From: Acidobacteriaceae bacterium
Lineage (GTDB): Bacteria > Acidobacteriota > Terriglobia > Terriglobales > Acidobacteriaceae
Assembly (NCBI GenBank): GCA_025352065.1
Contig: JANXUC010000136.1
Span: forward strand, 1 to 64,000
DNA length: 64,000 nucleotides
Direction: 5' to 3'
Shown: one piece after another, positions 1 to 64,000 of the stretch
Position numbering within the stretch: the stretch's first letter is position 1
Layout: each line of letters begins with the position of its first letter
Notes under the pieces: generated by a model
Told to the model about the DNA's origin: nothing
What the model saw: only the letters and a program-made list of their open reading frames with translations
The model's database searches: none
Made by a program: the position numbers and the translations under genes

Positions 1-1
1 T

Positions 2-178
2 TTTGTAAACGCGAACGCACTGCTGCGCTTCTATGTTCTGCATTGCATGATCCTGCCGATTGTGGCGCTCTTATTCGTCATGATTCACTTCTGGCGAATT
101 CGCAAGGATGGCGGACTTTATGCCCGACATAGCGAGCCCGATGTTGCGGCGGTCACCGCCAAGGAGTCGGCTTTATGA
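2..178 (+). CDS. cytochrome b (b6-type N-terminal subunit), 3' end only
   Basis: Partial gene running in from the left edge; only the last 58 codons are present. It encodes the haem-b subunit of a quinol:cytochrome c oxidoreductase in the inner membrane. The fragment has the NALLRFYVLHC stretch, whose His is the usual haem ligand of the fourth helix, followed by a hydrophobic helix and the HFWRIRKDGG cytoplasmic end typical of cytochrome b6-like N-terminal subunits. The stop codon overlaps the ATG of the next gene (ATGA), so the two halves of cytochrome b are translationally coupled. A Rieske gene would be expected just upstream, outside the window. Confidence 0.88.
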   Translation, partial: FVNANALLRFYVLHCMILPIVALLFVMIHFWRIRKDGGLYARHSEPDVAAVTAKESAL

Positions 179-879
179 GCGATGAGAAACGCTTTATTGC
201 GGGAGTGAATTCCGACGTACGGAAAGCGCCAATTCGCGTGGCGTTTGTTACGCGGCGAACTTCGGCCCAGGTTCCGGCTGTTGGCGAGGAGAAGGTCCAG
301 TCTTTTCCCGAGGTGCTGTTCCGCGCCGCGATTGCAGTCGAAGCGCTGGCGATTGTTCTGGTTTTGATATCTCTGTTTTTCAATGCTCCGCTGGAAGGGT
401 TGGCCAATCCCACGATCACGCCGAATCCGGCCAAGGCGCCCTGGTACTTTCTCGGGCTACAGGAACTGCTTCACTATTTCCCTCCGGTCGTGGCGGGAGT
501 TCTGATTCCGACCTTGGTCGTGCTTGCCCTGATTGTGATTCCTTACTTCAACATCAACGTCGAAGCGGAAGGTTTGTTTACCAAGGACCGCCAGAAGCGG
601 TTGCGGATCTTCTGGATTGTAGCGGTGGTGTTCTGCATCTTTCTAGCGGTCTTCGATGTGTGGGTTGCTCTGGTGCCGACCTTGATTGTCGTAGCGATCA
701 TGGCCCTGGCGGGCTATACATCGCCCGATGCGGCTTCGCCTTTCCGGCGCAGGTTGGCGTCGCATCCGCTTTCTTTCTGGATCATGACCTGGTTCCTTTT
801 TGAGCTGGTCGTGCTCACGGTTGTTGGCACGTTTTTCCGCGGCCCAGGCTGGTCCTGGGTGTTGCCCTGGAGGAGCTAA
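175..879 (+). CDS. cytochrome b C-terminal (subunit IV-like) protein
   Basis: Second half of a split cytochrome b, carrying the Qo-site part of a quinol:cytochrome c oxidoreductase. A polar N-terminus of about 45 residues is followed by hydrophobic segments near 50-72, 108-128, 145-163, 165-180 and 205-222. The stretch NPAKAPWYFLGLQELL (residues 84-99) is the subunit IV signature; APWY (88-91) takes the place of the PEWY motif of bc1 complexes. In this family a missing Glu in that motif is often seen in menaquinol-using enzymes, so menaquinol is a likely substrate (inference). It starts on the ATGA overlap with the cytochrome b fragment and ends directly at the GTG of the octahaem gene. This is one operon. 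Confidence 0.88.
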   Translation: MSDEKRFIAGVNSDVRKAPIRVAFVTRRTSAQVPAVGEEKVQSFPEVLFRAAIAVEALAIVLVLISLFFNAPLEGLANPTITPNPAKAPWYFLGLQELLHYFPPVVAGVLIPTLVVLALIVIPYFNINVEAEGLFTKDRQKRLRIFWIVAVVFCIFLAVFDVWVALVPTLIVVAIMALAGYTSPDAASPFRRRLASHPLSFWIMTWFLFELVVLTVVGTFFRGPGWSWVLPWRS

Positions 880-2952
880 GTGGAGAATCAAGACAAACAC
901 GCGGAATTGCGCAAGAGCTGGTTTGGAAGTTCGGCGATTGTGTTTGGGTGGATGAGCGCGCTGCTGCTGATTCTGCTGGCGGTCGCCCCCACCAAAAACT
1001 TCTTCAGCGAATGGCACGGTTATCAACAACGCTATTTGAAGCTGATTGGCGGACGCGGCGATGCTGCGGTGTTGCGTCGTCACTTCGAGCCGGGCGTCCG
1101 TCAAATTTGGAATCCAGACCTGCAAGTTGTAGATCGCTGCACAACCTGCCACGTTGCTTTGACTGAAACGACTCTGGGCGAGGTTACCGAGCAGCCTTTT
1201 AGCCGCCATCCGGCGATGCCTCATAAGGTCGATCAGTTTGGGTGCACCATGTGTCATCGCGGCCAGGGACCGGCCACTACGGTCGAAGAGGCGCACATGA
1301 GTACGCTGGCGTGGGAAGAACCCATTTTGCCGGCGCGCTACATGGAATCTTCTTGCGGACAGTGTCACCGTGGCGACTTGCAAGGTACTCCGCAATTGAA
1401 TCTTGGGCGCAAGATGCTGGCCAGCAGCGGATGCGTTCACTGCCACACGATCAAGCGGCCGGACGGTACGACCTTTGCCGCAACTGACGATCCACCTTCG
1501 CTCTCGCACATCGTCGACAAGACGACTCGTGAATGGGTTTACGCGTGGCTGAAAGATCCTCAGGCTTACGCGTCGACTGCGAAGATGCCAAACTTCAAGC
1601 TGAGCGACAACGAGGCGCGTGACATTTCTGCGTTCCTAATGTCGAACAGTAAATCGGCGGGACTCAAGCCCGTTGCGGCTTCGCTCGACGCTGCCAAGAA
1701 AGTACAACAAGACGCGACCCTGCAGCAGAAAGCGTCTAGCCTGTATGGCGAATCATTCTGTGCTTCCTGCCACGCGGTGCAGAACGCCGCAGGCAATGTT
1801 GTTGGCGGCAATCTTGGTCCGGAACTCACCAGAGTTGGCAGCAAGGTGAAGCCCGAGTGGCTGCAAGCCTGGATACGGAATCCGGCAGCTTACGATCCCG
1901 GCACGGCTATGCCGCACTATCGTTTTACCGATCAGGAAGTTGGCATGCTCACGGCCTTCCTGCTCGCCAAGGCGGATAACGATTTGCTGGCCAATGTTCA
2001 TTTAGACCCGCCCACTTCCGAGCAAATTGCGAATGGCAAGCACTTGGTTGACGAGTACGGCTGTTCTTCCTGCCACGAGATCAATGGCGTCCGGCATCAG
2101 GAGAACTTTGGACCCGAGTTGACTCGGATTGGGAGCAAGCCGGTTGCGCAACTGCCGCCTGCTCCGGGAGTTGCTCATACCCTCCCCGACTATGTTGCTG
2201 CCAAATTGAAACAACCGCGAGTTTTCGGGCCGTCGCTGAAGATGCCGCAGTACACGTTCACCGCCACGCAGTCCGATGCGCTGGTGAATGCACTGCTAGC
2301 CCAGACCGAACGCGCTCACACCATGCCAGCGGCGTTAACGACATCGGCTATTATGCCGAGTAACTACGAACCGGCAGGCAAGGCCGGACAGCTTATGAAC
2401 GATTTGCGCTGTTTTTCCTGCCACGCCATAAATGGGCGCGGTGGCGACATGGCGCCCGATCTAAGCCTGGAAGGCAGTTCGGTGCAGCGCGCTTGGCTTC
2501 TGCAGTTTTTCCGTAATCCGAACACGTTGCGGCCCGCACTCGTTCGCCGTATGCCGAAGTTCAACCTGACCGACACCGAGATTGCCACGCTCACCGATTA
2601 CATCCTGACCGTGTACCAGTCTCCGAAGATCGATCAGGATTCAATGCTTAATACCGGTTACTCCGCCACGGAAGTCGAGCAAGGGCGTCAGCTGTTCTAT
2701 TCCAGGTACGGTTGCCAGTCTTGTCATATCGTCGATACTAAGAAAGACAAAGGCTATATCGGGCCGACTCTTACACAAGCTGGATCGCGCCTAACAGCGG
2801 CGTGGGTCTACAACTGGCTGAAAGATCCGCAGGCCCTGCGTCCCGGCACAGCCGAGCCTAACCGCCATATGAGCGACACCGATGCCCGCGCCCTGACCGC
2901 GTTCGTCCTGGCGCAGAAAGGCGGCACGAAGCAGGAGGTAGCAAAGAAATGA
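880..2952 (+). CDS. membrane-anchored octahaem c-type cytochrome of the bc-type complex
   Basis: A 690-residue multihaem cytochrome, probably the electron exit of the upstream cytochrome b complex. There is one N-terminal membrane anchor (about 20-37), and the rest is predicted periplasmic. Eight CXXCH motifs begin at residues 87, 122, 159, 185, 294, 395, 511 and 612. The first three are clustered; the other five head separate cytochrome c modules, four of which end in an xMPxY/F-type stretch (Met near 236, 344, 455, 558) that can supply the distal ligand. The start is a GTG directly after the stop of the preceding gene, and the end overlaps the next gene by ATGA. The architecture resembles the bc-complex-associated multihaem cytochromes of Acidobacteriota and Deltaproteobacteria, compared with the single haem of cytochrome c1. 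Confidence 0.88.
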   Translation: MENQDKHAELRKSWFGSSAIVFGWMSALLLILLAVAPTKNFFSEWHGYQQRYLKLIGGRGDAAVLRRHFEPGVRQIWNPDLQVVDRCTTCHVALTETTLGEVTEQPFSRHPAMPHKVDQFGCTMCHRGQGPATTVEEAHMSTLAWEEPILPARYMESSCGQCHRGDLQGTPQLNLGRKMLASSGCVHCHTIKRPDGTTFAATDDPPSLSHIVDKTTREWVYAWLKDPQAYASTAKMPNFKLSDNEARDISAFLMSNSKSAGLKPVAASLDAAKKVQQDATLQQKASSLYGESFCASCHAVQNAAGNVVGGNLGPELTRVGSKVKPEWLQAWIRNPAAYDPGTAMPHYRFTDQEVGMLTAFLLAKADNDLLANVHLDPPTSEQIANGKHLVDEYGCSSCHEINGVRHQENFGPELTRIGSKPVAQLPPAPGVAHTLPDYVAAKLKQPRVFGPSLKMPQYTFTATQSDALVNALLAQTERAHTMPAALTTSAIMPSNYEPAGKAGQLMNDLRCFSCHAINGRGGDMAPDLSLEGSSVQRAWLLQFFRNPNTLRPALVRRMPKFNLTDTEIATLTDYILTVYQSPKIDQDSMLNTGYSATEVEQGRQLFYSRYGCQSCHIVDTKKDKGYIGPTLTQAGSRLTAAWVYNWLKDPQALRPGTAEPNRHMSDTDARALTAFVLAQKGGTKQEVAKK

Positions 2953-3683
2953 GACGGTTCCTCCCAATCTGTGCAATTGCGGTCGCGCTCGTGGGCGGTG
3001 TTGCTTGTTCTCACACGTCAGGGCCAGGATCTTCGGCAAAACCGACGGCGTTCGGAGCCGCGCTGGTCGAATCCAGCGGCGGAAAGCAAACGGGCGGCGT
3101 CGGAGCCGCGCTGGCCCAACCTGTGGTTGTGCAAGTCAATGACGATCAGGGAAATGCAGTTCCCAACGCATTGGTGGCAATGCGCGGGCCTGCAGGTGTC
3201 GTGTTCGACCCTGCAGCGGGGTTGAGCGATTCCAGCGGACAGTTCACAACCAACGTGACTCTTGGTTTTAGCCCAGCTCGCTATCAACTCTCGGCCACGA
3301 CGGCCACCAAGGCAAACAAGGCCGTCGAGCTCAAGATCGAAGAAATTGGCTTGGGCTACCAGCAGACGTTAGGCAGTCAGCTCAACGATCAGTACTGCTC
3401 ACGTTGCCACAATTCCGAATCCACGCCGGAGCGGGTTTCCAACTACGACAATCTAGAAGTGAAGCCGCACCCCTTCACCGAGGGCGACACGCTGAACAAA
3501 ATGAGTGATGCCGATCTGACGTCGATCATCTCTTTTGGCGGCCCGGCGCTGAACAAATCTCCGTTAATGCCTCCCTACGGCTATACTCTGACGAAAGCGC
3601 AGACGCAGGCGCTGATTTCCTACATTCGAATGGTTTCCGATCCGCCGTATGGAGTTCCTGGGGTTGTCCACGTTGAAAAGTAA
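2949..3683 (+). CDS. monohaem c-type cytochrome lipoprotein with Ig-like domain
   Basis: A 244-residue exported protein. A signal peptide with lipobox GVAC (Cys20) makes it a lipoprotein. Residues about 55-130 look like a bacterial Ig-like (Big_1/invasin-type) beta domain, with NDDQGNAVPNALV and SDSSGQFTTNVTLG strands. A C-terminal cytochrome c module follows, with CSRCH at residues 150-154 and LMPPYG as the likely distal Met region. It overlaps the octahaem gene by ATGA and is therefore part of the same operon; it may carry electrons from the octahaem protein to a terminal acceptor (inference). The Ser/Gly-rich linker after the lipobox contains a 15-bp direct repeat. Confidence 0.8.
   Translation: MRRFLPICAIAVALVGGVACSHTSGPGSSAKPTAFGAALVESSGGKQTGGVGAALAQPVVVQVNDDQGNAVPNALVAMRGPAGVVFDPAAGLSDSSGQFTTNVTLGFSPARYQLSATTATKANKAVELKIEEIGLGYQQTLGSQLNDQYCSRCHNSESTPERVSNYDNLEVKPHPFTEGDTLNKMSDADLTSIISFGGPALNKSPLMPPYGYTLTKAQTQALISYIRMVSDPPYGVPGVVHVEK
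3052..3114. repeat. 15-bp direct repeat inside the cytochrome lipoprotein gene
   Basis: The 15-mer TCGGAGCCGCGCTGG occurs at 3052-3066 and again at 3100-3114, exactly 48 bp apart, so in frame. It encodes a repeated GAAL stretch in the linker after the lipid anchor. Seen directly; probably a linker duplication. Confidence 0.75.
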
Positions 3684-4968
3684 GCTTGGTGTTTTGCTGT
3701 TCCTCTTATTCTTGAGCGTTCTGGCTTCGGGACAAGCTCTCACGCCCGCAGAAGTCAAGAATCCCGTCATGCGCGCTTTGCAGGAGCGCTACTTCCAGCA
3801 ATTGCAAAGTGCTGGCGAAGAAATCCGCGCGCACGTCTTTCCTTTCCCGTTTTACTGCAGCCGCGTGCTCGATTTGCAGCAGGCTCAGCAGGAACGCGCC
3901 GATCAGCGCTCGATTCGTTTCGACAGCTACCAGGGCAAGACCGTGATCGAGGTTACGGGGAATTACTTCGCTTCCTACCCTGCGGATATCGACAAGAATC
4001 ATCGCGCGTTGAGCACGTTCCAGGATGTTGTTCTGCCAATCCTGCAGATTATTGTGCCTGAGCTGCAGGACGTGCCCGAGGCGGATGGGTTCGCGATGGA
4101 AGTTTCCCACCAGGTTCGCGGGAAGGTTCTGAGGACGACCAGGGAAAACGCCGAAAACTTCGTGATTGTACTAAATCACGATGCGGCGGTACGGCTAGTG
4201 AAAGCCCGGACTGATCGCGATCGGCAAGCTGCACTTCTGGAAGGCCAGACGTTTCTTAATGCGGAACATTTTACTCTGTATTTGAGCGATGCGGCAGCGC
4301 AAGCGGCAGGGGACGATCCGAAAGGCGCGTCAGGAGCACGTAAGCAAACTCCGAGACCCTGGTGGCAGGCAAGAGAGAGTGATCCTGCGCCTCCACTTCG
4401 ATCCTCTGCGCGTCCAGCACCGGAAGCTGATGCGCCACCGACGCCCGCCCGCGATACATCCAAGGAAGCTTTGGCTAAGGTCCAGGCATCTGTCCAAGAA
4501 TCTGCGGACAAGATTTTGAAAGAACTCGAGGCGCAAGCCGAATTCGTTTCCTATGCGCCTCCGACCGTGGTTGCGTTCCGGAAAGGCGCGTACCTTGAAT
4601 TTTCCTTGAATTCGAAATTGCCCGTCAATGCCACAGGTTCGCGTTACAAGCTGGCGGCACTAGCCTTCGACGATCACGTTGCTCACCTGATCCGGCCAAT
4701 CATGGCCCATTTTCAAGGCAACGACGTTGAAATCGACGGTATTGGTTTCAGCACAAATCTCCACGCCAGCTCCGTACCTGCCGCTGGAGCTAAGGCCGGA
4801 GTCTCCGAAGCGACCGAAGCGGTGGAGTTCTTTCTTCCCATGGAATCCCTGCGTTGTTATGAGAGCTTCGATTGCACCGGCCAGCAGCTGATCAATGCCG
4901 GGGCCGTGCTCATCAATGGAGAGCGCGTCAGCTTGGATTTACAGACAGCGGAAGCCGACCCCCACTAG
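3649..4968 (+). CDS. secreted protein of unknown function (bc-complex operon)
   Basis: I do not recognise this family. The product is about 430 residues. The N-terminus is a signal peptide (a hydrophobic run ending in ASGQA near residue 30). A mixed alpha/beta region runs to about 220, a Pro/Arg/Asp-rich linker covers about 223-264, and a short helical stretch at 265-300 is followed by a beta-rich C-terminal part ending in a motif with two Cys (RCYESFDC). The ATG at 3649 overlaps the preceding gene by 35 bp; a TTG at 3673 would overlap only 11 bp and gives a more typical signal peptide (MKSKLG...). Position in the operon suggests a role linked to the cytochrome complex or the cell envelope, but the sequence shows no haem site. 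Confidence 0.7.
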   Translation: MEFLGLSTLKSKLGVLLFLLFLSVLASGQALTPAEVKNPVMRALQERYFQQLQSAGEEIRAHVFPFPFYCSRVLDLQQAQQERADQRSIRFDSYQGKTVIEVTGNYFASYPADIDKNHRALSTFQDVVLPILQIIVPELQDVPEADGFAMEVSHQVRGKVLRTTRENAENFVIVLNHDAAVRLVKARTDRDRQAALLEGQTFLNAEHFTLYLSDAAAQAAGDDPKGASGARKQTPRPWWQARESDPAPPLRSSARPAPEADAPPTPARDTSKEALAKVQASVQESADKILKELEAQAEFVSYAPPTVVAFRKGAYLEFSLNSKLPVNATGSRYKLAALAFDDHVAHLIRPIMAHFQGNDVEIDGIGFSTNLHASSVPAAGAKAGVSEATEAVEFFLPMESLRCYESFDCTGQQLINAGAVLINGERVSLDLQTAEADPH

Positions 4969-5013
4969 CGATCGCTCAGGTAGCTATTCCGGATCGAAAG
5001 CTCGCTAGGGCGG

Positions 5014-5286
5014 CTACTTCTTTGTCCCGGCCTCGATTTGCCGCGTTTCTTTCTCGATTTCCTCCAGCATCGGATGCACTTCAGGGTTCAACATAAAGTT
5101 CTTCCACACAAGTCCTGTGCGATAGTTTTCGATCATCACGACAATCGGCGCCTGATTCAGTCCCATATAAATCGGCGAGACCCAATTCTGTCCAGCATTG
5201 TAGGCATCGCGTGGCCCATAGATATCCCACATCTGCGCCCCTAGATCGCGGAATATCCGAATCTGCATCTTGCGTTTGGACGATGC
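5014..5286 (-). pseudogene. 3' remnant of a glycoamylase-type (GH144-like) gene
   Basis: The last ~84 codons of a gene whose product matches the C-terminus of the intact glycoamylase-type protein at 5758-7137. The shared pattern is YG..DAYN/DVFN, then a W or P-rich turn, a hydrophobic strand, [11 protein letters not shown] (MAENQRTGFVW in the intact copy), and a short helix. Homology stops near 5268-5280, where an in-frame stop (5287-5289 on this strand) and an unrelated plus-strand TPR fragment begin. No signal peptide or catalytic region is left. It is the remains of a second, tandem paralogue. Confidence 0.72.
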
Positions 5287-5753
5287 CTACTCGATGCAAG
5301 CGAAATTGACGAAGCAGTGGCGAAGTTCCAGCGCGAGCTGAGTCGCGACCCCCGAGACACAAATTCCATGTTGGAGATTGCCGCTGCCCGCTACCAGTCG
5401 GACTCAAAAGATGGCTTGAAATATGCAGAGCAGGCAGTGAAGCTGGCGCCGGGCGTGCCTTTCGGCCATTACATCCTCGGGTTGCTACGTCTCGATACAG
5501 AGGACGCGGCTGGATCTATTCCGGGATTAGAAGCTGCGAACAAGGCGTTGCCGAGTGAAGCTTCAGTATATTTTTCGCTCGTCGGGCCTACGCCAGTGTT
5601 GGCCGAAAGGCGGATGCGGCGAAGGCTAGGGCGGAATTCACGCGGCTTAACGCGAAAGAACATCCGGCGGACGAATCAGGCAAGTACAACCCTCCCAAGC
5701 CAATCAGTCCGAACAGCCTCGACAATAGCGCTGTGCCTTCGCGTCAACAGTAG
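5278..5753 (+). pseudogene. TPR-protein C-terminal remnant, frameshifted
   Basis: Starting near the breakpoint at 5278, the plus strand encodes tetratricopeptide-like helices (EIDEAVAKFQRELSRDPRD, then KYAEQAVKLAPGVPFGHYILG) with no start codon in a proper context. Near 5575-5590 the reading frame changes: the natural continuation (RAYASVGRKADAAKARAEF, ending in SVPSRQQ-like residues before the TAG at 5751) is in another frame. TPR proteins with this kind of tail are common secreted proteins in Acidobacteriota. The fragment lies back to back with the glycoamylase remnant, which marks a rearrangement junction. Confidence 0.65.
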
Positions 5754-5757
5754 GGCA

Positions 5758-7137
5758 CTACTTGTTTGCGGCTGACTTCTCGACTTCTGTCCGGAAGCCG
5801 ACTTTTTCCATGGCCGACTGGGCTTCTTTGTTTTTCATGAACGTCCCCCAAACGAAGCCCGTGCGCTGATTTTCCGCCATGAGCATGGTGACGCCGACAT
5901 CAATACCGATCACGTCAGGGTTATACCAGCCGGTGAGCGGATTAAAAACGTCCACAAAGCCGTAGGTGCCCCAGGCGCCCTTGTCGCCGTAGCGTCCGCG
6001 AATGTTGCGCAGCACGGTCATGCAGTCGTCGTACAGGAATGGCAGCGAACCGCCAGCCGCGCAGGGGACGATGCTGCCATCGAGCTGCCCTATTTCCGGC
6101 GGGCCTCCCCAAGCCGTGTAACCATGGGCGCTATCGGATGCGCTGATGCCCCAAAGGTGGTCGCTGTAGTCGGGGAAACGGTCGCGCAACGACAGGCAAA
6201 ATTTTTTGTGAGCTTTCGTAGCCTTGGTGGAATTTTCAAAAAAATCCGCATGAGCGTCGCGCTTGTTCCGAAAATCAAACCATGCCTGGGAGTATTGGTG
6301 AGTAAATATCGGATCGTTGCCCGAGATGTATTCCAGGCCCTGGTAGCGGACCACCGGCCTCGACCATGCTCCCCATGTCTCAGCCGAAACCGGGTGAGTG
6401 GGTGATCCGATAGCCAACAGGTAGATCATCATCAGTTCGCAATAGTGTTCCCATCGACCGTCGATAAAACCAGACTCCGGATGCCAGCCCATAGAAAATG
6501 TAGGGCCGCCGTTGAGCATCCAAGGCCAATCCACGCGGTTGTAAATCTTGGTGGCCAAGTCTTGGATTTCAAGATCGGAAAAATGTTGTCGCGCAGTAAG
6601 AATGCCGCAGAGAAGGAGGGAAGTATCGATCGACGAAAGCTCGCATTTTCCCCAACGTTGGCCGGTATCGATATCAGTGAAGTGGAAGTAGAAACCGTGC
6701 TCGTGCGGCATGTCGTGCCACAGGAACCGTAGAGTTTTCTTCACGCGATCTACGATTTCGGCGGGCTTGCGGTAGCCGCGCTGGTCCGCAATACACAGAC
6801 CGGTAAGCCCGAAGCCAGTGGAGGCGATGCTGGCCATTTTCCGCGCTTCTTTGCCCTTGGCATCTTGGCCGTTTAATACCGCCCGATCTCGAATCTGGCC
6901 CGTGGCGGGGCTCGCCTCATTCCAGAAAAACTCAAAACTAGCCCGCTCAATCTCGTCGAGAAATTGGTCGTTGGGCGCCGCGTAGGGAGCGCCGGGCTCG
7001 TTCTCGTTGAAGATTTTTTTCCGCGGACTGCAGGCTAGTCCGGAGAGCGGCAGAGACAGCATACCCCAAGCGGATAGCCGGATCAGTTCTCTGCGAGAGA
7101 GCCCCGAGTGACTAGGCTCGCCGTTGTCTGAGCGCAT
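5758..7137 (-). CDS. glycoamylase-domain lipoprotein, probable endo-beta-1,2-glucanase type (GH144-like)
   Basis: About 459 residues from the ATG at 7137, which lies 10 bp after the stop of the GH3 gene. A longer frame to 7233 would run into that gene. The N-terminus has a twin-arginine motif (SRRELI, Arg15-Arg16), a hydrophobic stretch and a lipobox ending at Cys36, so it is a Tat-exported lipoprotein. The rest is a single glycoamylase (PF10091) alpha/alpha-barrel: FLDEIERASFEFFWNE at the start, WGISASDSAHGYTAWGGPP in the middle and YGFVDVFNP near the end. Characterised members of this fold include GH144 endo-beta-1,2-glucanases; the exact substrate is inferred. It is co-transcribed with the GH3 gene. 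Confidence 0.8.
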   Translation of the reverse strand: MRSDNGEPSHSGLSRRELIRLSAWGMLSLPLSGLACSPRKKIFNENEPGAPYAAPNDQFLDEIERASFEFFWNEASPATGQIRDRAVLNGQDAKGKEARKMASIASTGFGLTGLCIADQRGYRKPAEIVDRVKKTLRFLWHDMPHEHGFYFHFTDIDTGQRWGKCELSSIDTSLLLCGILTARQHFSDLEIQDLATKIYNRVDWPWMLNGGPTFSMGWHPESGFIDGRWEHYCELMMIYLLAIGSPTHPVSAETWGAWSRPVVRYQGLEYISGNDPIFTHQYSQAWFDFRNKRDAHADFFENSTKATKAHKKFCLSLRDRFPDYSDHLWGISASDSAHGYTAWGGPPEIGQLDGSIVPCAAGGSLPFLYDDCMTVLRNIRGRYGDKGAWGTYGFVDVFNPLTGWYNPDVIGIDVGVTMLMAENQRTGFVWGTFMKNKEAQSAMEKVGFRTEVEKSAANK

Positions 7138-7147
7138 AGGGTTTTTC

Positions 7148-9496
7148 CTATCGAACAATGTCGAGCTTAGCGCCGGCTCCGCTCGCTGAGTCAGGACTAA
7201 TCCAGACCGTCGCTCGCGCGGGCTCAGCGGCAAACTGGTTCCGGTCGTTCCACAGCGCTAGAGCTTCCGGTCCCAGGTCGAACGTCACCTTCTTCGTTTC
7301 GCCTGGAGCGAGAGCAATCCGCTGGAAGCCTTTCAGGGCCCGGACAGGCTGGGTTACGCTGGTGCCTTCCAGTCGAACGTAGAGTTGCACGATCTCTTCC
7401 CCGGCGCGTTTCCCCGAATTCGTGACGGAGGTGCTGACGGTTAGGATACGAGGTGTTTTGCCAAGCCCAGCATTGAGAGATGAAGCCTTCAACTGCTTCG
7501 CGCTGATTTCCGTTACGCCGTATTGGTAGTTGGTGTACGACAAGCCAAAGCCAAAAGGAAATTGCGGGCTGTTGAGCTCATCAATATAGCGGGATACATA
7601 TTTTTCGTCGCCGCCAAGTGTTCCCGCTGGACGTCCCGTATTCAATGCGTTGTAGTAGAGAGGTTCCTGGCCTACGCTGCGCGGCCAACTCACCACGAGT
7701 TTGCCGGTAGGCGCAGTTTTTCCAAACAGAACGTTCACCAGTGCCGGGCCGCCTTGAATCCCCGGAAACCATGCTGCGAGCACCGCCGGAACATGCTCGA
7801 AGCTCCACGGTGAGATGAGTGGGCGACCGCTGCACAAAACCAAAACTACAGGTTTCCCAGTGGCAACAACGGCCTGCAACAGTTCCTGCTGTCGGCCCGG
7901 AAGCCCTGGGTTCGAGCGCGATGCCGCCTCGCCAGTCATTTCCCAAGCTTGTTCGCCCAATACAAGAATCGTCAGATCCGCCTCTTTTGCGGTGTCAACT
8001 GCGGCAGCGATGTCCTCATCTTTGCCGCCAAGGATTCCAACACCCTTTGCGACGAGCAAGTTGTCGGCGCCAATTCGTTTTGCCAACGCCGTTCGCAATG
8101 AAACCACATCTTCGCCTTTCCCGAGTCCCGCCCAGGAGCCAAGCATGTTGGGCCCATCGTCTCCAAGCGGCCCTACAAGAGCAATGGTGTGTATCTCCGC
8201 AGAGAGGGGGAGCAAAGGTGTTCCGCTGGTGTTCGCCGCGTTCTTTAACAGTACGAAAGAGCGCTCTGCTGCGGTCCGCGCCAAGGTTAGGCTCTCCGGC
8301 TGCAACATCGCGGCGGCTTCCGCTTTTTCGTCTGTGTACGGGTGGTTGAAGAGGCCCAATGCAAGTTTCACTCGAAGAACTCGCCGTACCGCTTCATCTA
8401 CCGTCGCTTGCGGTACTTCTCCAGACTTGACCAGCTTCGCCATGTTGTCGTGGTACAGGCTGCTGGCCATGTCGACATCGACTCCAGCAAGAAAAGCCTT
8501 ACGAGCAGCGGTCGCGCCATCGTTAGCGATGCCATGCGGAATCAATTCCGCAACCGAGGTCCAGTCGCTATCGACGACGCCGCGGAATCCCCACTCTTTA
8601 CGCAGAACTTGCGTCAGCGTAAACGGGTTCGCCGACGAAGGTACGCCGTTGATTGAATTAAACGCACTCATGATCGTCGCCGTGCCAGCTTCTACTGCGG
8701 CGTAAAACGGTGGTAAATAGAACTGCCGCAACGTGTGTTCGGAAATCTCAGTACTGTTGTAATCCCGACCGCCTTCAGCAGCTCCGTAGCCCACATAGTG
8801 CTTGGCGCATGCCGCTATGCTGTCCGTGGCATCGAGACGAGTGCCCTGGTATCCGCGTACGTAGGCGGCGGCCATGGCTGAACCTAAGAACGGATCTTCT
8901 CCAGCGCCCTCTGCCATACGACCCCAGCGCCCATCGCGCGCAATGTCGACCATCGGTGAGAACGTCCAGCGGATTCCGCTAGCCGATGCTTCACGAGCCG
9001 CAACGCGCGCAGCCTTTTCCACTAACGCCGGATCCCATGTAGAAGCGAGGCCTAACGGAATCGGGAACTCCGTCCGAAATCCATGAATCACATCCAATCC
9101 AAAGATGATGGGAATGTGCAGCCGCGACTTCTCGACGGCGATGCGCTGATAAGTGTTGACTTCCTTCGCGGTAGAGATGTTGAACAGCGCTCCAATCTCA
9201 CCCTTCGCGATCATGTCTTCGTAGTCAGTGCGTCCTGTCCCCGGACCGGTTGGCTGCCCCGCAGAATACTGCACCAGTTGGCCCACCTTTTCATCAAGGG
9301 TCATTTTGCGGAGAAGGCCTTCGACTTTGGCGTCGAGAGCTCGATCATTGATGCCGCCGGGAATTGCTGCGGGAGCAGAAGCGGTGGTTTGCGCGGTAGC
9401 TACCGAGAACACAGCGACAACTAAAATAAGCAGACACGGGAATTTTCTGAGGGTTCGCACGTAAGATTGACTCCACTGATCGAGAATCTGAAACAT
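7148..9496 (-). CDS. bglX: glycoside hydrolase family 3 beta-glucosidase, exported
   Basis: About 782 residues, typical of GH3 enzymes with N-terminal TIM barrel, alpha/beta sandwich and C-terminal fibronectin III-like domain. The start is taken as the ATG at 9496; a longer frame to 9541 would place its start 3 bp from a LacI-type operator. A signal peptide follows (hydrophobic LLILVVAVFSVATAQ). Key motifs are GLDVIHG, RWGRMAEGAGEDPFLG, KHYVGYGAAEGGRDYN and the nucleophile Asp in GVVDSDW (about residue 311 from this start). It should release glucose from beta-linked oligosaccharides in the periplasm. It is the first gene of the operon with the glycoamylase-type gene and is divergent from lacI. 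Confidence 0.92.
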   Translation of the reverse strand: MFQILDQWSQSYVRTLRKFPCLLILVVAVFSVATAQTTASAPAAIPGGINDRALDAKVEGLLRKMTLDEKVGQLVQYSAGQPTGPGTGRTDYEDMIAKGEIGALFNISTAKEVNTYQRIAVEKSRLHIPIIFGLDVIHGFRTEFPIPLGLASTWDPALVEKAARVAAREASASGIRWTFSPMVDIARDGRWGRMAEGAGEDPFLGSAMAAAYVRGYQGTRLDATDSIAACAKHYVGYGAAEGGRDYNSTEISEHTLRQFYLPPFYAAVEAGTATIMSAFNSINGVPSSANPFTLTQVLRKEWGFRGVVDSDWTSVAELIPHGIANDGATAARKAFLAGVDVDMASSLYHDNMAKLVKSGEVPQATVDEAVRRVLRVKLALGLFNHPYTDEKAEAAAMLQPESLTLARTAAERSFVLLKNAANTSGTPLLPLSAEIHTIALVGPLGDDGPNMLGSWAGLGKGEDVVSLRTALAKRIGADNLLVAKGVGILGGKDEDIAAAVDTAKEADLTILVLGEQAWEMTGEAASRSNPGLPGRQQELLQAVVATGKPVVLVLCSGRPLISPWSFEHVPAVLAAWFPGIQGGPALVNVLFGKTAPTGKLVVSWPRSVGQEPLYYNALNTGRPAGTLGGDEKYVSRYIDELNSPQFPFGFGLSYTNYQYGVTEISAKQLKASSLNAGLGKTPRILTVSTSVTNSGKRAGEEIVQLYVRLEGTSVTQPVRALKGFQRIALAPGETKKVTFDLGPEALALWNDRNQFAAEPARATVWISPDSASGAGAKLDIVR

Positions 9497-9543
9497 CGTA
9501 TTGGCCGAATTGCGCGCCAGGGACGCGAGTCCGTTGGTCACGG

Positions 9544-9559
9544 AGAATAACGTTATCCT
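9544..9559. promoter_or_regulatory. LacI-type operator 1
   Basis: A 16-bp inverted repeat, AGAATAACGTTATCCT, with 7 of 8 pairs matching and a perfect ATAACGTTAT core around a central CpG, the usual form of LacI/GalR-family operators. It lies about 48 bp upstream of the GH3 start codon and 22 bp centre to centre from operator 2. The likely ligand is the LacI-family protein encoded next to it. Confidence 0.6.
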
Positions 9560-9566
9560 AGTAATA

Positions 9567-9580
9567 CTAAACCGATTTAG
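9567..9580. promoter_or_regulatory. LacI-type operator 2
   Basis: A 14-bp inverted repeat, CTAAACCGATTTAG, with 6 of 7 pairs matching and a central CG. It is two helical turns away from operator 1, on the same face of the DNA, in the interval between the divergent GH3 and lacI genes. Confidence 0.55.
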
Positions 9581-9724
9581 CCAAGTTTCAATGCTAGGCT
9601 ATCAAATAGGAAGCTTTGTACGTTGTCAAGAGCGAAAACGGAGGCGGGTTTCGAATTATTTCGGATCCCCGGTGCGGCTCATTTTGCAACGTTCCACTAA
9701 TGCATCTAGGTTTCAGTTACCGTG

Positions 9725-9753
9725 TTCAATCGATATCGTAGGCAGTGTATACT
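9725..9753 (+). promoter_or_regulatory. possible sigma70-type promoter of the lacI gene
   Basis: TTCAAT at 9725-9730 and TATACT at 9748-9753 are separated by 17 bp, close to the TTGACA-N17-TATAAT consensus. If used, transcription begins near 9760. The GTG at 9745 then cannot be the start codon, and translation would begin at ATG 9769 with almost no leader, or at ATG 9856. Confidence 0.4.
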
Positions 9754-9768
9754 GCGCCAGTGCCGAAG

Positions 9769-10878
9769 ATGAAGGGGAAAGAGGGCCCGCAAACTCTCAA
9801 GAATCTGCCTAGTGACGGCCAACGCAAACGCACCCAGTCTTCTCAACAGCAGCCCATGAGTCAAAGGAGATTGGCGGATCATCTCGGGCTTTCCCCAGCC
9901 ACCGTCTCCCTGGTACTCAACAATTCCCCGGTTGCGGATGCAATCCCCCAGGAAACCAAAGACAGAGTCTTTGCAGCCGCCCGCGAACTCAACTACCGCC
10001 CGAATTTTGTGGCTCGATCTCTGCGTACGCAGCGCAGCTTCATGATCGGCGTCATCGTTCCGGAGGTCAGCGAAGGATACGCCGCGACCGTTATGGGTGG
10101 AATCGAGGACCAGCTTTTAGAGGAAGGCTACCTTTATCTGGTTGCCAGCCACCGTCACAAAGCGGACTTGATTGACGAGTATCCCCGGCTCCTGCAAAGC
10201 CGTTCCGTAGAAGGGTTGATTGCGGTGGACACGCCGTGGAGTCAACAGATCGCGATTCCCGTGGTCGCTGTTTCCGGTCGCGGTGAGTCCAACGGAATTA
10301 CAAACATTGTTCTGGACCATGAACGTGCAGCTGATTTGGCGCTGTCGCACCTCTACCACTTGGGACATCGGCGTATTGCGTTTATCAAAGGGCAGGAGTT
10401 TAGTTCCGACACAGAGGTTCGATGGAATGCGATCGCAAAGGCGGCCAATCGTCTGCGGCTCGAAATCCGTCCGGAGCTTGTGGTTCAGCTGGAAGGAGAT
10501 TCTCCGTCGCCTGAACTCGGCTATGAAGTTACACATCAATTGCTCGCGAACAGTCAGTTGTTCACGGCGTTGTTTGCCTTCAACGACATTTCCGCTATCG
10601 GTGCCATCGGTGCTTTGCGTGAAAGCGGACATCGCATTCCGGAAGATGTCTCTGTGGTTGGCTTTGACGATATTCAAAGTGCTGCCTTCCAAAACCCAGG
10701 CTTGACCACCGTGCGCCAGCCGTTGCGGCGAATGGGCCGACTTGCGGCTGAAACTGTTTTGCGCAGCATTACCTCTGCCACACTGCGAGATGCCAGCCGA
10801 CGAATAATGATGGAACCGGAATTCATAGTCCGCGCATCCACCTGTGCTGTTCCGAGCGCGCGGAAATCGGCGCGGTAG
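9769..10878 (+). CDS. LacI/GalR-family transcriptional regulator
   Basis: A 369-residue regulator from ATG 9769. The helix-turn-helix and hinge are clear: SQRRLADHLGLSPATVSLVLNN at about 31-52, then NYRPNFVARSLRTQRS. A periplasmic-binding-protein-like effector domain follows, with the GVIVPEV, GVSVVGFDD-type (SVVGFDDI) and HLGHRRIAFI signatures. Alternative starts are GTG 9745 (probably inside the promoter) and ATG 9856, directly before the HTH. It is divergent from the GH3 operon, with two palindromic operators in between. It most likely represses that operon and responds to a glucan-derived sugar (inference). Confidence 0.9.
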   Translation: MKGKEGPQTLKNLPSDGQRKRTQSSQQQPMSQRRLADHLGLSPATVSLVLNNSPVADAIPQETKDRVFAAARELNYRPNFVARSLRTQRSFMIGVIVPEVSEGYAATVMGGIEDQLLEEGYLYLVASHRHKADLIDEYPRLLQSRSVEGLIAVDTPWSQQIAIPVVAVSGRGESNGITNIVLDHERAADLALSHLYHLGHRRIAFIKGQEFSSDTEVRWNAIAKAANRLRLEIRPELVVQLEGDSPSPELGYEVTHQLLANSQLFTALFAFNDISAIGAIGALRESGHRIPEDVSVVGFDDIQSAAFQNPGLTTVRQPLRRMGRLAAETVLRSITSATLRDASRRIMMEPEFIVRASTCAVPSARKSAR

Positions 10879-10909
10879 CAGAACGCTCGGCAACCTTCAG
10901 GGGGAGAAC

Positions 10910-11899
10910 TTAGGGGGAATTCCATAGCCGCGTTCGTGGCAAGCATAACGCTGCTGCTCCGACTAACGCGGATTCGGATTTGTAGAATGCGCTTACGATT
11001 GGAACTTGCTGCCACCGCGGATTCACGGCCCAGAATTGCAGTCCTTTGCGAATGCGGCCAAGTAGAGACATCATCAGGTGAGCGATTCCCCCACCGACAA
11101 CTATGATTTCAGGCTCGAGCAAATCGATAATGTTACCCAGCCAAATAGCGAAATGGTCGGCGGCTTCTCCCATTACTTCGAGAGCGATGGGGTCGCCAGC
11201 TGATGCTGCCTGCGCAACATGCTCGGTTCTGAGATCCGCAATCTTGCCGCCCACCAATTCAAGCATTTGTGATTTTCTTCGTCCGCGGCGGCTCAGGCGT
11301 TCGCGGGCTCGTCGTGCAATGGCTGTTCCGGAGGCGTACATTTCAATGCATCCACGCTTGCCGCAGGCGCACACTGGGCCCCGTAGATTGATAGTCATGT
11401 GCCCGCCTTCCCCCGCCGCTCCGGTACGCCCGGCATAGACACGATGCTGCAGCACCATCCCTGTTCCAATACCAGTTCCCATGGAAATATAGAAAACATT
11501 GCTATAGCCCGCGCCAGCGCCCCAGGCGGCCTCAGCAAGAGCCGCGGCGTTGGCGTCGTTGGCCAGGTGCGTCGGCTTTCCGTAGCGTGTTTGAATCTCC
11601 TGGGCGAGTGGAAAATTGCGCCAGCAGGGAAGATTGGTGGCGCGCAACAAGACGCCCTGCGAAGTGTCCACCCAACCGGGCACGCTGATGCCGATTGCTT
11701 GAATTTTGTCAGCGCGACTGTCGCGCATCACGGCATCGACTGCCCGCATTACCGCCCGTAGACCGTCCGCAGCAGTCTTCCGCGTGACCATGTTGGCGCG
11801 CGCCGAGACCAAGACTTTGCCGCTTGCAGTCACCAGTCCAGCGGCAACTTTTGTCCCTCCAATGTCGATGCCAAGCAGTAGGCTGTTGGATTTCGTCAT
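10910..11899 (-). CDS. ROK-family sugar kinase, probable glucokinase
   Basis: A 329-residue kinase, the usual ROK length. The phosphate-binding motif DIGGTK is at 12-17, the catalytic Asp115 is in NDANAAALAE, and the zinc site comprises His167 of GEGGHM with Cys177, Cys179 and Cys184 in CACGKRGC. There is no N-terminal HTH, so it is an enzyme and not a ROK repressor. It probably phosphorylates glucose released by the neighbouring glycosidases. It lies 22 bp downstream of the symporter gene on the same strand, so the two form an operon; it converges with lacI. Confidence 0.88.
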   Translation of the reverse strand: MTKSNSLLLGIDIGGTKVAAGLVTASGKVLVSARANMVTRKTAADGLRAVMRAVDAVMRDSRADKIQAIGISVPGWVDTSQGVLLRATNLPCWRNFPLAQEIQTRYGKPTHLANDANAAALAEAAWGAGAGYSNVFYISMGTGIGTGMVLQHRVYAGRTGAAGEGGHMTINLRGPVCACGKRGCIEMYASGTAIARRARERLSRRGRRKSQMLELVGGKIADLRTEHVAQAASAGDPIALEVMGEAADHFAIWLGNIIDLLEPEIIVVGGGIAHLMMSLLGRIRKGLQFWAVNPRWQQVPIVSAFYKSESALVGAAALCLPRTRLWNSP

Positions 11900-11921
11900 G
11901 GCGATCTTCTTGATAGCTCGG

Positions 11922-13814
11922 TCAGGCTGGATTCACGCTTCCTGTTCTGCCAAGTTCTCGCGACATCTGCCACGCACTTCCTGTCGTTACGGCCACAAGA
12001 AGTATGCCCAATGCCCAATGTCCGAGCAGCAGTTTTCCAACTCCAAATAGCGCGCTGTAGGTCATGACGCACCCCAGAACCCAGCACCAAAGATTCCGTC
12101 CCAAGTCGCGCGTTTGCGGAACTTCCGGTGCCAACGCAGCTACCGGCTTCCATCCACCAACGTGCGGGCGCACTTTTCTGTAGAACGACAGTAGGATAGC
12201 TTCTGGTTCTGGGCCCGTCACCAGAGTAACCACAATCCAAACCAGTGTCGTCACGACCGTAGTTGTGATCGCCGTTTTCGCGAATACAACTGGACCGGAT
12301 CCAGCGAATGGCTCCGGCCTATGCAAGAGTTGCAGCCACAAGCCTTTCCACATCAGCGTGAGCGCAACCACCAACGCAGTTCCCATAGCGGAGATTTCGC
12401 TCCACGCGTTAATCCGCCACCAATACCAGCGCAGCAGGTAGACGCTGCCGGTGCCGGCACCGAGTCCAAGAACAAATTCCCAGCCCGAACGGATTGACGC
12501 TAACTGCGCCGCCACGTAGCCCGTTGCAACTACTAACAGTAACGTTACGACCTGCGATATTCGGACGTAGTGAGTTTCAGTTGCGCCTTTCTTCAAAAAT
12601 CGCCGATACAAATCCTCCACTAAATACGAGCTGCCCCAATTCAATTGCGTCGCAATGGTGGACATGAAGGCAGCAAGAAATCCAGCGAGAATAATACCGC
12701 GCAGCGCGTGCGGCACATGCTCATTCACGATTAACATGTAGCTCGTCTCTGGATGTGCAAGGCCGGGGTAAAGAATGATGGCGGCGAGCGCTGTAAAGAT
12801 CCAGGGCCATGGCCGCAACGCGTAGTGAGCAATGTTGAACCACAAGACGGAGAACAGGCCTTGGCGCTCATCCCGAGCGCTGAAGATACGTTGTGCGATG
12901 TATCCGCCGCCGCCCGGCTCTGCGCCGGGATACCAGAAGGCCCACCATTGCAAGCCCAGCTGTACGAGGAAGCCGATGACAGGTACTGTCCACAAGGCTT
13001 CCGTCGCCCAGCCGCGCGAAAAGTCTGGCAAGAAGGCTAAGGGGTCAGAACCTCCATTGGCAGCGCGCAGCGCATCCAGCTTCGTAGTTAGCGCCCCAAG
13101 GCCACCTACCGCTGCGACCGCATAGTAGGCCACCGCAATTACGATTCCCATTTTCAGAACAAACTGGAATAGGTCAGTCCAAAGAACTCCCCACAACCCC
13201 CCAATCGAAACATACAGCCCGGTAAAAGGAATCAAGAAAAAGATGCAGACGATAAGTGCTTTGCCCTCGACTCCGGAGAATGCCGCGCCGAAGATGCTGC
13301 TAAGGACGTTGGAAAATGTGCCCAGCCAGGGCCAGCTCTGCATGGTCGGACCGAGCGTTGTAGCAACGATGTTGGTCATCGCCTTGGTGACCCAGCCCAG
13401 AATCAAGCAGTTCATCATCAGCCCAAGGTAAACGGATCGAAATCCGCGCAGGAAGGCCGCTGGCTTACCGGAATAGCGCATTTCAGCGAATTGCACATCA
13501 GTTATTAATTCAGAACGACGCCACAACCGCGCAAACAGGAACACCGTCATCATCCCGGAGGGCAAAAACGCCCACCAGATCCAGTTGCCAGCGATGCCCT
13601 GCGTATAAACGAGACCAGCGACCAGCAGTGGTGTATCAGCGGCAAATGTTGTTGCCACCATGGACGTGCCTGCCAGCCACCAGGAAACATCGCGTCCAGA
13701 GACAAAGTAGTCTTCCGTGCTCTTGCCGGAGCTGCTACGAAAATATAGGCCAAGAAGCAGGGTAATGAGCAGATAGCCGACGATCGCGGACCAATCCAGA
13801 AGGGTGAATATCAT
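11922..13814 (-). CDS. sodium:solute symporter family (SSF) transporter
   Basis: About 630 residues from the ATG at 13814 (MIFTLLDWSAIVGYLLITL). The reading frame stays open further upstream to 14201, but that stretch has no SSF similarity and contains an inverted repeat, so it is read as leader. The protein has 13 or more hydrophobic segments and SSF signatures such as GKSTEDYFVSGRDVSWW and FAADTPLLVAGL near the N-terminus. The coupled ion is expected to be Na+ from the family. The neighbouring glucokinase makes a sugar the most likely substrate. The C-terminal 120 residues add extra membrane segments beyond the core. Confidence 0.85.
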   Translation of the reverse strand: MIFTLLDWSAIVGYLLITLLLGLYFRSSSGKSTEDYFVSGRDVSWWLAGTSMVATTFAADTPLLVAGLVYTQGIAGNWIWWAFLPSGMMTVFLFARLWRRSELITDVQFAEMRYSGKPAAFLRGFRSVYLGLMMNCLILGWVTKAMTNIVATTLGPTMQSWPWLGTFSNVLSSIFGAAFSGVEGKALIVCIFFLIPFTGLYVSIGGLWGVLWTDLFQFVLKMGIVIAVAYYAVAAVGGLGALTTKLDALRAANGGSDPLAFLPDFSRGWATEALWTVPVIGFLVQLGLQWWAFWYPGAEPGGGGYIAQRIFSARDERQGLFSVLWFNIAHYALRPWPWIFTALAAIILYPGLAHPETSYMLIVNEHVPHALRGIILAGFLAAFMSTIATQLNWGSSYLVEDLYRRFLKKGATETHYVRISQVVTLLLVVATGYVAAQLASIRSGWEFVLGLGAGTGSVYLLRWYWWRINAWSEISAMGTALVVALTLMWKGLWLQLLHRPEPFAGSGPVVFAKTAITTTVVTTLVWIVVTLVTGPEPEAILLSFYRKVRPHVGGWKPVAALAPEVPQTRDLGRNLWCWVLGCVMTYSALFGVGKLLLGHWALGILLVAVTTGSAWQMSRELGRTGSVNPA

Positions 13815-14249
13815 GGTTGTGGGCTCGATTTGTAGGAACCGAGCAGATTGCCGGAGGAAAGTCTTCCAGTCAACATTTTGCTCCCTCTTGGGATTTTTAG
13901 CCGACTTGATGCTACCAGAGAGAGACTCAGTCCACCACGGAGTTCGTGTTTTTTCGATTCCCTCAATCGAAAACTTGGATTGCCTTAACTCCGTCTGCAA
14001 GATAGAGTTGGTTTGTATGATTCGAGCGATCCAAGAAATTAGTGCGACCACCGCGAACCCTCCGATTACAGGTATGCGAATTATTATTCCCATGGCCGAG
14101 GGGCACGGTTGAGCTAGAAACTTAGCAGAATCGCTCAAGCCAACCCACCGCCAAGAATTATGACTGGCGCGTGGGTTTTGTTTGGCCTCGCAAGCGGGCA
14201 AAGGCCTTTGCGATGCGGTTCTAATTCACTAACGAGAGGCGCGGCATTC
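13815..14249. promoter_or_regulatory. intergenic region between symporter and lysC
   Basis: 435 bp between divergent genes. It should hold promoters for both. The most visible structure is a perfect 9-bp inverted repeat, TTTTCGATT and AATCGAAAA, at 13951-13959 and 13965-13973 with a 5-bp spacer; this is a candidate operator or hairpin in the leader of the symporter transcript. A GAGAGGC purine-rich site at 14234-14240 can serve as ribosome-binding site for lysC. I see no conserved leader peptide or riboswitch. Confidence 0.45.
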
Positions 14250-15674
14250 ATGGTAGTGATGAAATTTGGCGGGACATCTGTGCAAGACGCGACCGCGATT
14301 GAGCGCGTAGCGGAGATCGTGCGGAGTCGGCATGATCAACATCCCGTAGTTGTAGTTAGCGCTTTTGCTAAAGTTACCGATCAGCTTGTTTTGATGGGCC
14401 AGCAGGCTGTGGCGGGCGATTGTGATGCGGCTCTGCAACTGCTGGGAATGCTGCAGAAGCGCCATTTCGATACAGCCCAGCAACTATTGGGGGCTGCAGA
14501 AGGAAGGAAAATCAACGGAAAGTTGGAGGCGACTTTCGCGCATGCCGATGCGTTTCTGCGCGGCCTAGCGGCGATTCGCGAGCTCTCTCCGCGTAGTAGT
14601 GACCAGCTGCTTTCATTTGGAGAATTGCTCTCCAGCGAGATTGTGGCTGCGGCTCTGGCGGTGCGCGGCCTCGACACGGTCTGGGTGGATTCGCGGAAAT
14701 GCATCGTCACCAATGCTCGATACACCCAAGCTTTGCCGCTTGCAGAGGAGACGCGAAAACAAACTCAGGACAAACTCGGCGCCATAATTGCGAAGTCGAA
14801 AATCCCTGTGATGGGCGGATTCATCGCGGCAACTGCTGAAGGAGTTACTACTACGTTGGGTCGCGGTGGATCGGATTTTTCGGCTGCCATTGTGGGCGCC
14901 GCGCTAGACGCCGATTCGATTGAAATCTGGACCGATGTTGAGGGCATGATGACGGCCGATCCACGACTCTGTCCGGATGCGCGCACGATCCGCGAAATCA
15001 GCTTCAATGAGGCGGCGGAGCTGGCTTACTTTGGGGCTAAGGTGTTGCATCCTGCAACTCTGCTGCCCGCAATTCAACAAGATATTCCAGTGTTTGTTCT
15101 GAATTCTGGGAATTTGAAAAGCAAAGGCACGCGTATCACAGCGCGGGCTCCGCGCAGCCGTGATACGTTCCGCGCCATCACCGCGAAAACCGGCGTGAGT
15201 CTGGTGAACGTTGTAGCATCGCGCGGTGTCATGGTTCACGGGTTTTTACGCTCGGTGTTTGAGGCGTTGGACCGCTATGCGGCGTCAGTGGATTTGGTTG
15301 CGATCTCAGAAGTGAGCATGTCCTTCACGATGGACTCTAAACGTCTTCCGACTGCGTTGATTTCTGAATTGGAACGAATTGCGGACGTTACTTGCGAAGG
15401 CCAACAGGCGATTGTCTGCCTTGTGGGAGAAGATATCCACGGTAAACCAGGCATTGCGGCCAGTGTGTTTGACGCTGTAGCGGCAGCGGAAGTGAATATC
15501 CGCATGATTTCCCAGGGAGCGTCAGAAATCAACATCAGCTTTGTAATTCAGGAAAACGACGTGCCAAAAGCTGTACGGCAACTCCACGCTCGCTTCTTCA
15601 GTCCAGCAGTGGTGGCTCAGGCAGCTGCGGCCAGCGGAAAGCGCACGGGAAAGATCAGGAAGGCAACTAGGTAA
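14250..15674 (+). CDS. lysC: aspartate kinase
   Basis: 474 residues from ATG 14250, which has a GAGAGG site 9-15 bp upstream; the frame is open to 14160 but that part is not kinase-like. It phosphorylates aspartate, the first step to lysine, threonine and methionine. Motifs are KFGGTS near the N-terminus, the GFIAATAEGVTTTLGRGGSDFSA active-site region, and two ACT domains from about residue 310 (with GKPGIAASVFDAVAAAEVNIRMISQGASE), which bind the feedback inhibitor. It is followed 2 bp later by hom, so the two are co-transcribed. Confidence 0.93.
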   Translation: MVVMKFGGTSVQDATAIERVAEIVRSRHDQHPVVVVSAFAKVTDQLVLMGQQAVAGDCDAALQLLGMLQKRHFDTAQQLLGAAEGRKINGKLEATFAHADAFLRGLAAIRELSPRSSDQLLSFGELLSSEIVAAALAVRGLDTVWVDSRKCIVTNARYTQALPLAEETRKQTQDKLGAIIAKSKIPVMGGFIAATAEGVTTTLGRGGSDFSAAIVGAALDADSIEIWTDVEGMMTADPRLCPDARTIREISFNEAAELAYFGAKVLHPATLLPAIQQDIPVFVLNSGNLKSKGTRITARAPRSRDTFRAITAKTGVSLVNVVASRGVMVHGFLRSVFEALDRYAASVDLVAISEVSMSFTMDSKRLPTALISELERIADVTCEGQQAIVCLVGEDIHGKPGIAASVFDAVAAAEVNIRMISQGASEINISFVIQENDVPKAVRQLHARFFSPAVVAQAAAASGKRTGKIRKATR

Positions 15675-15676
15675 TT

Positions 15677-17008
15677 ATGAGTTCTGCGTCTGCAAAGAAA
15701 ACGTCAATGCCTAGAAACGTCGCGGCAGAGGGGCCGTGCGGCTCAGCGAATGCAGCCATCTGCAAGGTCGCGATTCTCGGTTTTGGTACGGTGGGGAGTT
15801 CCGTTGCAAGAATTCTTACCGAGCAAAAACATGCACCGCTTCGGTTGACCCACATCTACAACCGCAACATTCGCCGTAAGAAAGTCGACTGGCTGCCGGC
15901 TGACGTGAAGTGGACCGAAAACATACTAGATATTTTGCAATCGGACGCTGACGTCGTCGTTGAAGTCATGGGCGGACTGAAGCCGGCAGAAGACTGGATC
16001 CGGCGTGCTCTAAGTGCAGGTAAGTCCGTTGTTACGGCGAACAAGCAGTTGATCGCGCGTTCCGGCCCCGAGCTTACACGACTGGCCGCGAAGATGAACC
16101 GCCATATCGCTTTTGGTGCATCCGTGGCGGGTGGTGTACCGGTGATCTCAGGACTGCAAGAGGGACTGGCAGGTGACGAGCTGTTTAAGATCCACGGCAT
16201 CCTGAACGGAACTTGCAACTACATATTGAGCCAGATTGAAGCAGCGGGCACGGATTTTAACCAGGCGCTAGCCGCGGCCCAGAAACTAGGTTTCGCGGAA
16301 GCGGATCCGACCGACGATCTGGAAGGTTTGGATGCGCGGGCCAAGTTAGCCATTTTGGCACGGATCGGGTTACGGAGCTTCGTGTCGCCGGAGTCGATTG
16401 GCTGTCGTTCCATTCGGGGAATTGAGCCGGTGGATTTCGATTATGCCGGGCAACTTGGTTTTACCATTCGTCAAATTTCTCGTGCTGAACTGCAGGGTAA
16501 GCGTATGCTGGCGACGGTACGACCGGCCCTGGTGTCTTTGGCTTCACCTCTAGCGCGCGTCCAGGGAAGTCAAAATCTGGTGATGGCAACCGGGAAATTC
16601 GGTGGGGAGACCGTTTTTGGCGGGCACGGCGCCGGCGGTCATCCCACAGCAGTCGCCGTGGTTTCCGACATCATCGCAATTACCAGGGTGGAACAAGGCA
16701 GAGCGCACGATCTGCCCGTGCTGCCAGAAGGTTCCCCGAGCGTAAGTGCGGATTTCACGGGGCGCCACTACCTTCGTTTTACAGTCCGCGATCGTCCCGG
16801 CATCATCGCTTCTTTAGCCAAAATTTTCGGTAAGTGCGGCATTAATATCGATTCACTGCTGCAAAAGCCAGGCTATTTGAAATCGAGTTTGCCTTTTGTG
16901 ATCACGCTAGAGGCATGCCCGACTTCCGCACTGGATAAAGCGTTGACCCAGATCGCAAAGCTGGATTTCCTTGTGAAGCCCTGTCTGGACCTGCCCATTT
17001 TGGATTGA
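15677..17008 (+). CDS. hom: homoserine dehydrogenase with ACT domain
   Basis: A 443-residue enzyme that reduces aspartate semialdehyde to homoserine with NAD(P)H. A 25-residue polar N-terminal extension precedes the nucleotide-binding GFGTVGSS. ANKQL and NGTCNYIL are the dehydrogenase signatures, with EADPTDDLEGLDA as the substrate-binding region. A C-terminal ACT domain begins near residue 360 (RPGIIASLAKIFGKCGINI). It starts 2 bp after lysC. A second, unlinked homologue lies at the right edge of the window. Confidence 0.93.
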   Translation: MSSASAKKTSMPRNVAAEGPCGSANAAICKVAILGFGTVGSSVARILTEQKHAPLRLTHIYNRNIRRKKVDWLPADVKWTENILDILQSDADVVVEVMGGLKPAEDWIRRALSAGKSVVTANKQLIARSGPELTRLAAKMNRHIAFGASVAGGVPVISGLQEGLAGDELFKIHGILNGTCNYILSQIEAAGTDFNQALAAAQKLGFAEADPTDDLEGLDARAKLAILARIGLRSFVSPESIGCRSIRGIEPVDFDYAGQLGFTIRQISRAELQGKRMLATVRPALVSLASPLARVQGSQNLVMATGKFGGETVFGGHGAGGHPTAVAVVSDIIAITRVEQGRAHDLPVLPEGSPSVSADFTGRHYLRFTVRDRPGIIASLAKIFGKCGINIDSLLQKPGYLKSSLPFVITLEACPTSALDKALTQIAKLDFLVKPCLDLPILD

Positions 17009-17063
17009 GACTACCTGAGCCGCAGAAGTGATCCCATACTGATACAGCTATGAACCGAACCCG

Positions 17064-18272
17064 ATGATTACACTCTCCGATATCCAAGCAGCGGCATCGC
17101 GCATTCACGAATCGATTTATCTATCGCCCTGTCCACGCTCGGAGGCATTTTCCGAGCTGACGGGTAACCAGATCTATTTGAAGTTGGACAATCAACAGCG
17201 AACCGGAGCCTTCAAAGAGCGCGGTGCGCTGAACAAATTGCTGACGTTGACCGAGACCGAGCGAGGGCGCGGAGTCATTACGGCCTCCGCAGGAAACCAC
17301 GCGCAGGGTCTTGCGTATCATTCGGGGCGGCACGGTATTCGCGCGCAAATTGTCATGCCCCTGACGACCCCACTGACCAAGGTTTCCGCGACGCGCGGAT
17401 ACGGCGCTGATGTAGTGCTTTACGGCGCGAATTACGATGAGGCTTACGAGGAAGCCGCACGACGCGCCAGTATTGAAGGCCTTACGTTTGTACACGCGTT
17501 TGATGATGATGCGGTTATCGCAGGACAAGGTACTCTAGGCCTTGAAATCCTGCAGCAGCAACCGGAAATCGAGGTTGTGGTCGCGCCAATCGGGGGAGGC
17601 GGCTTGATTGGCGGCATTGCCTGCGCCATCAAAGAGACCAATCGCAAAGTGCGTGTTTTCGGAGTGCAGCCTGCGCGACTTCCTTCCATGAAAGTAGCTC
17701 TGGCCGAAGGTAAGCCGGTAACCTTGAGTCCCGCAGCAACTATTGCCGACGGTATTGCGGTGCGGCGTTCCGGTGATCGCACTCTTCCCTTAGTTCAGAA
17801 ATATGTCGACGATGTCGTCACCGTAGATGAAGAAGAAATTGCCAACGCTATTCTTCTGTTATTAGAACGAGAAAAAACTTTGGCTGAAGGGGCGGGAGCG
17901 GCGGCGATGGCAGCGCTGTTGAACCACAAATTGCCACTAGCCGGGAAGCGGGTTGTCGCCCTGGTCTGTGGCGGCAACATTGATGTGACGTTGCTTTCTC
18001 GCATCATCGAACGTGGTTTGGTTAAGGACGGTCGCTTGGTGCGGCTGCGGGTGCATCTCTCGGACTATCCCGGAGCCTTGAACCGATTGACTGCAATTCT
18101 GGCGCAGCATCGTGCGAATATCGTCGAGACCAGCTATGACCGCACGTACTATGGCGTGAATCTTGGGGAAACCGCGATTGACATTACGATGGAGACGCGC
18201 GGCCCGGATCATATTGCGGAGCTGCTTTCAGCCTTGAGCGCGGGCGGTTATGTGCACGAAAGAATCTCTTAA
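17064..18272 (+). CDS. ilvA: threonine ammonia-lyase (threonine deaminase) with ACT domain
   Basis: A 402-residue PLP enzyme that converts threonine to 2-oxobutyrate and ammonia, entering isoleucine synthesis or threonine breakdown. Lys51 in TGAFKERGA is the PLP Schiff-base Lys; GGGGLIGGIA is the phosphate-binding loop. The C-terminal ~75 residues form one ACT-like domain, as in the short, single-ACT form (about 400 residues), not the longer E. coli IlvA. It follows hom by 55 bp on the same strand, so it may be co-transcribed: lysC, hom and ilvA cover aspartate to 2-oxobutyrate except for the threonine synthase steps. Confidence 0.92.
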   Translation: MITLSDIQAAASRIHESIYLSPCPRSEAFSELTGNQIYLKLDNQQRTGAFKERGALNKLLTLTETERGRGVITASAGNHAQGLAYHSGRHGIRAQIVMPLTTPLTKVSATRGYGADVVLYGANYDEAYEEAARRASIEGLTFVHAFDDDAVIAGQGTLGLEILQQQPEIEVVVAPIGGGGLIGGIACAIKETNRKVRVFGVQPARLPSMKVALAEGKPVTLSPAATIADGIAVRRSGDRTLPLVQKYVDDVVTVDEEEIANAILLLLEREKTLAEGAGAAAMAALLNHKLPLAGKRVVALVCGGNIDVTLLSRIIERGLVKDGRLVRLRVHLSDYPGALNRLTAILAQHRANIVETSYDRTYYGVNLGETAIDITMETRGPDHIAELLSALSAGGYVHERIS

Positions 18273-18307
18273 TTGCCGCCAGTTCAAGCCGCCGCAGTAT
18301 CGTGAGG

Positions 18308-18724
18308 TTAGGGTCTAAGTCTGAAGGCATCCGAGGCCGCGATGAGTGAGCCGCGATCCTCGATTATATAGATGCCTGCCGATGCTCGACCGTGCGCGAG
18401 GAGCGCGTCAGTTGCGATGCGGAACTTAATCTGCGTCACATCCGAAGTACAACCCGTGAACTGCCGCCATTCCGGAGGTGGATCAATGTCCCCAACAAGT
18501 CGCGCTGACGTGTTCTTGTCTCTGAGCCGCAAAACCACTTCCACCGCTCCGCTTAGGTTGCTGCAGCGTAATGGAATGAGGACGTCTTCCCCGCTGACAT
18601 CTCGTTTGCGAGTGACAGGTTCTCCTGTTGAAACAACAACAGGGGGGATACCACCCGGCGAATCCGACATTTCCGGCCAAAGTCGCTCATATTCGTGCCC
18701 CGCGCTGGCATAGACTGTGCGCAG
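18308..18724 (-). pseudogene. C-terminal part of the M48-like protease, out of frame
   Basis: About 135 codons continuing the protease encoded just upstream, but in another frame. It begins around TVYASAGHEYERLWPEMSD and includes a PPVVVSTG stretch and a beta-rich end. The shift lies near 18717-18724. No own start or ribosome-binding site is seen at the junction, so it is not an independent gene. Confidence 0.6.
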
Positions 18725-19446
18725 CGCTGTTCGCGCGAGGTCCACTCAGGGTGGAGGGCGTCGACTGTCGAGTGTGCTGTTTCCACAGCGCGGGCGCGGA
18801 GCAGATTGTGCAAAGAGAACATGAAGTCTGGATGATAGCCGGTGCGCGCCATCAACATGAGTCCGTCGCGATCAGCGTTGGTCTCCAAGAGCCTCGAAAA
18901 TCGCGACGCTTGACTGAGCGGACTCGCAGGATCCGTCCACGCTCCGAGAGTGTTCGATTCTCCGAGTGACACAGGCGCGCTATCGTTCCGCATCGATTTC
19001 TCGTACAGGTAGCGCCTCGCCCAGTCCCGATGCAAGATATGCGCAATTTCGTGCGATAGAGCTGCCGCCCACAGCCCGGGCCGCGTTCCGAGGATGTTTG
19101 CCAGAGTGCGGTCCACATAAATGGTTCCGTCCGGCGAAGAGAACGCGTTCAGTTTCCCGGTTGCTTCGTGATGCGCAGCTCCCATGAAAATGTAGTGAAC
19201 TTGGAGGCAGCAGATGTTTGCTGCGCGAGCCGCCGAAGCACCTGCGCCCCTGTTTGTGAAAGACCCGCTTGCTTCTTCGCTTTCGCGCAACAACGTGGGT
19301 CGCAGGCGAGTAGCGATTTCACGATCAAGTTTGAAGTTTGTAGGAACGTCGATGGAAGGGGCGAGCTGAGCCTGAGCTGGATGGAATGTGATTGGGAAAA
19401 GAAACACCAACACCGCTCGAACCAGCGGATTGCGTTTGCAGAGCAC
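18553..19446 (-). CDS. M48-like zinc metalloprotease, frameshifted after the catalytic domain
   Basis: Secreted protease: signal peptide (cleavage near AQA, residues 25-27), then a gluzincin domain with HEIAH at 132-136 (zinc ligands His132 and His136, catalytic Glu133) and third ligand Glu188 in ETNADRDG, as in M48 enzymes. Up to the HPEWTSREQR stretch (about residue 240) the sequence reads as a real protein; the last ~55 residues in this frame are Arg/Ser-rich and look out of frame. The natural C-terminus is found in the frame ending at 18308. A one- or two-base indel near 18717-18724 would restore one protein of about 378 residues. The catalytic part is intact, so partial function is possible. 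Confidence 0.75.
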   Translation of the reverse strand: MLCKRNPLVRAVLVFLFPITFHPAQAQLAPSIDVPTNFKLDREIATRLRPTLLRESEEASGSFTNRGAGASAARAANICCLQVHYIFMGAAHHEATGKLNAFSSPDGTIYVDRTLANILGTRPGLWAAALSHEIAHILHRDWARRYLYEKSMRNDSAPVSLGESNTLGAWTDPASPLSQASRFSRLLETNADRDGLMLMARTGYHPDFMFSLHNLLRARAVETAHSTVDALHPEWTSREQRCAQSMPARGTNMSDFGRKCRIRRVVSPLLLFQQENLSLANEMSAGKTSSFHYAAAT

Positions 19447-19520
19447 AAGGCACCTCCTGCGAAGGGCCTATTTAATCGCTCGATCGTAACATGATGTTAA
19501 CAATACATTCGCTAAATCAT

Positions 19521-19542
19521 TGCCCCAGTTCGCGAAGGGGCA
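19521..19542 (-). terminator. weak hairpin downstream of rmlD
   Basis: TGCCCC at 19521-19526 pairs with GGGGCA at 19537-19542 around a 10-base loop, 5 bp past the last rmlD codon. There is no T-run, so this is only a possible end of the exopolysaccharide transcript. Confidence 0.3.
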
Positions 19543-19546
19543 GTCG

Positions 19547-20383
19547 TTAATTGCCCCGCGCTGAGAGGTAGCGCTGGAGGGCGTCCTGCCATGGCGGAAG
19601 TTGCACGCCAAGGTTGCGCAAACTCGCATCCGAGAGAGCTGAGTAAGCTGGCCGTTTGGCGGGCCGAGGAAATTCGGCAGTTGTGGTTGGTTGGACGATT
19701 GTACTGGGGCTCTTGGCAGCAAGAATCTCGTGCGCGAATTCATACCAGGAGCAGTTTCCACGATTCGTCGCGTGAACAATTCCCTCCGCTTTTCTGGCGG
19801 TAAGTTCGCAGATAGCCCTAGCCAAGTCGACTGTATAGGTAGGGCACCCTCGCTGGTCGTTGACCACGCGAATTTCGGCTCTTGTTTTCGCGAGTCTTAG
19901 TATCGTGTCGGGGAAACACTTGCCGCCCTTGCCGAAGAGCCAGGAGGTTCGCACGATGCAACAATCGGGAAGGACATCCAGCAAACGTATTTCAGCTTCC
20001 GCCTTCGAGCGTCCATAGACGTTGATGGGATTGCGGCGATCGTCAATTTCGTAGGGCGCGCGCTTTGTTCCGTCGAAGACGTAGTCCGTGCTAGCGAACA
20101 GTAGCCTCGATCCGGTTTGCAGCGCAGCGTTCGCAACGTTGATCGCGCCATCGCGATTTACGGCGAAGGCTCGTTCTGGATCCCCTTCACATCCATCTAC
20201 ATCGGTATAGGCCGCTGACAGAATTGTCCATTCGGGACGCGCTTTCCGCAGGACTTCCAAAATTCGTGGCGCGTCGCGTAGGTCAGCATCACGCGACCCG
20301 AGACCGATCGCATCGTGCCCCGCGAACGCCGGGAGAAGGTCTTGCCCCAACATTCCGCTTGCTCCGAAAATCAGAACGCGCAT
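19547..20383 (-). CDS. rmlD: dTDP-4-dehydrorhamnose reductase
   Basis: A 278-residue enzyme of the last step to dTDP-L-rhamnose. The Rossmann motif GASGMLGQ is at 7-14, the SDR-type pair Tyr123/Lys127 is in YGRSK, and STDYVFDG is a family signature. It is the last gene of the exopolysaccharide operon, 18 bp after rmlC. Confidence 0.92.
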   Translation of the reverse strand: MRVLIFGASGMLGQDLLPAFAGHDAIGLGSRDADLRDAPRILEVLRKARPEWTILSAAYTDVDGCEGDPERAFAVNRDGAINVANAALQTGSRLLFASTDYVFDGTKRAPYEIDDRRNPINVYGRSKAEAEIRLLDVLPDCCIVRTSWLFGKGGKCFPDTILRLAKTRAEIRVVNDQRGCPTYTVDLARAICELTARKAEGIVHATNRGNCSWYEFAHEILAAKSPSTIVQPTTTAEFPRPAKRPAYSALSDASLRNLGVQLPPWQDALQRYLSARGN

Positions 20384-20401
20384 GGCTTCAACCTGATGTT
20401 C

Positions 20402-20944
20402 CTAATCGAAAACTTCCGCGTCCCGCAGGTTCCTGCCCCGTCGGTCTTTTTCCGAAAGAATCGGAGATCCAGCAAGCTTCCAGTCAATGTTGAGATCAGG
20501 ATCGTTCCAGGCCAGAGTGCGTTCGTCTTGCGGGGAATAAAAATCAGTAGTTTTGTACAACACTTGTGCCGCTTCTGAAACGACACGAAACCCATGAGCG
20601 AACCCCGCGGGAATCCACGCCATGCGCCTATTCTCGCCCGACAATACAAACGTTTCACTGCGGCCAAAAGTGGGAGACTTGCGCCGCAAGTCGACAGCAA
20701 CGTCCAGAATTTCTCCAACCACAACGCGAATCAGCTTGCCCTGGGCATGCCGAACTTGATAGTGCAAGCCGCGCAGTGTGTTGCGAACAGAGAACGAGTG
20801 ATTGTCCTGTACGAAGTCTTCGTGGATGCCAAGTTCCGAGAACTTCTGGCGGTTGTAGCTTTCCATAAAGAAGCCGCGATCATCGCCGATTACGTTCGGC
20901 TCCAGGAGCAATACGTCAGCAAGCGCAGTAGATATGGCTTTCAT
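20402..20944 (-). CDS. rmlC: dTDP-4-dehydrorhamnose 3,5-epimerase
   Basis: A 180-residue cupin epimerase. Conserved parts include DDRGFFMESY (21-30), TLRGLHYQ with the catalytic His61, and LYKTTDFYSP with the active-site Tyr region. The length is normal for the family (about 180). It starts 5 bp after the end of rmlA, so it is translated from the same message. Confidence 0.93.
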   Translation of the reverse strand: MKAISTALADVLLLEPNVIGDDRGFFMESYNRQKFSELGIHEDFVQDNHSFSVRNTLRGLHYQVRHAQGKLIRVVVGEILDVAVDLRRKSPTFGRSETFVLSGENRRMAWIPAGFAHGFRVVSEAAQVLYKTTDFYSPQDERTLAWNDPDLNIDWKLAGSPILSEKDRRGRNLRDAEVFD

Positions 20945-20949
20945 GGCAA

Positions 20950-21846
20950 CTAAAATACTCGCTCGTTGAGCAATTGCAGAAGGTATGCACCGTAGTTATT
21001 TTTCATAGCCGTACCGAGCTTCTCAATCTGCTGCGCGGAAATGTATCCGTAGCGGTAAGCGATTTCTTCCGGGCAGGCGACTTTGAGCCCCTGTCGACGC
21101 TCAATAGTTTGGATGAAAAGCGACGCTTCCAGCATGGAGTCATGGGTGCCCGTGTCCAGCCACGCCATTCCGCGTCCCATGACCTGGACGTTTAACTGGC
21201 CACGATCAAGGTAGGCACGATTGACGTCGGTGATCTCCAATTCGCCCCGAGCGGAGGGCGTCAGCGATTTTGTGATACCAACCACTTGAACATCGTAAAA
21301 GTAAACTCCGGTGACGGCGTAACGAGATTTCGGTTTCGCAGGTTTCTCTTCCAGGCTGATGGCTCGTCCCGTTGGATCGAATTCCACCACCCCATAGCGT
21401 TCCGGATCCTGTACAGGATAAGCAAACACCCGGGCGCCCTGCTGTGATTGCGTCGCCGCAAGAAGATCCTTGGCGAGATCGTGACCGTGAAAAATGTTGT
21501 CCCCAAGCACCAGGCAGCTTGGGCATCCGGCTAGAAATTGTTCTCCGACCAGGAATGCCTGCGCGATTCCGCCCGGGTGCTCCTGCACTGCGTAGCTCAG
21601 CCTCAAGCCGAATTGGCTACCATCGCCCAGTAATTGCTCGAAGCGGGACGTATCCTGGGGAGTCGAAATCAGGAGAATGTCGCGAATTCCAGCCAGCATG
21701 AGTACAGAGAGAGGATAGTAAATCAGAGGCTTATCGTAGATGGGCAATAAGCTCTTGCAGACTGCGTGCGTTACTGGATAAAGGCGAGTGCCCGATCCAC
21801 CCGCGAGCAGAATTCCTTTGTAAGAAGTGCAATGTGGCAGCGTCAT
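20950..21846 (-). CDS. rmlA: glucose-1-phosphate thymidylyltransferase
   Basis: 298 residues from ATG 21846; the open frame continues to 22101 but that part overlaps rmlB and is not homologous. It makes dTDP-glucose from dTTP and glucose 1-phosphate. Signatures are [15 protein letters not shown] at the N-terminus, [16 protein letters not shown], and [11 protein letters not shown]. It follows rmlB with a 52-bp gap. Confidence 0.93.
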
Positions 21847-21898
21847 CGTGTATTTAGCATCTTGTGGTCTTCGACTGTTCGCATTGTAAAGATTCGGA

Positions 21899-22966
21899 TC
21901 AAAGCGAATACTGCTTCGCGACCCACTCGCGGTAAGCTCCCGTGGCGATGTTCCGCGTCCACTGGTCGTGTTCAAGGTACCATTCGATGGTCTTGCGCAA
22001 CCCGCTAGCGAACGTTTCTGTAGGGTGCCAACCGAGCTCGCGCTCAATCTTGCGTGAATCGATGGCATAGCGGCGGTCATGGCCAGGTCGATCCTGCACA
22101 AAGCGAATCAGGCTGCGATGTGGAACCACCGGATCGTCGGGACGGAGTTCGTCGAGGACAGCGCAAACCGTTTCCACGACGTCCATGTTCTTCTGCTCGC
22201 TGCGTCCGCCAACATTGTAAGTCTCGCCCACGCCACCTCTCGCAAGGACAGTGCGGACCGCATCACAGTGGTCATCAACAAATATCCAGTCGCGTACATT
22301 CTGGCCGTCACCGTAGACGGGAAGTGGCTTGCCAGCTCGCGCATTCAGGATCATCAGCGGAATAAGCTTTTCCGGAAATTGGCGTGGGCCGTAGTTGTTG
22401 GAGCAATTCGTCGTGAGCGTGGGCAGACCATAAGTATGGTGGTAGGCGCGGACCAAATGATCGGAAGCCGCTTTGGAAGCCGAATACGGGCTGTTAGGTG
22501 CATAAGCCGTATTTTCGTGGAAAGGCGGGTCATCAAGCCCCAGTGAGCCGTAGACCTCATCGGTGGAAACATGCAGAAAACGAAAGGCTTGCTGGTCAGT
22601 GGGGGGCAAGTTCGACCAATAGCTACGGGCCGCTTCCAAGAGGCCGAGCGTGCCGTTGACGTTCGTGCGCACAAAATCATCCGGTCCATGAATGGAGCGG
22701 TCCACGTGGCTTTCGGCGGCGAAATGGACTACGGCCCGGGGCTGATGCTCTGTGAGAAGCCCCCGCGCCAGCTCACGGTTGCCGATATCGCCGTGGACGA
22801 ACTGGTATCTCGAATTTTCAGAAACGGTGACCAGGTTTTCGGGGTTTCCCGCATAAGTAAGCAGGTCGAGATTCACGATCGCCGCGGATTCGTTCGCGAA
22901 CCATTGGAGAATGAAGTTGGATCCAATGAATCCTGCGCCACCGGTAACGATGATCTTGTTCTGCAT
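21899..22966 (-). CDS. rmlB: dTDP-glucose 4,6-dehydratase
   Basis: A 355-residue extended SDR enzyme converting dTDP-glucose to the 4-keto-6-deoxy sugar. GGAGFIGSN at 9-17 binds NAD; STDEVYG has the Asp136/Glu137 pair used in dehydration; Tyr161 and Lys165 lie in YSASK. It is the first of the rml block, 107 bp after the beta-helix gene. That gap is large enough for an internal promoter, but I do not see a clear one. Confidence 0.94.
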
Positions 22967-23073
22967 GATTGTGTGGAACGCACCAAACTTGCACCAAAGC
23001 TAATAGACTTCCCAATAATCAAAACACTATTGCAGCCCATTGCACAAGGGCTGGCGGGGAAGATGTCGTGCTC

Positions 23074-24267
23074 TTAACGGATTGTTCCGGTCGCGATCTG
23101 GTTGAGATCCAATTTGGCTGTAGACGGGCCTTGCAATACTATTGCGGGCAATTTTTGGCCCGTCCCATTGCCCGTCAGGCGGTTCCCGGAAGCCCAATTT
23201 TGCTGGTTTGGGTGTAGGTCTTTAATCACGATACCGGAACCGTAGGCAAAGTCGATGACGTTATCCTCAATGCCCGACTTCTGCACGAAGAGCAGAGCGA
23301 TCCCTGCGGACAGTGCGCCGCCTTGTCCACCACGCAGGCAAGGGTTGTGTTCGACACGAACATTGTAAGTCGAGGTCGGGTTATCCACGCTGTGGACAAC
23401 GATGTTGTACTCGCGGTCGAAGTCAGCATCGTTGTCCTGAATAAGAACGTCGTGGCTGTCTTTTACGTCGATAGTGTTTTCGCCGTTACCGCCGCCCCGG
23501 TTGCGCAGAATTTCACCGTAGGCCGAGTGCCAAACCGTGATCCCGTCTTCTCCCGATGGGCCAAGAGTGTTGTCCTCAATCGAGAAGTGCGAAACCCCTT
23601 GCACGAGGTAGACGCCCCAATGGTTGAGGTGTTCCGAGTAAGGAATAAAATGATTCTTGCGGATATAGAGACCAGAGATGCTTCCGCTCTTCGTGCTGGA
23701 GTAGACGCCTGCCGATGCGTCATGGCCCGGGATGGCGGCATCCGTCTGTATATTGCAGTTCCGAATGGTGATGTCCTGTACCGCCACGGACCAGGAATAG
23801 ACGCGCACGCCCTCGAGTACGTGACGCAGATGGAGCCCGTCGTAGACGATGTGGCTCTGTTCGTTGTTGTCGATAGCGACATAGCGGGCACGGTTCTTGT
23901 TTATTTTAGAGGCGCGGTTCTTACCAGTTTTGCTCCAATTGACAACACTCTCGTCATCCCTGCCGTCAAGGACAGGTCGATTGCCTGAGCCATAACTGGT
24001 GAAAATGATTGGAGCCTCTTCTGTGCCCGAGGAAGGAGGACGCAATTCTTCCGGCCACGACTCGCCAGCATGGAACAGCACTCTGTCGCCCGGATGGAAA
24101 GCTCCCTGGTTGACTCGCGCAACCGACTTCCATGGTGTAGCCTCCGACAGCCCAGTTGCACTATCGTTTCCCACGCTCCGGCTTAGGTAGTAGTCGGTAC
24201 CGTCTGCCTGGCTATAAGGCAGCAGCAGCAGCAACAAGAAAATCCGAACATACCTTACACACTGCAT
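23074..24267 (-). CDS. secreted right-handed beta-helix protein of the exopolysaccharide locus
   Basis: A 397-residue protein with a signal peptide (IFLLLLLLPYS, cleavage near ADG). The rest reads as a right-handed parallel beta-helix (pectate-lyase-like fold), with repeated short strands such as ITIRNCNIQ, GLYIRKNHF, FSIEDNTLG, VLIQDNDAD and VRVEHNPCL. Proteins of this fold act on or bind polysaccharides; alginate operons have a beta-helix epimerase (AlgG) in the same kind of position. The catalytic type cannot be told from the sequence by eye. It lies 58 bp after the double glycosyltransferase gene. Confidence 0.75.
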   Translation of the reverse strand: MQCVRYVRIFLLLLLLPYSQADGTDYYLSRSVGNDSATGLSEATPWKSVARVNQGAFHPGDRVLFHAGESWPEELRPPSSGTEEAPIIFTSYGSGNRPVLDGRDDESVVNWSKTGKNRASKINKNRARYVAIDNNEQSHIVYDGLHLRHVLEGVRVYSWSVAVQDITIRNCNIQTDAAIPGHDASAGVYSSTKSGSISGLYIRKNHFIPYSEHLNHWGVYLVQGVSHFSIEDNTLGPSGEDGITVWHSAYGEILRNRGGGNGENTIDVKDSHDVLIQDNDADFDREYNIVVHSVDNPTSTYNVRVEHNPCLRGGQGGALSAGIALLFVQKSGIEDNVIDFAYGSGIVIKDLHPNQQNWASGNRLTGNGTGQKLPAIVLQGPSTAKLDLNQIATGTIR

Positions 24268-24325
24268 AGTTCACACCAATTTGTCCGACTTGATTTGAAG
24301 GTAGCAAGCCGTTGGGGGCCGGATA

Positions 24326-26782
24326 CTAAGCCGCATCTTGCTCAATGCGGTCGGGCGCGACGTCGTTCGGAAGGTCGCAGCGTGCTTTTGTTGGCTTGAG
24401 GGCCTCAATATAGCAACGCTCGACGGCGTCAGCGATCTTGGGCCACAAATAAAGTTCCTGAATGCGCAGGCGCGCAGCTTCCCCAGCTTGCCGTCGCATT
24501 GTTGAATCAGACCACAGCAGTTGCAGCATGCGCGCCAAGTCTCCGATGTTGCCTCGTTGGAAGGTGAACCCAACTCCGTCGACTAGCTCGCGGTTCTCGG
24601 GTATATCGCTGGCCAAGACGCATACTCCTGCGGCCATGGCGTCCAGCAAAGCCAGCGACAAGCCCTCCAAATCGGAAGGCAGCACGAACAGGGCAGCGTT
24701 GGTAAGGAGTTCTTGCAAGGCGTCGCCGGATACCCAGTCAATAAATTGAACTCGGTTACCCGCGATCTGCCGCAGTTTCGCGACGTAGCTATCGGTGTGG
24801 CTAGACCCTCCCGCCAGCACGAGCTTGGCGTCCGGAGGCAGGCTTTCAAAAGCACGAATCAGAAGATCGCAATTTTTTTCCGGCGAAAATCGTCCCATAA
24901 ACAGAACGTAACCATCCGCTTCAAGCCCCCACGACGCAAGGTGCGGCCCATGAACCCGGGGAAGCAAACGAGTCCCGTTCGCTATAAATGAGGTTTTAAT
25001 GCCATGCACGCGATGAAAATAGTCCTGCAACGTTCGCGAAACAACTATGGTGGAATCGGGCATTGTGGCGGAGGCGCGTTCACCCAGTCTTAGCACTGCC
25101 GACGCCACGCGGCCCCATTTCTTGCGCTGCCAGTCGAGGCCCTGCACGGTGACGATGGTGCGCGCTCCAAAGAGCCGCGGTATCCAGGAAAACAGCGCTG
25201 GGCCCAAAGCATGGAAGTGCACGATATCGTATTTTTGTCGGCAGGCATGGAACGTGCTGAGCAATGTATGCACGAGCGTGTCTAAGTGTTTGGTGCGCAG
25301 CGTGGGCAGCCGGACGAGTCGCATGTTCCGGTAATGGGTTTGATCGGGAGTGAAATAGTTCCTGCAGTAGATCGTGACGTCGTGTCCCATTTGTGCGAGG
25401 CGGCTGCCTACTTCTTCGTAGTAGGTTTCAATGCCGCTATATTGAGACACCACACCTCGACCGCCTATGAAGGCTACCCGCAAGCTCGGAGTTGGAGCCA
25501 TAGGCGCCGCTACTTTCTTTTTCGTAATTTGGGTCCCTTTCGCGTAGATCCGCATGAGAGCTTCGTAGTGAGATTGCGGCGAATGATTCTGGCGAACTCT
25601 CTGCAAGCCGGCTTCACCCATCGCTTTGGCAATAGCAGGCCTTGTGTGCAGAAACTGAATGGCCGAAGCGAGTTGGGCGACGTCTCCCACTTTGTATAAA
25701 ACTCCAGTCTCCCCCTTTGCGACAAGCTCCCGGCGTGATCCGAGGTCCGTTGCAATCACAGCGCGCCCCTGGGCGTAAGATTCGAGAATCGTCTTCCCCA
25801 AAGTTTCATAGGCGTGCGAAGGGAGCACGGTGAAGGCAGAATTCGCAATCAGCCGGTCAAGTGCGGGACCTCCGATATGACCCAGAAACTCAATATTCTG
25901 CAGCTTGAGGTTCCTTGCAAGGGCTTCAAGCGGAGCGCGTTCGGGTCCGTCGCCCGCGATTTGCAGACGGATGTTAGGAGTTTGTTGAATTGCGTGGAAC
26001 AGGTCGGCGACACCCTTCTCCGCTGAAAGGCGCCCGAAATAGAGAACGGGAGCGTCGGGCCCGGCGGGCCCGGCGGCGGATGGCGGCTCCAGAGGCAGAC
26101 GTTGAAAATGAGGCAAGACTTCTATGTCTCGCGGATCCCAGCCGCTTTCCACCATCTTGTCTCGCACAAAGTTGGTTGGAGCTAACAGCAGACTTACGCA
26201 TTTGCCGTAAGTATTGAGCCATTTGTGAACATAGGCTTCGGCTGCAAGAACGGCAGACGCGGTTCGCCCCTTTGGGTAGCACCCCTCAGCCACGACATTC
26301 CAAAAATTGCCTTTTACGCAGCGTTCGCAGGGTTCCCCATGGGACACCAGATTGTAAGTTGGGCACAACATTTTGAAGTCATTGAGGTGGTAAATGACGG
26401 GCACGCCTTGCCGTCGCAACTCCCACAAAATGGAAGGCGACAAATGGTGGTAGATGTTGCGAACATGAGCCACATCAGGTTGGAAATCGCGCAGCAGCCG
26501 ACGAATGCTGGAGCGCGCATCGCGTGAATAAATTGCGTGCGCTGCCAGGCGGAGTCGTCCGAGGGGATTACGCGGCGGACTCGTGAAGTCCACTCGCCGA
26601 GCTGCATAGGATGCGTATCTATCGCCCGACGAGGTTTCGTCCGAATCTGCGCTCTTCGGACCAGCCATGGAAAACAGCGCTGCCTCGTGTCCGTTGTGGC
26701 GAACCAGCCGCATTAGATCAAAGAGGTACTTCTCTGTGCCGGAAAACTCAAAGTTGTACTTGTTGCAATAAAGAATCCGCAT
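24326..26782 (-). CDS. tandem GT4-GT4 glycosyltransferase fusion
   Basis: 818 residues from ATG 26782; the frame is open further upstream but there it only overlaps the preceding gene. Two complete GT-B glycosyltransferase domains lie in one chain. Domain 1 (about 1-415) ends with LYFGRLSAEKGVADL, IAGDGPE and an E-x7-E region (SHAYETLGKTILESYAQG). A linker (KKKVAAPMAPTPS, about 420-432) leads to domain 2, which has IVTVQGLDW, LFMGRFSPEKNCDLL and SDLEGLSLALLDAMAAG. Both keep the GT4 donor-binding residues, so both may be active, adding two sugars in turn. A Met at the linker (ATG near 25501) marks the probable old gene junction. It overlaps the preceding GT4 gene by 35 bp. Confidence 0.87.
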   Translation of the reverse strand: MRILYCNKYNFEFSGTEKYLFDLMRLVRHNGHEAALFSMAGPKSADSDETSSGDRYASYAARRVDFTSPPRNPLGRLRLAAHAIYSRDARSSIRRLLRDFQPDVAHVRNIYHHLSPSILWELRRQGVPVIYHLNDFKMLCPTYNLVSHGEPCERCVKGNFWNVVAEGCYPKGRTASAVLAAEAYVHKWLNTYGKCVSLLLAPTNFVRDKMVESGWDPRDIEVLPHFQRLPLEPPSAAGPAGPDAPVLYFGRLSAEKGVADLFHAIQQTPNIRLQIAGDGPERAPLEALARNLKLQNIEFLGHIGGPALDRLIANSAFTVLPSHAYETLGKTILESYAQGRAVIATDLGSRRELVAKGETGVLYKVGDVAQLASAIQFLHTRPAIAKAMGEAGLQRVRQNHSPQSHYEALMRIYAKGTQITKKKVAAPMAPTPSLRVAFIGGRGVVSQYSGIETYYEEVGSRLAQMGHDVTIYCRNYFTPDQTHYRNMRLVRLPTLRTKHLDTLVHTLLSTFHACRQKYDIVHFHALGPALFSWIPRLFGARTIVTVQGLDWQRKKWGRVASAVLRLGERASATMPDSTIVVSRTLQDYFHRVHGIKTSFIANGTRLLPRVHGPHLASWGLEADGYVLFMGRFSPEKNCDLLIRAFESLPPDAKLVLAGGSSHTDSYVAKLRQIAGNRVQFIDWVSGDALQELLTNAALFVLPSDLEGLSLALLDAMAAGVCVLASDIPENRELVDGVGFTFQRGNIGDLARMLQLLWSDSTMRRQAGEAARLRIQELYLWPKIADAVERCYIEALKPTKARCDLPNDVAPDRIEQDAA

Positions 26783-28043
26783 GGAGTGAGTCCTCTTTGA
26801 TCTGAATTTGTTGCATAAAAATATCGCCAAACTGCTGGAGATTCGTGCTTTTGTTGAAGTTGACCTCAACATACTCACGCGCGGCCTGGCAGAGAGGTCC
26901 CAAAGCCGGACGCGTCCGGTGCAGAAATTCCACGCGCTCAACGAAGCTGGTGATGGAACCCGGCTTGTACAAGAAACCGGTCTTGCCATCGACGACAAGT
27001 TCCGGAATCCCGGTAATCGCCGGTGCAATTACCGGCCGTCCTAAAGCCATTGCTTCCATCAGCGTGAGTGGAATTCCTTCACTCACACTCGTCAGTACGA
27101 CTAGGTCGGCCTCGCGATAGAGAGCATCAAGTTTATTGTGCTCGACCTGCCCCAGGAGTTGGATTTCTTGTTCCAAATGTAGAGTGCGTATCAAGTTCGC
27201 GAGACGTCGTCGCTCCGGTCCGTCTCCGGCGATTCGACAGGAAAGCCTAAAGCCCGATGTTTTGAGAACCGCGCAGCCACGAATCAGAAAGGCGTGGTCC
27301 TTGACAGGATGCAAGCGGCCTACTGCGAGCAGCTTGAAGGAGGAATCCCCAACAGAAAGGCGAGCGTCCTGCTTAGGTGGGACGCGCACGCCCATGCGTC
27401 GAACGTACACGTGCCCGGGCGCTATTTGAGGATAGCGTCCAAGCAAATGGCACCGGTTGAACTCCGAAACTGTAAAGCAGTTTCCACAGTGCTGGAGTTT
27501 GATGTCGAGGAACGTTGGGCGCAGCAAGAGATCCGAGCCATGCAGGGTCAGGCTGTAAGGAATCTTGAGGATCCGTGCGGCAACCATGCCGATCCACGCC
27601 GCCATGTACCCGTGGTGCACGGCAATTTGACGCACGTTGTAGCTCCGAAGCTGCAGCGCGAGCTTGGCGCCGAGCAAAGTATGGGCTAGCGCGCGCGCGC
27701 GTAGCGTTGCTGATTCATTTCCAGAAATAATTCGATGGAAGAACTCACGCAGGTCCGAGAAGCGTGCAATGCAGAGCCAAAATGCCTGCAACACCAGCCA
27801 AGGGTGGAAGGCCGCAACTGTCAGTACCGGGAAATCGCCATCTGACGGTTGGTTCGAGTACGAGACGGTTGGCCAGACGCTACACGGTACGACACGTATA
27901 CCTCGCTTCCGGAGCTCGCCAATTTCTTCTCCCACATAGGGCTCTACCTGGGAAGGAAAGGAGTTAGCAAGGTAGGCGACCGCCAGCGAGGCTGCGCCGG
28001 TTTCCGTTCGTCGCCGATCCTGCAAAAGCTCTATTTTCGCCAT
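26748..28043 (-). CDS. GT4-family glycosyltransferase
   Basis: A 431-residue GT-B enzyme of the exopolysaccharide operon. The C-terminal donor-binding domain has LLAVGRLHPVKDHAFLI, IAGDGPERR, LLGQVEHNK and SVSEGIPLTLMEAMALG, with the family E-x7-E pair. The N-terminal half has SLTLHGSDL, typical of the acceptor domain. It is probably cytoplasmic, working on an undecaprenyl-linked acceptor. It starts 5 bp downstream of the heparinase-like gene. Confidence 0.87.
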   Translation of the reverse strand: MAKIELLQDRRRTETGAASLAVAYLANSFPSQVEPYVGEEIGELRKRGIRVVPCSVWPTVSYSNQPSDGDFPVLTVAAFHPWLVLQAFWLCIARFSDLREFFHRIISGNESATLRARALAHTLLGAKLALQLRSYNVRQIAVHHGYMAAWIGMVAARILKIPYSLTLHGSDLLLRPTFLDIKLQHCGNCFTVSEFNRCHLLGRYPQIAPGHVYVRRMGVRVPPKQDARLSVGDSSFKLLAVGRLHPVKDHAFLIRGCAVLKTSGFRLSCRIAGDGPERRRLANLIRTLHLEQEIQLLGQVEHNKLDALYREADLVVLTSVSEGIPLTLMEAMALGRPVIAPAITGIPELVVDGKTGFLYKPGSITSFVERVEFLHRTRPALGPLCQAAREYVEVNFNKSTNLQQFGDIFMQQIQIKEDSLHADSLLQQVQL

Positions 28044-28048
28044 CGTCG

Positions 28049-30052
28049 TCAGACCTGAGCGCCGGCCAATTCCGGCATCGGGAGATCAGGTTCTTGGCGC
28101 AGATCTGACGACTCTTTCAGTTTGCTCCGTGTGCTAATTCGAATTTTGAAATTTAGCTCGATTGGCATCTGGCCTTCCATCTCGGCGACCAAGACCCAGG
28201 AAGGCGCAATTCTTGCCGACGATGTCGCGACCCAACCCTGAAAGGCAACATCTTCTCCACGAACCAACCGCAGTAACGGAGCCGGACCCGAGCTACACAA
28301 TTCACAAACAAGAACATCGTCGTTATGCCATGCCACGATTGTGGTGGCGTCTTGCAGTTCAACCTCCAGATCAACGGCAAAGTGAAGCAGCCACTGTAGT
28401 TGATGCGTGGAACATCCCATGACCCGGTCGCGCATTGTTACCTCACCGGCTTGGTTAAGGGAGATTTCACGCGAGTGAATTGCGTCGCCAGTGGACCAAA
28501 AGGGCTCGACTTCGGCACCGATCGCTGCTTCGTTGGAATTGGATCGGTAGTTGTTGAGACGCACTCTCGCTTGGCCGCCAACCTCCCGGCGTACCGAGAG
28601 TTCATTTTGTTCGCGTCCATCAATCACCAAGGTGTTGTGAGCGGCTGCACTGCGGAAATATTGGTGTCGGTCAGGATTCCCGACCTGCATCTTGTCGCAT
28701 CGTCGAGCAGCGCCTTCTTGCGCGATATTCCAGCTATAGAAAAATCCGGAATCCACGATCCAGGGGCGGCCCGCGGCATGGAGCTCAAAACTCAAAGCGT
28801 CAGAATGTCCATGGTTGGCTGCGGCGCACCGGCTAAACGGTCCGAAATCGAACGTGAGGTGGGTTTGCTGTTTGTCACTACGCAGCATTCCATAGCCCGC
28901 CTCAGTGAATAGCTCCAGAGAGACTGGACGCTCCGCCGTTCGCGAAAGTCCTCTTGCGGAAAGCTTCTCCGGACGGAGCCAATACGTCAAATCCGAGACA
29001 ATTGGTGAGCTAGCATCAAAACGAAGGCAAGTGTCGGGAAAAGAAGAATCGCCCAGGAGAGGGATGCTTCCGTCATTTCGGCGCAATGCTGTTGAGAATC
29101 TCCGCATGCTGAAGATTCTTTCTTCCATCGCCAGCGGCAACGACTTTCCGAGCCGTCGACAGAGCAGTGTAAACGCGTTCAGTTCGGTCGCGACGATGTC
29201 GTGATACATGGGGCAGAGTTCGCTGTGGACGCCATCCCCGAGAATCTGCAGCTTAACCTGTGCTTCGAGCACGCGGGATGCGAGGGCAAGATAGCGTTCC
29301 CCGCCATGTTCTTTAAAGATCACGGCAAACTCGTAGAGCGAAACAGCTTCAAGAAGCAAATGGTTGTTCGGCCAGTGGTATTCCATGTGTTCCGCAAGGT
29401 ATTCTGCGTGATCTCGTAGACCTCGCCACGCCTTGTGTAAAAATAGCGGACTCACCTCGGACGAGGCGAGCAGCAAGAAATAGGCCCAAGTCCAGTTCCG
29501 CAGTCGTGCAGCTACTTCAAAAGGGGACCTCCAATTCTGACCCTGCCCCGCAGGATTGCGTTGCATCCAGTCGGACCACAATTGGATCAGCTTATCTTTG
29601 AACGGCGAACCGCCGGGTGACTCACCTGCGTCGGGTGGGCCACCTGCGTAATGATGCGCGGTACCAAGAGTCAGAAATGATCGGTGTCGGTTCAGATCCC
29701 AAGACCAGGATGTGTTTCCTTCCGGCGCGAAATTCCAATCAACTGCTTCTTGGAAATGCACTTCAGGGAGTCCGCGGAAGAAAAATCGCTGCTGCAAATA
29801 CTGTTCGGCTTCAAGAAGTATCGTTCTGCGAATAGACTCCGGAACCGCCGAAACAATCGAACATACATCGTCAGTCGCGAAGTGGAACATTGGCCGTGGA
29901 GCCGTTCCCAGCAGTGAACCTGGAGTGACGCGACGGGATAAGCTGCCCAGTCGGTAACGTGTCGCTCGCGCGTGGTGAGTCAGAAGGTCTCGCACGTACC
30001 CAGGGCCACGTTGGCGTGTTTTTTCAGCGAAAGTGAGTAAACGATCCATCAT
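28049..30052 (-). CDS. heparinase II/III-family protein
   Basis: About 667 residues from ATG 30052, preceded by a GGAG site (GGAGATGGCCACCTT). The N-terminal half is a helical toroid (with YHWPNNHLLLEAVSLYEFA and YHDIVATELNAF); the C-terminal half is the Heparinase II/III beta-sandwich with NHGHSDALSFEL, then PWIVDSGFFYSW and AAHNTLVIDGREQ, whose His residues are the family's conserved ones. Such proteins cleave or bind uronic-acid polysaccharides. There is no obvious signal peptide, so its location is uncertain. It lies between the flippase and the first glycosyltransferase, so it should act on the polymer made here (inference). Confidence 0.82.
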   Translation of the reverse strand: MMDRLLTFAEKTRQRGPGYVRDLLTHHARATRYRLGSLSRRVTPGSLLGTAPRPMFHFATDDVCSIVSAVPESIRRTILLEAEQYLQQRFFFRGLPEVHFQEAVDWNFAPEGNTSWSWDLNRHRSFLTLGTAHHYAGGPPDAGESPGGSPFKDKLIQLWSDWMQRNPAGQGQNWRSPFEVAARLRNWTWAYFLLLASSEVSPLFLHKAWRGLRDHAEYLAEHMEYHWPNNHLLLEAVSLYEFAVIFKEHGGERYLALASRVLEAQVKLQILGDGVHSELCPMYHDIVATELNAFTLLCRRLGKSLPLAMEERIFSMRRFSTALRRNDGSIPLLGDSSFPDTCLRFDASSPIVSDLTYWLRPEKLSARGLSRTAERPVSLELFTEAGYGMLRSDKQQTHLTFDFGPFSRCAAANHGHSDALSFELHAAGRPWIVDSGFFYSWNIAQEGAARRCDKMQVGNPDRHQYFRSAAAHNTLVIDGREQNELSVRREVGGQARVRLNNYRSNSNEAAIGAEVEPFWSTGDAIHSREISLNQAGEVTMRDRVMGCSTHQLQWLLHFAVDLEVELQDATTIVAWHNDDVLVCELCSSGPAPLLRLVRGEDVAFQGWVATSSARIAPSWVLVAEMEGQMPIELNFKIRISTRSKLKESSDLRQEPDLPMPELAGAQV

Positions 30053-30072
30053 AAGGTGGCCATCTCCTTGTC

Positions 30073-31581
30073 TTAATCTCCGGAAATTACAGGCCGGCGT
30101 CGCGTGAATGAGGACCATTCATAATCAGGATTGCTTTGGGATAAAGGCGGGGGCAAGAAACGCTGTGCGATCCACCTGCCAGCCCGAATTCCTGTAACAA
30201 CCGCGAGTGGCAGCCAAAGCGCCCACCGCCACGCGGAGACTGATGCCGAACTGAGAATCGCCACCACGAACCCCGCTAACCAGGGCAGCGTGGCTTTTAA
30301 AGAGACCCGCAAATTCGGGGTCAAAGCACTGTGCAGCAGGAAGCAAGGAACGCAGGCGCCTAGTTCTGACCACCCGTACCCAACCATGCCAAATCGGGGG
30401 ACTAAAACTGCCGTTCCACTGACGAAAACAGCTACATGCCAGAAATAGATACGCGTCACCGCCCATTGCCGTCCTTCGACAAAGAGCGCCGATGCTTCCA
30501 AAAGGAAGATGCTGTTGGTGAGTGCAGCTGCAGCAATAAAGGGGAAGACGAGAAGCGCCGAAGACCACCGCGCCCCCATCAGTGTTGGCAAGAATCTGGG
30601 CCCGAGGAGTGCCAACAGGCAGAAGGCTGGCCCGAGAGCAAAGATCTGCCAACGGGCGCCTTTTTGCATCATTTCGCGTCCGCGTTCGGGGTCCTCCCGG
30701 AGTCGCGAAAGCGCAGCAATTTCAACTCTGCCTACAGCGGTGCGCACAAAACCCAACGCCTCAACAGCCCGCACGCCAAGCGCGACGAAAGCTACCGCCT
30801 CTGCGCCTAGGAAGCGGCCTACAATCAAGGGGTTAACCAGGTTTCGCAGCTGCCAAACTCGCACCGACGCGGAAAAGCCCAAGCCAAAACTCATCATCTG
30901 GCGCGCCCGGGACAGGTTGAAGTTCAGTCGCGGCACAAATCCGGACACAATCCTTGCCGCCACCAGCACAAAGGCTTGCCATGCGACATAGCCCACAACA
31001 GGTGCCCAAACGCCAAATCCACGCCAGGCAAGGATGGCGCCCACGATAAAGGCGCAAAGCTGCCCGCCAAACTCAATTTGCCCAACATCCCGAAATTCCA
31101 GGGCGCGCTCCAATTTCGCGAGCGGCGGCCCCGCGAGACCAACCAGCGGAATCGTGGCCAACAAGACCAGATAGGGAATCGCGAAGCTGCGATCATGCAA
31201 CCAAAGGCTGAGCAGCGGCAGCGCCAGCCACCCCAGCAGGCATAAAAACATTGAAATCAATAGGATGAGCGTAAAAGCCGTGTCGTAGTCCTCGCGATTC
31301 GGGACTTCCTCACAACGCACCAGATGCGTGTCCAATCCCGCGCGAGTAATGCTCGACAAGAACGTGGTAATGCCGACGGCCGTCACGAATGCACCATAAG
31401 CACGTGGCCCAATCCACCAAGTCAAAACCAAGACATTGCCAGCCTGGATGAGAGAGCTCGCTCCGTAGCGCGCGGCGATGAACCCAACGCCACGCTGTGA
31501 AAGGGAAACCATATAGGAGGTGTCCGACCCTGTGTTGTATTTGGGCAGCTTAGGCTTGTGCCGCCACGACGGCAGACGCAT
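30073..31581 (-). CDS. polysaccharide flippase (Wzx/MATE-like)
   Basis: A 502-residue membrane protein with about 12-14 hydrophobic segments, matching the oligosaccharide flippase family that moves lipid-linked repeat units across the inner membrane. The start at 31581 is supported by a very strong AAGGAGGA ribosome-binding site 5 bp upstream, even though it overlaps the end of the ligase gene by 32 bp. The first 23 residues are Arg/Lys-rich before the SLSQRGVGFIAARYGA helix. Confidence 0.85.
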   Translation of the reverse strand: MRLPSWRHKPKLPKYNTGSDTSYMVSLSQRGVGFIAARYGASSLIQAGNVLVLTWWIGPRAYGAFVTAVGITTFLSSITRAGLDTHLVRCEEVPNREDYDTAFTLILLISMFLCLLGWLALPLLSLWLHDRSFAIPYLVLLATIPLVGLAGPPLAKLERALEFRDVGQIEFGGQLCAFIVGAILAWRGFGVWAPVVGYVAWQAFVLVAARIVSGFVPRLNFNLSRARQMMSFGLGFSASVRVWQLRNLVNPLIVGRFLGAEAVAFVALGVRAVEALGFVRTAVGRVEIAALSRLREDPERGREMMQKGARWQIFALGPAFCLLALLGPRFLPTLMGARWSSALLVFPFIAAAALTNSIFLLEASALFVEGRQWAVTRIYFWHVAVFVSGTAVLVPRFGMVGYGWSELGACVPCFLLHSALTPNLRVSLKATLPWLAGFVVAILSSASVSAWRWALWLPLAVVTGIRAGRWIAQRFLPPPLSQSNPDYEWSSFTRRRPVISGD

Positions 31582-32908
31582 GTGTCCTCCTTTCCGGTGC
31601 TTCGTGCCGCGCAGCCAATATTCCTGCCAGAGTAAAAATCAGGGCGTTCACGAATTGATAGTTCATAACAACGAAGCAGGCGTTAAAGAGGTACACGCAC
31701 ACCAGCACGGGCCAGAGACTGCGCAAGCCATCTCCTGCTAAGGTGTTGTCCCACCTCTCGTCGGATCCCTTCCCCGGCCGTTTGCTCATACGGCTGGCGC
31801 GGAACAGTCCTACAGCGATTGACACATAGAGAGTCAGGCCCAGCAGTCCGTTTTCGACCAAAATCTCCAGGTACGAGTTGTGCGCCCAATAGGCCTCCAG
31901 GTGGTAGCCCTCGACTCGCCGCACCACTTCCCGTGGCATCTGGTTGACGCCCCAACCGAGAAGCGGCCTTTCTACCGCCATGCCAAGCGCAGCGCGGTAG
32001 ATAGCAACCCGAATTTCAATGGGCCCTTGCTCTCCAGCTCGGTCCGCTAACGCGTTTTGTTGATTCGGCGTCGCCAGGCTGATGAGCAACCCGAGGACAG
32101 CCACTCCAGCCAGAGCCAAGGTCGCCTTGCGTAGCGCCCCTCGCGTTGACAACCCGATCCAAACAATCGAGCCAGCGAAGGACAACCACACAGCCCGCGT
32201 CATCGTGGCCAAGATCGCAATTGGGAGCGCCGATAGAAGCAGGATTCCCAGCAATCCTCGAAGTCGGCCGCGGCGATAGCAATCCAGGGCCACTAGGCCA
32301 AGCACGTTGAGAACAACTCCGTTCGCCACGGCTTGCAGGAACGGACCGCGAGCGCGGTCCACGTGGATGCCGATGCTGGGATCCAGAATGAAACGAGGAA
32401 AGACAAGTAGATCCCAACCCAGCAACTGTGCGATGGCTGTGAAACTTAAATACGCGAGTGTGACAAGCAGAAACGTTTCCAGGTGGCGAAGAGAAGCTGG
32501 AGTATCAAAGACGATTCCTGCGAAATAGTAGAGCGCGTAAGGAACCAGGAATTTTGCCGCCATCAAGCTCCAGGTCTGAGCGTTGTAAGGTTGTCCAAGC
32601 GTGGTTAGAACTGCAAGCGAACAAAGCACTAACATCGGCCAAACCAATGGGGTTGCTGGCCAAAGCTGTTTGCGTAGGAGTACCGCCCGAACTAAACACG
32701 CAATCACGAGCAAACCGAGTGCGACTCGGTCCAGTTGGTAGAGATCGACATCCGGTGGCCGGAATAGAAATATCGCTAGCATCAGGATGAAGAGCTGAGA
32801 CGTGAGACGGCTGACCGCTAGCAATGGAGCCAGCACGAGGTTTGTCAGCGAAGCTGCAGGTGGTGCCTCCGCCCACTCCGGAACCAGCTGGTTGGAACCA
32901 GCCCTCAT
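31550..32908 (-). CDS. O-antigen ligase/polymerase family (Wzy-like) membrane protein
   Basis: 452 residues from ATG 32908, which overlaps the previous stop as ATGA. About 11-12 hydrophobic segments flank a periplasmic loop with YWAHNSYLEILVENGLLGL, the Wzy_C signature. In a Wzx/Wzy-type locus it would polymerise the repeat units; a ligase role cannot be excluded. Its end overlaps the flippase start. Confidence 0.85.
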   Translation of the reverse strand: MRAGSNQLVPEWAEAPPAASLTNLVLAPLLAVSRLTSQLFILMLAIFLFRPPDVDLYQLDRVALGLLVIACLVRAVLLRKQLWPATPLVWPMLVLCSLAVLTTLGQPYNAQTWSLMAAKFLVPYALYYFAGIVFDTPASLRHLETFLLVTLAYLSFTAIAQLLGWDLLVFPRFILDPSIGIHVDRARGPFLQAVANGVVLNVLGLVALDCYRRGRLRGLLGILLLSALPIAILATMTRAVWLSFAGSIVWIGLSTRGALRKATLALAGVAVLGLLISLATPNQQNALADRAGEQGPIEIRVAIYRAALGMAVERPLLGWGVNQMPREVVRRVEGYHLEAYWAHNSYLEILVENGLLGLTLYVSIAVGLFRASRMSKRPGKGSDERWDNTLAGDGLRSLWPVLVCVYLFNACFVVMNYQFVNALIFTLAGILAARHEAPERRTHASAVVAAQA

Positions 32909-34011
32909 ACACCGCTCCCAATCGCAACTTCCTTCACGGTGCGGAAGAGAATCCAAAGGTCCATCGACATGGATTGCTTTTCGATGTACTCGCGGTCGAG
33001 CGCCATACTGCGTTCAAACGATGGATCCCTGCGCGCGGTAACCTGCCACAGTCCGGTCAGCCCAGGCGTAACCGTGAGCCGCTGCATGTGTTCTGGCGTG
33101 TACTGTGCGTGATCGTCGAGTGGATGCGGCCTCGGCCCCACCAGGCTCATATCCCCGCGCAGGACATTCCACAACTGCGGTAGTTCGTCGAGGCTGTAGC
33201 GACGCAGAAGCCGCCCGAATGAGGTGATCCGTGGATCATTCCTAAGTTTGAAGAACGGCCCTGAGCGTTCGTTCTGGGCTCGCAACGAATTTTTCTCCAG
33301 GTCTGCTTCCGTTCGCATAGTGCGAAATTTGCAGCACCGAAACGGATAACCCTTTCGGCCCATGCGGGCGGCGCAGTAAAGTGCTGGTCCAGGCGAGGTG
33401 AGCTTGATCAGCATGGAGATCAATGCGAGCGCCGGTGCAAGGAGTAGCAGTAAACCTGCCGACGCGATCATGTCGAGTGCGCGTTTCAAGAGCGGATTGA
33501 AGGTCGGCGCAGGTCTCTTCCGCAAGGTGAGCAACGGGATTGTGCCGAGCATGCTTGCGCTGGAATACTGCAGATCGCAACCGTAAGTCTCGGGCACCAC
33601 CTTGATGTCCAGATTCAGTCCGCGTGCCAGGAATACCGCGCGTCGAGCCGCGGCGACATTGTCGGGAAGGCACACGACGACCTCGTCAATGAAGCGTGTC
33701 CGGGCCAGATGTTCCAGATCTTGGATTCGGCCAACCGTCTCAACGCCAGGAGCGGGCTGGTCATCCAGGAATCCCTCGAAGCGAACTGATGTGGGAACCG
33801 CCGTTTGTAGCCAGACTCCCAAATTGCGTGCGGTCCGGCCGGTCCCGACGATTACGATGTGTCGTGCATTCGTTTCTGCGTGTGGAGTCTGCGCCAATGC
33901 TGAGGTGTCTATTCCTTCACCTGGGAAGGCTTGCGGGCTTGCTATTGGTTGTGGTCCGTACTCCTGGTCGAGTTCGGAAAGAAGTCGCTTTCTTGCTGTT
34001 GCGGTGCTCAT
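32905..34011 (-). CDS. initiating sugar-phosphate transferase (bacterial sugar transferase, WbaP/WcaJ-type)
   Basis: A 368-residue protein that should transfer the first sugar phosphate to undecaprenyl phosphate. The C-terminal ~200 residues are the bacterial sugar transferase domain: one hydrophobic stretch (DMIASAGLLLLLAPALAL), then KFRTM, DELPQLWNVLRGDMSLVGPRP and TPGLTGLWQV. An N-terminal Rossmann-like domain (HIVIVGTGRTARNLG) is kept, but the four N-terminal membrane helices usual in WcaJ/WbaP are missing; the first 50 residues are polar. Co-transcribed with the genes on both sides. Confidence 0.9.
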   Translation of the reverse strand: MSTATARKRLLSELDQEYGPQPIASPQAFPGEGIDTSALAQTPHAETNARHIVIVGTGRTARNLGVWLQTAVPTSVRFEGFLDDQPAPGVETVGRIQDLEHLARTRFIDEVVVCLPDNVAAARRAVFLARGLNLDIKVVPETYGCDLQYSSASMLGTIPLLTLRKRPAPTFNPLLKRALDMIASAGLLLLLAPALALISMLIKLTSPGPALYCAARMGRKGYPFRCCKFRTMRTEADLEKNSLRAQNERSGPFFKLRNDPRITSFGRLLRRYSLDELPQLWNVLRGDMSLVGPRPHPLDDHAQYTPEHMQRLTVTPGLTGLWQVTARRDPSFERSMALDREYIEKQSMSMDLWILFRTVKEVAIGSGV

Positions 34012-34090
34012 ACTCGGCTCATTCCTCTTACTCGTAGAGTTGTCGATTGCTGCTGGCTATTCGTCCCGGGAGCCCTCAAGCGGTAGGCGT

Positions 34091-34822
34091 TTAAGCTCTG
34101 CAATAAATGGATTCTGGTACCGGGAACGTTCGTTGGTCGAGAACCGTTCCGAGAAGCGATACTCCGGCGGAGCGCAGCATCTGGCTGGCGCGAACCGCAG
34201 CGGCGCGCCGCGTGACGTTCGCCTCCAATACAAGGACAATTCCCTCGGCCAACTGTCCCAGCAACACGGCTTCCTTGCCCGCTCCCAGTGCAGGCGCGTG
34301 GATGACCAAATAGCCAAATTCCCGGCGCAGGCGGCCCAAGCGGAGCCTTACCAAGTCGCTCTTTGGGGACCAGGTATCCTCTCGCAAGAAGCGGTCCGAC
34401 GGACACACCCACAGATTTCGGCTCGCTTTGTACGTCAGGTCGTGAACCGGGGAAATCGGCGGTGACGAATATTGGGCGGCCAACTCGGACCACAACCCGG
34501 CGCGGGAGTCCACTTCGACCAGGCAAACGCTTTCCGCGACTTGTTGTGCCAGTATTTCGGCAATGCGAGCGCTTAACCACGGGCGCATCCCCTTGCTCTC
34601 CACACTGCTGAAGGCAACATGGCGGTGGCTGCCCCGGTGTCCGGGCAAGTAAACCTTCTGAACCAGTTCACCCAGCTGCTTGATGGCGAAGCGATCGGTG
34701 GGGCTCGAAAAGGAGTCGCGGATCTCGCGTTCGCGGGCCGAAGGCCGGGCGGCCGGCACTGTATCCGGCCTTTCGAATGGAATGGGCTGCCACGAAGTCT
34801 GCGTAGTTGTTGCCATGGTCAA
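34091..34822 (-). CDS. BY-kinase-like (CpsD/CapB) protein lacking a P-loop
   Basis: A 243-residue cytoplasmic protein in the place where a tyrosine kinase follows Wzz. The fold pattern agrees with BY-kinases: HRHVAFSSVESKG at the Walker A position, VCLVEVDSRAG at Walker A', YLVIHAPALG at Walker B, and GTVLDQRTFPVPESIY at the end. The Walker A Gly-Lys-Thr/Ser is absent (SKGMRPW) and the Walker B Asp is replaced by His. The Tyr-rich tail is also missing. It is therefore probably inactive as a kinase and may be a structural partner of the Wzz-like protein. It lies 19 bp after the Wzz gene. Confidence 0.72.
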   Translation of the reverse strand: MTMATTTQTSWQPIPFERPDTVPAARPSAREREIRDSFSSPTDRFAIKQLGELVQKVYLPGHRGSHRHVAFSSVESKGMRPWLSARIAEILAQQVAESVCLVEVDSRAGLWSELAAQYSSPPISPVHDLTYKASRNLWVCPSDRFLREDTWSPKSDLVRLRLGRLRREFGYLVIHAPALGAGKEAVLLGQLAEGIVLVLEANVTRRAAAVRASQMLRSAGVSLLGTVLDQRTFPVPESIYCRA

Positions 34823-34841
34823 AAGCCTTTCTTAATCAAAA

Positions 34842-36359
34842 TCAGTCCAAAGTAGGTAGGTAGCGTTGCGCAGTTCCGCCGCGCGGTATGGAAGCGAGTA
34901 CCGCGATGCCGAGGTAATGCAAGACTTCGTCCGGGGTACGAAACGCAGGGTCCAGGTAGTCCGCTATAAACGCGCAGCCGGTGCCCGCCGTGCCCGCTAC
35001 GGCCAAAGCGGCGACCGCCAGCAGCAGGAACGGCAAACGAGGCGTGGCGGGCACAATAGGGGCTTCTGCGACCATCACGTTGAGGATTCCTCGCGCGTCC
35101 AAAGCGTCGACGATCCGGTTCTCTTCTTTCTTACGGTTGTAGAGGACGAAATTGTCTTCAGCGATCTTTGCTGTACGCATCAGGTCGCCTTGCCGAATGG
35201 CTTGCAGGCCCAGATCCTGAGACATGGTCCTGTAGCGCGCAATCGTTGATTGATTCGCGCTGGTCCGCCCCCGAAGCCCGTAAAGCTCAACTTCCGTCTT
35301 AACCAGCTCTGCCTCAACCCAGGCATGCGTAGGTTCGCGGTCCGTGGTCTCCTCGCGTACCGGTTTCAACTCTTCTGCGGCGATGGCTGCCTTGGCGTCG
35401 GCCATCTGTTGCTCAACTTCCGTCACCAGCCGGTAGGAAGGCTGGAACTTGGTGAGAAGTTCAGTTCGCTTGAGGGACAAATTCATCAACGTGGACTTTA
35501 ACTGCTGCTGAAGAAAGGGATTATCGGCAACCTTGACCGAGGTGGTTTGGCGCTCGGGAGTGGATGCGATGTGATCTTTGAGTAGGCGGACACGCTGTTC
35601 GTCTTCCGCGATGGCGGTGTGGTTCTGCTCCTGGGATGCTTCGAAGTCGGTCAGTTTTTGCAGGAGCAGGTCGCGCTGCGTCGCGGCGGAGACCACGTGC
35701 TCTTGTTCGAGATATTGCCCCATTTTGTCTTCGGAAATCTGCAACGCCTCGCTGTAGTGCCGGGCTTGCTCGTCGAAAAACTGAGACTGGCCGGCAGCGC
35801 GGTGAACCTCACTATTTTTAGCTAGATAGAGCCGCATCAGCGCTCCCAGCACCTGCAAAGACTGTTGGCGGTCGGACGAGCGGTAGCTGACGCGCACGAG
35901 GTTGGCACGCCGGACGGGCTCCACGACCAGGAGGCGCTGCAAGTGCTTCACCGCCGCGTCAAGTTGCTCGTCCGAGTCGGGCGCAGAGAACTTGCCGAAA
36001 ACCTTGTCCAGCGCGCCTAGCCTGACAAGACCCGTGCTTCGCGCAACCTCGCGGAGCAAATCTCGATCCTGCAGGATGTCGACCTCGGAATTTAGTTCCT
36101 CTTCCGTCACTTCCGTCCGTACAAACGGCGTTTGCACGTCAGCGGGACCGGCGATGGGATCGATTCGTTGCTTTTCCACCAGGAACTTCATCTCGCCCTC
36201 GTATCGTTCGCGAGTCAGGCCCCACATCAGCACAGCGAACAGCGCCAGAGCGAAAGCCAAAAGAAATACGCGCTTTTGGCGAAAAAACACGGCCAGCAGG
36301 TCGCGCAATGTGGGCGCCGGAGTCGAATAATCTGTGGGTAACGTCAGTTCTTCGCGCAC
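34842..36359 (-). CDS. polysaccharide chain-length determinant (Wzz/GumC-like)
   Basis: A 505-residue inner-membrane protein. The first membrane helix is near 31-49, the second near 445-468, with a long periplasmic part in between rich in Gln/Glu/Leu and predicted coiled coil (about 170-400). A short cytoplasmic tail follows (DPAFRTPDEVLHYLGIAVLASIPR), which is the usual contact for a BY-kinase, but no kinase domain is fused. It controls chain length and links export to synthesis. Second gene of the operon. Confidence 0.88.
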   Translation of the reverse strand: MREELTLPTDYSTPAPTLRDLLAVFFRQKRVFLLAFALALFAVLMWGLTRERYEGEMKFLVEKQRIDPIAGPADVQTPFVRTEVTEEELNSEVDILQDRDLLREVARSTGLVRLGALDKVFGKFSAPDSDEQLDAAVKHLQRLLVVEPVRRANLVRVSYRSSDRQQSLQVLGALMRLYLAKNSEVHRAAGQSQFFDEQARHYSEALQISEDKMGQYLEQEHVVSAATQRDLLLQKLTDFEASQEQNHTAIAEDEQRVRLLKDHIASTPERQTTSVKVADNPFLQQQLKSTLMNLSLKRTELLTKFQPSYRLVTEVEQQMADAKAAIAAEELKPVREETTDREPTHAWVEAELVKTEVELYGLRGRTSANQSTIARYRTMSQDLGLQAIRQGDLMRTAKIAEDNFVLYNRKKEENRIVDALDARGILNVMVAEAPIVPATPRLPFLLLAVAALAVAGTAGTGCAFIADYLDPAFRTPDEVLHYLGIAVLASIPRGGTAQRYLPTLD

Positions 36360-36392
36360 TTTACCGTCCTCGACCCGTTTTGCTGGCCGTCA

Positions 36393-37133
36393 TCAGAGCT
36401 TCGCCCCGCTCAAGTACAGGCCAAGACTGCTGGTTGGAATGAAACGCTCGATTTTGGAAAATTGTGTGCGTGGAACGAAAAGCATGTCACCTGGGTGGAG
36501 GTGGAGGTCTTCGGCCAGATTGCGTGCATGCAAAATTCGCTTCATGTCGACCAGTTTGGTCTCGGTGTAACCCTCGGAAACGCGACGAAACAAAACTACT
36601 TGTGAAGTTTTGGCCTTATCGGTAAAGCCGCCCGCGATGGCCATGGCTTGTAACATGGTTAGATCGCCACGCAAGTCATATTTACCTGGGCGGCCTACTT
36701 CGCCGGTCGCAAGGAAATAAGGATGCTCGAATTCCTTGAGCGTCACGCTGACTTCGCCCTGATTCAGGATGCTGGCGTAGGCCGTTTCAATCTGAGCAGT
36801 TAAAGCTGGAAGGGTGAGATCGGCAGCGTGCAAGGTGCCCGCCATGCGGAGGGTAATAAAACCGTCTGGCTGGACGGTTACCGTCTGGTTGAATTCAGTT
36901 GCAAAGGTGAAGGCTAACTCCAGGGTATCGCTCTGTTGGACGTGATAGAGCTGATTCCTCGTGCCCTGGAGCTCCGCTCCTGGCGACTCCGGCCCCGAGC
37001 CGGTTTTTGTCTCCCCGTATGCCAGGGATTTCAGATTCGCCTTCACCTTTGCTTCTTGTTGCCCCAGGGCCGTGGCCCCGGTTAGCAAAATCGGAACTAA
37101 CAAATTAAGGAATACTAGAACAATGTGTTTCAT
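36393..37133 (-). CDS. polysaccharide export protein (Wza-like)
   Basis: A 246-residue exported protein with a signal peptide (LNLLVPILLTGATALGQ). A Poly_export domain (YHVQQSDTLELAF, then VTVQPDGFITLRMAG) is followed by an SLBB domain (YFLATGEVGRPGKYDLRGDLTMLQAMAIAGGF) and LHPGDMLFVPRT. There is no lipobox Cys, unlike E. coli Wza. It is the first gene of the exopolysaccharide operon. Confidence 0.9.
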   Translation of the reverse strand: MKHIVLVFLNLLVPILLTGATALGQQEAKVKANLKSLAYGETKTGSGPESPGAELQGTRNQLYHVQQSDTLELAFTFATEFNQTVTVQPDGFITLRMAGTLHAADLTLPALTAQIETAYASILNQGEVSVTLKEFEHPYFLATGEVGRPGKYDLRGDLTMLQAMAIAGGFTDKAKTSQVVLFRRVSEGYTETKLVDMKRILHARNLAEDLHLHPGDMLFVPRTQFSKIERFIPTSSLGLYLSGAKL

Positions 37134-37525
37134 ATTTTGCCGACTTGCTAACGTAAAGCCAACAGACAGGCGGCAACAAGCCCCGAAAAGTTCTACCTAC
37201 CGTAGTAGGGTGAGCCGAGTTTGAACAAACGTGCCGGGAATTGGGCAGATGTATTTCGGGGTCAAGCACGTCGAAGGACTTTGTGCTGGGGCAGGAATCT
37301 GGGGGATCTCAATGGCCCAAACATGCTGTAGTGCTGTCTGTACCTGTACGAAAGTAGTGTGCCGTTTTTTAAAAAACGTTTTGAATTTGAAACAATTTGC
37401 GCTGAGAGCACTGATTTAGTTTCAAAATGGGAGGGTTGTTCCACAGCGAACATAAAAAATCCGAAATTTTGTTTTGCAGAGTTTTGACGCTGCACTAGGA
37501 TCACCCCATATCCAGCCGATATGAG
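37134..37525. promoter_or_regulatory. divergent promoter region of the exopolysaccharide operon and its LuxR-type gene
   Basis: 392 bp with no gene. Two inverted repeats stand out. One is CCTAC-N4-GTAGG at 37196-37209, about 65 bp upstream of the export gene, suited to a LuxR-type dimer. The other is the perfect 16-bp palindrome CGTTTTTTAAAAAACG at 37363-37378 in an AT-rich stretch. The region around 37360-37420 is markedly AT-richer than its surroundings. Promoters for both directions should lie here. Confidence 0.5.
37363..37378. repeat. perfect 16-bp palindrome
   Basis: CGTTTTTTAAAAAACG reads the same on both strands. It may be a regulator or bending site between the exopolysaccharide operon and the LuxR-type gene. 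Confidence 0.6.
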
Positions 37526-38299
37526 GTGATTCTAGTGCCGCTGTCTGATACAGTTTTTCAACCCATCGAAGTTCTGGTCGCCGATTCCAGCCAGATGCAA
37601 TCGCAACTGCTAAGCAGCGCTTTGCGCCGCCGGCCCGACCTCAAAGTCAGTGCCTGCGAAATGACGGCGGAGGCTATTCTTGCCTGGCCACAACTTCTGC
37701 GCGCAGGCGTAATCCTGCTCAACCCTGCTCACCACGACGAGGCTTGTTTTGCCACGATTCGTCGCGTTCACACGATGTATCCCAATGTACCACTGATTTT
37801 GCTAGGCGAGTGTTACGAGCGGGATATTGTGGTCAGCGCCTTCCGCAGCGGCGCGCGCGGGATGTTTTGTTTTGCGAAAACGTCTCTGAGCTCGCTCTGC
37901 AAGTGTATTCACGCAGTGCGGGATGGCCAGGTTTGGGCCAATACAAGGCAGATCCATTTCCTGCTGGAGCAGGTTTGCCAGGTGCCGTCTCTCCGCGTGG
38001 TCAATGACTGCGGGCGCAGCCTGCTGACGCCCCGCGAAGGCCAAGTTGTAGCGCTGGTTGCAGAGGGTATGAGCAATCGCGACGTTTCCAACGAACTGAG
38101 TCTGAGCGAGCACACGGTAAAAAAGTATCTATTCCGCATTTTCGATAAGCTCGGTGTGTCGAATCGAGTGGAACTGGTGTTGTACGCGGTTCATCACACC
38201 GATTCTCGTCCGACACAGTGGGCACCAGAGACCCCAGTGCGTGGGATGCCGGTACGGGCGACGGTGCAGGAGTTGCTGGCAAAGGCGATTCCAGCTTAG
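37526..38299 (+). CDS. LuxR/NarL-type regulator with degenerate receiver domain
   Basis: 257 residues (GTG start at 37526; a second GTG at 37535 is possible). The N-terminal ~125 residues have a receiver fold, but the phospho-acceptor position is Asn66 (GVILLNPAH) and only one acidic residue of the usual pair remains (VLVADSS). The conserved Lys118 is kept. The C-terminal GerE domain is intact: LTPREGQVVALVAEGMSNRDVSNELSLSEHTVKKYL. It probably does not depend on phosphorylation. Being divergent from the exopolysaccharide operon, it is the best candidate for its regulator (inference). Confidence 0.82.
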   Translation: MILVPLSDTVFQPIEVLVADSSQMQSQLLSSALRRRPDLKVSACEMTAEAILAWPQLLRAGVILLNPAHHDEACFATIRRVHTMYPNVPLILLGECYERDIVVSAFRSGARGMFCFAKTSLSSLCKCIHAVRDGQVWANTRQIHFLLEQVCQVPSLRVVNDCGRSLLTPREGQVVALVAEGMSNRDVSNELSLSEHTVKKYLFRIFDKLGVSNRVELVLYAVHHTDSRPTQWAPETPVRGMPVRATVQELLAKAIPA

Positions 38300-38464
38300 A
38301 ATCCGATCCGGATTGGGACGACTAACGGCTCCAGGCTGCTCTCGGCTACAATGTCGAGCAGCGTGCAATCTACCCGATTGTGCGCGGGTGGACGTGGTTG
38401 AGCCAAGGCGTCCACTCCTTATGGAGCGTATCTGGCCGATCTGGAAAATTCCCGGCGTTGGACG

Positions 38465-38800
38465 GTGCTGGTTTCCGGAGTCTTAGTCGGAATCCTTGCG
38501 TTGGTGGTCCTTTACACCAATCGCGGTCGGCTCAGCAGCCCTCTGTCGATCGTCGTCCTTGCCGCAGTCGGCTTACTTGCGCTGATTCTGCAATTGCGCC
38601 TTCGGAGCCGAGGAGACGCGAATCGTAGGACCTCATCGCCATGGTTGTATGTTGTGGGTGTGGGAAGCGCACTGGCTGCGCTCGGCGCTGATTTCACTAA
38701 ATTCCATGCCGACTACGCGCCAGCGTTCGCGCTTTTGGCGGTAGGATGTTTTGCCGTGAGCAGCGTGATTGTGCTGCAGTCCTTGCGCAAGGCGGGATAA
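38465..38800 (+). CDS. small membrane protein of unknown function
   Basis: 111 residues from GTG 38465 with four hydrophobic segments (about 1-17, 26-43, 60-75, 85-104). Not recognised. The frame reads sensibly further upstream (YGAYLADLENSRRWTVL) to a TGA at 38399-38401, and beyond that stop to an ATG at 38351 in the same frame. The true start may therefore be a CTG (38432 or 38441), or the gene has gained an in-frame stop near its 5' end. Confidence 0.5.
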   Translation: MLVSGVLVGILALVVLYTNRGRLSSPLSIVVLAAVGLLALILQLRLRSRGDANRRTSSPWLYVVGVGSALAALGADFTKFHADYAPAFALLAVGCFAVSSVIVLQSLRKAG

Positions 38801-38821
38801 TCCTGCGGGGCAGAGGAAAGC

Positions 38822-39709
38822 CTAGTTATTCAGCTTAAAGGCTACTTCGATCGTTGTTTCAACTTCTACGGCAGTGCCATTCAGCGTGAACGGTGAGAAG
38901 CGCCAGTTTTTCACTGCATTGATCGCCGCTGGAGCCAATTCCGGCGGGCCACTGATCAGCTGCACATCAAGAACCCGGCCATCCTTCCCAATTACAGTGT
39001 CGAGCAGTACGCCACCTTCAATGTCTTTGTTACGGGCCGCTTCGGGATAAACAGGCATCGTCCGGTAGCTGATAAGGGATTGCATGACATCGGCGGCCAC
39101 AATCATGCGCTGCGGAGGAATCTCCGGAGTTGCAGTAACCGCCGCGCGCTCCGGAGCGGTTAGAAGCTTCCTGAACCGAGCGGGATGCTGATAACTCAAC
39201 CAGCCTCCGCCCAACGCCAGCAGCGCAAACAGCAGCCCTACCAAAGTTAGGGATCGGGAGCGATTAGCGCGTCTCCGCGACCATTTTTGTTTCGGGCGGG
39301 TAGTCAGGAAGTTCAACTCGGTGGCTACCGGCGCGAACTTTGCGGTATCCGCCGCCGAAACCATGAGCAAATGCCCCGTTTCCGTCCATTGCCGAACGAA
39401 GTCCAGCTTGGAGGCGTTGACAGTAGAGAATTCAAGGCCACACCGGATGCGGTCCTGGTATCGAACCCGAGCCCGCGCCTGCACTAATTCGCTGGAATTG
39501 GGCAGGGGAAACTCAATCCCCACAGATTCCCCTATGTAAAGGTCCCCGGCCAGTACCACGCTGAGCCCGCCCAGTCCGGCATCGACCAGTCGCCCGGGCA
39601 GATTCTGCGGGATACCCGAGCGCAGCACAGTCACCTCCACAGGCGACGTCAACTCGTAGCGGGGATGCTTCCGCCGCAGCGGAACTTGTAGGGGGATAGC
39701 TGCCATCAA
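38822..39709 (-). CDS. PilZ domain-TonB C-terminal domain fusion protein
   Basis: A 295-residue protein. Residues about 12-112 form a PilZ domain, with RRKHPRYE giving the arginines of the RxxxR c-di-GMP motif and DAGLGGLSV in place of D/NxSxxG. A hydrophobic segment near 155-172 crosses the membrane. Residues about 215-295 form a TonB C-terminal domain (MPVYPEAARNKDIEGGVLLDTVIGKDG, then AAINAVKNWRFSPF). The topology would be PilZ in the cytoplasm and TonB in the periplasm. It lies alone and divergent from nifJ. Confidence 0.85.
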   Translation of the reverse strand: MMAAIPLQVPLRRKHPRYELTSPVEVTVLRSGIPQNLPGRLVDAGLGGLSVVLAGDLYIGESVGIEFPLPNSSELVQARARVRYQDRIRCGLEFSTVNASKLDFVRQWTETGHLLMVSAADTAKFAPVATELNFLTTRPKQKWSRRRANRSRSLTLVGLLFALLALGGGWLSYQHPARFRKLLTAPERAAVTATPEIPPQRMIVAADVMQSLISYRTMPVYPEAARNKDIEGGVLLDTVIGKDGRVLDVQLISGPPELAPAAINAVKNWRFSPFTLNGTAVEVETTIEVAFKLNN

Positions 39710-40030
39710 ACCTTACCGTCTCTGTTGCCTGAGCCAAACCGGCTCTGGCAGGGGAATCGACGAACCTGGCGCGGGCTGGAGTACTTGCAGACTAATTGGG
39801 TCGAGGGCGTGTGTCAATCTGATCAATCGTTCTTTTGGGAGGGTGCTATTTTGCCGGAAGCTGGCGTTCAAGGTGCCGAGAATCCGTCACCTGTGACGCC
39901 CATCACACCTCGAAGTGACGCAAATTGCAGTTCCACATTCACCATTCCGGCACCATTGAATCAGGGAATTGGTAACGCCGTGGGAGGGAACTTGCCCAGT
40001 CCGGCAGCCAGCCGCCCGGAAGGAACAACG
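39710..40030. promoter_or_regulatory. intergenic region upstream of nifJ
   Basis: 321 bp between the divergent PilZ-TonB gene and nifJ. The nifJ reading frame is open through it, but the translation has no similarity to the enzyme and the real start has a good ribosome-binding site (GGAAGGAACAACG-ATG). It holds a CRP/FNR-type palindrome at 39892-39907. Confidence 0.6.
39892..39907. promoter_or_regulatory. CRP/FNR-family binding site
   Basis: TGTGACGCCCATCACA is an exact match to the TGTGA-N6-TCACA core of the CRP consensus, 123 bp upstream of the nifJ start codon. A second TGTGAC arm pairs with GTCAC just upstream (39886-39897). A CRP/FNR-like regulator probably controls nifJ. Confidence 0.6.
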
Positions 40031-43000
40031 ATGAAGCGCAAGTTCAAAACCATAGATGCCAACGAGGCTGTGGCGCAGGTGGCCTACCGCATCAACGAAG
40101 TCATCGTGATTTATCCCATTACACCGTCCTCCGGCATGGGGGAATGGGCGGATCAGTGGTCCTCCGAGGGCGTGAAGAACATTTGGGGCACAGTCCCGCA
40201 AGTTACCGAGATGCAGAGCGAAGGTGGGGCGGCTGGAGCCGTCCATGGGGCGTTGCAGACCGGTTCGCTGGCGACTACATTCACGGCCTCGCAGGGTCTG
40301 CTGCTGATGATCCCAAATATGAATAAGATTGCTGGCGAGCTCACGCCTGCCACGTTTCATGTAACCGCGCGCACGATTGCAACCCACGCGCTATCCATTT
40401 TTGGCGATCACAGCGACGTCATGTTCTGCCGGACCACCGGTTTCGCAATGCTGGCGTCGAATTCTGTGCAAGAAGCGATGGATATGGCGCTGATCGCCCA
40501 CGCCGCGTCGCTGGAATCGCGGATACCCTTCCTGCATTTCTTCGACGGCTTTCGTACCTCGCACGAAGTCAACAAGATCGAACTCCTGAACGACGATGAC
40601 CTGCGCGCCATGATTAACATGGATCGCGTCTTCGAGCATCGCCAGCGCGCTCTTTCTCCGGAACATCCTGTGCTACGTGGAACTGCGCAGAATCCCGACG
40701 TGTTTTTCCAGATTCGCGAGGCCAGCAATTCGTTCTATGATGCGTGCCCGGAAAAAGTGCAGGCCGCAATGGACAAGTTCGCGCGGCTGGTTGGCCGTTC
40801 GTACCACCTCTTTGAGTATTTCGGAGCGCCGGATGCCGAGCGCGTGATTGTGATGATGGGCTCCGGCGCGGAAGCCGCCCATGAAACAGTCGAAGCCCTG
40901 AACGCTCGCGGTGAGAAAGTTGGATTGCTTAAAGTACATCTCTACCGTCCATTCTCGGCAAAACATTTCCTGCAGGCGCTTCCGTCGACCGTGCAGAAAA
41001 TCGCCGTGCTGGATCGCACAAAAGAAGCTGGCGCTGGTGGCGAGCCGTTGTATCTCGACATAGTGAATGCACTGCATGAAGGCAAGCGCCCGATGCCCAC
41101 TATCGGAGGCCGCTACGGTCTATCCTCGAAGGAATTCACGCCCGCGATGGTCAAGGCGGTGTACGACAATTTGGCGAAAGAAACGCCGAAAGAACATTTC
41201 ACGGTGGGCATTCGCGATGATGTAGGCCATACCAGCCTCGATTACGATTCATCATTTTCTACCGAACCCGACAACGTGGTGCGTGCCCTGTTTTACGGCT
41301 TGGGCGCGGACGGCACGGTGGGCGCCAACAAGAATTCCATCAAGATCATCGGTGAAAACACGGACAACTACGGGCAGGGATATTTCGTTTACGATTCCAA
41401 GAAGTCCGGCGCGGTCACCGTTTCCCACTTACGCTTTGGACCGAAGCCAATCCACTCCACCTATCTGGTTTCCAAAGCCAACTTCATCGCCTGCCATCAA
41501 TGGATCTTTCTCGAGCGCTACGACATGCTCAGCGCTTTAGTCGATGGCGGCACGTTCCTATTGAACAGTCCTTTTAGCCCTGAGGAAACCTGGGGCAAGC
41601 TGCCACGCCTGGTACAAGAACAGCTCATCGCCAAACACGCGAAATTTTTCGTGATTGATGCCTACTCCGTCGCACGCGACACCGGCATGGGCAGTCACAT
41701 GAACACCATTCTGCAAGTTTGCTTTTTCGCTATTTCGAAAGTCTTGCCGCGCGACGAGGCCATCGAAGCCATCCGCAAGTCGATTCGCGACACCTACGGC
41801 AAGAAGGGGGAGGACATCGTGGCGAAAAACATGCAAGCCGTCGACGAAACTCTGGCTCACCTGCATGAGGTGAATCTTCCCGCCACGGTGAGCAGCACAG
41901 CCGAACTGCCGCCTCCTTTTGCCGCCAACGCTCCCGATTTCGAGCGCAACGTGTTGGGCACCATCTACGGCAATCGCGGCGACGAGCTCCCGGTCAGCGT
42001 GTTCCCGGTGGATGGTACTTTTCCCACGGGTACATCGAAATGGGAGAAGCGGAACCTGGCGCTGGACATCCCTGTGTGGGACATCAAGACTTGCATTCAA
42101 TGCGGCAAGTGCGCCATGGTGTGCCCACATTCCGTAATCCGCATCAAGGTATTTGAGAGTGCGCAGCTCGCCAGCGTACCCGCGACCTTCAAATCCACCG
42201 AAGCGCGCGATAAAGAATGGGCTGGCCTGAAGTACAGCATCCAAGTGTCTCCGGAAGATTGCACGGGATGCGGGATTTGCGTGGATGTCTGTCCTGCCAA
42301 GAACAAGTCAGAGACGCGGCTGAAAGCCCTCAATATGAGGCCGCAACCGCCGCTACGCTTTCCGGAACGAGAAAACTGGGAGTTTTTCCTGAAGATTCCC
42401 GAACTCGACCGTCGCAAAATCAAAGTCGGCGCCATTCGTCAGCAACAGGTGCAGGAACCGCTATTCGAGTTCTCGGGAGCCTGCTCGGGATGCGGTGAAA
42501 CACCGTATCTGAAACTTCTCTCACAACTTTTCGGCGACCGCGCCCTGATCGCCAACGCCACTGGATGTTCCTCCATCTACGGAGGCAATCTGCCAACGAC
42601 TCCGTGGGCGAAAAACGCCGAAGGTCGCGGACCCGCGTGGGCGAACTCCCTGTTCGAAGACAATGCCGAGTTTGGTCTAGGCTTCCGCCTCTCCGTTGAC
42701 AAGCAGACGGAATTTGCGCGCGAGCTTCTCAAGAGCAACTCTTCTGCGCTCGGCGATGTTCTGGTCGAAGAACTCCTGACTTCGCCGCAGAAGGACGAAG
42801 CTGGCATCTTCGAGCAACGGCAACGCGTCGCCGTACTCAAAGACAAGCTGCTGCAAATCCACACGCCGGAAGCCAGACAGCTTCTTTCCGTTTCCGACAT
42901 GCTGGTTAAGAAGAGCGTCTGGATCGTCGGTGGCGACGGCTGGGCTTACGATATCGGCTACGGCGGCCTCGATCACGTGCTGGCCAGTGGAAAGAACGTC

Positions 43001-43636
43001 AACCTACTCGTGCTGGATACGGAAGTTTATTCGAACACCGGCGGACAGTCTTCGAAATCTACTCCACGCGGAGCCGTAGCGAAATTCGCGGCGGGTGGCA
43101 AGCCCGGCGGCAAAAAAGACCTGGGCATGATGGCGATGGCTTACGGCAACGCCTATGTCGCCAGCGTCGCCATGGGCGCAAAAGATGAACACACGCTCAA
43201 AGCGTTTCTAGAGGCGGAAGCTTATGACGGCCCCAGCCTCATCATCGCTTACTCGCACTGCATCGCGCACGGTATCGACATGACGACCGGCATGCAGAAC
43301 CAGAAGGCGGCTGTAGACTCCGGCCAATGGCTGCTGTATCGCTTCAATCCTGACCGCATTCAAGCGGGTGAAAATCCGTTGATGCTGGATTCACGCACGC
43401 CGACCCGTAAAGTGCGAGATTTCATGCTTATGGAAATTCGATTCAAGATGTTGACGAAGACGAAGCCGGAGGACGCCAAACGCCTCTGGGCCGCTGCACA
43501 GCACGATGCGGAGACTCGTTTCCACTTCTACGAATACCTGGCGTCTCGGAAACTGGTAGTGCCGAATGGGCACACCGAAACGCCGACGACGGAAAAGCCG
43601 GAAGCGCAAAAAGAATTGGCGAACGTTACAACTTAG
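40031..43636 (+). CDS. nifJ: pyruvate:ferredoxin (flavodoxin) oxidoreductase
   Basis: 1201 residues from ATG 40031, full length for the single-chain enzyme. It oxidises pyruvate to acetyl-CoA and CO2, passing electrons to ferredoxin or flavodoxin. The N-terminal part has YPITPSSGMGEWAD. Two 4Fe-4S clusters are bound by CIQCGKCAMVCPHS (about residue 687) and CTGCGICVDVCPAK (about 744). Domain VI has SGACSGCGETPY for the TPP-side cluster and GDGWAYDIGYGG with NTGGQSSKSTPRG for TPP binding. It is co-transcribed with the next gene (9-bp gap). The upstream CRP/FNR-type site suggests control by carbon or oxygen status. Confidence 0.95.
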   Translation: MKRKFKTIDANEAVAQVAYRINEVIVIYPITPSSGMGEWADQWSSEGVKNIWGTVPQVTEMQSEGGAAGAVHGALQTGSLATTFTASQGLLLMIPNMNKIAGELTPATFHVTARTIATHALSIFGDHSDVMFCRTTGFAMLASNSVQEAMDMALIAHAASLESRIPFLHFFDGFRTSHEVNKIELLNDDDLRAMINMDRVFEHRQRALSPEHPVLRGTAQNPDVFFQIREASNSFYDACPEKVQAAMDKFARLVGRSYHLFEYFGAPDAERVIVMMGSGAEAAHETVEALNARGEKVGLLKVHLYRPFSAKHFLQALPSTVQKIAVLDRTKEAGAGGEPLYLDIVNALHEGKRPMPTIGGRYGLSSKEFTPAMVKAVYDNLAKETPKEHFTVGIRDDVGHTSLDYDSSFSTEPDNVVRALFYGLGADGTVGANKNSIKIIGENTDNYGQGYFVYDSKKSGAVTVSHLRFGPKPIHSTYLVSKANFIACHQWIFLERYDMLSALVDGGTFLLNSPFSPEETWGKLPRLVQEQLIAKHAKFFVIDAYSVARDTGMGSHMNTILQVCFFAISKVLPRDEAIEAIRKSIRDTYGKKGEDIVAKNMQAVDETLAHLHEVNLPATVSSTAELPPPFAANAPDFERNVLGTIYGNRGDELPVSVFPVDGTFPTGTSKWEKRNLALDIPVWDIKTCIQCGKCAMVCPHSVIRIKVFESAQLASVPATFKSTEARDKEWAGLKYSIQVSPEDCTGCGICVDVCPAKNKSETRLKALNMRPQPPLRFPERENWEFFLKIPELDRRKIKVGAIRQQQVQEPLFEFSGACSGCGETPYLKLLSQLFGDRALIANATGCSSIYGGNLPTTPWAKNAEGRGPAWANSLFEDNAEFGLGFRLSVDKQTEFARELLKSNSSALGDVLVEELLTSPQKDEAGIFEQRQRVAVLKDKLLQIHTPEARQLLSVSDMLVKKSVWIVGGDGWAYDIGYGGLDHVLASGKNVNLLVLDTEVYSNTGGQSSKSTPRGAVAKFAAGGKPGGKKDLGMMAMAYGNAYVASVAMGAKDEHTLKAFLEAEAYDGPSLIIAYSHCIAHGIDMTTGMQNQKAAVDSGQWLLYRFNPDRIQAGENPLMLDSRTPTRKVRDFMLMEIRFKMLTKTKPEDAKRLWAAAQHDAETRFHFYEYLASRKLVVPNGHTETPTTEKPEAQKELANVTT

Positions 43637-43645
43637 GAGAATCCT

Positions 43646-44656
43646 ATGGCCGACCTTACAACGCGATACTTAGACATGGAGCTTCGCACTCCGCTCGTGG
43701 CTTCCGCTTCTCCGCTTTCGCAGGAAGTCTCCAGTGTTCGGCAATTGGAAGATGCGGGAGCCTCCGCCGTCGTTCTCTATTCGCTTTTCGAAGAGCAGTT
43801 GCGGCGAGAGAGCCTGGAGCTCCACCACTTCCTCAGCGCAGGCACGGAAAGCTATCCCGAAAGCCTGAGTTATTTTCCCGAGCCGCCCGAGTTTCGTCTC
43901 GGCCCGGAAGAATATCTCGACCACATTCGCAAGATTAAAGATGCGGTGCAGATTCCAATCATTGCTAGCCTCAACGGTTGCTCTGCCGGCGGATGGATTG
44001 ATTACGCCACCAAGATTCAGGAAGCTGGCGCAAACGCGATCGAGTGCAACATCTACTGGATCGTTACCGATTTCGGTATGACATCGGCCGAAGTCGAGCA
44101 GCACTATCTTGACATTCTGTGGGCCGTGAAGGCTGCCGTACATATTCCGATTGCCGTAAAACTCAGCCCGTTTTTCAGCAACGTTGGCAACATGTGCAAG
44201 CGGTTGGATGCAGTCGGCGCCGATGCGCTCGTTCTCTTCAACCGCTTCTACCAGCCCGACATCGATCTCGAAACGCTCGACATGAAGCCCAACGTGCTAC
44301 TCAGCACGCCACAGTCGATGCGGCTGCCACTTACCTGGATCGGCATCCTCTACGGACGCATCAAGGCCAATCTGGCCGCGACCGGCGGCGTTCACGGCGC
44401 AGAAGACGCCATCAAACTTCTCATGGTGGGAGCCAACGTGACGATGCTGTGTTCCACTTTGCTGCGTCACGGAGTAAAGCACCTGCGCACCATTGAGCAA
44501 GGCATGCGGGAGTGGATGGACGCGCACGACTACGAATCCGTAAAACAAATGCAAGGCAGTATGAGCCAGCTACGCTGTCCCGATCCGTCGGCATTTGAGC
44601 GTGCGCAGTATATGCGGGCAGTGAATAGCATGCAGAATGTGGCGCTGGCGGAGTAG
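43646..44656 (+). CDS. dihydroorotate dehydrogenase-like flavoprotein
   Basis: A 336-residue TIM-barrel flavoprotein of the dihydroorotate dehydrogenase family. MELRTPLVASASPLS at the N-terminus, IIASLNG, AIECNIYWI and IKLLMVGANVTMLCSTLL fit FMN binding. The residues and length resemble the PyrD-like proteins next to nifJ in many genomes, which may serve a redox role other than pyrimidine synthesis (inference). A GGAG site precedes the ATG. Confidence 0.85.
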   Translation: MADLTTRYLDMELRTPLVASASPLSQEVSSVRQLEDAGASAVVLYSLFEEQLRRESLELHHFLSAGTESYPESLSYFPEPPEFRLGPEEYLDHIRKIKDAVQIPIIASLNGCSAGGWIDYATKIQEAGANAIECNIYWIVTDFGMTSAEVEQHYLDILWAVKAAVHIPIAVKLSPFFSNVGNMCKRLDAVGADALVLFNRFYQPDIDLETLDMKPNVLLSTPQSMRLPLTWIGILYGRIKANLAATGGVHGAEDAIKLLMVGANVTMLCSTLLRHGVKHLRTIEQGMREWMDAHDYESVKQMQGSMSQLRCPDPSAFERAQYMRAVNSMQNVALAE

Positions 44657-44671
44657 GGCTTGATCGAACAG

Positions 44672-44843
44672 CCTGGGTGGCCCATTCAAGCCGTTTTTTG
44701 GCTTGAGTGGGACAGTTCGGCAGACTCGACAAATATCGACTTGACCTCGCCCCTTCCTCAAAGGCGGTTACCGGGGAGCCAGCCTCTAACCTCCCCACTC
44801 TAAAGTTCGTAAAGAACGCAAAATTTAGAATGGGCCACCCACG
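44672..44843. repeat. REP-like element bounded by a 14-bp inverted repeat
   Basis: TGGGTGGCCCATTC (44674-44687) and its exact inverted copy GAATGGGCCACCCA (44828-44841) bracket about 140 bp of non-coding DNA. Inside, next to the left arm, is a 12-bp stem (44681-44692 with 44700-44711). This form is like a MITE or REP element; the GGGTGGCCCA core may be repeated elsewhere in the genome. Confidence 0.55.
44681..44711. terminator. hairpin downstream of the nifJ operon
   Basis: CCCATTCAAGCC pairs with GGCTTGAGTGGG (one G-T pair in 12) around a GTTTTTT loop. It lies 25 bp after the PyrD-like stop codon. The T-run is in the loop instead of after the stem, so its terminator role is uncertain. Confidence 0.4.
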
Positions 44844-45010
44844 AGGAATATTTTTCCATTCCCCTCGCCACGCCTGCGCGATCCAGATGCGCTATGATGT
44901 CCCATCCAAATCCTGTCCCCTGATCCGAGGCACTCCTGAGCATCGACGCATCCTCAGCCAGCACTACCCGGGCGCAGATACGTAAGGCTGGGCTGTTCTC
45001 TTTCGTCTTC

Positions 45011-46282
45011 GTGATGTACGCGTATGCGACGGCTGGTCCGTTCGGTTTGGAAGACCAAGTCACAGCCAGCGGGCCCGGTTTGACGCTGCTGTTTCATCTG
45101 ATCATCCCATTCTTTTGGTGCATCCCTGTGTCGCTAGTGGCGGCGGAGTTGACGACCGCCATGCCCGTCCAAGGAGGCTTCTATCGCTGGGTGCGCGCGG
45201 GCTTCGGAAACTTTTGGGGATTCCTAGCGGGCTGGTGGAACTGGTCGGCCTCATTCATTTTGGGTGGAGTTTACGCCGTACTCTTCACTGATTATCTGGG
45301 TTTCTATTTTCCCGGACTGGTGGGCTGGAAACACTATCTGGTGTCGCTGGTGGTGATTGCCGTCATCGGCTACGTGAACGTGCGCGGCATTCAGATGGCG
45401 GGCATCGTGGCAACCGTGCTGGAGATTTTTATTCTGCTGCCCGTGATCGTGCTGTGCGTGATTGCTGCGACGAAATGGCATCACAATCCGTTCGTGCCCA
45501 TGGTACCTCCTCACGTGCCACCGTTGCAGGTGTTTGGCGTTGGGCTGGCACTGGGGCTGTGGCTGTACTCAGGGTATGAGCAGTGCTCGACCGTTGCGGA
45601 GGAGGTGGAAAATCCGCAGCGGAGTTATCCCATTGCGTTGGCTTTGGTTGTGCCGCTATCGATTGCTACGTATTTTTTGCCGACATTGTTGTCGTTGGCA
45701 GCGCTGGGCAACTGGCAGGAATGGCATACGCGATATTTTTCCGATGCGGCATTCCTGATCGGCGGCCGCTGGCTGGGTTTCTGGATGACCATGGCGGCGA
45801 TGGTGACGAACATTTCTATCCTGAATGCAACCGTGCTGACGACGACACGCATGCCGTCGGCCATGGCTGAGGATGGCTATCTTCCCAAGGTGTTGATGCT
45901 GAAGCATCCGCGTTATGGAACACCGTGGATCGCGATCATCGCCTCCTGCGTGGTTTATGCGCTGCTGGCGTTTCAGACGTTGACGCAGCTCATCAGTGTT
46001 TATGCTTGGCTCCGAATTGGAACGACTGTGCTGACCGTTTTGTCGGGCTGGCGAATGCGGAAGACGCATCCGGATTTGCCGCGTCCGTTTCGCATTCCCT
46101 GGGGAAGAGCTGGGTTGTTTTATGTAGTCGCAGCGCCTGTGGTGATGAGTTGCGTGGCGCTGTGGGGAAGCGACCATTTTGGAAAGCTTTGGGGGCTGCA
46201 GGCGCTCGCGTTGGGGCCGATTGCGTATGTGGTGATTTGGATGGTGAAGAGGAACCAAGAAGTAGCAGATTCCTCACGATAG
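45011..46282 (+). CDS. APC-family amino acid permease
   Basis: A 423-residue membrane permease with about 11-12 hydrophobic segments. MYAYATAGPFGLEDQV begins the first helix region, followed by FYRWVRAGFGNFWGFLAGWWNW and the WLYSGYEQCSTVAEEVENPQRSYP stretch typical of the amino acid-polyamine-organocation family. GTG 45011 and ATG 45014 are the first standard starts, but the frame reads well upstream (RAQIRKAGLFSFVF) to a stop at 44921; a CTG at 44936 with GAGG just upstream would give a complete first helix. Its neighbour, converging from the right, is an amine oxidase, which suggests an amine or amino acid substrate (inference). Confidence 0.87.
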   Translation: MMYAYATAGPFGLEDQVTASGPGLTLLFHLIIPFFWCIPVSLVAAELTTAMPVQGGFYRWVRAGFGNFWGFLAGWWNWSASFILGGVYAVLFTDYLGFYFPGLVGWKHYLVSLVVIAVIGYVNVRGIQMAGIVATVLEIFILLPVIVLCVIAATKWHHNPFVPMVPPHVPPLQVFGVGLALGLWLYSGYEQCSTVAEEVENPQRSYPIALALVVPLSIATYFLPTLLSLAALGNWQEWHTRYFSDAAFLIGGRWLGFWMTMAAMVTNISILNATVLTTTRMPSAMAEDGYLPKVLMLKHPRYGTPWIAIIASCVVYALLAFQTLTQLISVYAWLRIGTTVLTVLSGWRMRKTHPDLPRPFRIPWGRAGLFYVVAAPVVMSCVALWGSDHFGKLWGLQALALGPIAYVVIWMVKRNQEVADSSR

Positions 46283-46305
46283 AGCTGTTCGGAATGACAA
46301 ACTTT

Positions 46306-46324
46306 AGGGTTGTTTTACAACCTT
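46306..46324. terminator. hairpin between convergent genes
   Basis: GGTTGT (46308-46313), TTT loop, ACAACC (46317-46322), extended by two pairs at the base. It lies between the converging permease and oxidoreductase genes, so it can serve both strands, though the following T-run is weak. Confidence 0.4.
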
Positions 46325-46327
46325 CAG

Positions 46328-47656
46328 TCAACTGATCCAATCCAGGAACCTGTAGTAGGCCCCGGCCAGAGGTAGTGCCCAGGTGTGGCCGCTGCGCAGG
46401 CCAACTGGGGCGCTGCGGAAGGGGATGCCGATGAAAGGTAGATCGTTGGAGTCGCCGCAGATCGCTCCGGCAATCTTGGTTCCAAAATAGGTAGAGGCTG
46501 CAACGCCGTGTCCAGCGTAGCCAACAGCGTAGTGCATGCCGTCGAGTTGGCCAGCGTGGGGCATTACATCCAACGTGAAATCGAGCGAGCCTCCCCAAAC
46601 GCACTCGGCTTTGATGTCCCGTAATTGCGGATAGATTTGCAGCATGTCGCGATAGAGAATCTCGGCGCTCTGGTTCACGGTGTTGGCCGTCTCGGGGAAG
46701 AAAGCAGCGCGTCCGCCAAAGAGCAGGCGCCGGTCGGGCGTGAGGCGGTAATAGTGCGTGAAATGCATGGAGTCGTAAATCATGCGGTTGCGTGGGCTTA
46801 ATTCTTGAGCGAGCGCTTCAGGAAGAATCTCCGTAACCAGAATGTAGGAGCCGATGGAGATCACTTTCTTGCGGAGCGCTGGGGAGGCGCTCGTCGTGTA
46901 GGCGCCGCTGGCCAGAATAACTTCTTTCGCAAGAACGCTGCCTTTGGGCGTGCGTAGGCTGAAGCTGCGTGTTCCATTTGTGGATTGCTGGTCGATCTTC
47001 TCGACGCGTGTGTGGTCAAACATCTGGGCGCCCGCGCGTTGAACGGCTTGGGCTAGACCGGCGACATAGCGGGCAGGGTTGACCGAGACGCTCATCTCAT
47101 CGACCATGCCGCCGAAGTAAATGTCGGAGCCGATCTCGCTCCGCAGGTCACTTTTTGGGATGATTTTCAACTGGCGATTGAATTCGCGTTGGATGAGCGC
47201 GGCTTGTTCCTCGTAGTCCTCGAAGTGCGATTGCTTGGAAGCGACTTCGAGGTGTCCGCAGCGGGAGAAATTGCAGTCAATCTTTTCGTCGGTAACGATC
47301 TTCTCGACGCAATCGATGGAGGCGAGGGAAGCGGCGTACATGCGGTGAACCAGATTGCGCCCGTAGCGCGAAATCAGCGTGGGCACGGGAAGCTTCATCC
47401 CGGTCAGCACCATGCCAGCGTTGCGGCAACTAGCTCCCCATCCGAAAGTTTCGGCCTCCAAGACAGCTACGGTGACGCCGCGCAGGGCCAGCGTGCGCGC
47501 CGCTGCCAGTCCTGTAAAACCCGCTCCCACGACGGCGACGTCGACTTCTTCCGGCAGAGTTTGCGAGGGATTTCCTGCAGGAATGGATACGGTATCGAGC
47601 CAGTGGTTCTTTGCTTGAATAGGAATTGCGAGCCTCCGAAGGGAAAATCTTAACAT
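46328..47656 (-). CDS. FAD-dependent amine/amino acid oxidoreductase (DAO/PuuB-like)
   Basis: A 442-residue flavoprotein of the DAO family. The FAD-binding VVGAGFTGLAAARTL motif is near 41-55; GWGASCRNAGMV is the flavin contact typical of gamma-glutamylputrescine oxidase-like proteins; the C-terminal DGMHYAVGYAGHGVA completes the FAD site. The likely substrate is a polyamine or amine, not certain. Converges with the permease. Confidence 0.85.
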   Translation of the reverse strand: MLRFSLRRLAIPIQAKNHWLDTVSIPAGNPSQTLPEEVDVAVVGAGFTGLAAARTLALRGVTVAVLEAETFGWGASCRNAGMVLTGMKLPVPTLISRYGRNLVHRMYAASLASIDCVEKIVTDEKIDCNFSRCGHLEVASKQSHFEDYEEQAALIQREFNRQLKIIPKSDLRSEIGSDIYFGGMVDEMSVSVNPARYVAGLAQAVQRAGAQMFDHTRVEKIDQQSTNGTRSFSLRTPKGSVLAKEVILASGAYTTSASPALRKKVISIGSYILVTEILPEALAQELSPRNRMIYDSMHFTHYYRLTPDRRLLFGGRAAFFPETANTVNQSAEILYRDMLQIYPQLRDIKAECVWGGSLDFTLDVMPHAGQLDGMHYAVGYAGHGVAASTYFGTKIAGAICGDSNDLPFIGIPFRSAPVGLRSGHTWALPLAGAYYRFLDWIS

Positions 47657-47674
47657 TTCCGAGGCACCAAGCGG

Positions 47675-48145
47675 CTAGGGTTCTGCAGCCGTTGGAGCAT
47701 TCGTTGGTTGTTCAAAACCAGTCCGAAAAATCATCTCGACCAAGCCTGGTGTCCAGTAGGAATAGAACTTCTCGTCGCAAACTTTGTATTTTCCGTAACG
47801 CTTTCTGGCATAGCCGCCCCAATCCGGGCGGGTACCGTCGAGGTCGGTGAATTTGTATTCTTTAGCTAAGGCCCAGGAACTGAAAACGCGTCCAGTTTTT
47901 TCAATTGCTTTTGGGTCGGAAGCCAGCGCGACTACCGCGCGACCCACGTAGCGCGGCGATTCGGAAGTCATGAAATCCGCAGTCATATCGTGAACGACTC
48001 TTTTCTTCCGCCCGGGCGGGACGCTTTTGCCGACATCCCTCCAGTTAGCTTCGGCAGGTGATTGGCGAACATTGAGGCTCAGGAGTTTCGATGTGAAGTC
48101 AGGGAAGGAAGGGAATACTTGATCGCGAGGGGATATTAGGAACAT
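47675..48145 (-). pseudogene. 3' fragment of a short-chain dehydrogenase gene
   Basis: The C-terminal ~110 codons match the end of SDR proteins (EANWRDVGK, then SESPRYVGRAVVALASDP, WALAKEYKFTDLDGTRPDW), but the Rossmann motif and the Tyr-x3-Lys site are missing. The first ~30 residues read as unrelated. It is a truncated remnant, unlikely to be an enzyme. It lies 18 bp upstream of the FAD oxidoreductase gene on the same strand. Confidence 0.65.
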
Positions 48146-48232
48146 AGACGAGAGTCTCGCCGGTGCTCAGAAAGATAAAAGAGTAGGCCTCGCCAGAAGC
48201 CCAGCGAAGAGCGTCCAAATTTTGCCTTATTT

Positions 48233-48505
48233 TTAGGGCCAACGCTTGGCAGTTTCTTCCCAGCCTGAGGCTCGGGCCGCTGGTGCTGTGGTCGCTACCG
48301 GAAGGGTAGCTGGCTGCGGAATCCTGATCGGTTGCTGGTTCACAGCTTGGCCTAAAGAACTGCCGTTGAGGCTGGCCCGGCTTGCCTCTAAGACTTCTTT
48401 CTCTTCGGATAGCAGGGGCGCGACTAGACGGAGCGCCTCGACTTCTTTCTCGAGTTTGGCCAGTTCCATTTCCTTCAGCCGCAATACTTCGTATACGTTT
48501 TTCAT
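48233..48505 (-). CDS. small coiled-coil protein of unknown function
   Basis: 90 residues from ATG 48505 (MKNVYEVLRLKEMELAKLE), with AAGGTG upstream. Residues 1-45 form a heptad-like helix that is Leu/Glu/Lys-rich (KEVEALRLVAPLL); the rest is Ala/Pro/Gln-rich and probably disordered. Small proteins with this start recur in Acidobacteriota; function unknown. Confidence 0.6.
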   Translation of the reverse strand: MKNVYEVLRLKEMELAKLEKEVEALRLVAPLLSEEKEVLEASRASLNGSSLGQAVNQQPIRIPQPATLPVATTAPAARASGWEETAKRWP

Positions 48506-48647
48506 GTCTTGCACCTTGGGAAGAATGTGGAGCACAAGTTATTGAGAATGTATGCAGTTAGCTATCGTTTGTCAAGCCTGAAACGTGCATACCAAGAGTA
48601 GCACGGGAACCGGGTCACTCGAACTCCCGCTAGAAAGCCGCCGTGAC

Positions 48648-49613
48648 CTACCATTGCGGACGGAACCACTGGTTCCAGCGTTTGGTCGAGGTGGGCCTGG
48701 CCTCGTCCGCCAGGCGAGCCAGGAAAGCTGGTACGGCCTCGGCTTGCTCCGGCGTTGTGACTTCTTCAGGTTCTTCCTTCTCACCGAAGGAAGTAGTTGG
48801 GAAGGCTACCGTTGTCCTTAGAGTTATTTCATCAGCACCTGTCTGGTCTCGGAGGCCGGAAGCTTCACTCATCTCAGAAGTTTCGGAAATGGCGGCATCA
48901 GACCGAGTGCCGTCCGCCGCGAGAAGGCCGGCGACCTCTTGCGTTTCGATGGGCGGCGCAGCGTCCAGGATCGGGTCGGCCAAAACGGCCCACGGGATAT
49001 GACCCAAGATAAATCCCGCGTTCAGGGCTCGCTCCAACGCGAACTGGACCCCGGAAGCAGTGCTTTGCAGCGTCTTAGCGTCGCGTTCTCCGAAGGCGGA
49101 CTGTTGCTCGCCAAAGAGCTCAAGAATGCCGACCACGTCGCGGCCTACAGCCAAAGGCATTACCATTACGGATTCGATGCCGAGGGCCCTGCAGGTTTCC
49201 TGGTTCACGCGGGGATCGATCGAGGCCTGATCGACGCGCAGCGTCTGCCGTGTTCTTATGCTCTCCGCGGTGATGCCCGACTGGATATGCATGCGGGTCC
49301 CAACCTCCGGCGCAATGGGGCCACTGCCTGCGCGACAGACCATTTCGTCTTCTTGGTTCTCACACAGGGCAATGGCGACGCCACTGGCACAAGTGATATA
49401 GCGCACGCGCTCGGCGGCTGCATGTAGAGTGGCGTTGAGCTCGCGTTCAGCTTGCTGACGAAGCGCAATGGCATCTTCTGGGCTCAGATGTAGGGCGTCT
49501 GGCGTAGATGCCAAGTTTGGCAAGGCTTTAATGCCGGGACTGAGTGATGCTGACGCGAACGTATCAATCTTCTCGGCAGAACGTGGGGGACCCGTGAGCG
49601 ATTGATGTTCCAT
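48648..49613 (-). CDS. GAF-domain protein
   Basis: A 321-residue cytoplasmic protein. A GAF domain covers about 55-200 (ITCASGVAIAL, RMHIQSGITAESIRTRQTLRVD, SVMVMPLAVGRDVVGILELF, AFGERDAKTLQSTASGV). The C-terminal 120 residues are low-complexity and acidic, with no kinase, cyclase or HTH domain. It may be a small-molecule or redox sensor acting through a partner. Confidence 0.75.
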   Translation of the reverse strand: MEHQSLTGPPRSAEKIDTFASASLSPGIKALPNLASTPDALHLSPEDAIALRQQAERELNATLHAAAERVRYITCASGVAIALCENQEDEMVCRAGSGPIAPEVGTRMHIQSGITAESIRTRQTLRVDQASIDPRVNQETCRALGIESVMVMPLAVGRDVVGILELFGEQQSAFGERDAKTLQSTASGVQFALERALNAGFILGHIPWAVLADPILDAAPPIETQEVAGLLAADGTRSDAAISETSEMSEASGLRDQTGADEITLRTTVAFPTTSFGEKEEPEEVTTPEQAEAVPAFLARLADEARPTSTKRWNQWFRPQW

Positions 49614-49764
49614 TCAGTGATCTTGGCCTAGATTTGTAGTCCTCTCGCGCGTCGTGGACACCGCGCAGACGGAGAGAAGAAACTATATCTCCGAGTCTAC
49701 CCAGTGTGGCAGCGAAGTCAAGAACCAGAAACCCCCTGCCCTGTTGAAATCAATGGTGCACGCG

Positions 49765-50802
49765 CTATTTCCGGGCGGGGAGATACTTTTTGTCGATCGA
49801 CGCGACCACGACGTAATTCGGGTCGACCATCTCAGTCAGATCAATCCGTCCGACCTTGGAGAGCAGCTCGTAGGCGTCCATTTCCGAGAGGCCATAATCA
49901 CGATGGATCCAGCCGACCAGTTCGGTGAACGCAATACGCAAGGAGTCGTCGAGGGGGCGGTAAGCCCCGACCGCCATGATCGCATGGTCGTTCTCAAACC
50001 TTGGCCAATTGATTTTCTGGCCCTTGATCACGCTGACCTGAAAGCGCGCCCGCAAAGGGACTTCGATGGCTGTGCCGTCCACTTCGCCATCTCCCATCGC
50101 GGCGTGTCCGTCGCCAATGTAAAGCAGTGCGCCAGGAGCGTTGACAGGAAAATATACTGTGTTGCCTACGCTGGCTTCGGGCGCGTCCATGTTACCGCCA
50201 AATTCGGCGGGGACAATGGAGCTACGCGCCTCGCCGCCGGCTGGGGCTACACCGATGCAGCCGAAAAATGGGTGCAGCGGAATCTTGACCGAGAAATTCG
50301 AATCCAGTGCCTTGAAGGTGGCGGTATTGGTGGCGTGGTCGATGGGATAAAACCAAATCTTCTCCGGCAACGCGGGGCCGAGCATCGCTGTATAGTTCGT
50401 GGAGTTCAGCGCTCCGAAGCCCGGTTCGAAAGCGCCGACGCCCTGATCGCCGTCGACTTGAAGATCAAGAATCTTGACTGCCAGGGTGTCACCGGGCTCA
50501 GCGCCGTCTACGAAGAACGGCCCCGTGAGAGGATTGTCCCCCTTGACCATACTCAAGGTATCACCCGGTTTCCGTAACACGTTGCCGAATGCATCCAGTG
50601 TGTTGGTTTCGACAATTCCTCCGGACGGAATGTGGGCGATTGGCTCAGCAGTGGCGTAGACGTACTTCACGTTTTGGATGGTGGCATGGTATTGCACCGG
50701 AGCAGCGGCCAGTTTCGGAGAGGCTTGTGCGGCTAGCGCTGCAGCCAGCGTAAGCGACGTGCTACAAGCGACGAGCAAATGTTTCTGGAGTCTGTTCTTC
50801 AT
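49765..50802 (-). CDS. secreted acetamidase/formamidase-family protein
   Basis: A 345-residue protein with a signal peptide (to about residue 27). The acetamidase/formamidase fold is seen in GDTLAVKILDLQ, FFGCIGVAPAGGE, GGNMDAPEA and GALLYIGDGHAAMGDGEVDGTA. Cytoplasmic members hydrolyse formamide or acetamide; this one is exported, so its substrate may be an external amide. It stands alone between the GAF gene and phoR. Confidence 0.82.
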   Translation of the reverse strand: MKNRLQKHLLVACSTSLTLAAALAAQASPKLAAAPVQYHATIQNVKYVYATAEPIAHIPSGGIVETNTLDAFGNVLRKPGDTLSMVKGDNPLTGPFFVDGAEPGDTLAVKILDLQVDGDQGVGAFEPGFGALNSTNYTAMLGPALPEKIWFYPIDHATNTATFKALDSNFSVKIPLHPFFGCIGVAPAGGEARSSIVPAEFGGNMDAPEASVGNTVYFPVNAPGALLYIGDGHAAMGDGEVDGTAIEVPLRARFQVSVIKGQKINWPRFENDHAIMAVGAYRPLDDSLRIAFTELVGWIHRDYGLSEMDAYELLSKVGRIDLTEMVDPNYVVVASIDKKYLPARK

Positions 50803-50825
50803 TTGGGTCCTCGATCGGGAAAGAT

Positions 50826-52586
50826 TTAGGCTGGGTCTTGGAATTCGTCCTCCGTGCCTTCTGTGGCAAACGGGAGAGTGAATAGGAACTTTGCACCGTG
50901 ATTTAATTCACTTTCGGCGCGAATCATTCCGTCGTGTGCCAGGACGATATGTTTGGCGATGGAGAGTCCGAGTCCGGTGCCTCCCGACTCGCGAGAACGG
51001 GCCTTGTCGACGCGGTAGAAGCGTTCGAATAGTCTTGGCAGATGCTCCGACGGAATGCCCTGGCCAAAATCCTGCACATAGAATTCGACTTCGTAGCGCA
51101 GAGGCCGCGCCCCCATAACAATGGGCTTGCCGGTGCCGCCGTATTTTATGGCGTTTTCCAATAAGTTGCCGAAGACGTGATGGATCGCGTACCGGTCAGC
51201 CAGAACTCGTTGGATAGCCGCCACTTCGTCTTTGACTTCCAGTTGCAAATCACGTCCACCTGCGGTTTCGGCGAAATTCTGAGCTGCCTCCCGAAGCAGG
51301 TCTCCGGGAGAAACAGGTTGCAGATCGAACCGCTGTTCGCCGGATTCGACGCGCGCGAGTGCCAGCAAGTCTTCGGTCAATCTCCCCATGCGGGCGGCGT
51401 TCTTGCGAATGATTTCGAGGAACTCCCGCTGCGGACTGTCTTCGGCAATGGCGTCGAGCACGGTTTCCGAATAGCCCTGGATTGAAGTTAGTGGCGTTCG
51501 CAGCTCGTGGGAAACGTTGGCGATGAAGTCGCGGCGCGTCTTTTCCAGGCGCTCGCGTTCGGTTAGGTCGCGTAACACGGCGACAGCGCCGCCATCCGGC
51601 ATGGGCGCGGCGGTTACATCAAACGTCTTGCCAGAAACAATGGAAATAGCGCGCGCGCCGCGGACCGTTTTCGTCTCGGCAGCTTCCTTCATCGCACGCA
51701 AAAGTTCCGGATCGCGAACGGTTTCGACGAGCGGCGCTTGCAGCCGAACGCGCTGGGTCAGTTCCCGCATCTCCTGGTTTGCCCATTGCACGCGCCCATC
51801 GGGGCCGACGGCAATAACTGCATCCTGCATGGAGTTGAGCAAGGTCTCGAGCTGCTGCTGATCGTTGGGCGCGGCCGGTAGTGCTTCCTCCTCGGGACGG
51901 GGCTTCGGTTCGGTCGGCGCAATCGTGCTTGCCGTTTCCTTGCGGGCCGCTTCTTTGGCTTCGGAATCTTGAATCCAGGCGGCGCGAACAGGGGTTTGAT
52001 ATTCGGACGCTTCTTGCGAGAGAGGTTGTGGCTTTCCGAGGAACTGCGCACAGAAATAGGCAAGGGGTAGGGAGATCAAGAACGCGGCCACAGTAGCCAA
52101 CCACAGCTTACCGCGAAGATTGCCGATGGAGGCTTCGACGTCAGCCAAGGGATAAGCCAGCCGCACGGCGCCGCCTTGGATGGGTACTGCAACAAATAAG
52201 ACAGGGACACCGATGCGATTGCCACTTCTTGTAGAAGTTCCTACTTGCCCTTGCAAGGCAGCCGCAAATTCCGGCCCGCTCGCCACTTCATCCATGGAGG
52301 AAGGCTCTGCTTCGGAATCGGCAAGAACTTTACCGTTGACATCGATAACGGTCGCGCGCGCACCCGCCGCTTGCCCTTCCTGCGCGGTGACATCCCGCAA
52401 CGCGTGTTGCCCTTCGGCTTCAATGCGCTGTGCAAACAGAACGGTCTTCTGACGAAGATTGCGTTCAGCCTCCTGCGTGAGAGTGTTGCGCCAGAGACTA
52501 TCAAGCGAAAAAAAGAGGATAACAGTGACGGCGGCAATCAGCAGAATGAATGCGAACAGAGTCCGGAAAAATATCCAGCTGTTCAC
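50826..52586 (-). CDS. phoR: PhoR-type sensor histidine kinase
   Basis: A 586-residue membrane kinase. Transmembrane helices are near 8-28 and 162-181, enclosing an extracytoplasmic sensor part of about 130 residues. A Pro/Glu-rich linker follows, then a PAS domain (about 245-340), HisKA with His360 in VSHELRTPL, and an HATPase domain (LLENAIKYG, VQDFGQGIP, GGTGLGLSIAKHI). It overlaps the response-regulator gene by 4 bp. Phosphate control is inferred from family membership; no pst genes are nearby. Confidence 0.88.
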   Translation of the reverse strand: MNSWIFFRTLFAFILLIAAVTVILFFSLDSLWRNTLTQEAERNLRQKTVLFAQRIEAEGQHALRDVTAQEGQAAGARATVIDVNGKVLADSEAEPSSMDEVASGPEFAAALQGQVGTSTRSGNRIGVPVLFVAVPIQGGAVRLAYPLADVEASIGNLRGKLWLATVAAFLISLPLAYFCAQFLGKPQPLSQEASEYQTPVRAAWIQDSEAKEAARKETASTIAPTEPKPRPEEEALPAAPNDQQQLETLLNSMQDAVIAVGPDGRVQWANQEMRELTQRVRLQAPLVETVRDPELLRAMKEAAETKTVRGARAISIVSGKTFDVTAAPMPDGGAVAVLRDLTERERLEKTRRDFIANVSHELRTPLTSIQGYSETVLDAIAEDSPQREFLEIIRKNAARMGRLTEDLLALARVESGEQRFDLQPVSPGDLLREAAQNFAETAGGRDLQLEVKDEVAAIQRVLADRYAIHHVFGNLLENAIKYGGTGKPIVMGARPLRYEVEFYVQDFGQGIPSEHLPRLFERFYRVDKARSRESGGTGLGLSIAKHIVLAHDGMIRAESELNHGAKFLFTLPFATEGTEDEFQDPA

Positions 52587-53275
52587 TTCGGAGCCTCAAA
52601 ACGATAGCCAGCCCCCCTCACCGTACGAATGTAGCGTGGATCTTCCGGGTCAGCTTCGATCTTTTCGCGGATGCGCCGCACGTAAACGTCGACCGAGCGC
52701 GGAGTGACGTACGCTGTATCGCGCCATACCGCATCAAGCAACTGATCCCGCGTGAAGACGCGCCCGGTGTGGCGGACGAAATAATCCAACAAGCGGAATT
52801 CCGTGGCAGTCGTGGGCACGACTTGCCCTCTGACCGTCAACGTCATAGCTCCCGGGTCGATTTCCACTTCGCCAATTTTGACAGGGGAAGGCGCCAGCGG
52901 ACGCTCAAAGCGGCGCAAAACTGCTTTCACACGCGCTACCATTTCGCGGGGGCTGAAGGGCTTGGAGATGTAGTCGTCCGCGCCTAATTCCAATCCGAGA
53001 ACTCGATCAGCCTCTCCACCTTTTGCGGTCAGGAAAATCACAGGAATCGAGTTGAGCGCCGGGGTCTGACGGATCTGGCGACACAATTCCAAACCGTCGC
53101 CCCCGGGAACCATGATGTCCAAAAGGAAGAGTGCTGGCCGACCCTTTTCGGCGTCTGCGATGACACCAGCACCGGTATTAAAGGAGCGCACGGAAAATGA
53201 AGCCTGCTCCAAATGATGTTTGACCAGACGCGAAATGTCTGGATCGTCCTCGACAAAAATAATGTTGGGTTTCAC
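52583..53275 (-). CDS. phoB: PhoB-type response regulator
   Basis: A 230-residue OmpR-family regulator. The receiver has Asp10/Asp11 and the phospho-acceptor Asp53 (LLDIMVPGGDG), with Lys in SKPFSPREMVAR. The winged-helix domain includes EFRLLDYFVRHTGRVFTRDQLLDAVW and the RSVDVYVRRIREKIE recognition region. It is the first gene of the two-gene operon with the kinase. Confidence 0.92.
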   Translation of the reverse strand: MKPNIIFVEDDPDISRLVKHHLEQASFSVRSFNTGAGVIADAEKGRPALFLLDIMVPGGDGLELCRQIRQTPALNSIPVIFLTAKGGEADRVLGLELGADDYISKPFSPREMVARVKAVLRRFERPLAPSPVKIGEVEIDPGAMTLTVRGQVVPTTATEFRLLDYFVRHTGRVFTRDQLLDAVWRDTAYVTPRSVDVYVRRIREKIEADPEDPRYIRTVRGAGYRFEAPK

Positions 53276-53399
53276 GCCACCATTGTAGCTGTTGCAAGAG
53301 TTTTTGATTCAGGTGCAGTTTTCCACAGGCAAGTACGGCCATTCGTATGGAGGATATGGACCTCGGAACGCTATTAAACAAGCCGAGACGTTAAGTTGA

Positions 53400-54332
53400 A
53401 TGCTTAAGCTGGTGTTCCTATCGATGTGCCTACTGCCGCTAGCGGATGCCTTTCTGCTTGCGCAATCGGCAGAGCCACTGGCCGGTAATCTTGTTGTCTC
53501 GGAGTCTCCAGCCTCGGGATCTGCATTCTTAATTCACAAGCGGGTGGACGAGGTTCGCGTAGTTTTTAGCGTAACCGACAAGCATGGGCGGCCAATGGCG
53601 GGACTCCGCGCTGAGGACATCGTCGTTGAAGACAACGGTCGCATCATTTTGGACTTGGCAAGTTTTTGCGAAGGTTCAGGTATGCCCCTCCGACTAACCT
53701 TTCTTGTCGACACCAGTAGCTCCATGGCGGGAAGTTTTCGACGTGCATCTGCGGCGGTCCAGCGATGGCAATCTCGACTCTCCGATTCCGGTATGACCGC
53801 GACCGATTGGACGAGCTTTGCGTCCAACAAAACCTTTTCGGGAGCAGCCTTACTCGGCAATCGTCGACCCGAGGGCGCCACCGCGATGTTGGATGCTCTG
53901 GGCGCGGAGATACTACGGTCAATTTCTGTTCATGAACCGAGAGAGCGGCGAGTCATCCTTCTATTGAGCGACGGCGAGGACAATCTCTCCAGCGAATCAT
54001 TGCTTGGTGTTATTGCGGAGGCTCAGCGTTCGAATACTGCCATCTATACCGTTGCTGCTCATAGCGCGAAGCTGCAATTTCCCGGGGACAGAGTCCTGCG
54101 AAACCTTTCCGAAGCAACAGGTGGCCGATACTTTCTGTTGTCGGACTATTCGGATTCCGATTCCGTGCTCGTGCAGATGCAGTCCGACCTGCGCGGCGCA
54201 TATGCGCTCAGCTTTTGTCTCCCGGCAACTGCCAGGATCGAAGGTCCTCATGTCCTGGTCCTCCACGTGCGCCACCGCCGCGGAGTGCTGGTGCTCGCCC
54301 GCAAGGGCTATGTCGTCGAAGCGGTAAACTAA
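53400..54332 (+). CDS. secreted VWFA-domain protein (acidobacterial type)
   Basis: A 310-residue exported protein: signal peptide to about residue 22, then a beta-rich part (VTDKHGRPMAGLRAEDIVVEDNG) and a von Willebrand factor A domain with the metal-binding MIDAS motif DTSSS (Asp104, Ser106, Ser108) and LLLSDGEDN. The arrangement matches the VWFA-related family that is very common in Acidobacteriota. Function is unknown, probably protein binding at the cell surface. It converges with sucA and overlaps it by 4 bp. Confidence 0.85.
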   Translation: MLKLVFLSMCLLPLADAFLLAQSAEPLAGNLVVSESPASGSAFLIHKRVDEVRVVFSVTDKHGRPMAGLRAEDIVVEDNGRIILDLASFCEGSGMPLRLTFLVDTSSSMAGSFRRASAAVQRWQSRLSDSGMTATDWTSFASNKTFSGAALLGNRRPEGATAMLDALGAEILRSISVHEPRERRVILLLSDGEDNLSSESLLGVIAEAQRSNTAIYTVAAHSAKLQFPGDRVLRNLSEATGGRYFLLSDYSDSDSVLVQMQSDLRGAYALSFCLPATARIEGPHVLVLHVRHRRGVLVLARKGYVVEAVN

Positions 54333-56830
54333 GATTGCTTCGCTGTTCCGCCCATGGACGTAAACGCCAGTGTAAGCAGGGTCTTCTGTTCCAGTTCGTG
54401 TGCCTTCGCGCTGCCCGTTGCAGGACTGGGGCTGGCCGACCGTTTGACGGAAAACACTGGACGATCCTTTGCGACATGACGCAGGCGGGGCATCATGTAG
54501 AACATGGCTCCCATATTTGCTGGCTCTTCCTGCACCCAAATGATTTCGTGCGCGGAAGCGTGGCGATCAAGCTCTGCCTGCATTTCCGCTTCGGGGAATG
54601 GATAAAGCTGGTCGATGTACACAATCGCGGTGGATGAATCCTTGCGCTTGCGCCGTTCAGCCTCAAGCTCATGGCCGATTTTCCCGGTGCATACAAGGAC
54701 TCGCGTCGTATCTACAGCCTCTTTGTCCGGCACCACCGGCAGAAATCCGTGATTGACGAAATCTTCAATCGGAGAACACGCATCCGGATTGCGCAACATA
54801 CTCTTTGGCGTGAACACCACCAACGGCTTACGCCACTTACGCAACGCTTGCCGTCGCAACATATGGAAATAGTTCGCAGCATTCGAAGGCTGGCAGATTT
54901 GGAAATTATCTCGCGCCGCTAGTTGCAGATAGCGTTCAATGCGGGCGCTGGAGTGTTCCGGACCCTGCCCTTCGAATCCGTGCGGCAATAGCATGACCAG
55001 GCCGGAAAGAAGTAACCACTTTTCTTCACCTGCCGCAATGAACTGGTCGATGATCATTTGCGCGACGTTGGCGAAGTCACCAAACTGCGCTTCCCACAAG
55101 ACGAGCGCCTCAGGATAGTCGCGGCTGTATCCGTACTCAAAACCGAGCACGCCCGACTCCGACAGGGAAGAGTTGTAAACCGCACAGTCCGCCTGGTCCA
55201 CGGAAACATTCTGCAGCGGCATATAATTCTCTTCTGTTTCAATATCGATCAACGCGGAATGGCGGTGGTTAAATGTTCCGCGTCTGGAATCTTGACCAGT
55301 AAGGCGAACAGGCACTCCCTGCTTAAGCAAGCTGGCGAAGGCAAGAGCTTCGCCCATGCCATAGTCGGCAGTACGCTTGCCTTGGGCCATCTCAAGGCGC
55401 TGTTCCAAAAGCTTCTTGACCTTGGGGTGAATGTTGAATGCAGTTGGATAGCTGGTGAGGCGCTCGCCGAGATCCAGCAGTTCCTCACGAGTTAACGCGG
55501 TGTCGACTTCGTAAGAAGCCTGGTAACGTCCGCCGGTGAAGCTGTCCCAATATTTCGGCAGACTGCGCAATAAAGGTTTTTTCTTGATGCTGGAAGTGCG
55601 CTTTTGAGCTTCCTCGAAATAGGTCTTCGCGGCCTGCCGCTGCGCTTCCACCGTATTCTTCTCAACGTTCTGGGAATAGATTTCCCACAGCGGAGGATGC
55701 TCTTTGATGAGTCTGTAAAGGATCGGCTGCGTGATGGTCGGGTCGTCGACCTCGCTATGCCCGTGACGACGAAAGCCGATAAGATCGACAACCACGTCGC
55801 TTTGGAACTTGTAACGGTACTCGGCGGCGATGCGGGCCACTCGCACGACTGCATCTACATCCTCAGCGTTCACGTGAAACACCGGCACCGGCTGGCGCTT
55901 CGCCAAATCGGAAGAGAAGCGTGACGAATGTTCATCGCTATAGGTGGTGGTGAAGCCAATCAGATTGTTGACGATCACGTGCACCGTTCCGCCAACCGTG
56001 TAGCCCTGGAGGTCTGCCATGTTCAGTGTTTCGGCCCAAACGCCTTGTCCTGCAAACGCGGCATCCCCGTGAATCAGTACAGGCAAGTAACTTTGCTTAC
56101 CGTCTTTTCCCTCGCGGTCTTGCTTCGCGCGTGTTCGTCCGATAGTTACAGGGTCAACCGCTTCCAGATGGCTTGGATTTGAAACAAGATGCACATGGAT
56201 ATCTTTGCCAGCGCGCGTCTTGTAGTTTCCGGTGGCACCAAGATGATACTTGACGTCTCCTCCGCCGAGAACACTTCGCGGATCCACGTCTTCGAATCCT
56301 ACAAATAGTTCTTCTGCAGGGCGGCCAGCGATGAGCAGCAAAACCGTTAGTCGTCCGCGATGGCTCATACCCAGCACGAGTTCCTTAGCGCCGCGCTCGC
56401 CGGAGGTCTCGATAACTTCATCGAGCAACGGAATCAGCGAAGTGTTCCCCTCGAGCGAGAAACGTTTGTTGCCCAAATAGCGCTGCTGCAGCACCTGCTC
56501 AAACATCTCCGCACGGATCAGTCGCTCCATAATGAAGTCGCGGTTAGTGGCGGGCGCGGGCGCTTCCATGCGCTGCTGGATCCACTGGCGTTTCTCCAGG
56601 CTCGCAATATGCATGAACTCGGCGGCAACCGTGCCGCAGTACGCGGCGCGTGCTTCCTCCGCGAATTCACCGTGCAGTTCGAGTTCGGCGTGAGGTTCCG
56701 GCTTCAGTTGTCCGAGCGGGTCGAGAGTTGCCTGCAGATATCCCCATCGCCGGAAGGCATCGAATACGCGTTCGCGATCTCCGTTCGAAGCTTCCAACAA
56801 TTGCGTCGTTGCTTGGCTTTCAGATTTCAT
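54329..56830 (-). CDS. sucA: 2-oxoglutarate dehydrogenase E1 component, compact form
   Basis: An 833-residue TPP enzyme that decarboxylates 2-oxoglutarate in the TCA cycle. Signatures are RRWGYLQATLDPLG, AEFMHIASLEKRQWIQQRME, GMSHRGRLTVLL, GDAAFAGQGVW and RRHGHSEVDDP. It is about 100 residues shorter than the E. coli protein: the N-terminal part that binds E2 is absent and the loop after DPLG is short. No E2 or E3 gene is adjacent in this window, so those subunits must be encoded elsewhere. Confidence 0.9.
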   Translation of the reverse strand: MKSESQATTQLLEASNGDRERVFDAFRRWGYLQATLDPLGQLKPEPHAELELHGEFAEEARAAYCGTVAAEFMHIASLEKRQWIQQRMEAPAPATNRDFIMERLIRAEMFEQVLQQRYLGNKRFSLEGNTSLIPLLDEVIETSGERGAKELVLGMSHRGRLTVLLLIAGRPAEELFVGFEDVDPRSVLGGGDVKYHLGATGNYKTRAGKDIHVHLVSNPSHLEAVDPVTIGRTRAKQDREGKDGKQSYLPVLIHGDAAFAGQGVWAETLNMADLQGYTVGGTVHVIVNNLIGFTTTYSDEHSSRFSSDLAKRQPVPVFHVNAEDVDAVVRVARIAAEYRYKFQSDVVVDLIGFRRHGHSEVDDPTITQPILYRLIKEHPPLWEIYSQNVEKNTVEAQRQAAKTYFEEAQKRTSSIKKKPLLRSLPKYWDSFTGGRYQASYEVDTALTREELLDLGERLTSYPTAFNIHPKVKKLLEQRLEMAQGKRTADYGMGEALAFASLLKQGVPVRLTGQDSRRGTFNHRHSALIDIETEENYMPLQNVSVDQADCAVYNSSLSESGVLGFEYGYSRDYPEALVLWEAQFGDFANVAQMIIDQFIAAGEEKWLLLSGLVMLLPHGFEGQGPEHSSARIERYLQLAARDNFQICQPSNAANYFHMLRRQALRKWRKPLVVFTPKSMLRNPDACSPIEDFVNHGFLPVVPDKEAVDTTRVLVCTGKIGHELEAERRKRKDSSTAIVYIDQLYPFPEAEMQAELDRHASAHEIIWVQEEPANMGAMFYMMPRLRHVAKDRPVFSVKRSASPSPATGSAKAHELEQKTLLTLAFTSMGGTAKQS

Positions 56831-56889
56831 GGATGGATTCCAGACAAAAGTTTAATTGAACCAGGTAGAAAATCATGAGCTTCTAGGAT

Positions 56890-56926
56890 AAAGGAAAAAG
56901 GCTCCTGCGTGTTTCCACGAGGAGCC
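56890..56926 (-). terminator. Rho-independent terminator of the BNR/VPS10-like gene
   Basis: On the minus strand GGCTCCT pairs with AGGAGCC (56920-56926 with 56900-56906), with inner CGTG/CACG pairs, followed by TTTTTCC. It lies 28 bp past the stop of the gene ending at 56954 and before sucA. Confidence 0.75.
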
Positions 56927-56953
56927 TCATCCTACAGAATTGCGGTTGTCGCC

Positions 56954-59521
56954 CTAGTCCTGATCGAAGCGGTTGCTTCCTGCGGGTTTCGCCGATGTAG
57001 CGCTCCCGGAGCCGTCGTCGTGCTGCTTCTTCCAATCCTCTTCCGAAAGCGCCGCGATTGGGTCGAGCTTCTTCCTTTGCAGGGCTGGGTTTAGCGTGGG
57101 AAGCTCCTTGTCAGTGAGCTTCTTGAAGTCTCGCAACACATCGTCCAGTTCACGCCCGAGAGCGTTGGTGCGGGCAACCTGATCGTCGGTGGGTCGGCCG
57201 TCGTAGTTGTTGACGTTGCCGTAGAGTTGGCCCAGAAGTTCGCGGATGCGCTCTTCGCCCGTGATCATGCCACCTTCCTTGGTAGCGACGATTTTGGAAC
57301 GGAGCTGATCGGCATCTTCGTGAAGTTGCTGCAAACGTGCGCGCAGCGAGTCCTTTTCCGGCAGCTTCGACGAGCGCACGGAAGCTGCATCTCGTACTCC
57401 CATGATTGCGTCGACGGCATACGTCATGTGACCAAGCAGGCTGCGCAGTTTCATGGCGAGCTCAAACTGTGCTTTGCGGTCTTCCACTGTGTAGTTAGCG
57501 CGAGGATCGAGAGCGATCCTCAAGGGCGCAGTGTAGACCTGATCTCCCTTGGTCAGTTTTACGGTGTAGGTTCCGGGCAGAACGCGAGGCCCTGATGCTG
57601 CCGCGAATAGAGCCTGCGCTGCAGGGGGAACGATTGGCGCCTTCAGCTGCATCGACCATGTGGCTCGATTCAGGCCACGATGTTTGCTGCCCGCAATCGT
57701 ATCCAGCAGTTTGCCATCCTGGTCGAAAATCTCAATTTTCAGGTCGCCGAAGATGTGTCGACTCTTCTGGTAGTAGGTGATGAAAGCATCGCTCGGCCTG
57801 CTCGATCCGCTGAAGGATTCATCACCTTCAGCCCAGCCGCCATTCGTGCTCATGTATTGCGTTACGGGCGGTCCGTCGACGAGTACTGCTTTTTTCTGCA
57901 TCAGGTCAGGGGTCAGAGCGCGTAGTGGAGAAATATCGTCAATGATCCAGATCCCGCGTCCGTGGGTGGCCAAAACAAGGTCACTCTCGCGCGCCTGCAC
58001 AGCGATATCGCGAACCGCAACCGCAGGGAAATCGCTGCCCTTGTAGGCAGCCCAGCGCTGGCCCCCGTCAATGGAAATCCACAGCCCAAACTCCGTCCCC
58101 AGAAATAGAAGGTTAGGTACGACTGTGTCTTCTTTAATCACGTGCGCATAACCGTGCACGCCACCACCTTGTACGTTCAGTGCAGTCCAAGTCTTGCCGT
58201 AATCGGTGGTCTTATACGCGTAAGGAGTTACATCGCCGAAAGTGTGGCGGTCGAAAGTAGCGTAGGCGGTGGCCTCGTCAAAACGGCTTGCTTCAATCGC
58301 GGAGACCCAGGAATTTTGACTCAACCCCGGGATATTGCCAACCACATTCGTCCACGTTTTGCCCCCGTCGCGCGTGATTTGCACGTTGCCGTCGTCGGTG
58401 CCAACCCAGATAATCTGTCCGTTCTTCGGCGACTCCGAAATCGAATAAATGGACGTGTGCATTTCGGCAGCGGAATTGTCGATGGTGACACCGCCGGACT
58501 CCTCCTGCTTCTGTTTTTCAGGATCGTTGGTTGTGAGGTCTGGAGAGATGCGCTCCCAGGTTTGCCCGTGGTTGCGGGACCGAAATAAGAACTGTGCTCC
58601 GATATAGATCGTGCCTTTTTCGTTGGGGCTCATATGGATCGGCGCATTCCAGTTAAACCGCAACTTCTTTTCCCCATACAAGGGCTGAGGCTTGATGCCG
58701 CGAACTTCATGGGTAATGCGGTTCACATGGCCAATCTCGCCGCCTTGCGCTTCCGCATAGAGGTAATTGGGGTCGGAGGGATCTTCAAAGATCCAGAAAC
58801 CGTCTCCGCCATACATATTTTCCCAGCGCGAATAACTCACACCGCCGGGATACGAGGAATCGGCCATCCAGGAACTGTTGTCCTGCAGGCCACCGTAAAC
58901 GTGATACGGATTCGAGTTGTCGGTGCTCACGTGGTAGAACTGCGAAACCGGAAGATTCACCTGATGCTTCCAGCGAGTGCCGCCGTCCTCGCTCCGCCAA
59001 AGGCCGCCATCATCCGATGCGTAAACAATGTTGCTATTGTCGGGATTGATCCAAACATCGTGGAAGTCGCCGTGGGCTCCGCCGGAAACGCCACTAAAGC
59101 TGCGTCCGCCATTGGTGCTGTAAATCAATCCCAGATCTGGTTTGAAGAGCTTATTTTCGTCTTTGGGGTCGACGATTAAGTTCGCAAAATAGAACGGTCG
59201 CCAAACCATGAAGCGGCTGGCATCCAGCTTCGTCCAGTTTGCGCCGCCGTCGTCAGAGCGAAATAGCGCGCTGTGCGCGGACTCGATCATGGCGTAGACA
59301 ACCTGCGGCTTTGAGGGAGCAACTGTGACTGCGATGCGCCCCCAGGGTTTCTCGGGCAATCCCATGCTGCCCGCGCTCAGATCGGTCCAGTGCTCGCCAC
59401 CATCGGTGGATTTAAAGAGGCCGCTGCCGAGGCCTCCGGAGCGGAACGTCCAACCTTGGCGGCGTACATCCCACGTCGAGGCAAAAATCGTTTTCGGTTC
59501 TTGCGGACTCATGGAAAGCAT
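56954..59521 (-). CDS. BNR/VPS10-like secreted protein, C-terminal frame
   Basis: 855 codons that continue the gene starting at 60165 in another frame. The product has many BNR/Asp-box repeats (STDGGEHW, RSDDGGANW, RSEDGGTRW, TRDGGKTW, SIDGGQRW), making beta-propellers as in sortilin/VPS10-like and sialidase-type proteins. A C-terminal helical region (about 700-855, Lys/Glu/Asp-rich) ends in a Gly/Ser/Asp tail. With the N-terminal part the restored protein would be near 1070 residues, typical of this family in Acidobacteriota. The function is not known. A strong terminator follows. Confidence 0.78.
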   Translation of the reverse strand: MLSMSPQEPKTIFASTWDVRRQGWTFRSGGLGSGLFKSTDGGEHWTDLSAGSMGLPEKPWGRIAVTVAPSKPQVVYAMIESAHSALFRSDDGGANWTKLDASRFMVWRPFYFANLIVDPKDENKLFKPDLGLIYSTNGGRSFSGVSGGAHGDFHDVWINPDNSNIVYASDDGGLWRSEDGGTRWKHQVNLPVSQFYHVSTDNSNPYHVYGGLQDNSSWMADSSYPGGVSYSRWENMYGGDGFWIFEDPSDPNYLYAEAQGGEIGHVNRITHEVRGIKPQPLYGEKKLRFNWNAPIHMSPNEKGTIYIGAQFLFRSRNHGQTWERISPDLTTNDPEKQKQEESGGVTIDNSAAEMHTSIYSISESPKNGQIIWVGTDDGNVQITRDGGKTWTNVVGNIPGLSQNSWVSAIEASRFDEATAYATFDRHTFGDVTPYAYKTTDYGKTWTALNVQGGGVHGYAHVIKEDTVVPNLLFLGTEFGLWISIDGGQRWAAYKGSDFPAVAVRDIAVQARESDLVLATHGRGIWIIDDISPLRALTPDLMQKKAVLVDGPPVTQYMSTNGGWAEGDESFSGSSRPSDAFITYYQKSRHIFGDLKIEIFDQDGKLLDTIAGSKHRGLNRATWSMQLKAPIVPPAAQALFAAASGPRVLPGTYTVKLTKGDQVYTAPLRIALDPRANYTVEDRKAQFELAMKLRSLLGHMTYAVDAIMGVRDAASVRSSKLPEKDSLRARLQQLHEDADQLRSKIVATKEGGMITGEERIRELLGQLYGNVNNYDGRPTDDQVARTNALGRELDDVLRDFKKLTDKELPTLNPALQRKKLDPIAALSEEDWKKQHDDGSGSATSAKPAGSNRFDQD

Positions 59522-60165
59522 GCCGCACCCGGAAGATGCGTTCGCGCCAGCGAGTATCTTCTTCCAAGTCTTGCCCCGTCGGACGTTTTGAAAACTCCGC
59601 GCTCATCGTTGTCGTTCCAAAGGTGGCCGACTGCGCACGCATACACCGTATTGCCGTCTTTTGGGTCGATGAGAATCTTGGCGATGTGTTCCGAATCCTT
59701 GAGTCCTACGTTCGCCCAGCTCTCGCCACCATCAGTGGATTTATAGATGCCATCGCCAACGGAAACGCTGTTGCGTGCCCAGGCTTCACCGCTGCCAGCC
59801 CAAACTGTTTTCGGATCGGAACGATCAATCGCAATCGCGCCAATGGATTGCACGCTTTGCTTGTCGAAGACAGGCTTGAAGGTCAGGCCGCCGTTAATGG
59901 ACTTCCAAACGCCTCCGCTTGCCGTGCCGATAAACAGTGTCAGGCGGCCATCTTCTGTGATCGCATCCACAGCGGCGATGCGCCCACTCATGACGGCGGA
60001 GCCAATATTGCGCGCGGGCAGGCCGGAAATAGTGGCAGAATCAAACTTGATGTTCTGCGCCTGGGCCGCGATCGGCAAAATCGAGATCGGCAGAATCCAG
60101 ATTGGCAAAACCAGCGCGCATGCGGCCAGATACAAGAACTTGCTGTAAGGGCGGCGAACCTTCAT
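59509..60165 (-). CDS. BNR/VPS10-like secreted protein, N-terminal frame (frameshifted)
   Basis: From ATG 60165 (AAGGAA ribosome-binding site upstream; another ATG at 60186 is less likely). A signal peptide leads into propeller repeats (FIGTASGGVWKSINGG, KSTDGGESW). Near 59574-59577 the frame changes: a run of four G on the coding strand (GACGGGGCAAG) needs one more G to continue as GGKTWKKILAGANASSG in the next frame. The last ~20 residues here (LGRRYSLARTHLP...) are out-of-frame. Either a sequencing or assembly error or a real frameshift. Confidence 0.78.
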   Translation of the reverse strand: MKVRRPYSKFLYLAACALVLPIWILPISILPIAAQAQNIKFDSATISGLPARNIGSAVMSGRIAAVDAITEDGRLTLFIGTASGGVWKSINGGLTFKPVFDKQSVQSIGAIAIDRSDPKTVWAGSGEAWARNSVSVGDGIYKSTDGGESWANVGLKDSEHIAKILIDPKDGNTVYACAVGHLWNDNDERGVFKTSDGARLGRRYSLARTHLPGAACFP

Positions 60166-60231
60166 GTCGGTGTTCCTTTTATGCAAAATGATTTCGAAAC
60201 TGCGAGGCGAGCAAAATTCTACAGCGTCCCC

Positions 60232-60999
60232 TTAGTTCTTGGGCGCGTCCGGCTTCTTCGCCGCGGCGTCCGGCTTCAACGCAGCGGGGAGAGCAAACCC
60301 GCCATCCTGGACCGGAGTGTTTACTGCAATCTTGTCGTAGGTCGTGCTGGGCGGACTGGCGGTGCCTTTAGGCCCGCTTGCGATCGAAAACGGAAACATC
60401 ACGCCGTTGACGGGTTTGTAGGAGCCCAGATTGATAAACGATTCCTGCACCGAACCGCGGATGAACATCTGAAATTCTTTGCGGATCTCCAAGTAGGTGT
60501 CCGGGTCGAGGTAGTAATAGATGATGTCGCCGTTTTTGAGCGTCACCTTCAGCTTGTATGCGTCGTCGCCGTCCACTTGGTCGTGGCCCATGTATTCGAT
60601 TTTGTTGCCCTTGGCGGCGTAGTCCACGAGTGGGCCGTCAAAGTCAGCATCGAGCAGCATGCCGCGTAGGTCATCTTCGCCCATGAGTTCAGGATCCTTG
60701 CGCCCGCCAAAAGGGCGGAGTTGCCATCCCGAACCGCCATCGTAGGCCTGAACCGCCGTCATGCCCTGCAAAGAGAAAGTTTCACGCACGAGGTTGGGCC
60801 GCTTATTTTCCTGCGTGACGGCGGCTTTGAACCCGCCACCGTCTTGTGTGCCAGACATGCGTACGTTCTGGATCGCCTTGATCTTCTCAATGCCACCTTT
60901 GGCCTGAGTGTTCTTGGCAACCAGCTCTTCTGCCGTTTGGGCGAAGGCGTTGAGACCAAAAATTAGAACGACAATCGCAATTCTTGAATACGGACGCAT
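60232..60999 (-). CDS. LolA-like periplasmic protein (outer-membrane lipoprotein-sorting-like)
   Basis: About 255 residues from ATG 60999, which has an AAGGAG site 8 bp upstream. Signal peptide (IAIVVLIFGLNAFAQ), then a beta-rich region (ELVAKNTQAKGGIEKIKAI, YDGGSGWQLRPFGGR, YYYLDPDTYLEIRKEF) like the LolA/LppX half-barrel fold. The end is a Lys/Asp/Pro tail. It probably binds a lipid or lipoprotein; no partner is encoded next to it. Confidence 0.68.
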   Translation of the reverse strand: MRPYSRIAIVVLIFGLNAFAQTAEELVAKNTQAKGGIEKIKAIQNVRMSGTQDGGGFKAAVTQENKRPNLVRETFSLQGMTAVQAYDGGSGWQLRPFGGRKDPELMGEDDLRGMLLDADFDGPLVDYAAKGNKIEYMGHDQVDGDDAYKLKVTLKNGDIIYYYLDPDTYLEIRKEFQMFIRGSVQESFINLGSYKPVNGVMFPFSIASGPKGTASPPSTTYDKIAVNTPVQDGGFALPAALKPDAAAKKPDAPKN

Positions 61000-61170
61000 C
61001 GTGATACTCCTTGCAGTGTTGCGCGCAATTTGAAACAAGTGTTAAGGACTCACTAATGTACAACGCTTAGATGTATTCGTCAGGATTTGGTGAGCAGGCG
61101 GAAATAGATTCAGAAAAAAGTGTGGTGGCGGAGCAAGCTCCGCCGCCATGTCACAAAAAACAATGCAAGT

Positions 61171-61716
61171 CTATTTCTGCAATTCCGCCAGCGCAGCCAG
61201 CACTTCTTCGCTGTGTTTTGCCGGATCGACATCTGTATAGACCTTGCGAACCTTCCCGTCGGGATCGATGAGAAAAGTGTGTCGCTTTGCCAGCTTCATC
61301 ACACCCATATTCATGATGGATCCATAGCTGTCCGTGACCGTCTTGTTCGTATCTGCCAACAGCTTAAACGTAAGGCTCTCTTTCGTGCAGAACTTCTTGT
61401 GCGAATCCACGCTATCCACGCTCACGCCCAGAATCACCGCCTTGCGCTGATCGTATTGCGCCTGATCGCGCTGAAAGTTGTGCGCCTCACGCGTGCAGCC
61501 AGCCGTTTGATCTTTCGGATAGAAATACAGCACAACCCACTTGCCACGAAACTCACTGAGCTTGACGGGCGTACCGTCCTGCGACTTCAGCTCAAAGTCC
61601 GGAGCCGCGGTCCCGACGGCAGGGATTGGCCTCGCCGCAAGAAACTTCGGAACTGCCAGGGCGACAACTGCGATGACCACTGCTGCGAAAATCCAGCGAA
61701 TCATTGGGTTCTCCAC
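61171..61716 (-). CDS. membrane-anchored thioredoxin-type peroxiredoxin (Bcp/PrxQ-like)
   Basis: A 181-residue protein (start 61716, or the second ATG at 61704). One N-terminal membrane helix (RWIFAAVVIAVVALAV) anchors it, so the enzyme faces the periplasm. The AhpC/TSA domain follows, with Cys74 in DQTAGCTREAHNF as the peroxidatic Cys. The resolving Cys is not at the usual i+5 site; Cys110 in HKKFCTKESL is a candidate. It reduces peroxides with thioredoxin-like donors. Confidence 0.87.
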   Translation of the reverse strand: MENPMIRWIFAAVVIAVVALAVPKFLAARPIPAVGTAAPDFELKSQDGTPVKLSEFRGKWVVLYFYPKDQTAGCTREAHNFQRDQAQYDQRKAVILGVSVDSVDSHKKFCTKESLTFKLLADTNKTVTDSYGSIMNMGVMKLAKRHTFLIDPDGKVRKVYTDVDPAKHSEEVLAALAELQK

Positions 61717-61758
61717 TTCGAAATTGTTGGTGCTAAATCTTTGAACGCTAATCGAATG

Positions 61759-63027
61759 CTACCGGGCAATTTCCTGCAGGGCCACGAGCAGCCGCTCAAC
61801 TTCGTCTAACGTATTGTAGTGTGCCAGGCCGATGCGCAGGCAACCACCGGAAGCCTCCACGCCGAGCCGCTCGCAAAGATTGATGGCGTAGTAGTTGCCA
61901 TCCCAAGTAAAGAAGCCGCGTTCATTCAGCTTGTCCGCGAGCTCAGCTGAAGTGTGGTCGTCGATTCGAATCGCGACCGTCGGGCAGCGGTGGTCAAAGC
62001 GTTTCGGATCGGTGATTCCGTAAAATTTTAGCTTTGGAATCTCCAGCAGGCCGCGAATCAGCTTTTCAACCAGCGCCTTTTCATAAGCCTGAATTTCGCG
62101 GAACGCCGCGAGCAGGCCGTGTCTTCGTGAAGATGCCGAAGCGTCGACTCCTCGTCCGAGGTCGGCAAGATAGTTTACGCACTCCGTAATTCCCGCGATG
62201 CACTCATGATTCAGCGTGCCCATCTCCCAGCGATAAGGGACGTCATTGACCAAGGGGCGCACCTTGTAAGGCGCAAGCCGCTTAAGATACTCACGTTTGC
62301 CGTAAAGCACACCCATGTGCGGGCCAAAAAACTTATAGGTGGAACAAGCCAGGAAATCGCAGTCGATGGCGCGAACGTCAATCGGACCGTGCGGTGCATA
62401 GTGGACGGCGTCGATGTAAGCTATCGCGTCTACCTTGTGGGCCAGACGGACAACCTCCGCGACATCATTGATCGTCCCGACTGCGTTCGACGCTAGACCA
62501 ACGGCCACAACTTTGGTATGGCTATTGATCTTGCTGGCTAGATCCCTCATGTTGAGCGTGCAATCTTCTGTGTGGATGTCGGCTACGCGAATTACGACGC
62601 CGCGTTCTTCAAGCGCCTTCCAAGGCGAAAAGTTCGCGTCGTGATCGAGGCACGTAAGCACAATCTCGTCGCCAGCCTTGAGTTCGCGGCCGATCGAGCG
62701 GCTGATGGCGAACGTGAGCGACGTCATATTCAGCCCGAAAATGACCTCGTCCCAGTCGCAGCCAAGAAAATCCGCCATGGCATGACGCGCGTCCAGGATC
62801 ACTTTGTCTGTGCGCCGAGCCGTCTCGTAGTTGCCGCCGCTGTTGGCGTTGTCGCGAGACAAATATCCGCTAATCGCGTCGATCACTCGTTGCGGAACCT
62901 GCGTGCCGCCCGGGCCATCGAGAAACGCGGCAGGATGCCCATCGAAGGTCTGCGAAAGAGAAGGGAACTGCGCTCGAATCTTGGCTAAGTCGAGCTTCGT
63001 TGAAATTTCGTTCTGAATTGTTAACAT
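61759..63027 (-). CDS. cysteine desulfurase-like PLP protein (SufS/CsdA superfamily, divergent)
   Basis: A 422-residue fold-type I PLP enzyme. Asp206 and His209 in DAVHYAPH hold the cofactor; Lys232 in STYKFFGPHMGVLYG forms the Schiff base. The region where SufS has its catalytic Cys reads WDGNYYAINLCERLG, with no HCA motif, so sulfur mobilisation is doubtful. The protein fits the divergent family of aminotransferase V-type, cysteine-desulfurase-like proteins. It is 10 bp after the homoserine dehydrogenase, so both are co-transcribed. Confidence 0.83.
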   Translation of the reverse strand: MLTIQNEISTKLDLAKIRAQFPSLSQTFDGHPAAFLDGPGGTQVPQRVIDAISGYLSRDNANSGGNYETARRTDKVILDARHAMADFLGCDWDEVIFGLNMTSLTFAISRSIGRELKAGDEIVLTCLDHDANFSPWKALEERGVVIRVADIHTEDCTLNMRDLASKINSHTKVVAVGLASNAVGTINDVAEVVRLAHKVDAIAYIDAVHYAPHGPIDVRAIDCDFLACSTYKFFGPHMGVLYGKREYLKRLAPYKVRPLVNDVPYRWEMGTLNHECIAGITECVNYLADLGRGVDASASSRRHGLLAAFREIQAYEKALVEKLIRGLLEIPKLKFYGITDPKRFDHRCPTVAIRIDDHTSAELADKLNERGFFTWDGNYYAINLCERLGVEASGGCLRIGLAHYNTLDEVERLLVALQEIAR

Positions 63028-63037
63028 GATTTTGCTC

Positions 63038-64000
63038 TCACTTTGTTACCGCCCTCATAAAATCCGCCAACATTCCGTAAGCGGTAGCGTCCAAGCCGGG
63101 ATGATCCTCAACGATCGCCAAGCCTGGAAAGATGTCCGTCTCAAAATACACTACCGACGACGTTCCTTCGACCAGCGCCAGCGGATCGCTTAGCGGCACT
63201 TGCTCCGGCATAACGCTGGCCTGCACAGTCTTACCTGCCTTAAGGGCCCTGCATACCAGCTTATACGGACGGCCTTCAGCGCGGGCTGCTCGAGCCGCAT
63301 CGCCGGTCACACCGCGAATTCCAGTGCGTTGAATGTCATTCAAATTCAGCTTCACACCCATGAGTACCCTCACCAGTGCGGCCACTTTTACCGCCGCATC
63401 CCATCCGTCAATGTCGTCGGATGCATCGGTCTCCGCGACGCCCAGTTCCTGCGCCCGGCGCAGCGAGTCGTCAAAGCTCAAGCCTTGTTCCATACCGCCC
63501 AGAATAACGTTGGTCGTCGAATTTAGAACACCGCGAAAGCCTTCTAGTTTCACCAGCGGCAGCGAATCGCGGAACAAAGAAAAGATCGGCACGCCATCCA
63601 TCACCGCCGATTCAAAAAGGAGACGCCGTCCCTGCCGCGCTGCCAGGGCCATCAACTCGTCATAGGCGTGAACGACCGGACCCTTGTTTGCCGTGATGGC
63701 ATGAGCGCCGCGCTCCAGCGCCGCTTGCAGATGGTTGATCGCGGGCTGGCCAGTCTGCGCATTCAGTGAAGTTGCCTCAAACAAAACATCAGCCCGTGCC
63801 GCTTCCAGCCAGCTCCGAACATCGTGGAACTCGTGTGGTGCGAACACTCTCGTCCGCGAGATGTTGCCTGCACCACTTTCTTGACCTAAGTTGCCGCTCA
63901 AAACCTCGTGAGCCGACAAACCATACGGATCGGCAATCCATCCAGTGCGCCTCGAGGCCACGCCTGTAATCCGAAACGCAATGCCGTGCTGATCTCGCAA
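63038..64000 (-). CDS. homoserine dehydrogenase without ACT domain, 5' end outside the window
   Basis: 320 codons; the start and the nucleotide-binding loop lie beyond the right edge. Family signatures: ITANKGPVVHAYDELMALA, MDGVPIFSLF, NSTTNVIL and ETDASDDIDGWDAAVKVAAL, matching the dehydrogenase core. It lacks the ACT domain of the hom at 15677. It is co-transcribed with the cysteine-desulfurase-like gene, so it may have a more specialised role than the lysC-hom operon. Confidence 0.85.
   Translation of the reverse strand: MRDQHGIAFRITGVASRRTGWIADPYGLSAHEVLSGNLGQESGAGNISRTRVFAPHEFHDVRSWLEAARADVLFEATSLNAQTGQPAINHLQAALERGAHAITANKGPVVHAYDELMALAARQGRRLLFESAVMDGVPIFSLFRDSLPLVKLEGFRGVLNSTTNVILGGMEQGLSFDDSLRRAQELGVAETDASDDIDGWDAAVKVAALVRVLMGVKLNLNDIQRTGIRGVTGDAARAARAEGRPYKLVCRALKAGKTVQASVMPEQVPLSDPLALVEGTSSVVYFETDIFPGLAIVEDHPGLDATAYGMLADFMRAVTK

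Follow-up and report, generated by a model that had tools for sequence, protein, structure and literature searches.

The control of exopolysaccharide (EPS) systems of the Wza/Wzc/Wzy type proceeds mainly via tyrosine phosphorylation and transcription. Among the proteins bearing a PilZ domain, YpfA/MotI of Bacillus subtilis acts as a soluble motility brake. Direct c-di-GMP control is best known in synthase-type systems, namely for BcsA, Alg44 and PelD (PMC8461298). In the alginate co-polymerase Alg44 of P. aeruginosa, an N-terminal PilZ domain is followed by one transmembrane (TM) segment and a periplasmic domain, and the protein, which is encoded along with the polymer genes, is required for the c-di-GMP control of alginate (PMC8461298, PMC12564702). 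According to a review, S46 of Alg44 is among the conserved residues that have been mutated (PMC12564702).

In this work, we analysed a 64,000-nucleotide stretch of Acidobacteriaceae DNA (the window) that encodes a protein joining a PilZ domain to a TonB C-terminal domain (TonB_C), here called PilZ-TonB. When the architectures and gene settings are set side by side, Alg44 appears as its closest match in anatomy and setting: the two share the layout of a PilZ domain, a single TM segment and a periplasmic domain, a gene linked to EPS genes, and the RxxxR motif. Unlike Alg44, whose periplasmic domain is of the membrane-fusion (HlyD-like) type, PilZ-TonB ends in TonB_C; its D/NxSxxG serine is replaced, its gene lies outside the EPS operon, and the adjoining cluster in the window is of the Wza/Wzc/Wzy type rather than synthase dependent. 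The TonB energy transducer of the TonB-ExbB-ExbD system (PMC12215075) also combines a single N-in TM helix with a TonB C-terminal domain, but PilZ-TonB differs from it in having a large cytoplasmic PilZ domain and a short linker, and in lacking both an exbD neighbour and the SHLS-type TM residues. YpfA/MotI (PDB 5vx6) resembles PilZ-TonB in its PilZ domain, where RRQYVR and NISAGG are the aligned motifs, but it keeps the serine and has neither a TM helix nor TonB_C.

Domain organisation of PilZ-TonB

The minus-strand ORF at 38822-39709 is unbroken and comprises 295 amino acids when counted from the TTG at 39709. The codon right after it is an ATG (39706), which gives a protein of 294 amino acids; since the TAAGG-like ribosome site ahead is better placed for this codon, the ATG is the likelier start, the TTG being also possible. 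On the protein, Pfam PilZ covers residues 12-101 (E 2.2e-10, 41.2 bits vs. a cut-off of 22.5) and TonB_C residues 219-293 (E 3.9e-18, 66.1 bits vs. a cut-off of 24.6), and the NCBIfam profile TIGR01352 (tonB_Cterm) also scores above its cut-off. The PDB entries nearest to this TonB_C are TonB chains, the best being 2k9k (2.4e-9, or 2e-13 with the family profile). The other features of the gene and its surroundings are collected in Table 1.

The sole hydrophobic helix lies between the two domains, at about residues 152-170 by hydropathy; a low-confidence model built without an alignment places it at 155-173. The stretch just before the helix carries a net charge of +8 in 15 residues, thus predicting an N-in/C-out orientation with a cytoplasmic PilZ and a periplasmic TonB_C. 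In low-confidence structure models made without an alignment (mean pLDDT 51 and 54), the PilZ region, for which a six-stranded beta-barrel would be expected, comes out mostly as strands with a C-terminal helix; no conclusion here rests on these models. The results bear out the proposal of the earlier note, made from the letters alone, that PilZ, one membrane helix and TonB_C stand in one protein, and a profile search recovers PilZ above the cut-off both in the whole-genome scan and on the protein itself. PilZ-TonB is a genuine conserved membrane protein, with PilZ predicted inside and TonB_C beyond the inner membrane; the combination is novel, while the individual parts are ordinary.

Table 1. 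Features of the PilZ-TonB gene and the neighbouring EPS cluster (positions in the window)
Feature	Position	Strand	Evidence
PilZ-TM-TonB_C protein gene	38822..39706	minus	ORF and sequence, Pfam/NCBIfam domains, full-length relatives
PilZ domain	39407..39676	minus	PF07238 43.6 bits, E 1.1e-10 (whole-genome scan)
RxxxR motif (RKHPR)	39659..39673	minus	both Arg invariant, 44/44 rows
Altered D/NxSxxG motif (DAGLGG)	39566..39583	minus	last Gly invariant, 44/44 rows
Single transmembrane helix, basic on N-terminal side	39197..39253	minus	hydropathy
TonB C-terminal domain, predicted periplasmic	38831..39055	minus	PF03544 68.6 bits (genome scan)
Small hydrophobic protein, convergent neighbour	38465..38800	plus	no Pfam match; relatives in 10 other PilZ-TonB loci
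LuxR/GerE-type regulator	37526..38299	plus	PF00196 4.3e-17; conserved in ~15 related loci
Wza-like polysaccharide export protein (Poly_export + SLBB)	36393..37133	minus	PF02563 6.7e-13, PF10531 4.2e-10
Wzc/Wzz-like chain-length protein	34842..36359	minus	name based on position and appearance of the sequence; without Pfam match
CpsD/BY-kinase-like protein	34091..34822	minus	named by position; no Pfam match
Sugar-1-phosphate transferase (WbaP/EpsE type)	32905..34011	minus	PF02397 3.8e-63
Wzy-type polymerase/ligase	31550..32956	minus	L149 relative matches Wzy_C 1.6e-19; tblastn link
Rest of EPS cluster	19547..31581	minus	ORFs, relatives' Pfam matches, conserved positions
Double glycosyltransferase	24326-27028	minus	two glycosyltransferases fused, ~820-900 residues

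Spread and conservation of the family

Among close relatives, five proteins were found, of which three were full-length with 39% identity and the other two had longer linkers; the profile built from these was run over 397 genomes of the order. PilZ-TonB proteins were found in 69 of the 397 genomes, all belonging to the taxonomic family of the window itself; at least four genomes (G124, G174, G240 and G351) bear two copies. We read 44 loci in full, and both domains were present in all save one, which lies at a truncated end. When we sampled the phylum (396 genomes) and the class (359 genomes), no full-length relative came up outside this family; a pattern-based search of named genomes returned only TonB-domain proteins devoid of PilZ, and plasmid records gave TonB matches only, none with 80% coverage. 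A literature search for a PilZ-TonB fusion found nothing relevant.

The alignment of 44 rows comprises the window protein and 43 relatives, which are 27-40% identical to it and match it from end to end. The fusion therefore does not stem from an error of assembly or reading frame, and PilZ-TonB is a true protein family of limited spread, not a one-off fusion. On the tree of the 44 proteins, the window protein has a long branch and an uncertain position.

The PilZ pocket

Both motifs named in the earlier note, RKHPR and DAGLGG, are present, and its caution that the latter is altered, leaving c-di-GMP binding uncertain, was rightly made: the window protein departs from the canonical D/NxSxxG c-di-GMP motif in having Gly in place of Ser, its PilZ membership being unaffected, and the serine is replaced in 35 of the 44 rows. 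This position is occupied by G in 24 rows, C in 9, S in 9, A in 1 and N in 1, and the first position of the motif by N in 20, D in 17 and E in 7. Decay of the motif in the window PilZ was considered and rejected, as the altered pattern spans the whole family and is thus a shared trait. The RxxxR motif remains unchanged although the relatives share only 27-40% of their residues with the window protein, which argues that the ligand is kept. A loss of the pocket in all orthologues, which the earlier note had named as counting against its reading, is not what the alignment displays, with RxxxR in every row and the serine retained in nine. Judging from these residues, c-di-GMP binding by PilZ-TonB is plausible.

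When the family profile was compared with the PDB, the sole PilZ chain reached was that of YpfA. A further PilZ protein encoded in this genome has DLGEGG at the motif. The genome holds 12 GGDEF and 28 PilZ matches, and from this gene content c-di-GMP is very likely produced in the organism.

The neighbouring EPS cluster

PilZ-TonB borders an EPS cluster spanning 19547-37133, which is reached past the small membrane protein and the LuxR-type regulator. The convergent placement of the small protein is kept in several of the 10 loci that have its relatives. Besides the genes listed singly in Table 1, the cluster contains flippase-like and heparinase-like proteins, glycosyltransferases and RmlB/RmlA/RmlD-like genes; a GT2 synthase of the Alg8 type, the partner of Alg44, was not noticed among the EPS genes of the window. 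The ATP-binding motifs of the CpsD-like protein look degenerate, so that this cluster may lack the BY-kinase step or have it in altered form. The other flank of PilZ-TonB is formed by a divergent ferredoxin/flavodoxin oxidoreductase-like gene (named from sequence).

Across the relatives, EPS-cluster genes lie within flanks of approximately 8-10 kb in 28 of 46 loci (the window and 27 of the 45 others), or in 25 of 46 when the loci with rml genes only are dropped, and the linked loci come from five genera (g1, g6, g43, g67 and g71). A wza relative is found in the flank at 16 of the 46 loci vs. about 1.6% expected, the latter being our own estimate, based on genomes of 3-8 Mb that each have 1-8 Poly_export matches. 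In genera g1 and g67, and at most of the g6 loci, the cluster faces PilZ-TonB with its luxR-wza end; in g43 and g71, and at two loci of g6, it does so with its rml/glycosyltransferase end. As the facing end differs by genus yet the adjacency is kept, the link has outlived rearrangement. The upstream neighbour varies, being rpiA-like in g6, polA-like in g43 and an oxidoreductase in the window, while the EPS side is constant.

The double glycosyltransferase served as a marker of the cluster and is present in 64 of the 397 genomes. Marker and PilZ-TonB occur together in 50 genomes, PilZ-TonB alone in 19, the marker alone in 14 and neither in 314 (Fisher p 9e-35, uncorrected for relatedness). When both are on the same contig, they are within 15 kb in 31 of 33 pairs. 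On the tree of the 44 proteins, the EPS-linked state requires 4 changes vs. a shuffled mean of 12.6, so that the linkage is clustered by relatedness, and a single ancestral link followed by losses is possible.

At 18 of the 46 loci there is no EPS neighbour, some of these being cut by contig ends or representing second copies; these loci and the 14 marker-only genomes imply that the link is not obligatory. The restricted spread, along with the marker-only genomes, suggests a tuning role for PilZ-TonB rather than a core one. The long forms of the protein (g5, g11 and g78) group apart on the tree; two of them adjoin GAF/zinc-ribbon membrane proteins and further non-EPS genes. In long-form relatives (L072:181-1515, L073:6439-7788 and L155:6856-8289), PilZ is followed by a zinc-ribbon-like CxxC pair ahead of the TM helix, and some of the adjacent GAF/zinc-ribbon proteins end in Sel1-like repeats. 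The EPS link of PilZ-TonB is a new, testable lead.

Other TonB_C proteins of the genome

Two GAF-TM-TonB_C proteins are encoded in the same genome (L011 and L022, on contigs C153 and C7). Like PilZ-TonB, they combine a cytoplasmic sensor-type domain, one TM helix and a C-terminal TonB_C, and they differ from it in having GAF for PilZ and longer linkers. Taken together with PilZ-TonB, they indicate that the cytoplasmic sensor-TM-TonB_C layout is recurrent in this genome. Two further proteins, adjacent to each other (L012/L017, C47:137434-138834), each have two tandem TonB_C domains. Both the PilZ and the TonB_C family are expanded in this genome of 4.25 Mb, with 28 and 27 matches, respectively.

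Discussion

The data obtained lead us to a tentative reading, to which we assign a probability of about 0.45: PilZ-TonB may be an Alg44-like single-pass receptor that tunes the assembly or export of the adjacent EPS. The N-terminal PilZ in the cytoplasm would read c-di-GMP, or be regulated in the same pocket, and the signal would cross the membrane along the single helix and reach a short tether in the periplasm. At the end of this tether, TonB_C could dock on some component of the adjacent Wza/Wzc/Wzy-type machinery, in the periplasm or the outer membrane, and, once docked, tune EPS assembly or export, thereby standing in for the membrane-fusion (HlyD-like) module of Alg44. As the relatives usually sit at the edge of the same EPS cluster, PilZ-TonB more likely tunes this polymer than powers nutrient uptake.

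An unlikely alternative is a genuine TonB energy transducer with c-di-GMP as its gate, in which ExbB/ExbD energise the helix and TonB_C pulls an outer-membrane receptor. The high score of TonB_C and its proximity to real TonB structures speak for this, as do the exbD genes present elsewhere in the genome and the three long forms, whose linkers of 145-177 residues with 18-28 Pro could span the periplasm. In 41 of the 44 rows, however, only 34-45 residues with 0-5 Pro separate the TM helix from TonB_C; in the window the linker has 45 residues and 5 Pro, so that it is not the long Pro-rich linker of the TonB type. In E. coli, the SHLS pattern in the TonB helix contacts ExbB (PMC12215075), and a Ser/His pattern of this type is absent from the window helix, SLTLVGLLFALLALGGGWL, which has no His, nor is any His conserved in the relatives. 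This criterion is weak here, because the ExbD-linked TonB of the same genome (C80) also has no helix His; that helix does contain a Glu (FLVEAIFVG), and no such acidic residue is found in the window helix. No exbD lies on the contig of the window, its copies being found on other contigs only, and of the 27 TonB_C matches in the genome, 26 are other than that of the window, and one of these stands beside exbD. No TonB-dependent receptor, the conserved partner that the earlier note had proposed to look for, was recognised among the conserved neighbours examined. The note's suggestion of outer-membrane energy transfer is thus weakly supported, given the short linker, the absence of exbD from the contig and EPS genes as the only conserved neighbourhood. 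The evidence for an ExbBD-driven TonB is weak, and we do not class PilZ-TonB here as a TonB energy transducer.

It is just as doubtful that the PilZ domain has ceased to bind c-di-GMP and become a protein-interaction module, PilZ-TonB serving constitutively as a scaffold for the machinery of EPS or of the envelope. The prevalent replacement of the serine in the second motif, with Glu for Asp/Asn in seven rows, would fit such a scaffold, and there is a precedent in the PilZ of P. aeruginosa, which is short of key motif residues and does not bind c-di-GMP (PMC12564702); but ligand loss would not predict that the two RxxxR arginines and the last glycine of the second motif stay invariant among such divergent sequences, or that nine rows keep the serine. 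We find it rather improbable that PilZ-TonB is a general envelope protein, e.g., for TolA-like tethering or sensing, with the EPS neighbourhood as inherited synteny devoid of function. Other genomes do place it by unrelated genes (mutL-like, AMP-binding), the rpiA-like or polA-like genes that recur upstream have no obvious link to it, and the recurrent layout represented by the GAF-TM-TonB_C proteins would also suit a general role. Against this, the EPS adjacency holds in spite of the different facing ends of the cluster among genera, and the downstream EPS genes stay while the upstream ones change from the divergent ferredoxin oxidoreductase to rpiA or polA.

A bolder and quite improbable reading is a c-di-GMP-controlled trans-envelope coupler, where PilZ occupancy would switch the periplasmic TonB so as to open or hold a Wza-type exporter. 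If this were true, a TonB-like module would serve polymer export, not nutrient import. With PilZ-TonB bordering a Wza/Wzc/Wzy cluster, the direct action of c-di-GMP on such systems becomes testable, and the protein likewise makes testable the role of TonB_C domains fused to cytoplasmic sensors such as PilZ and GAF.
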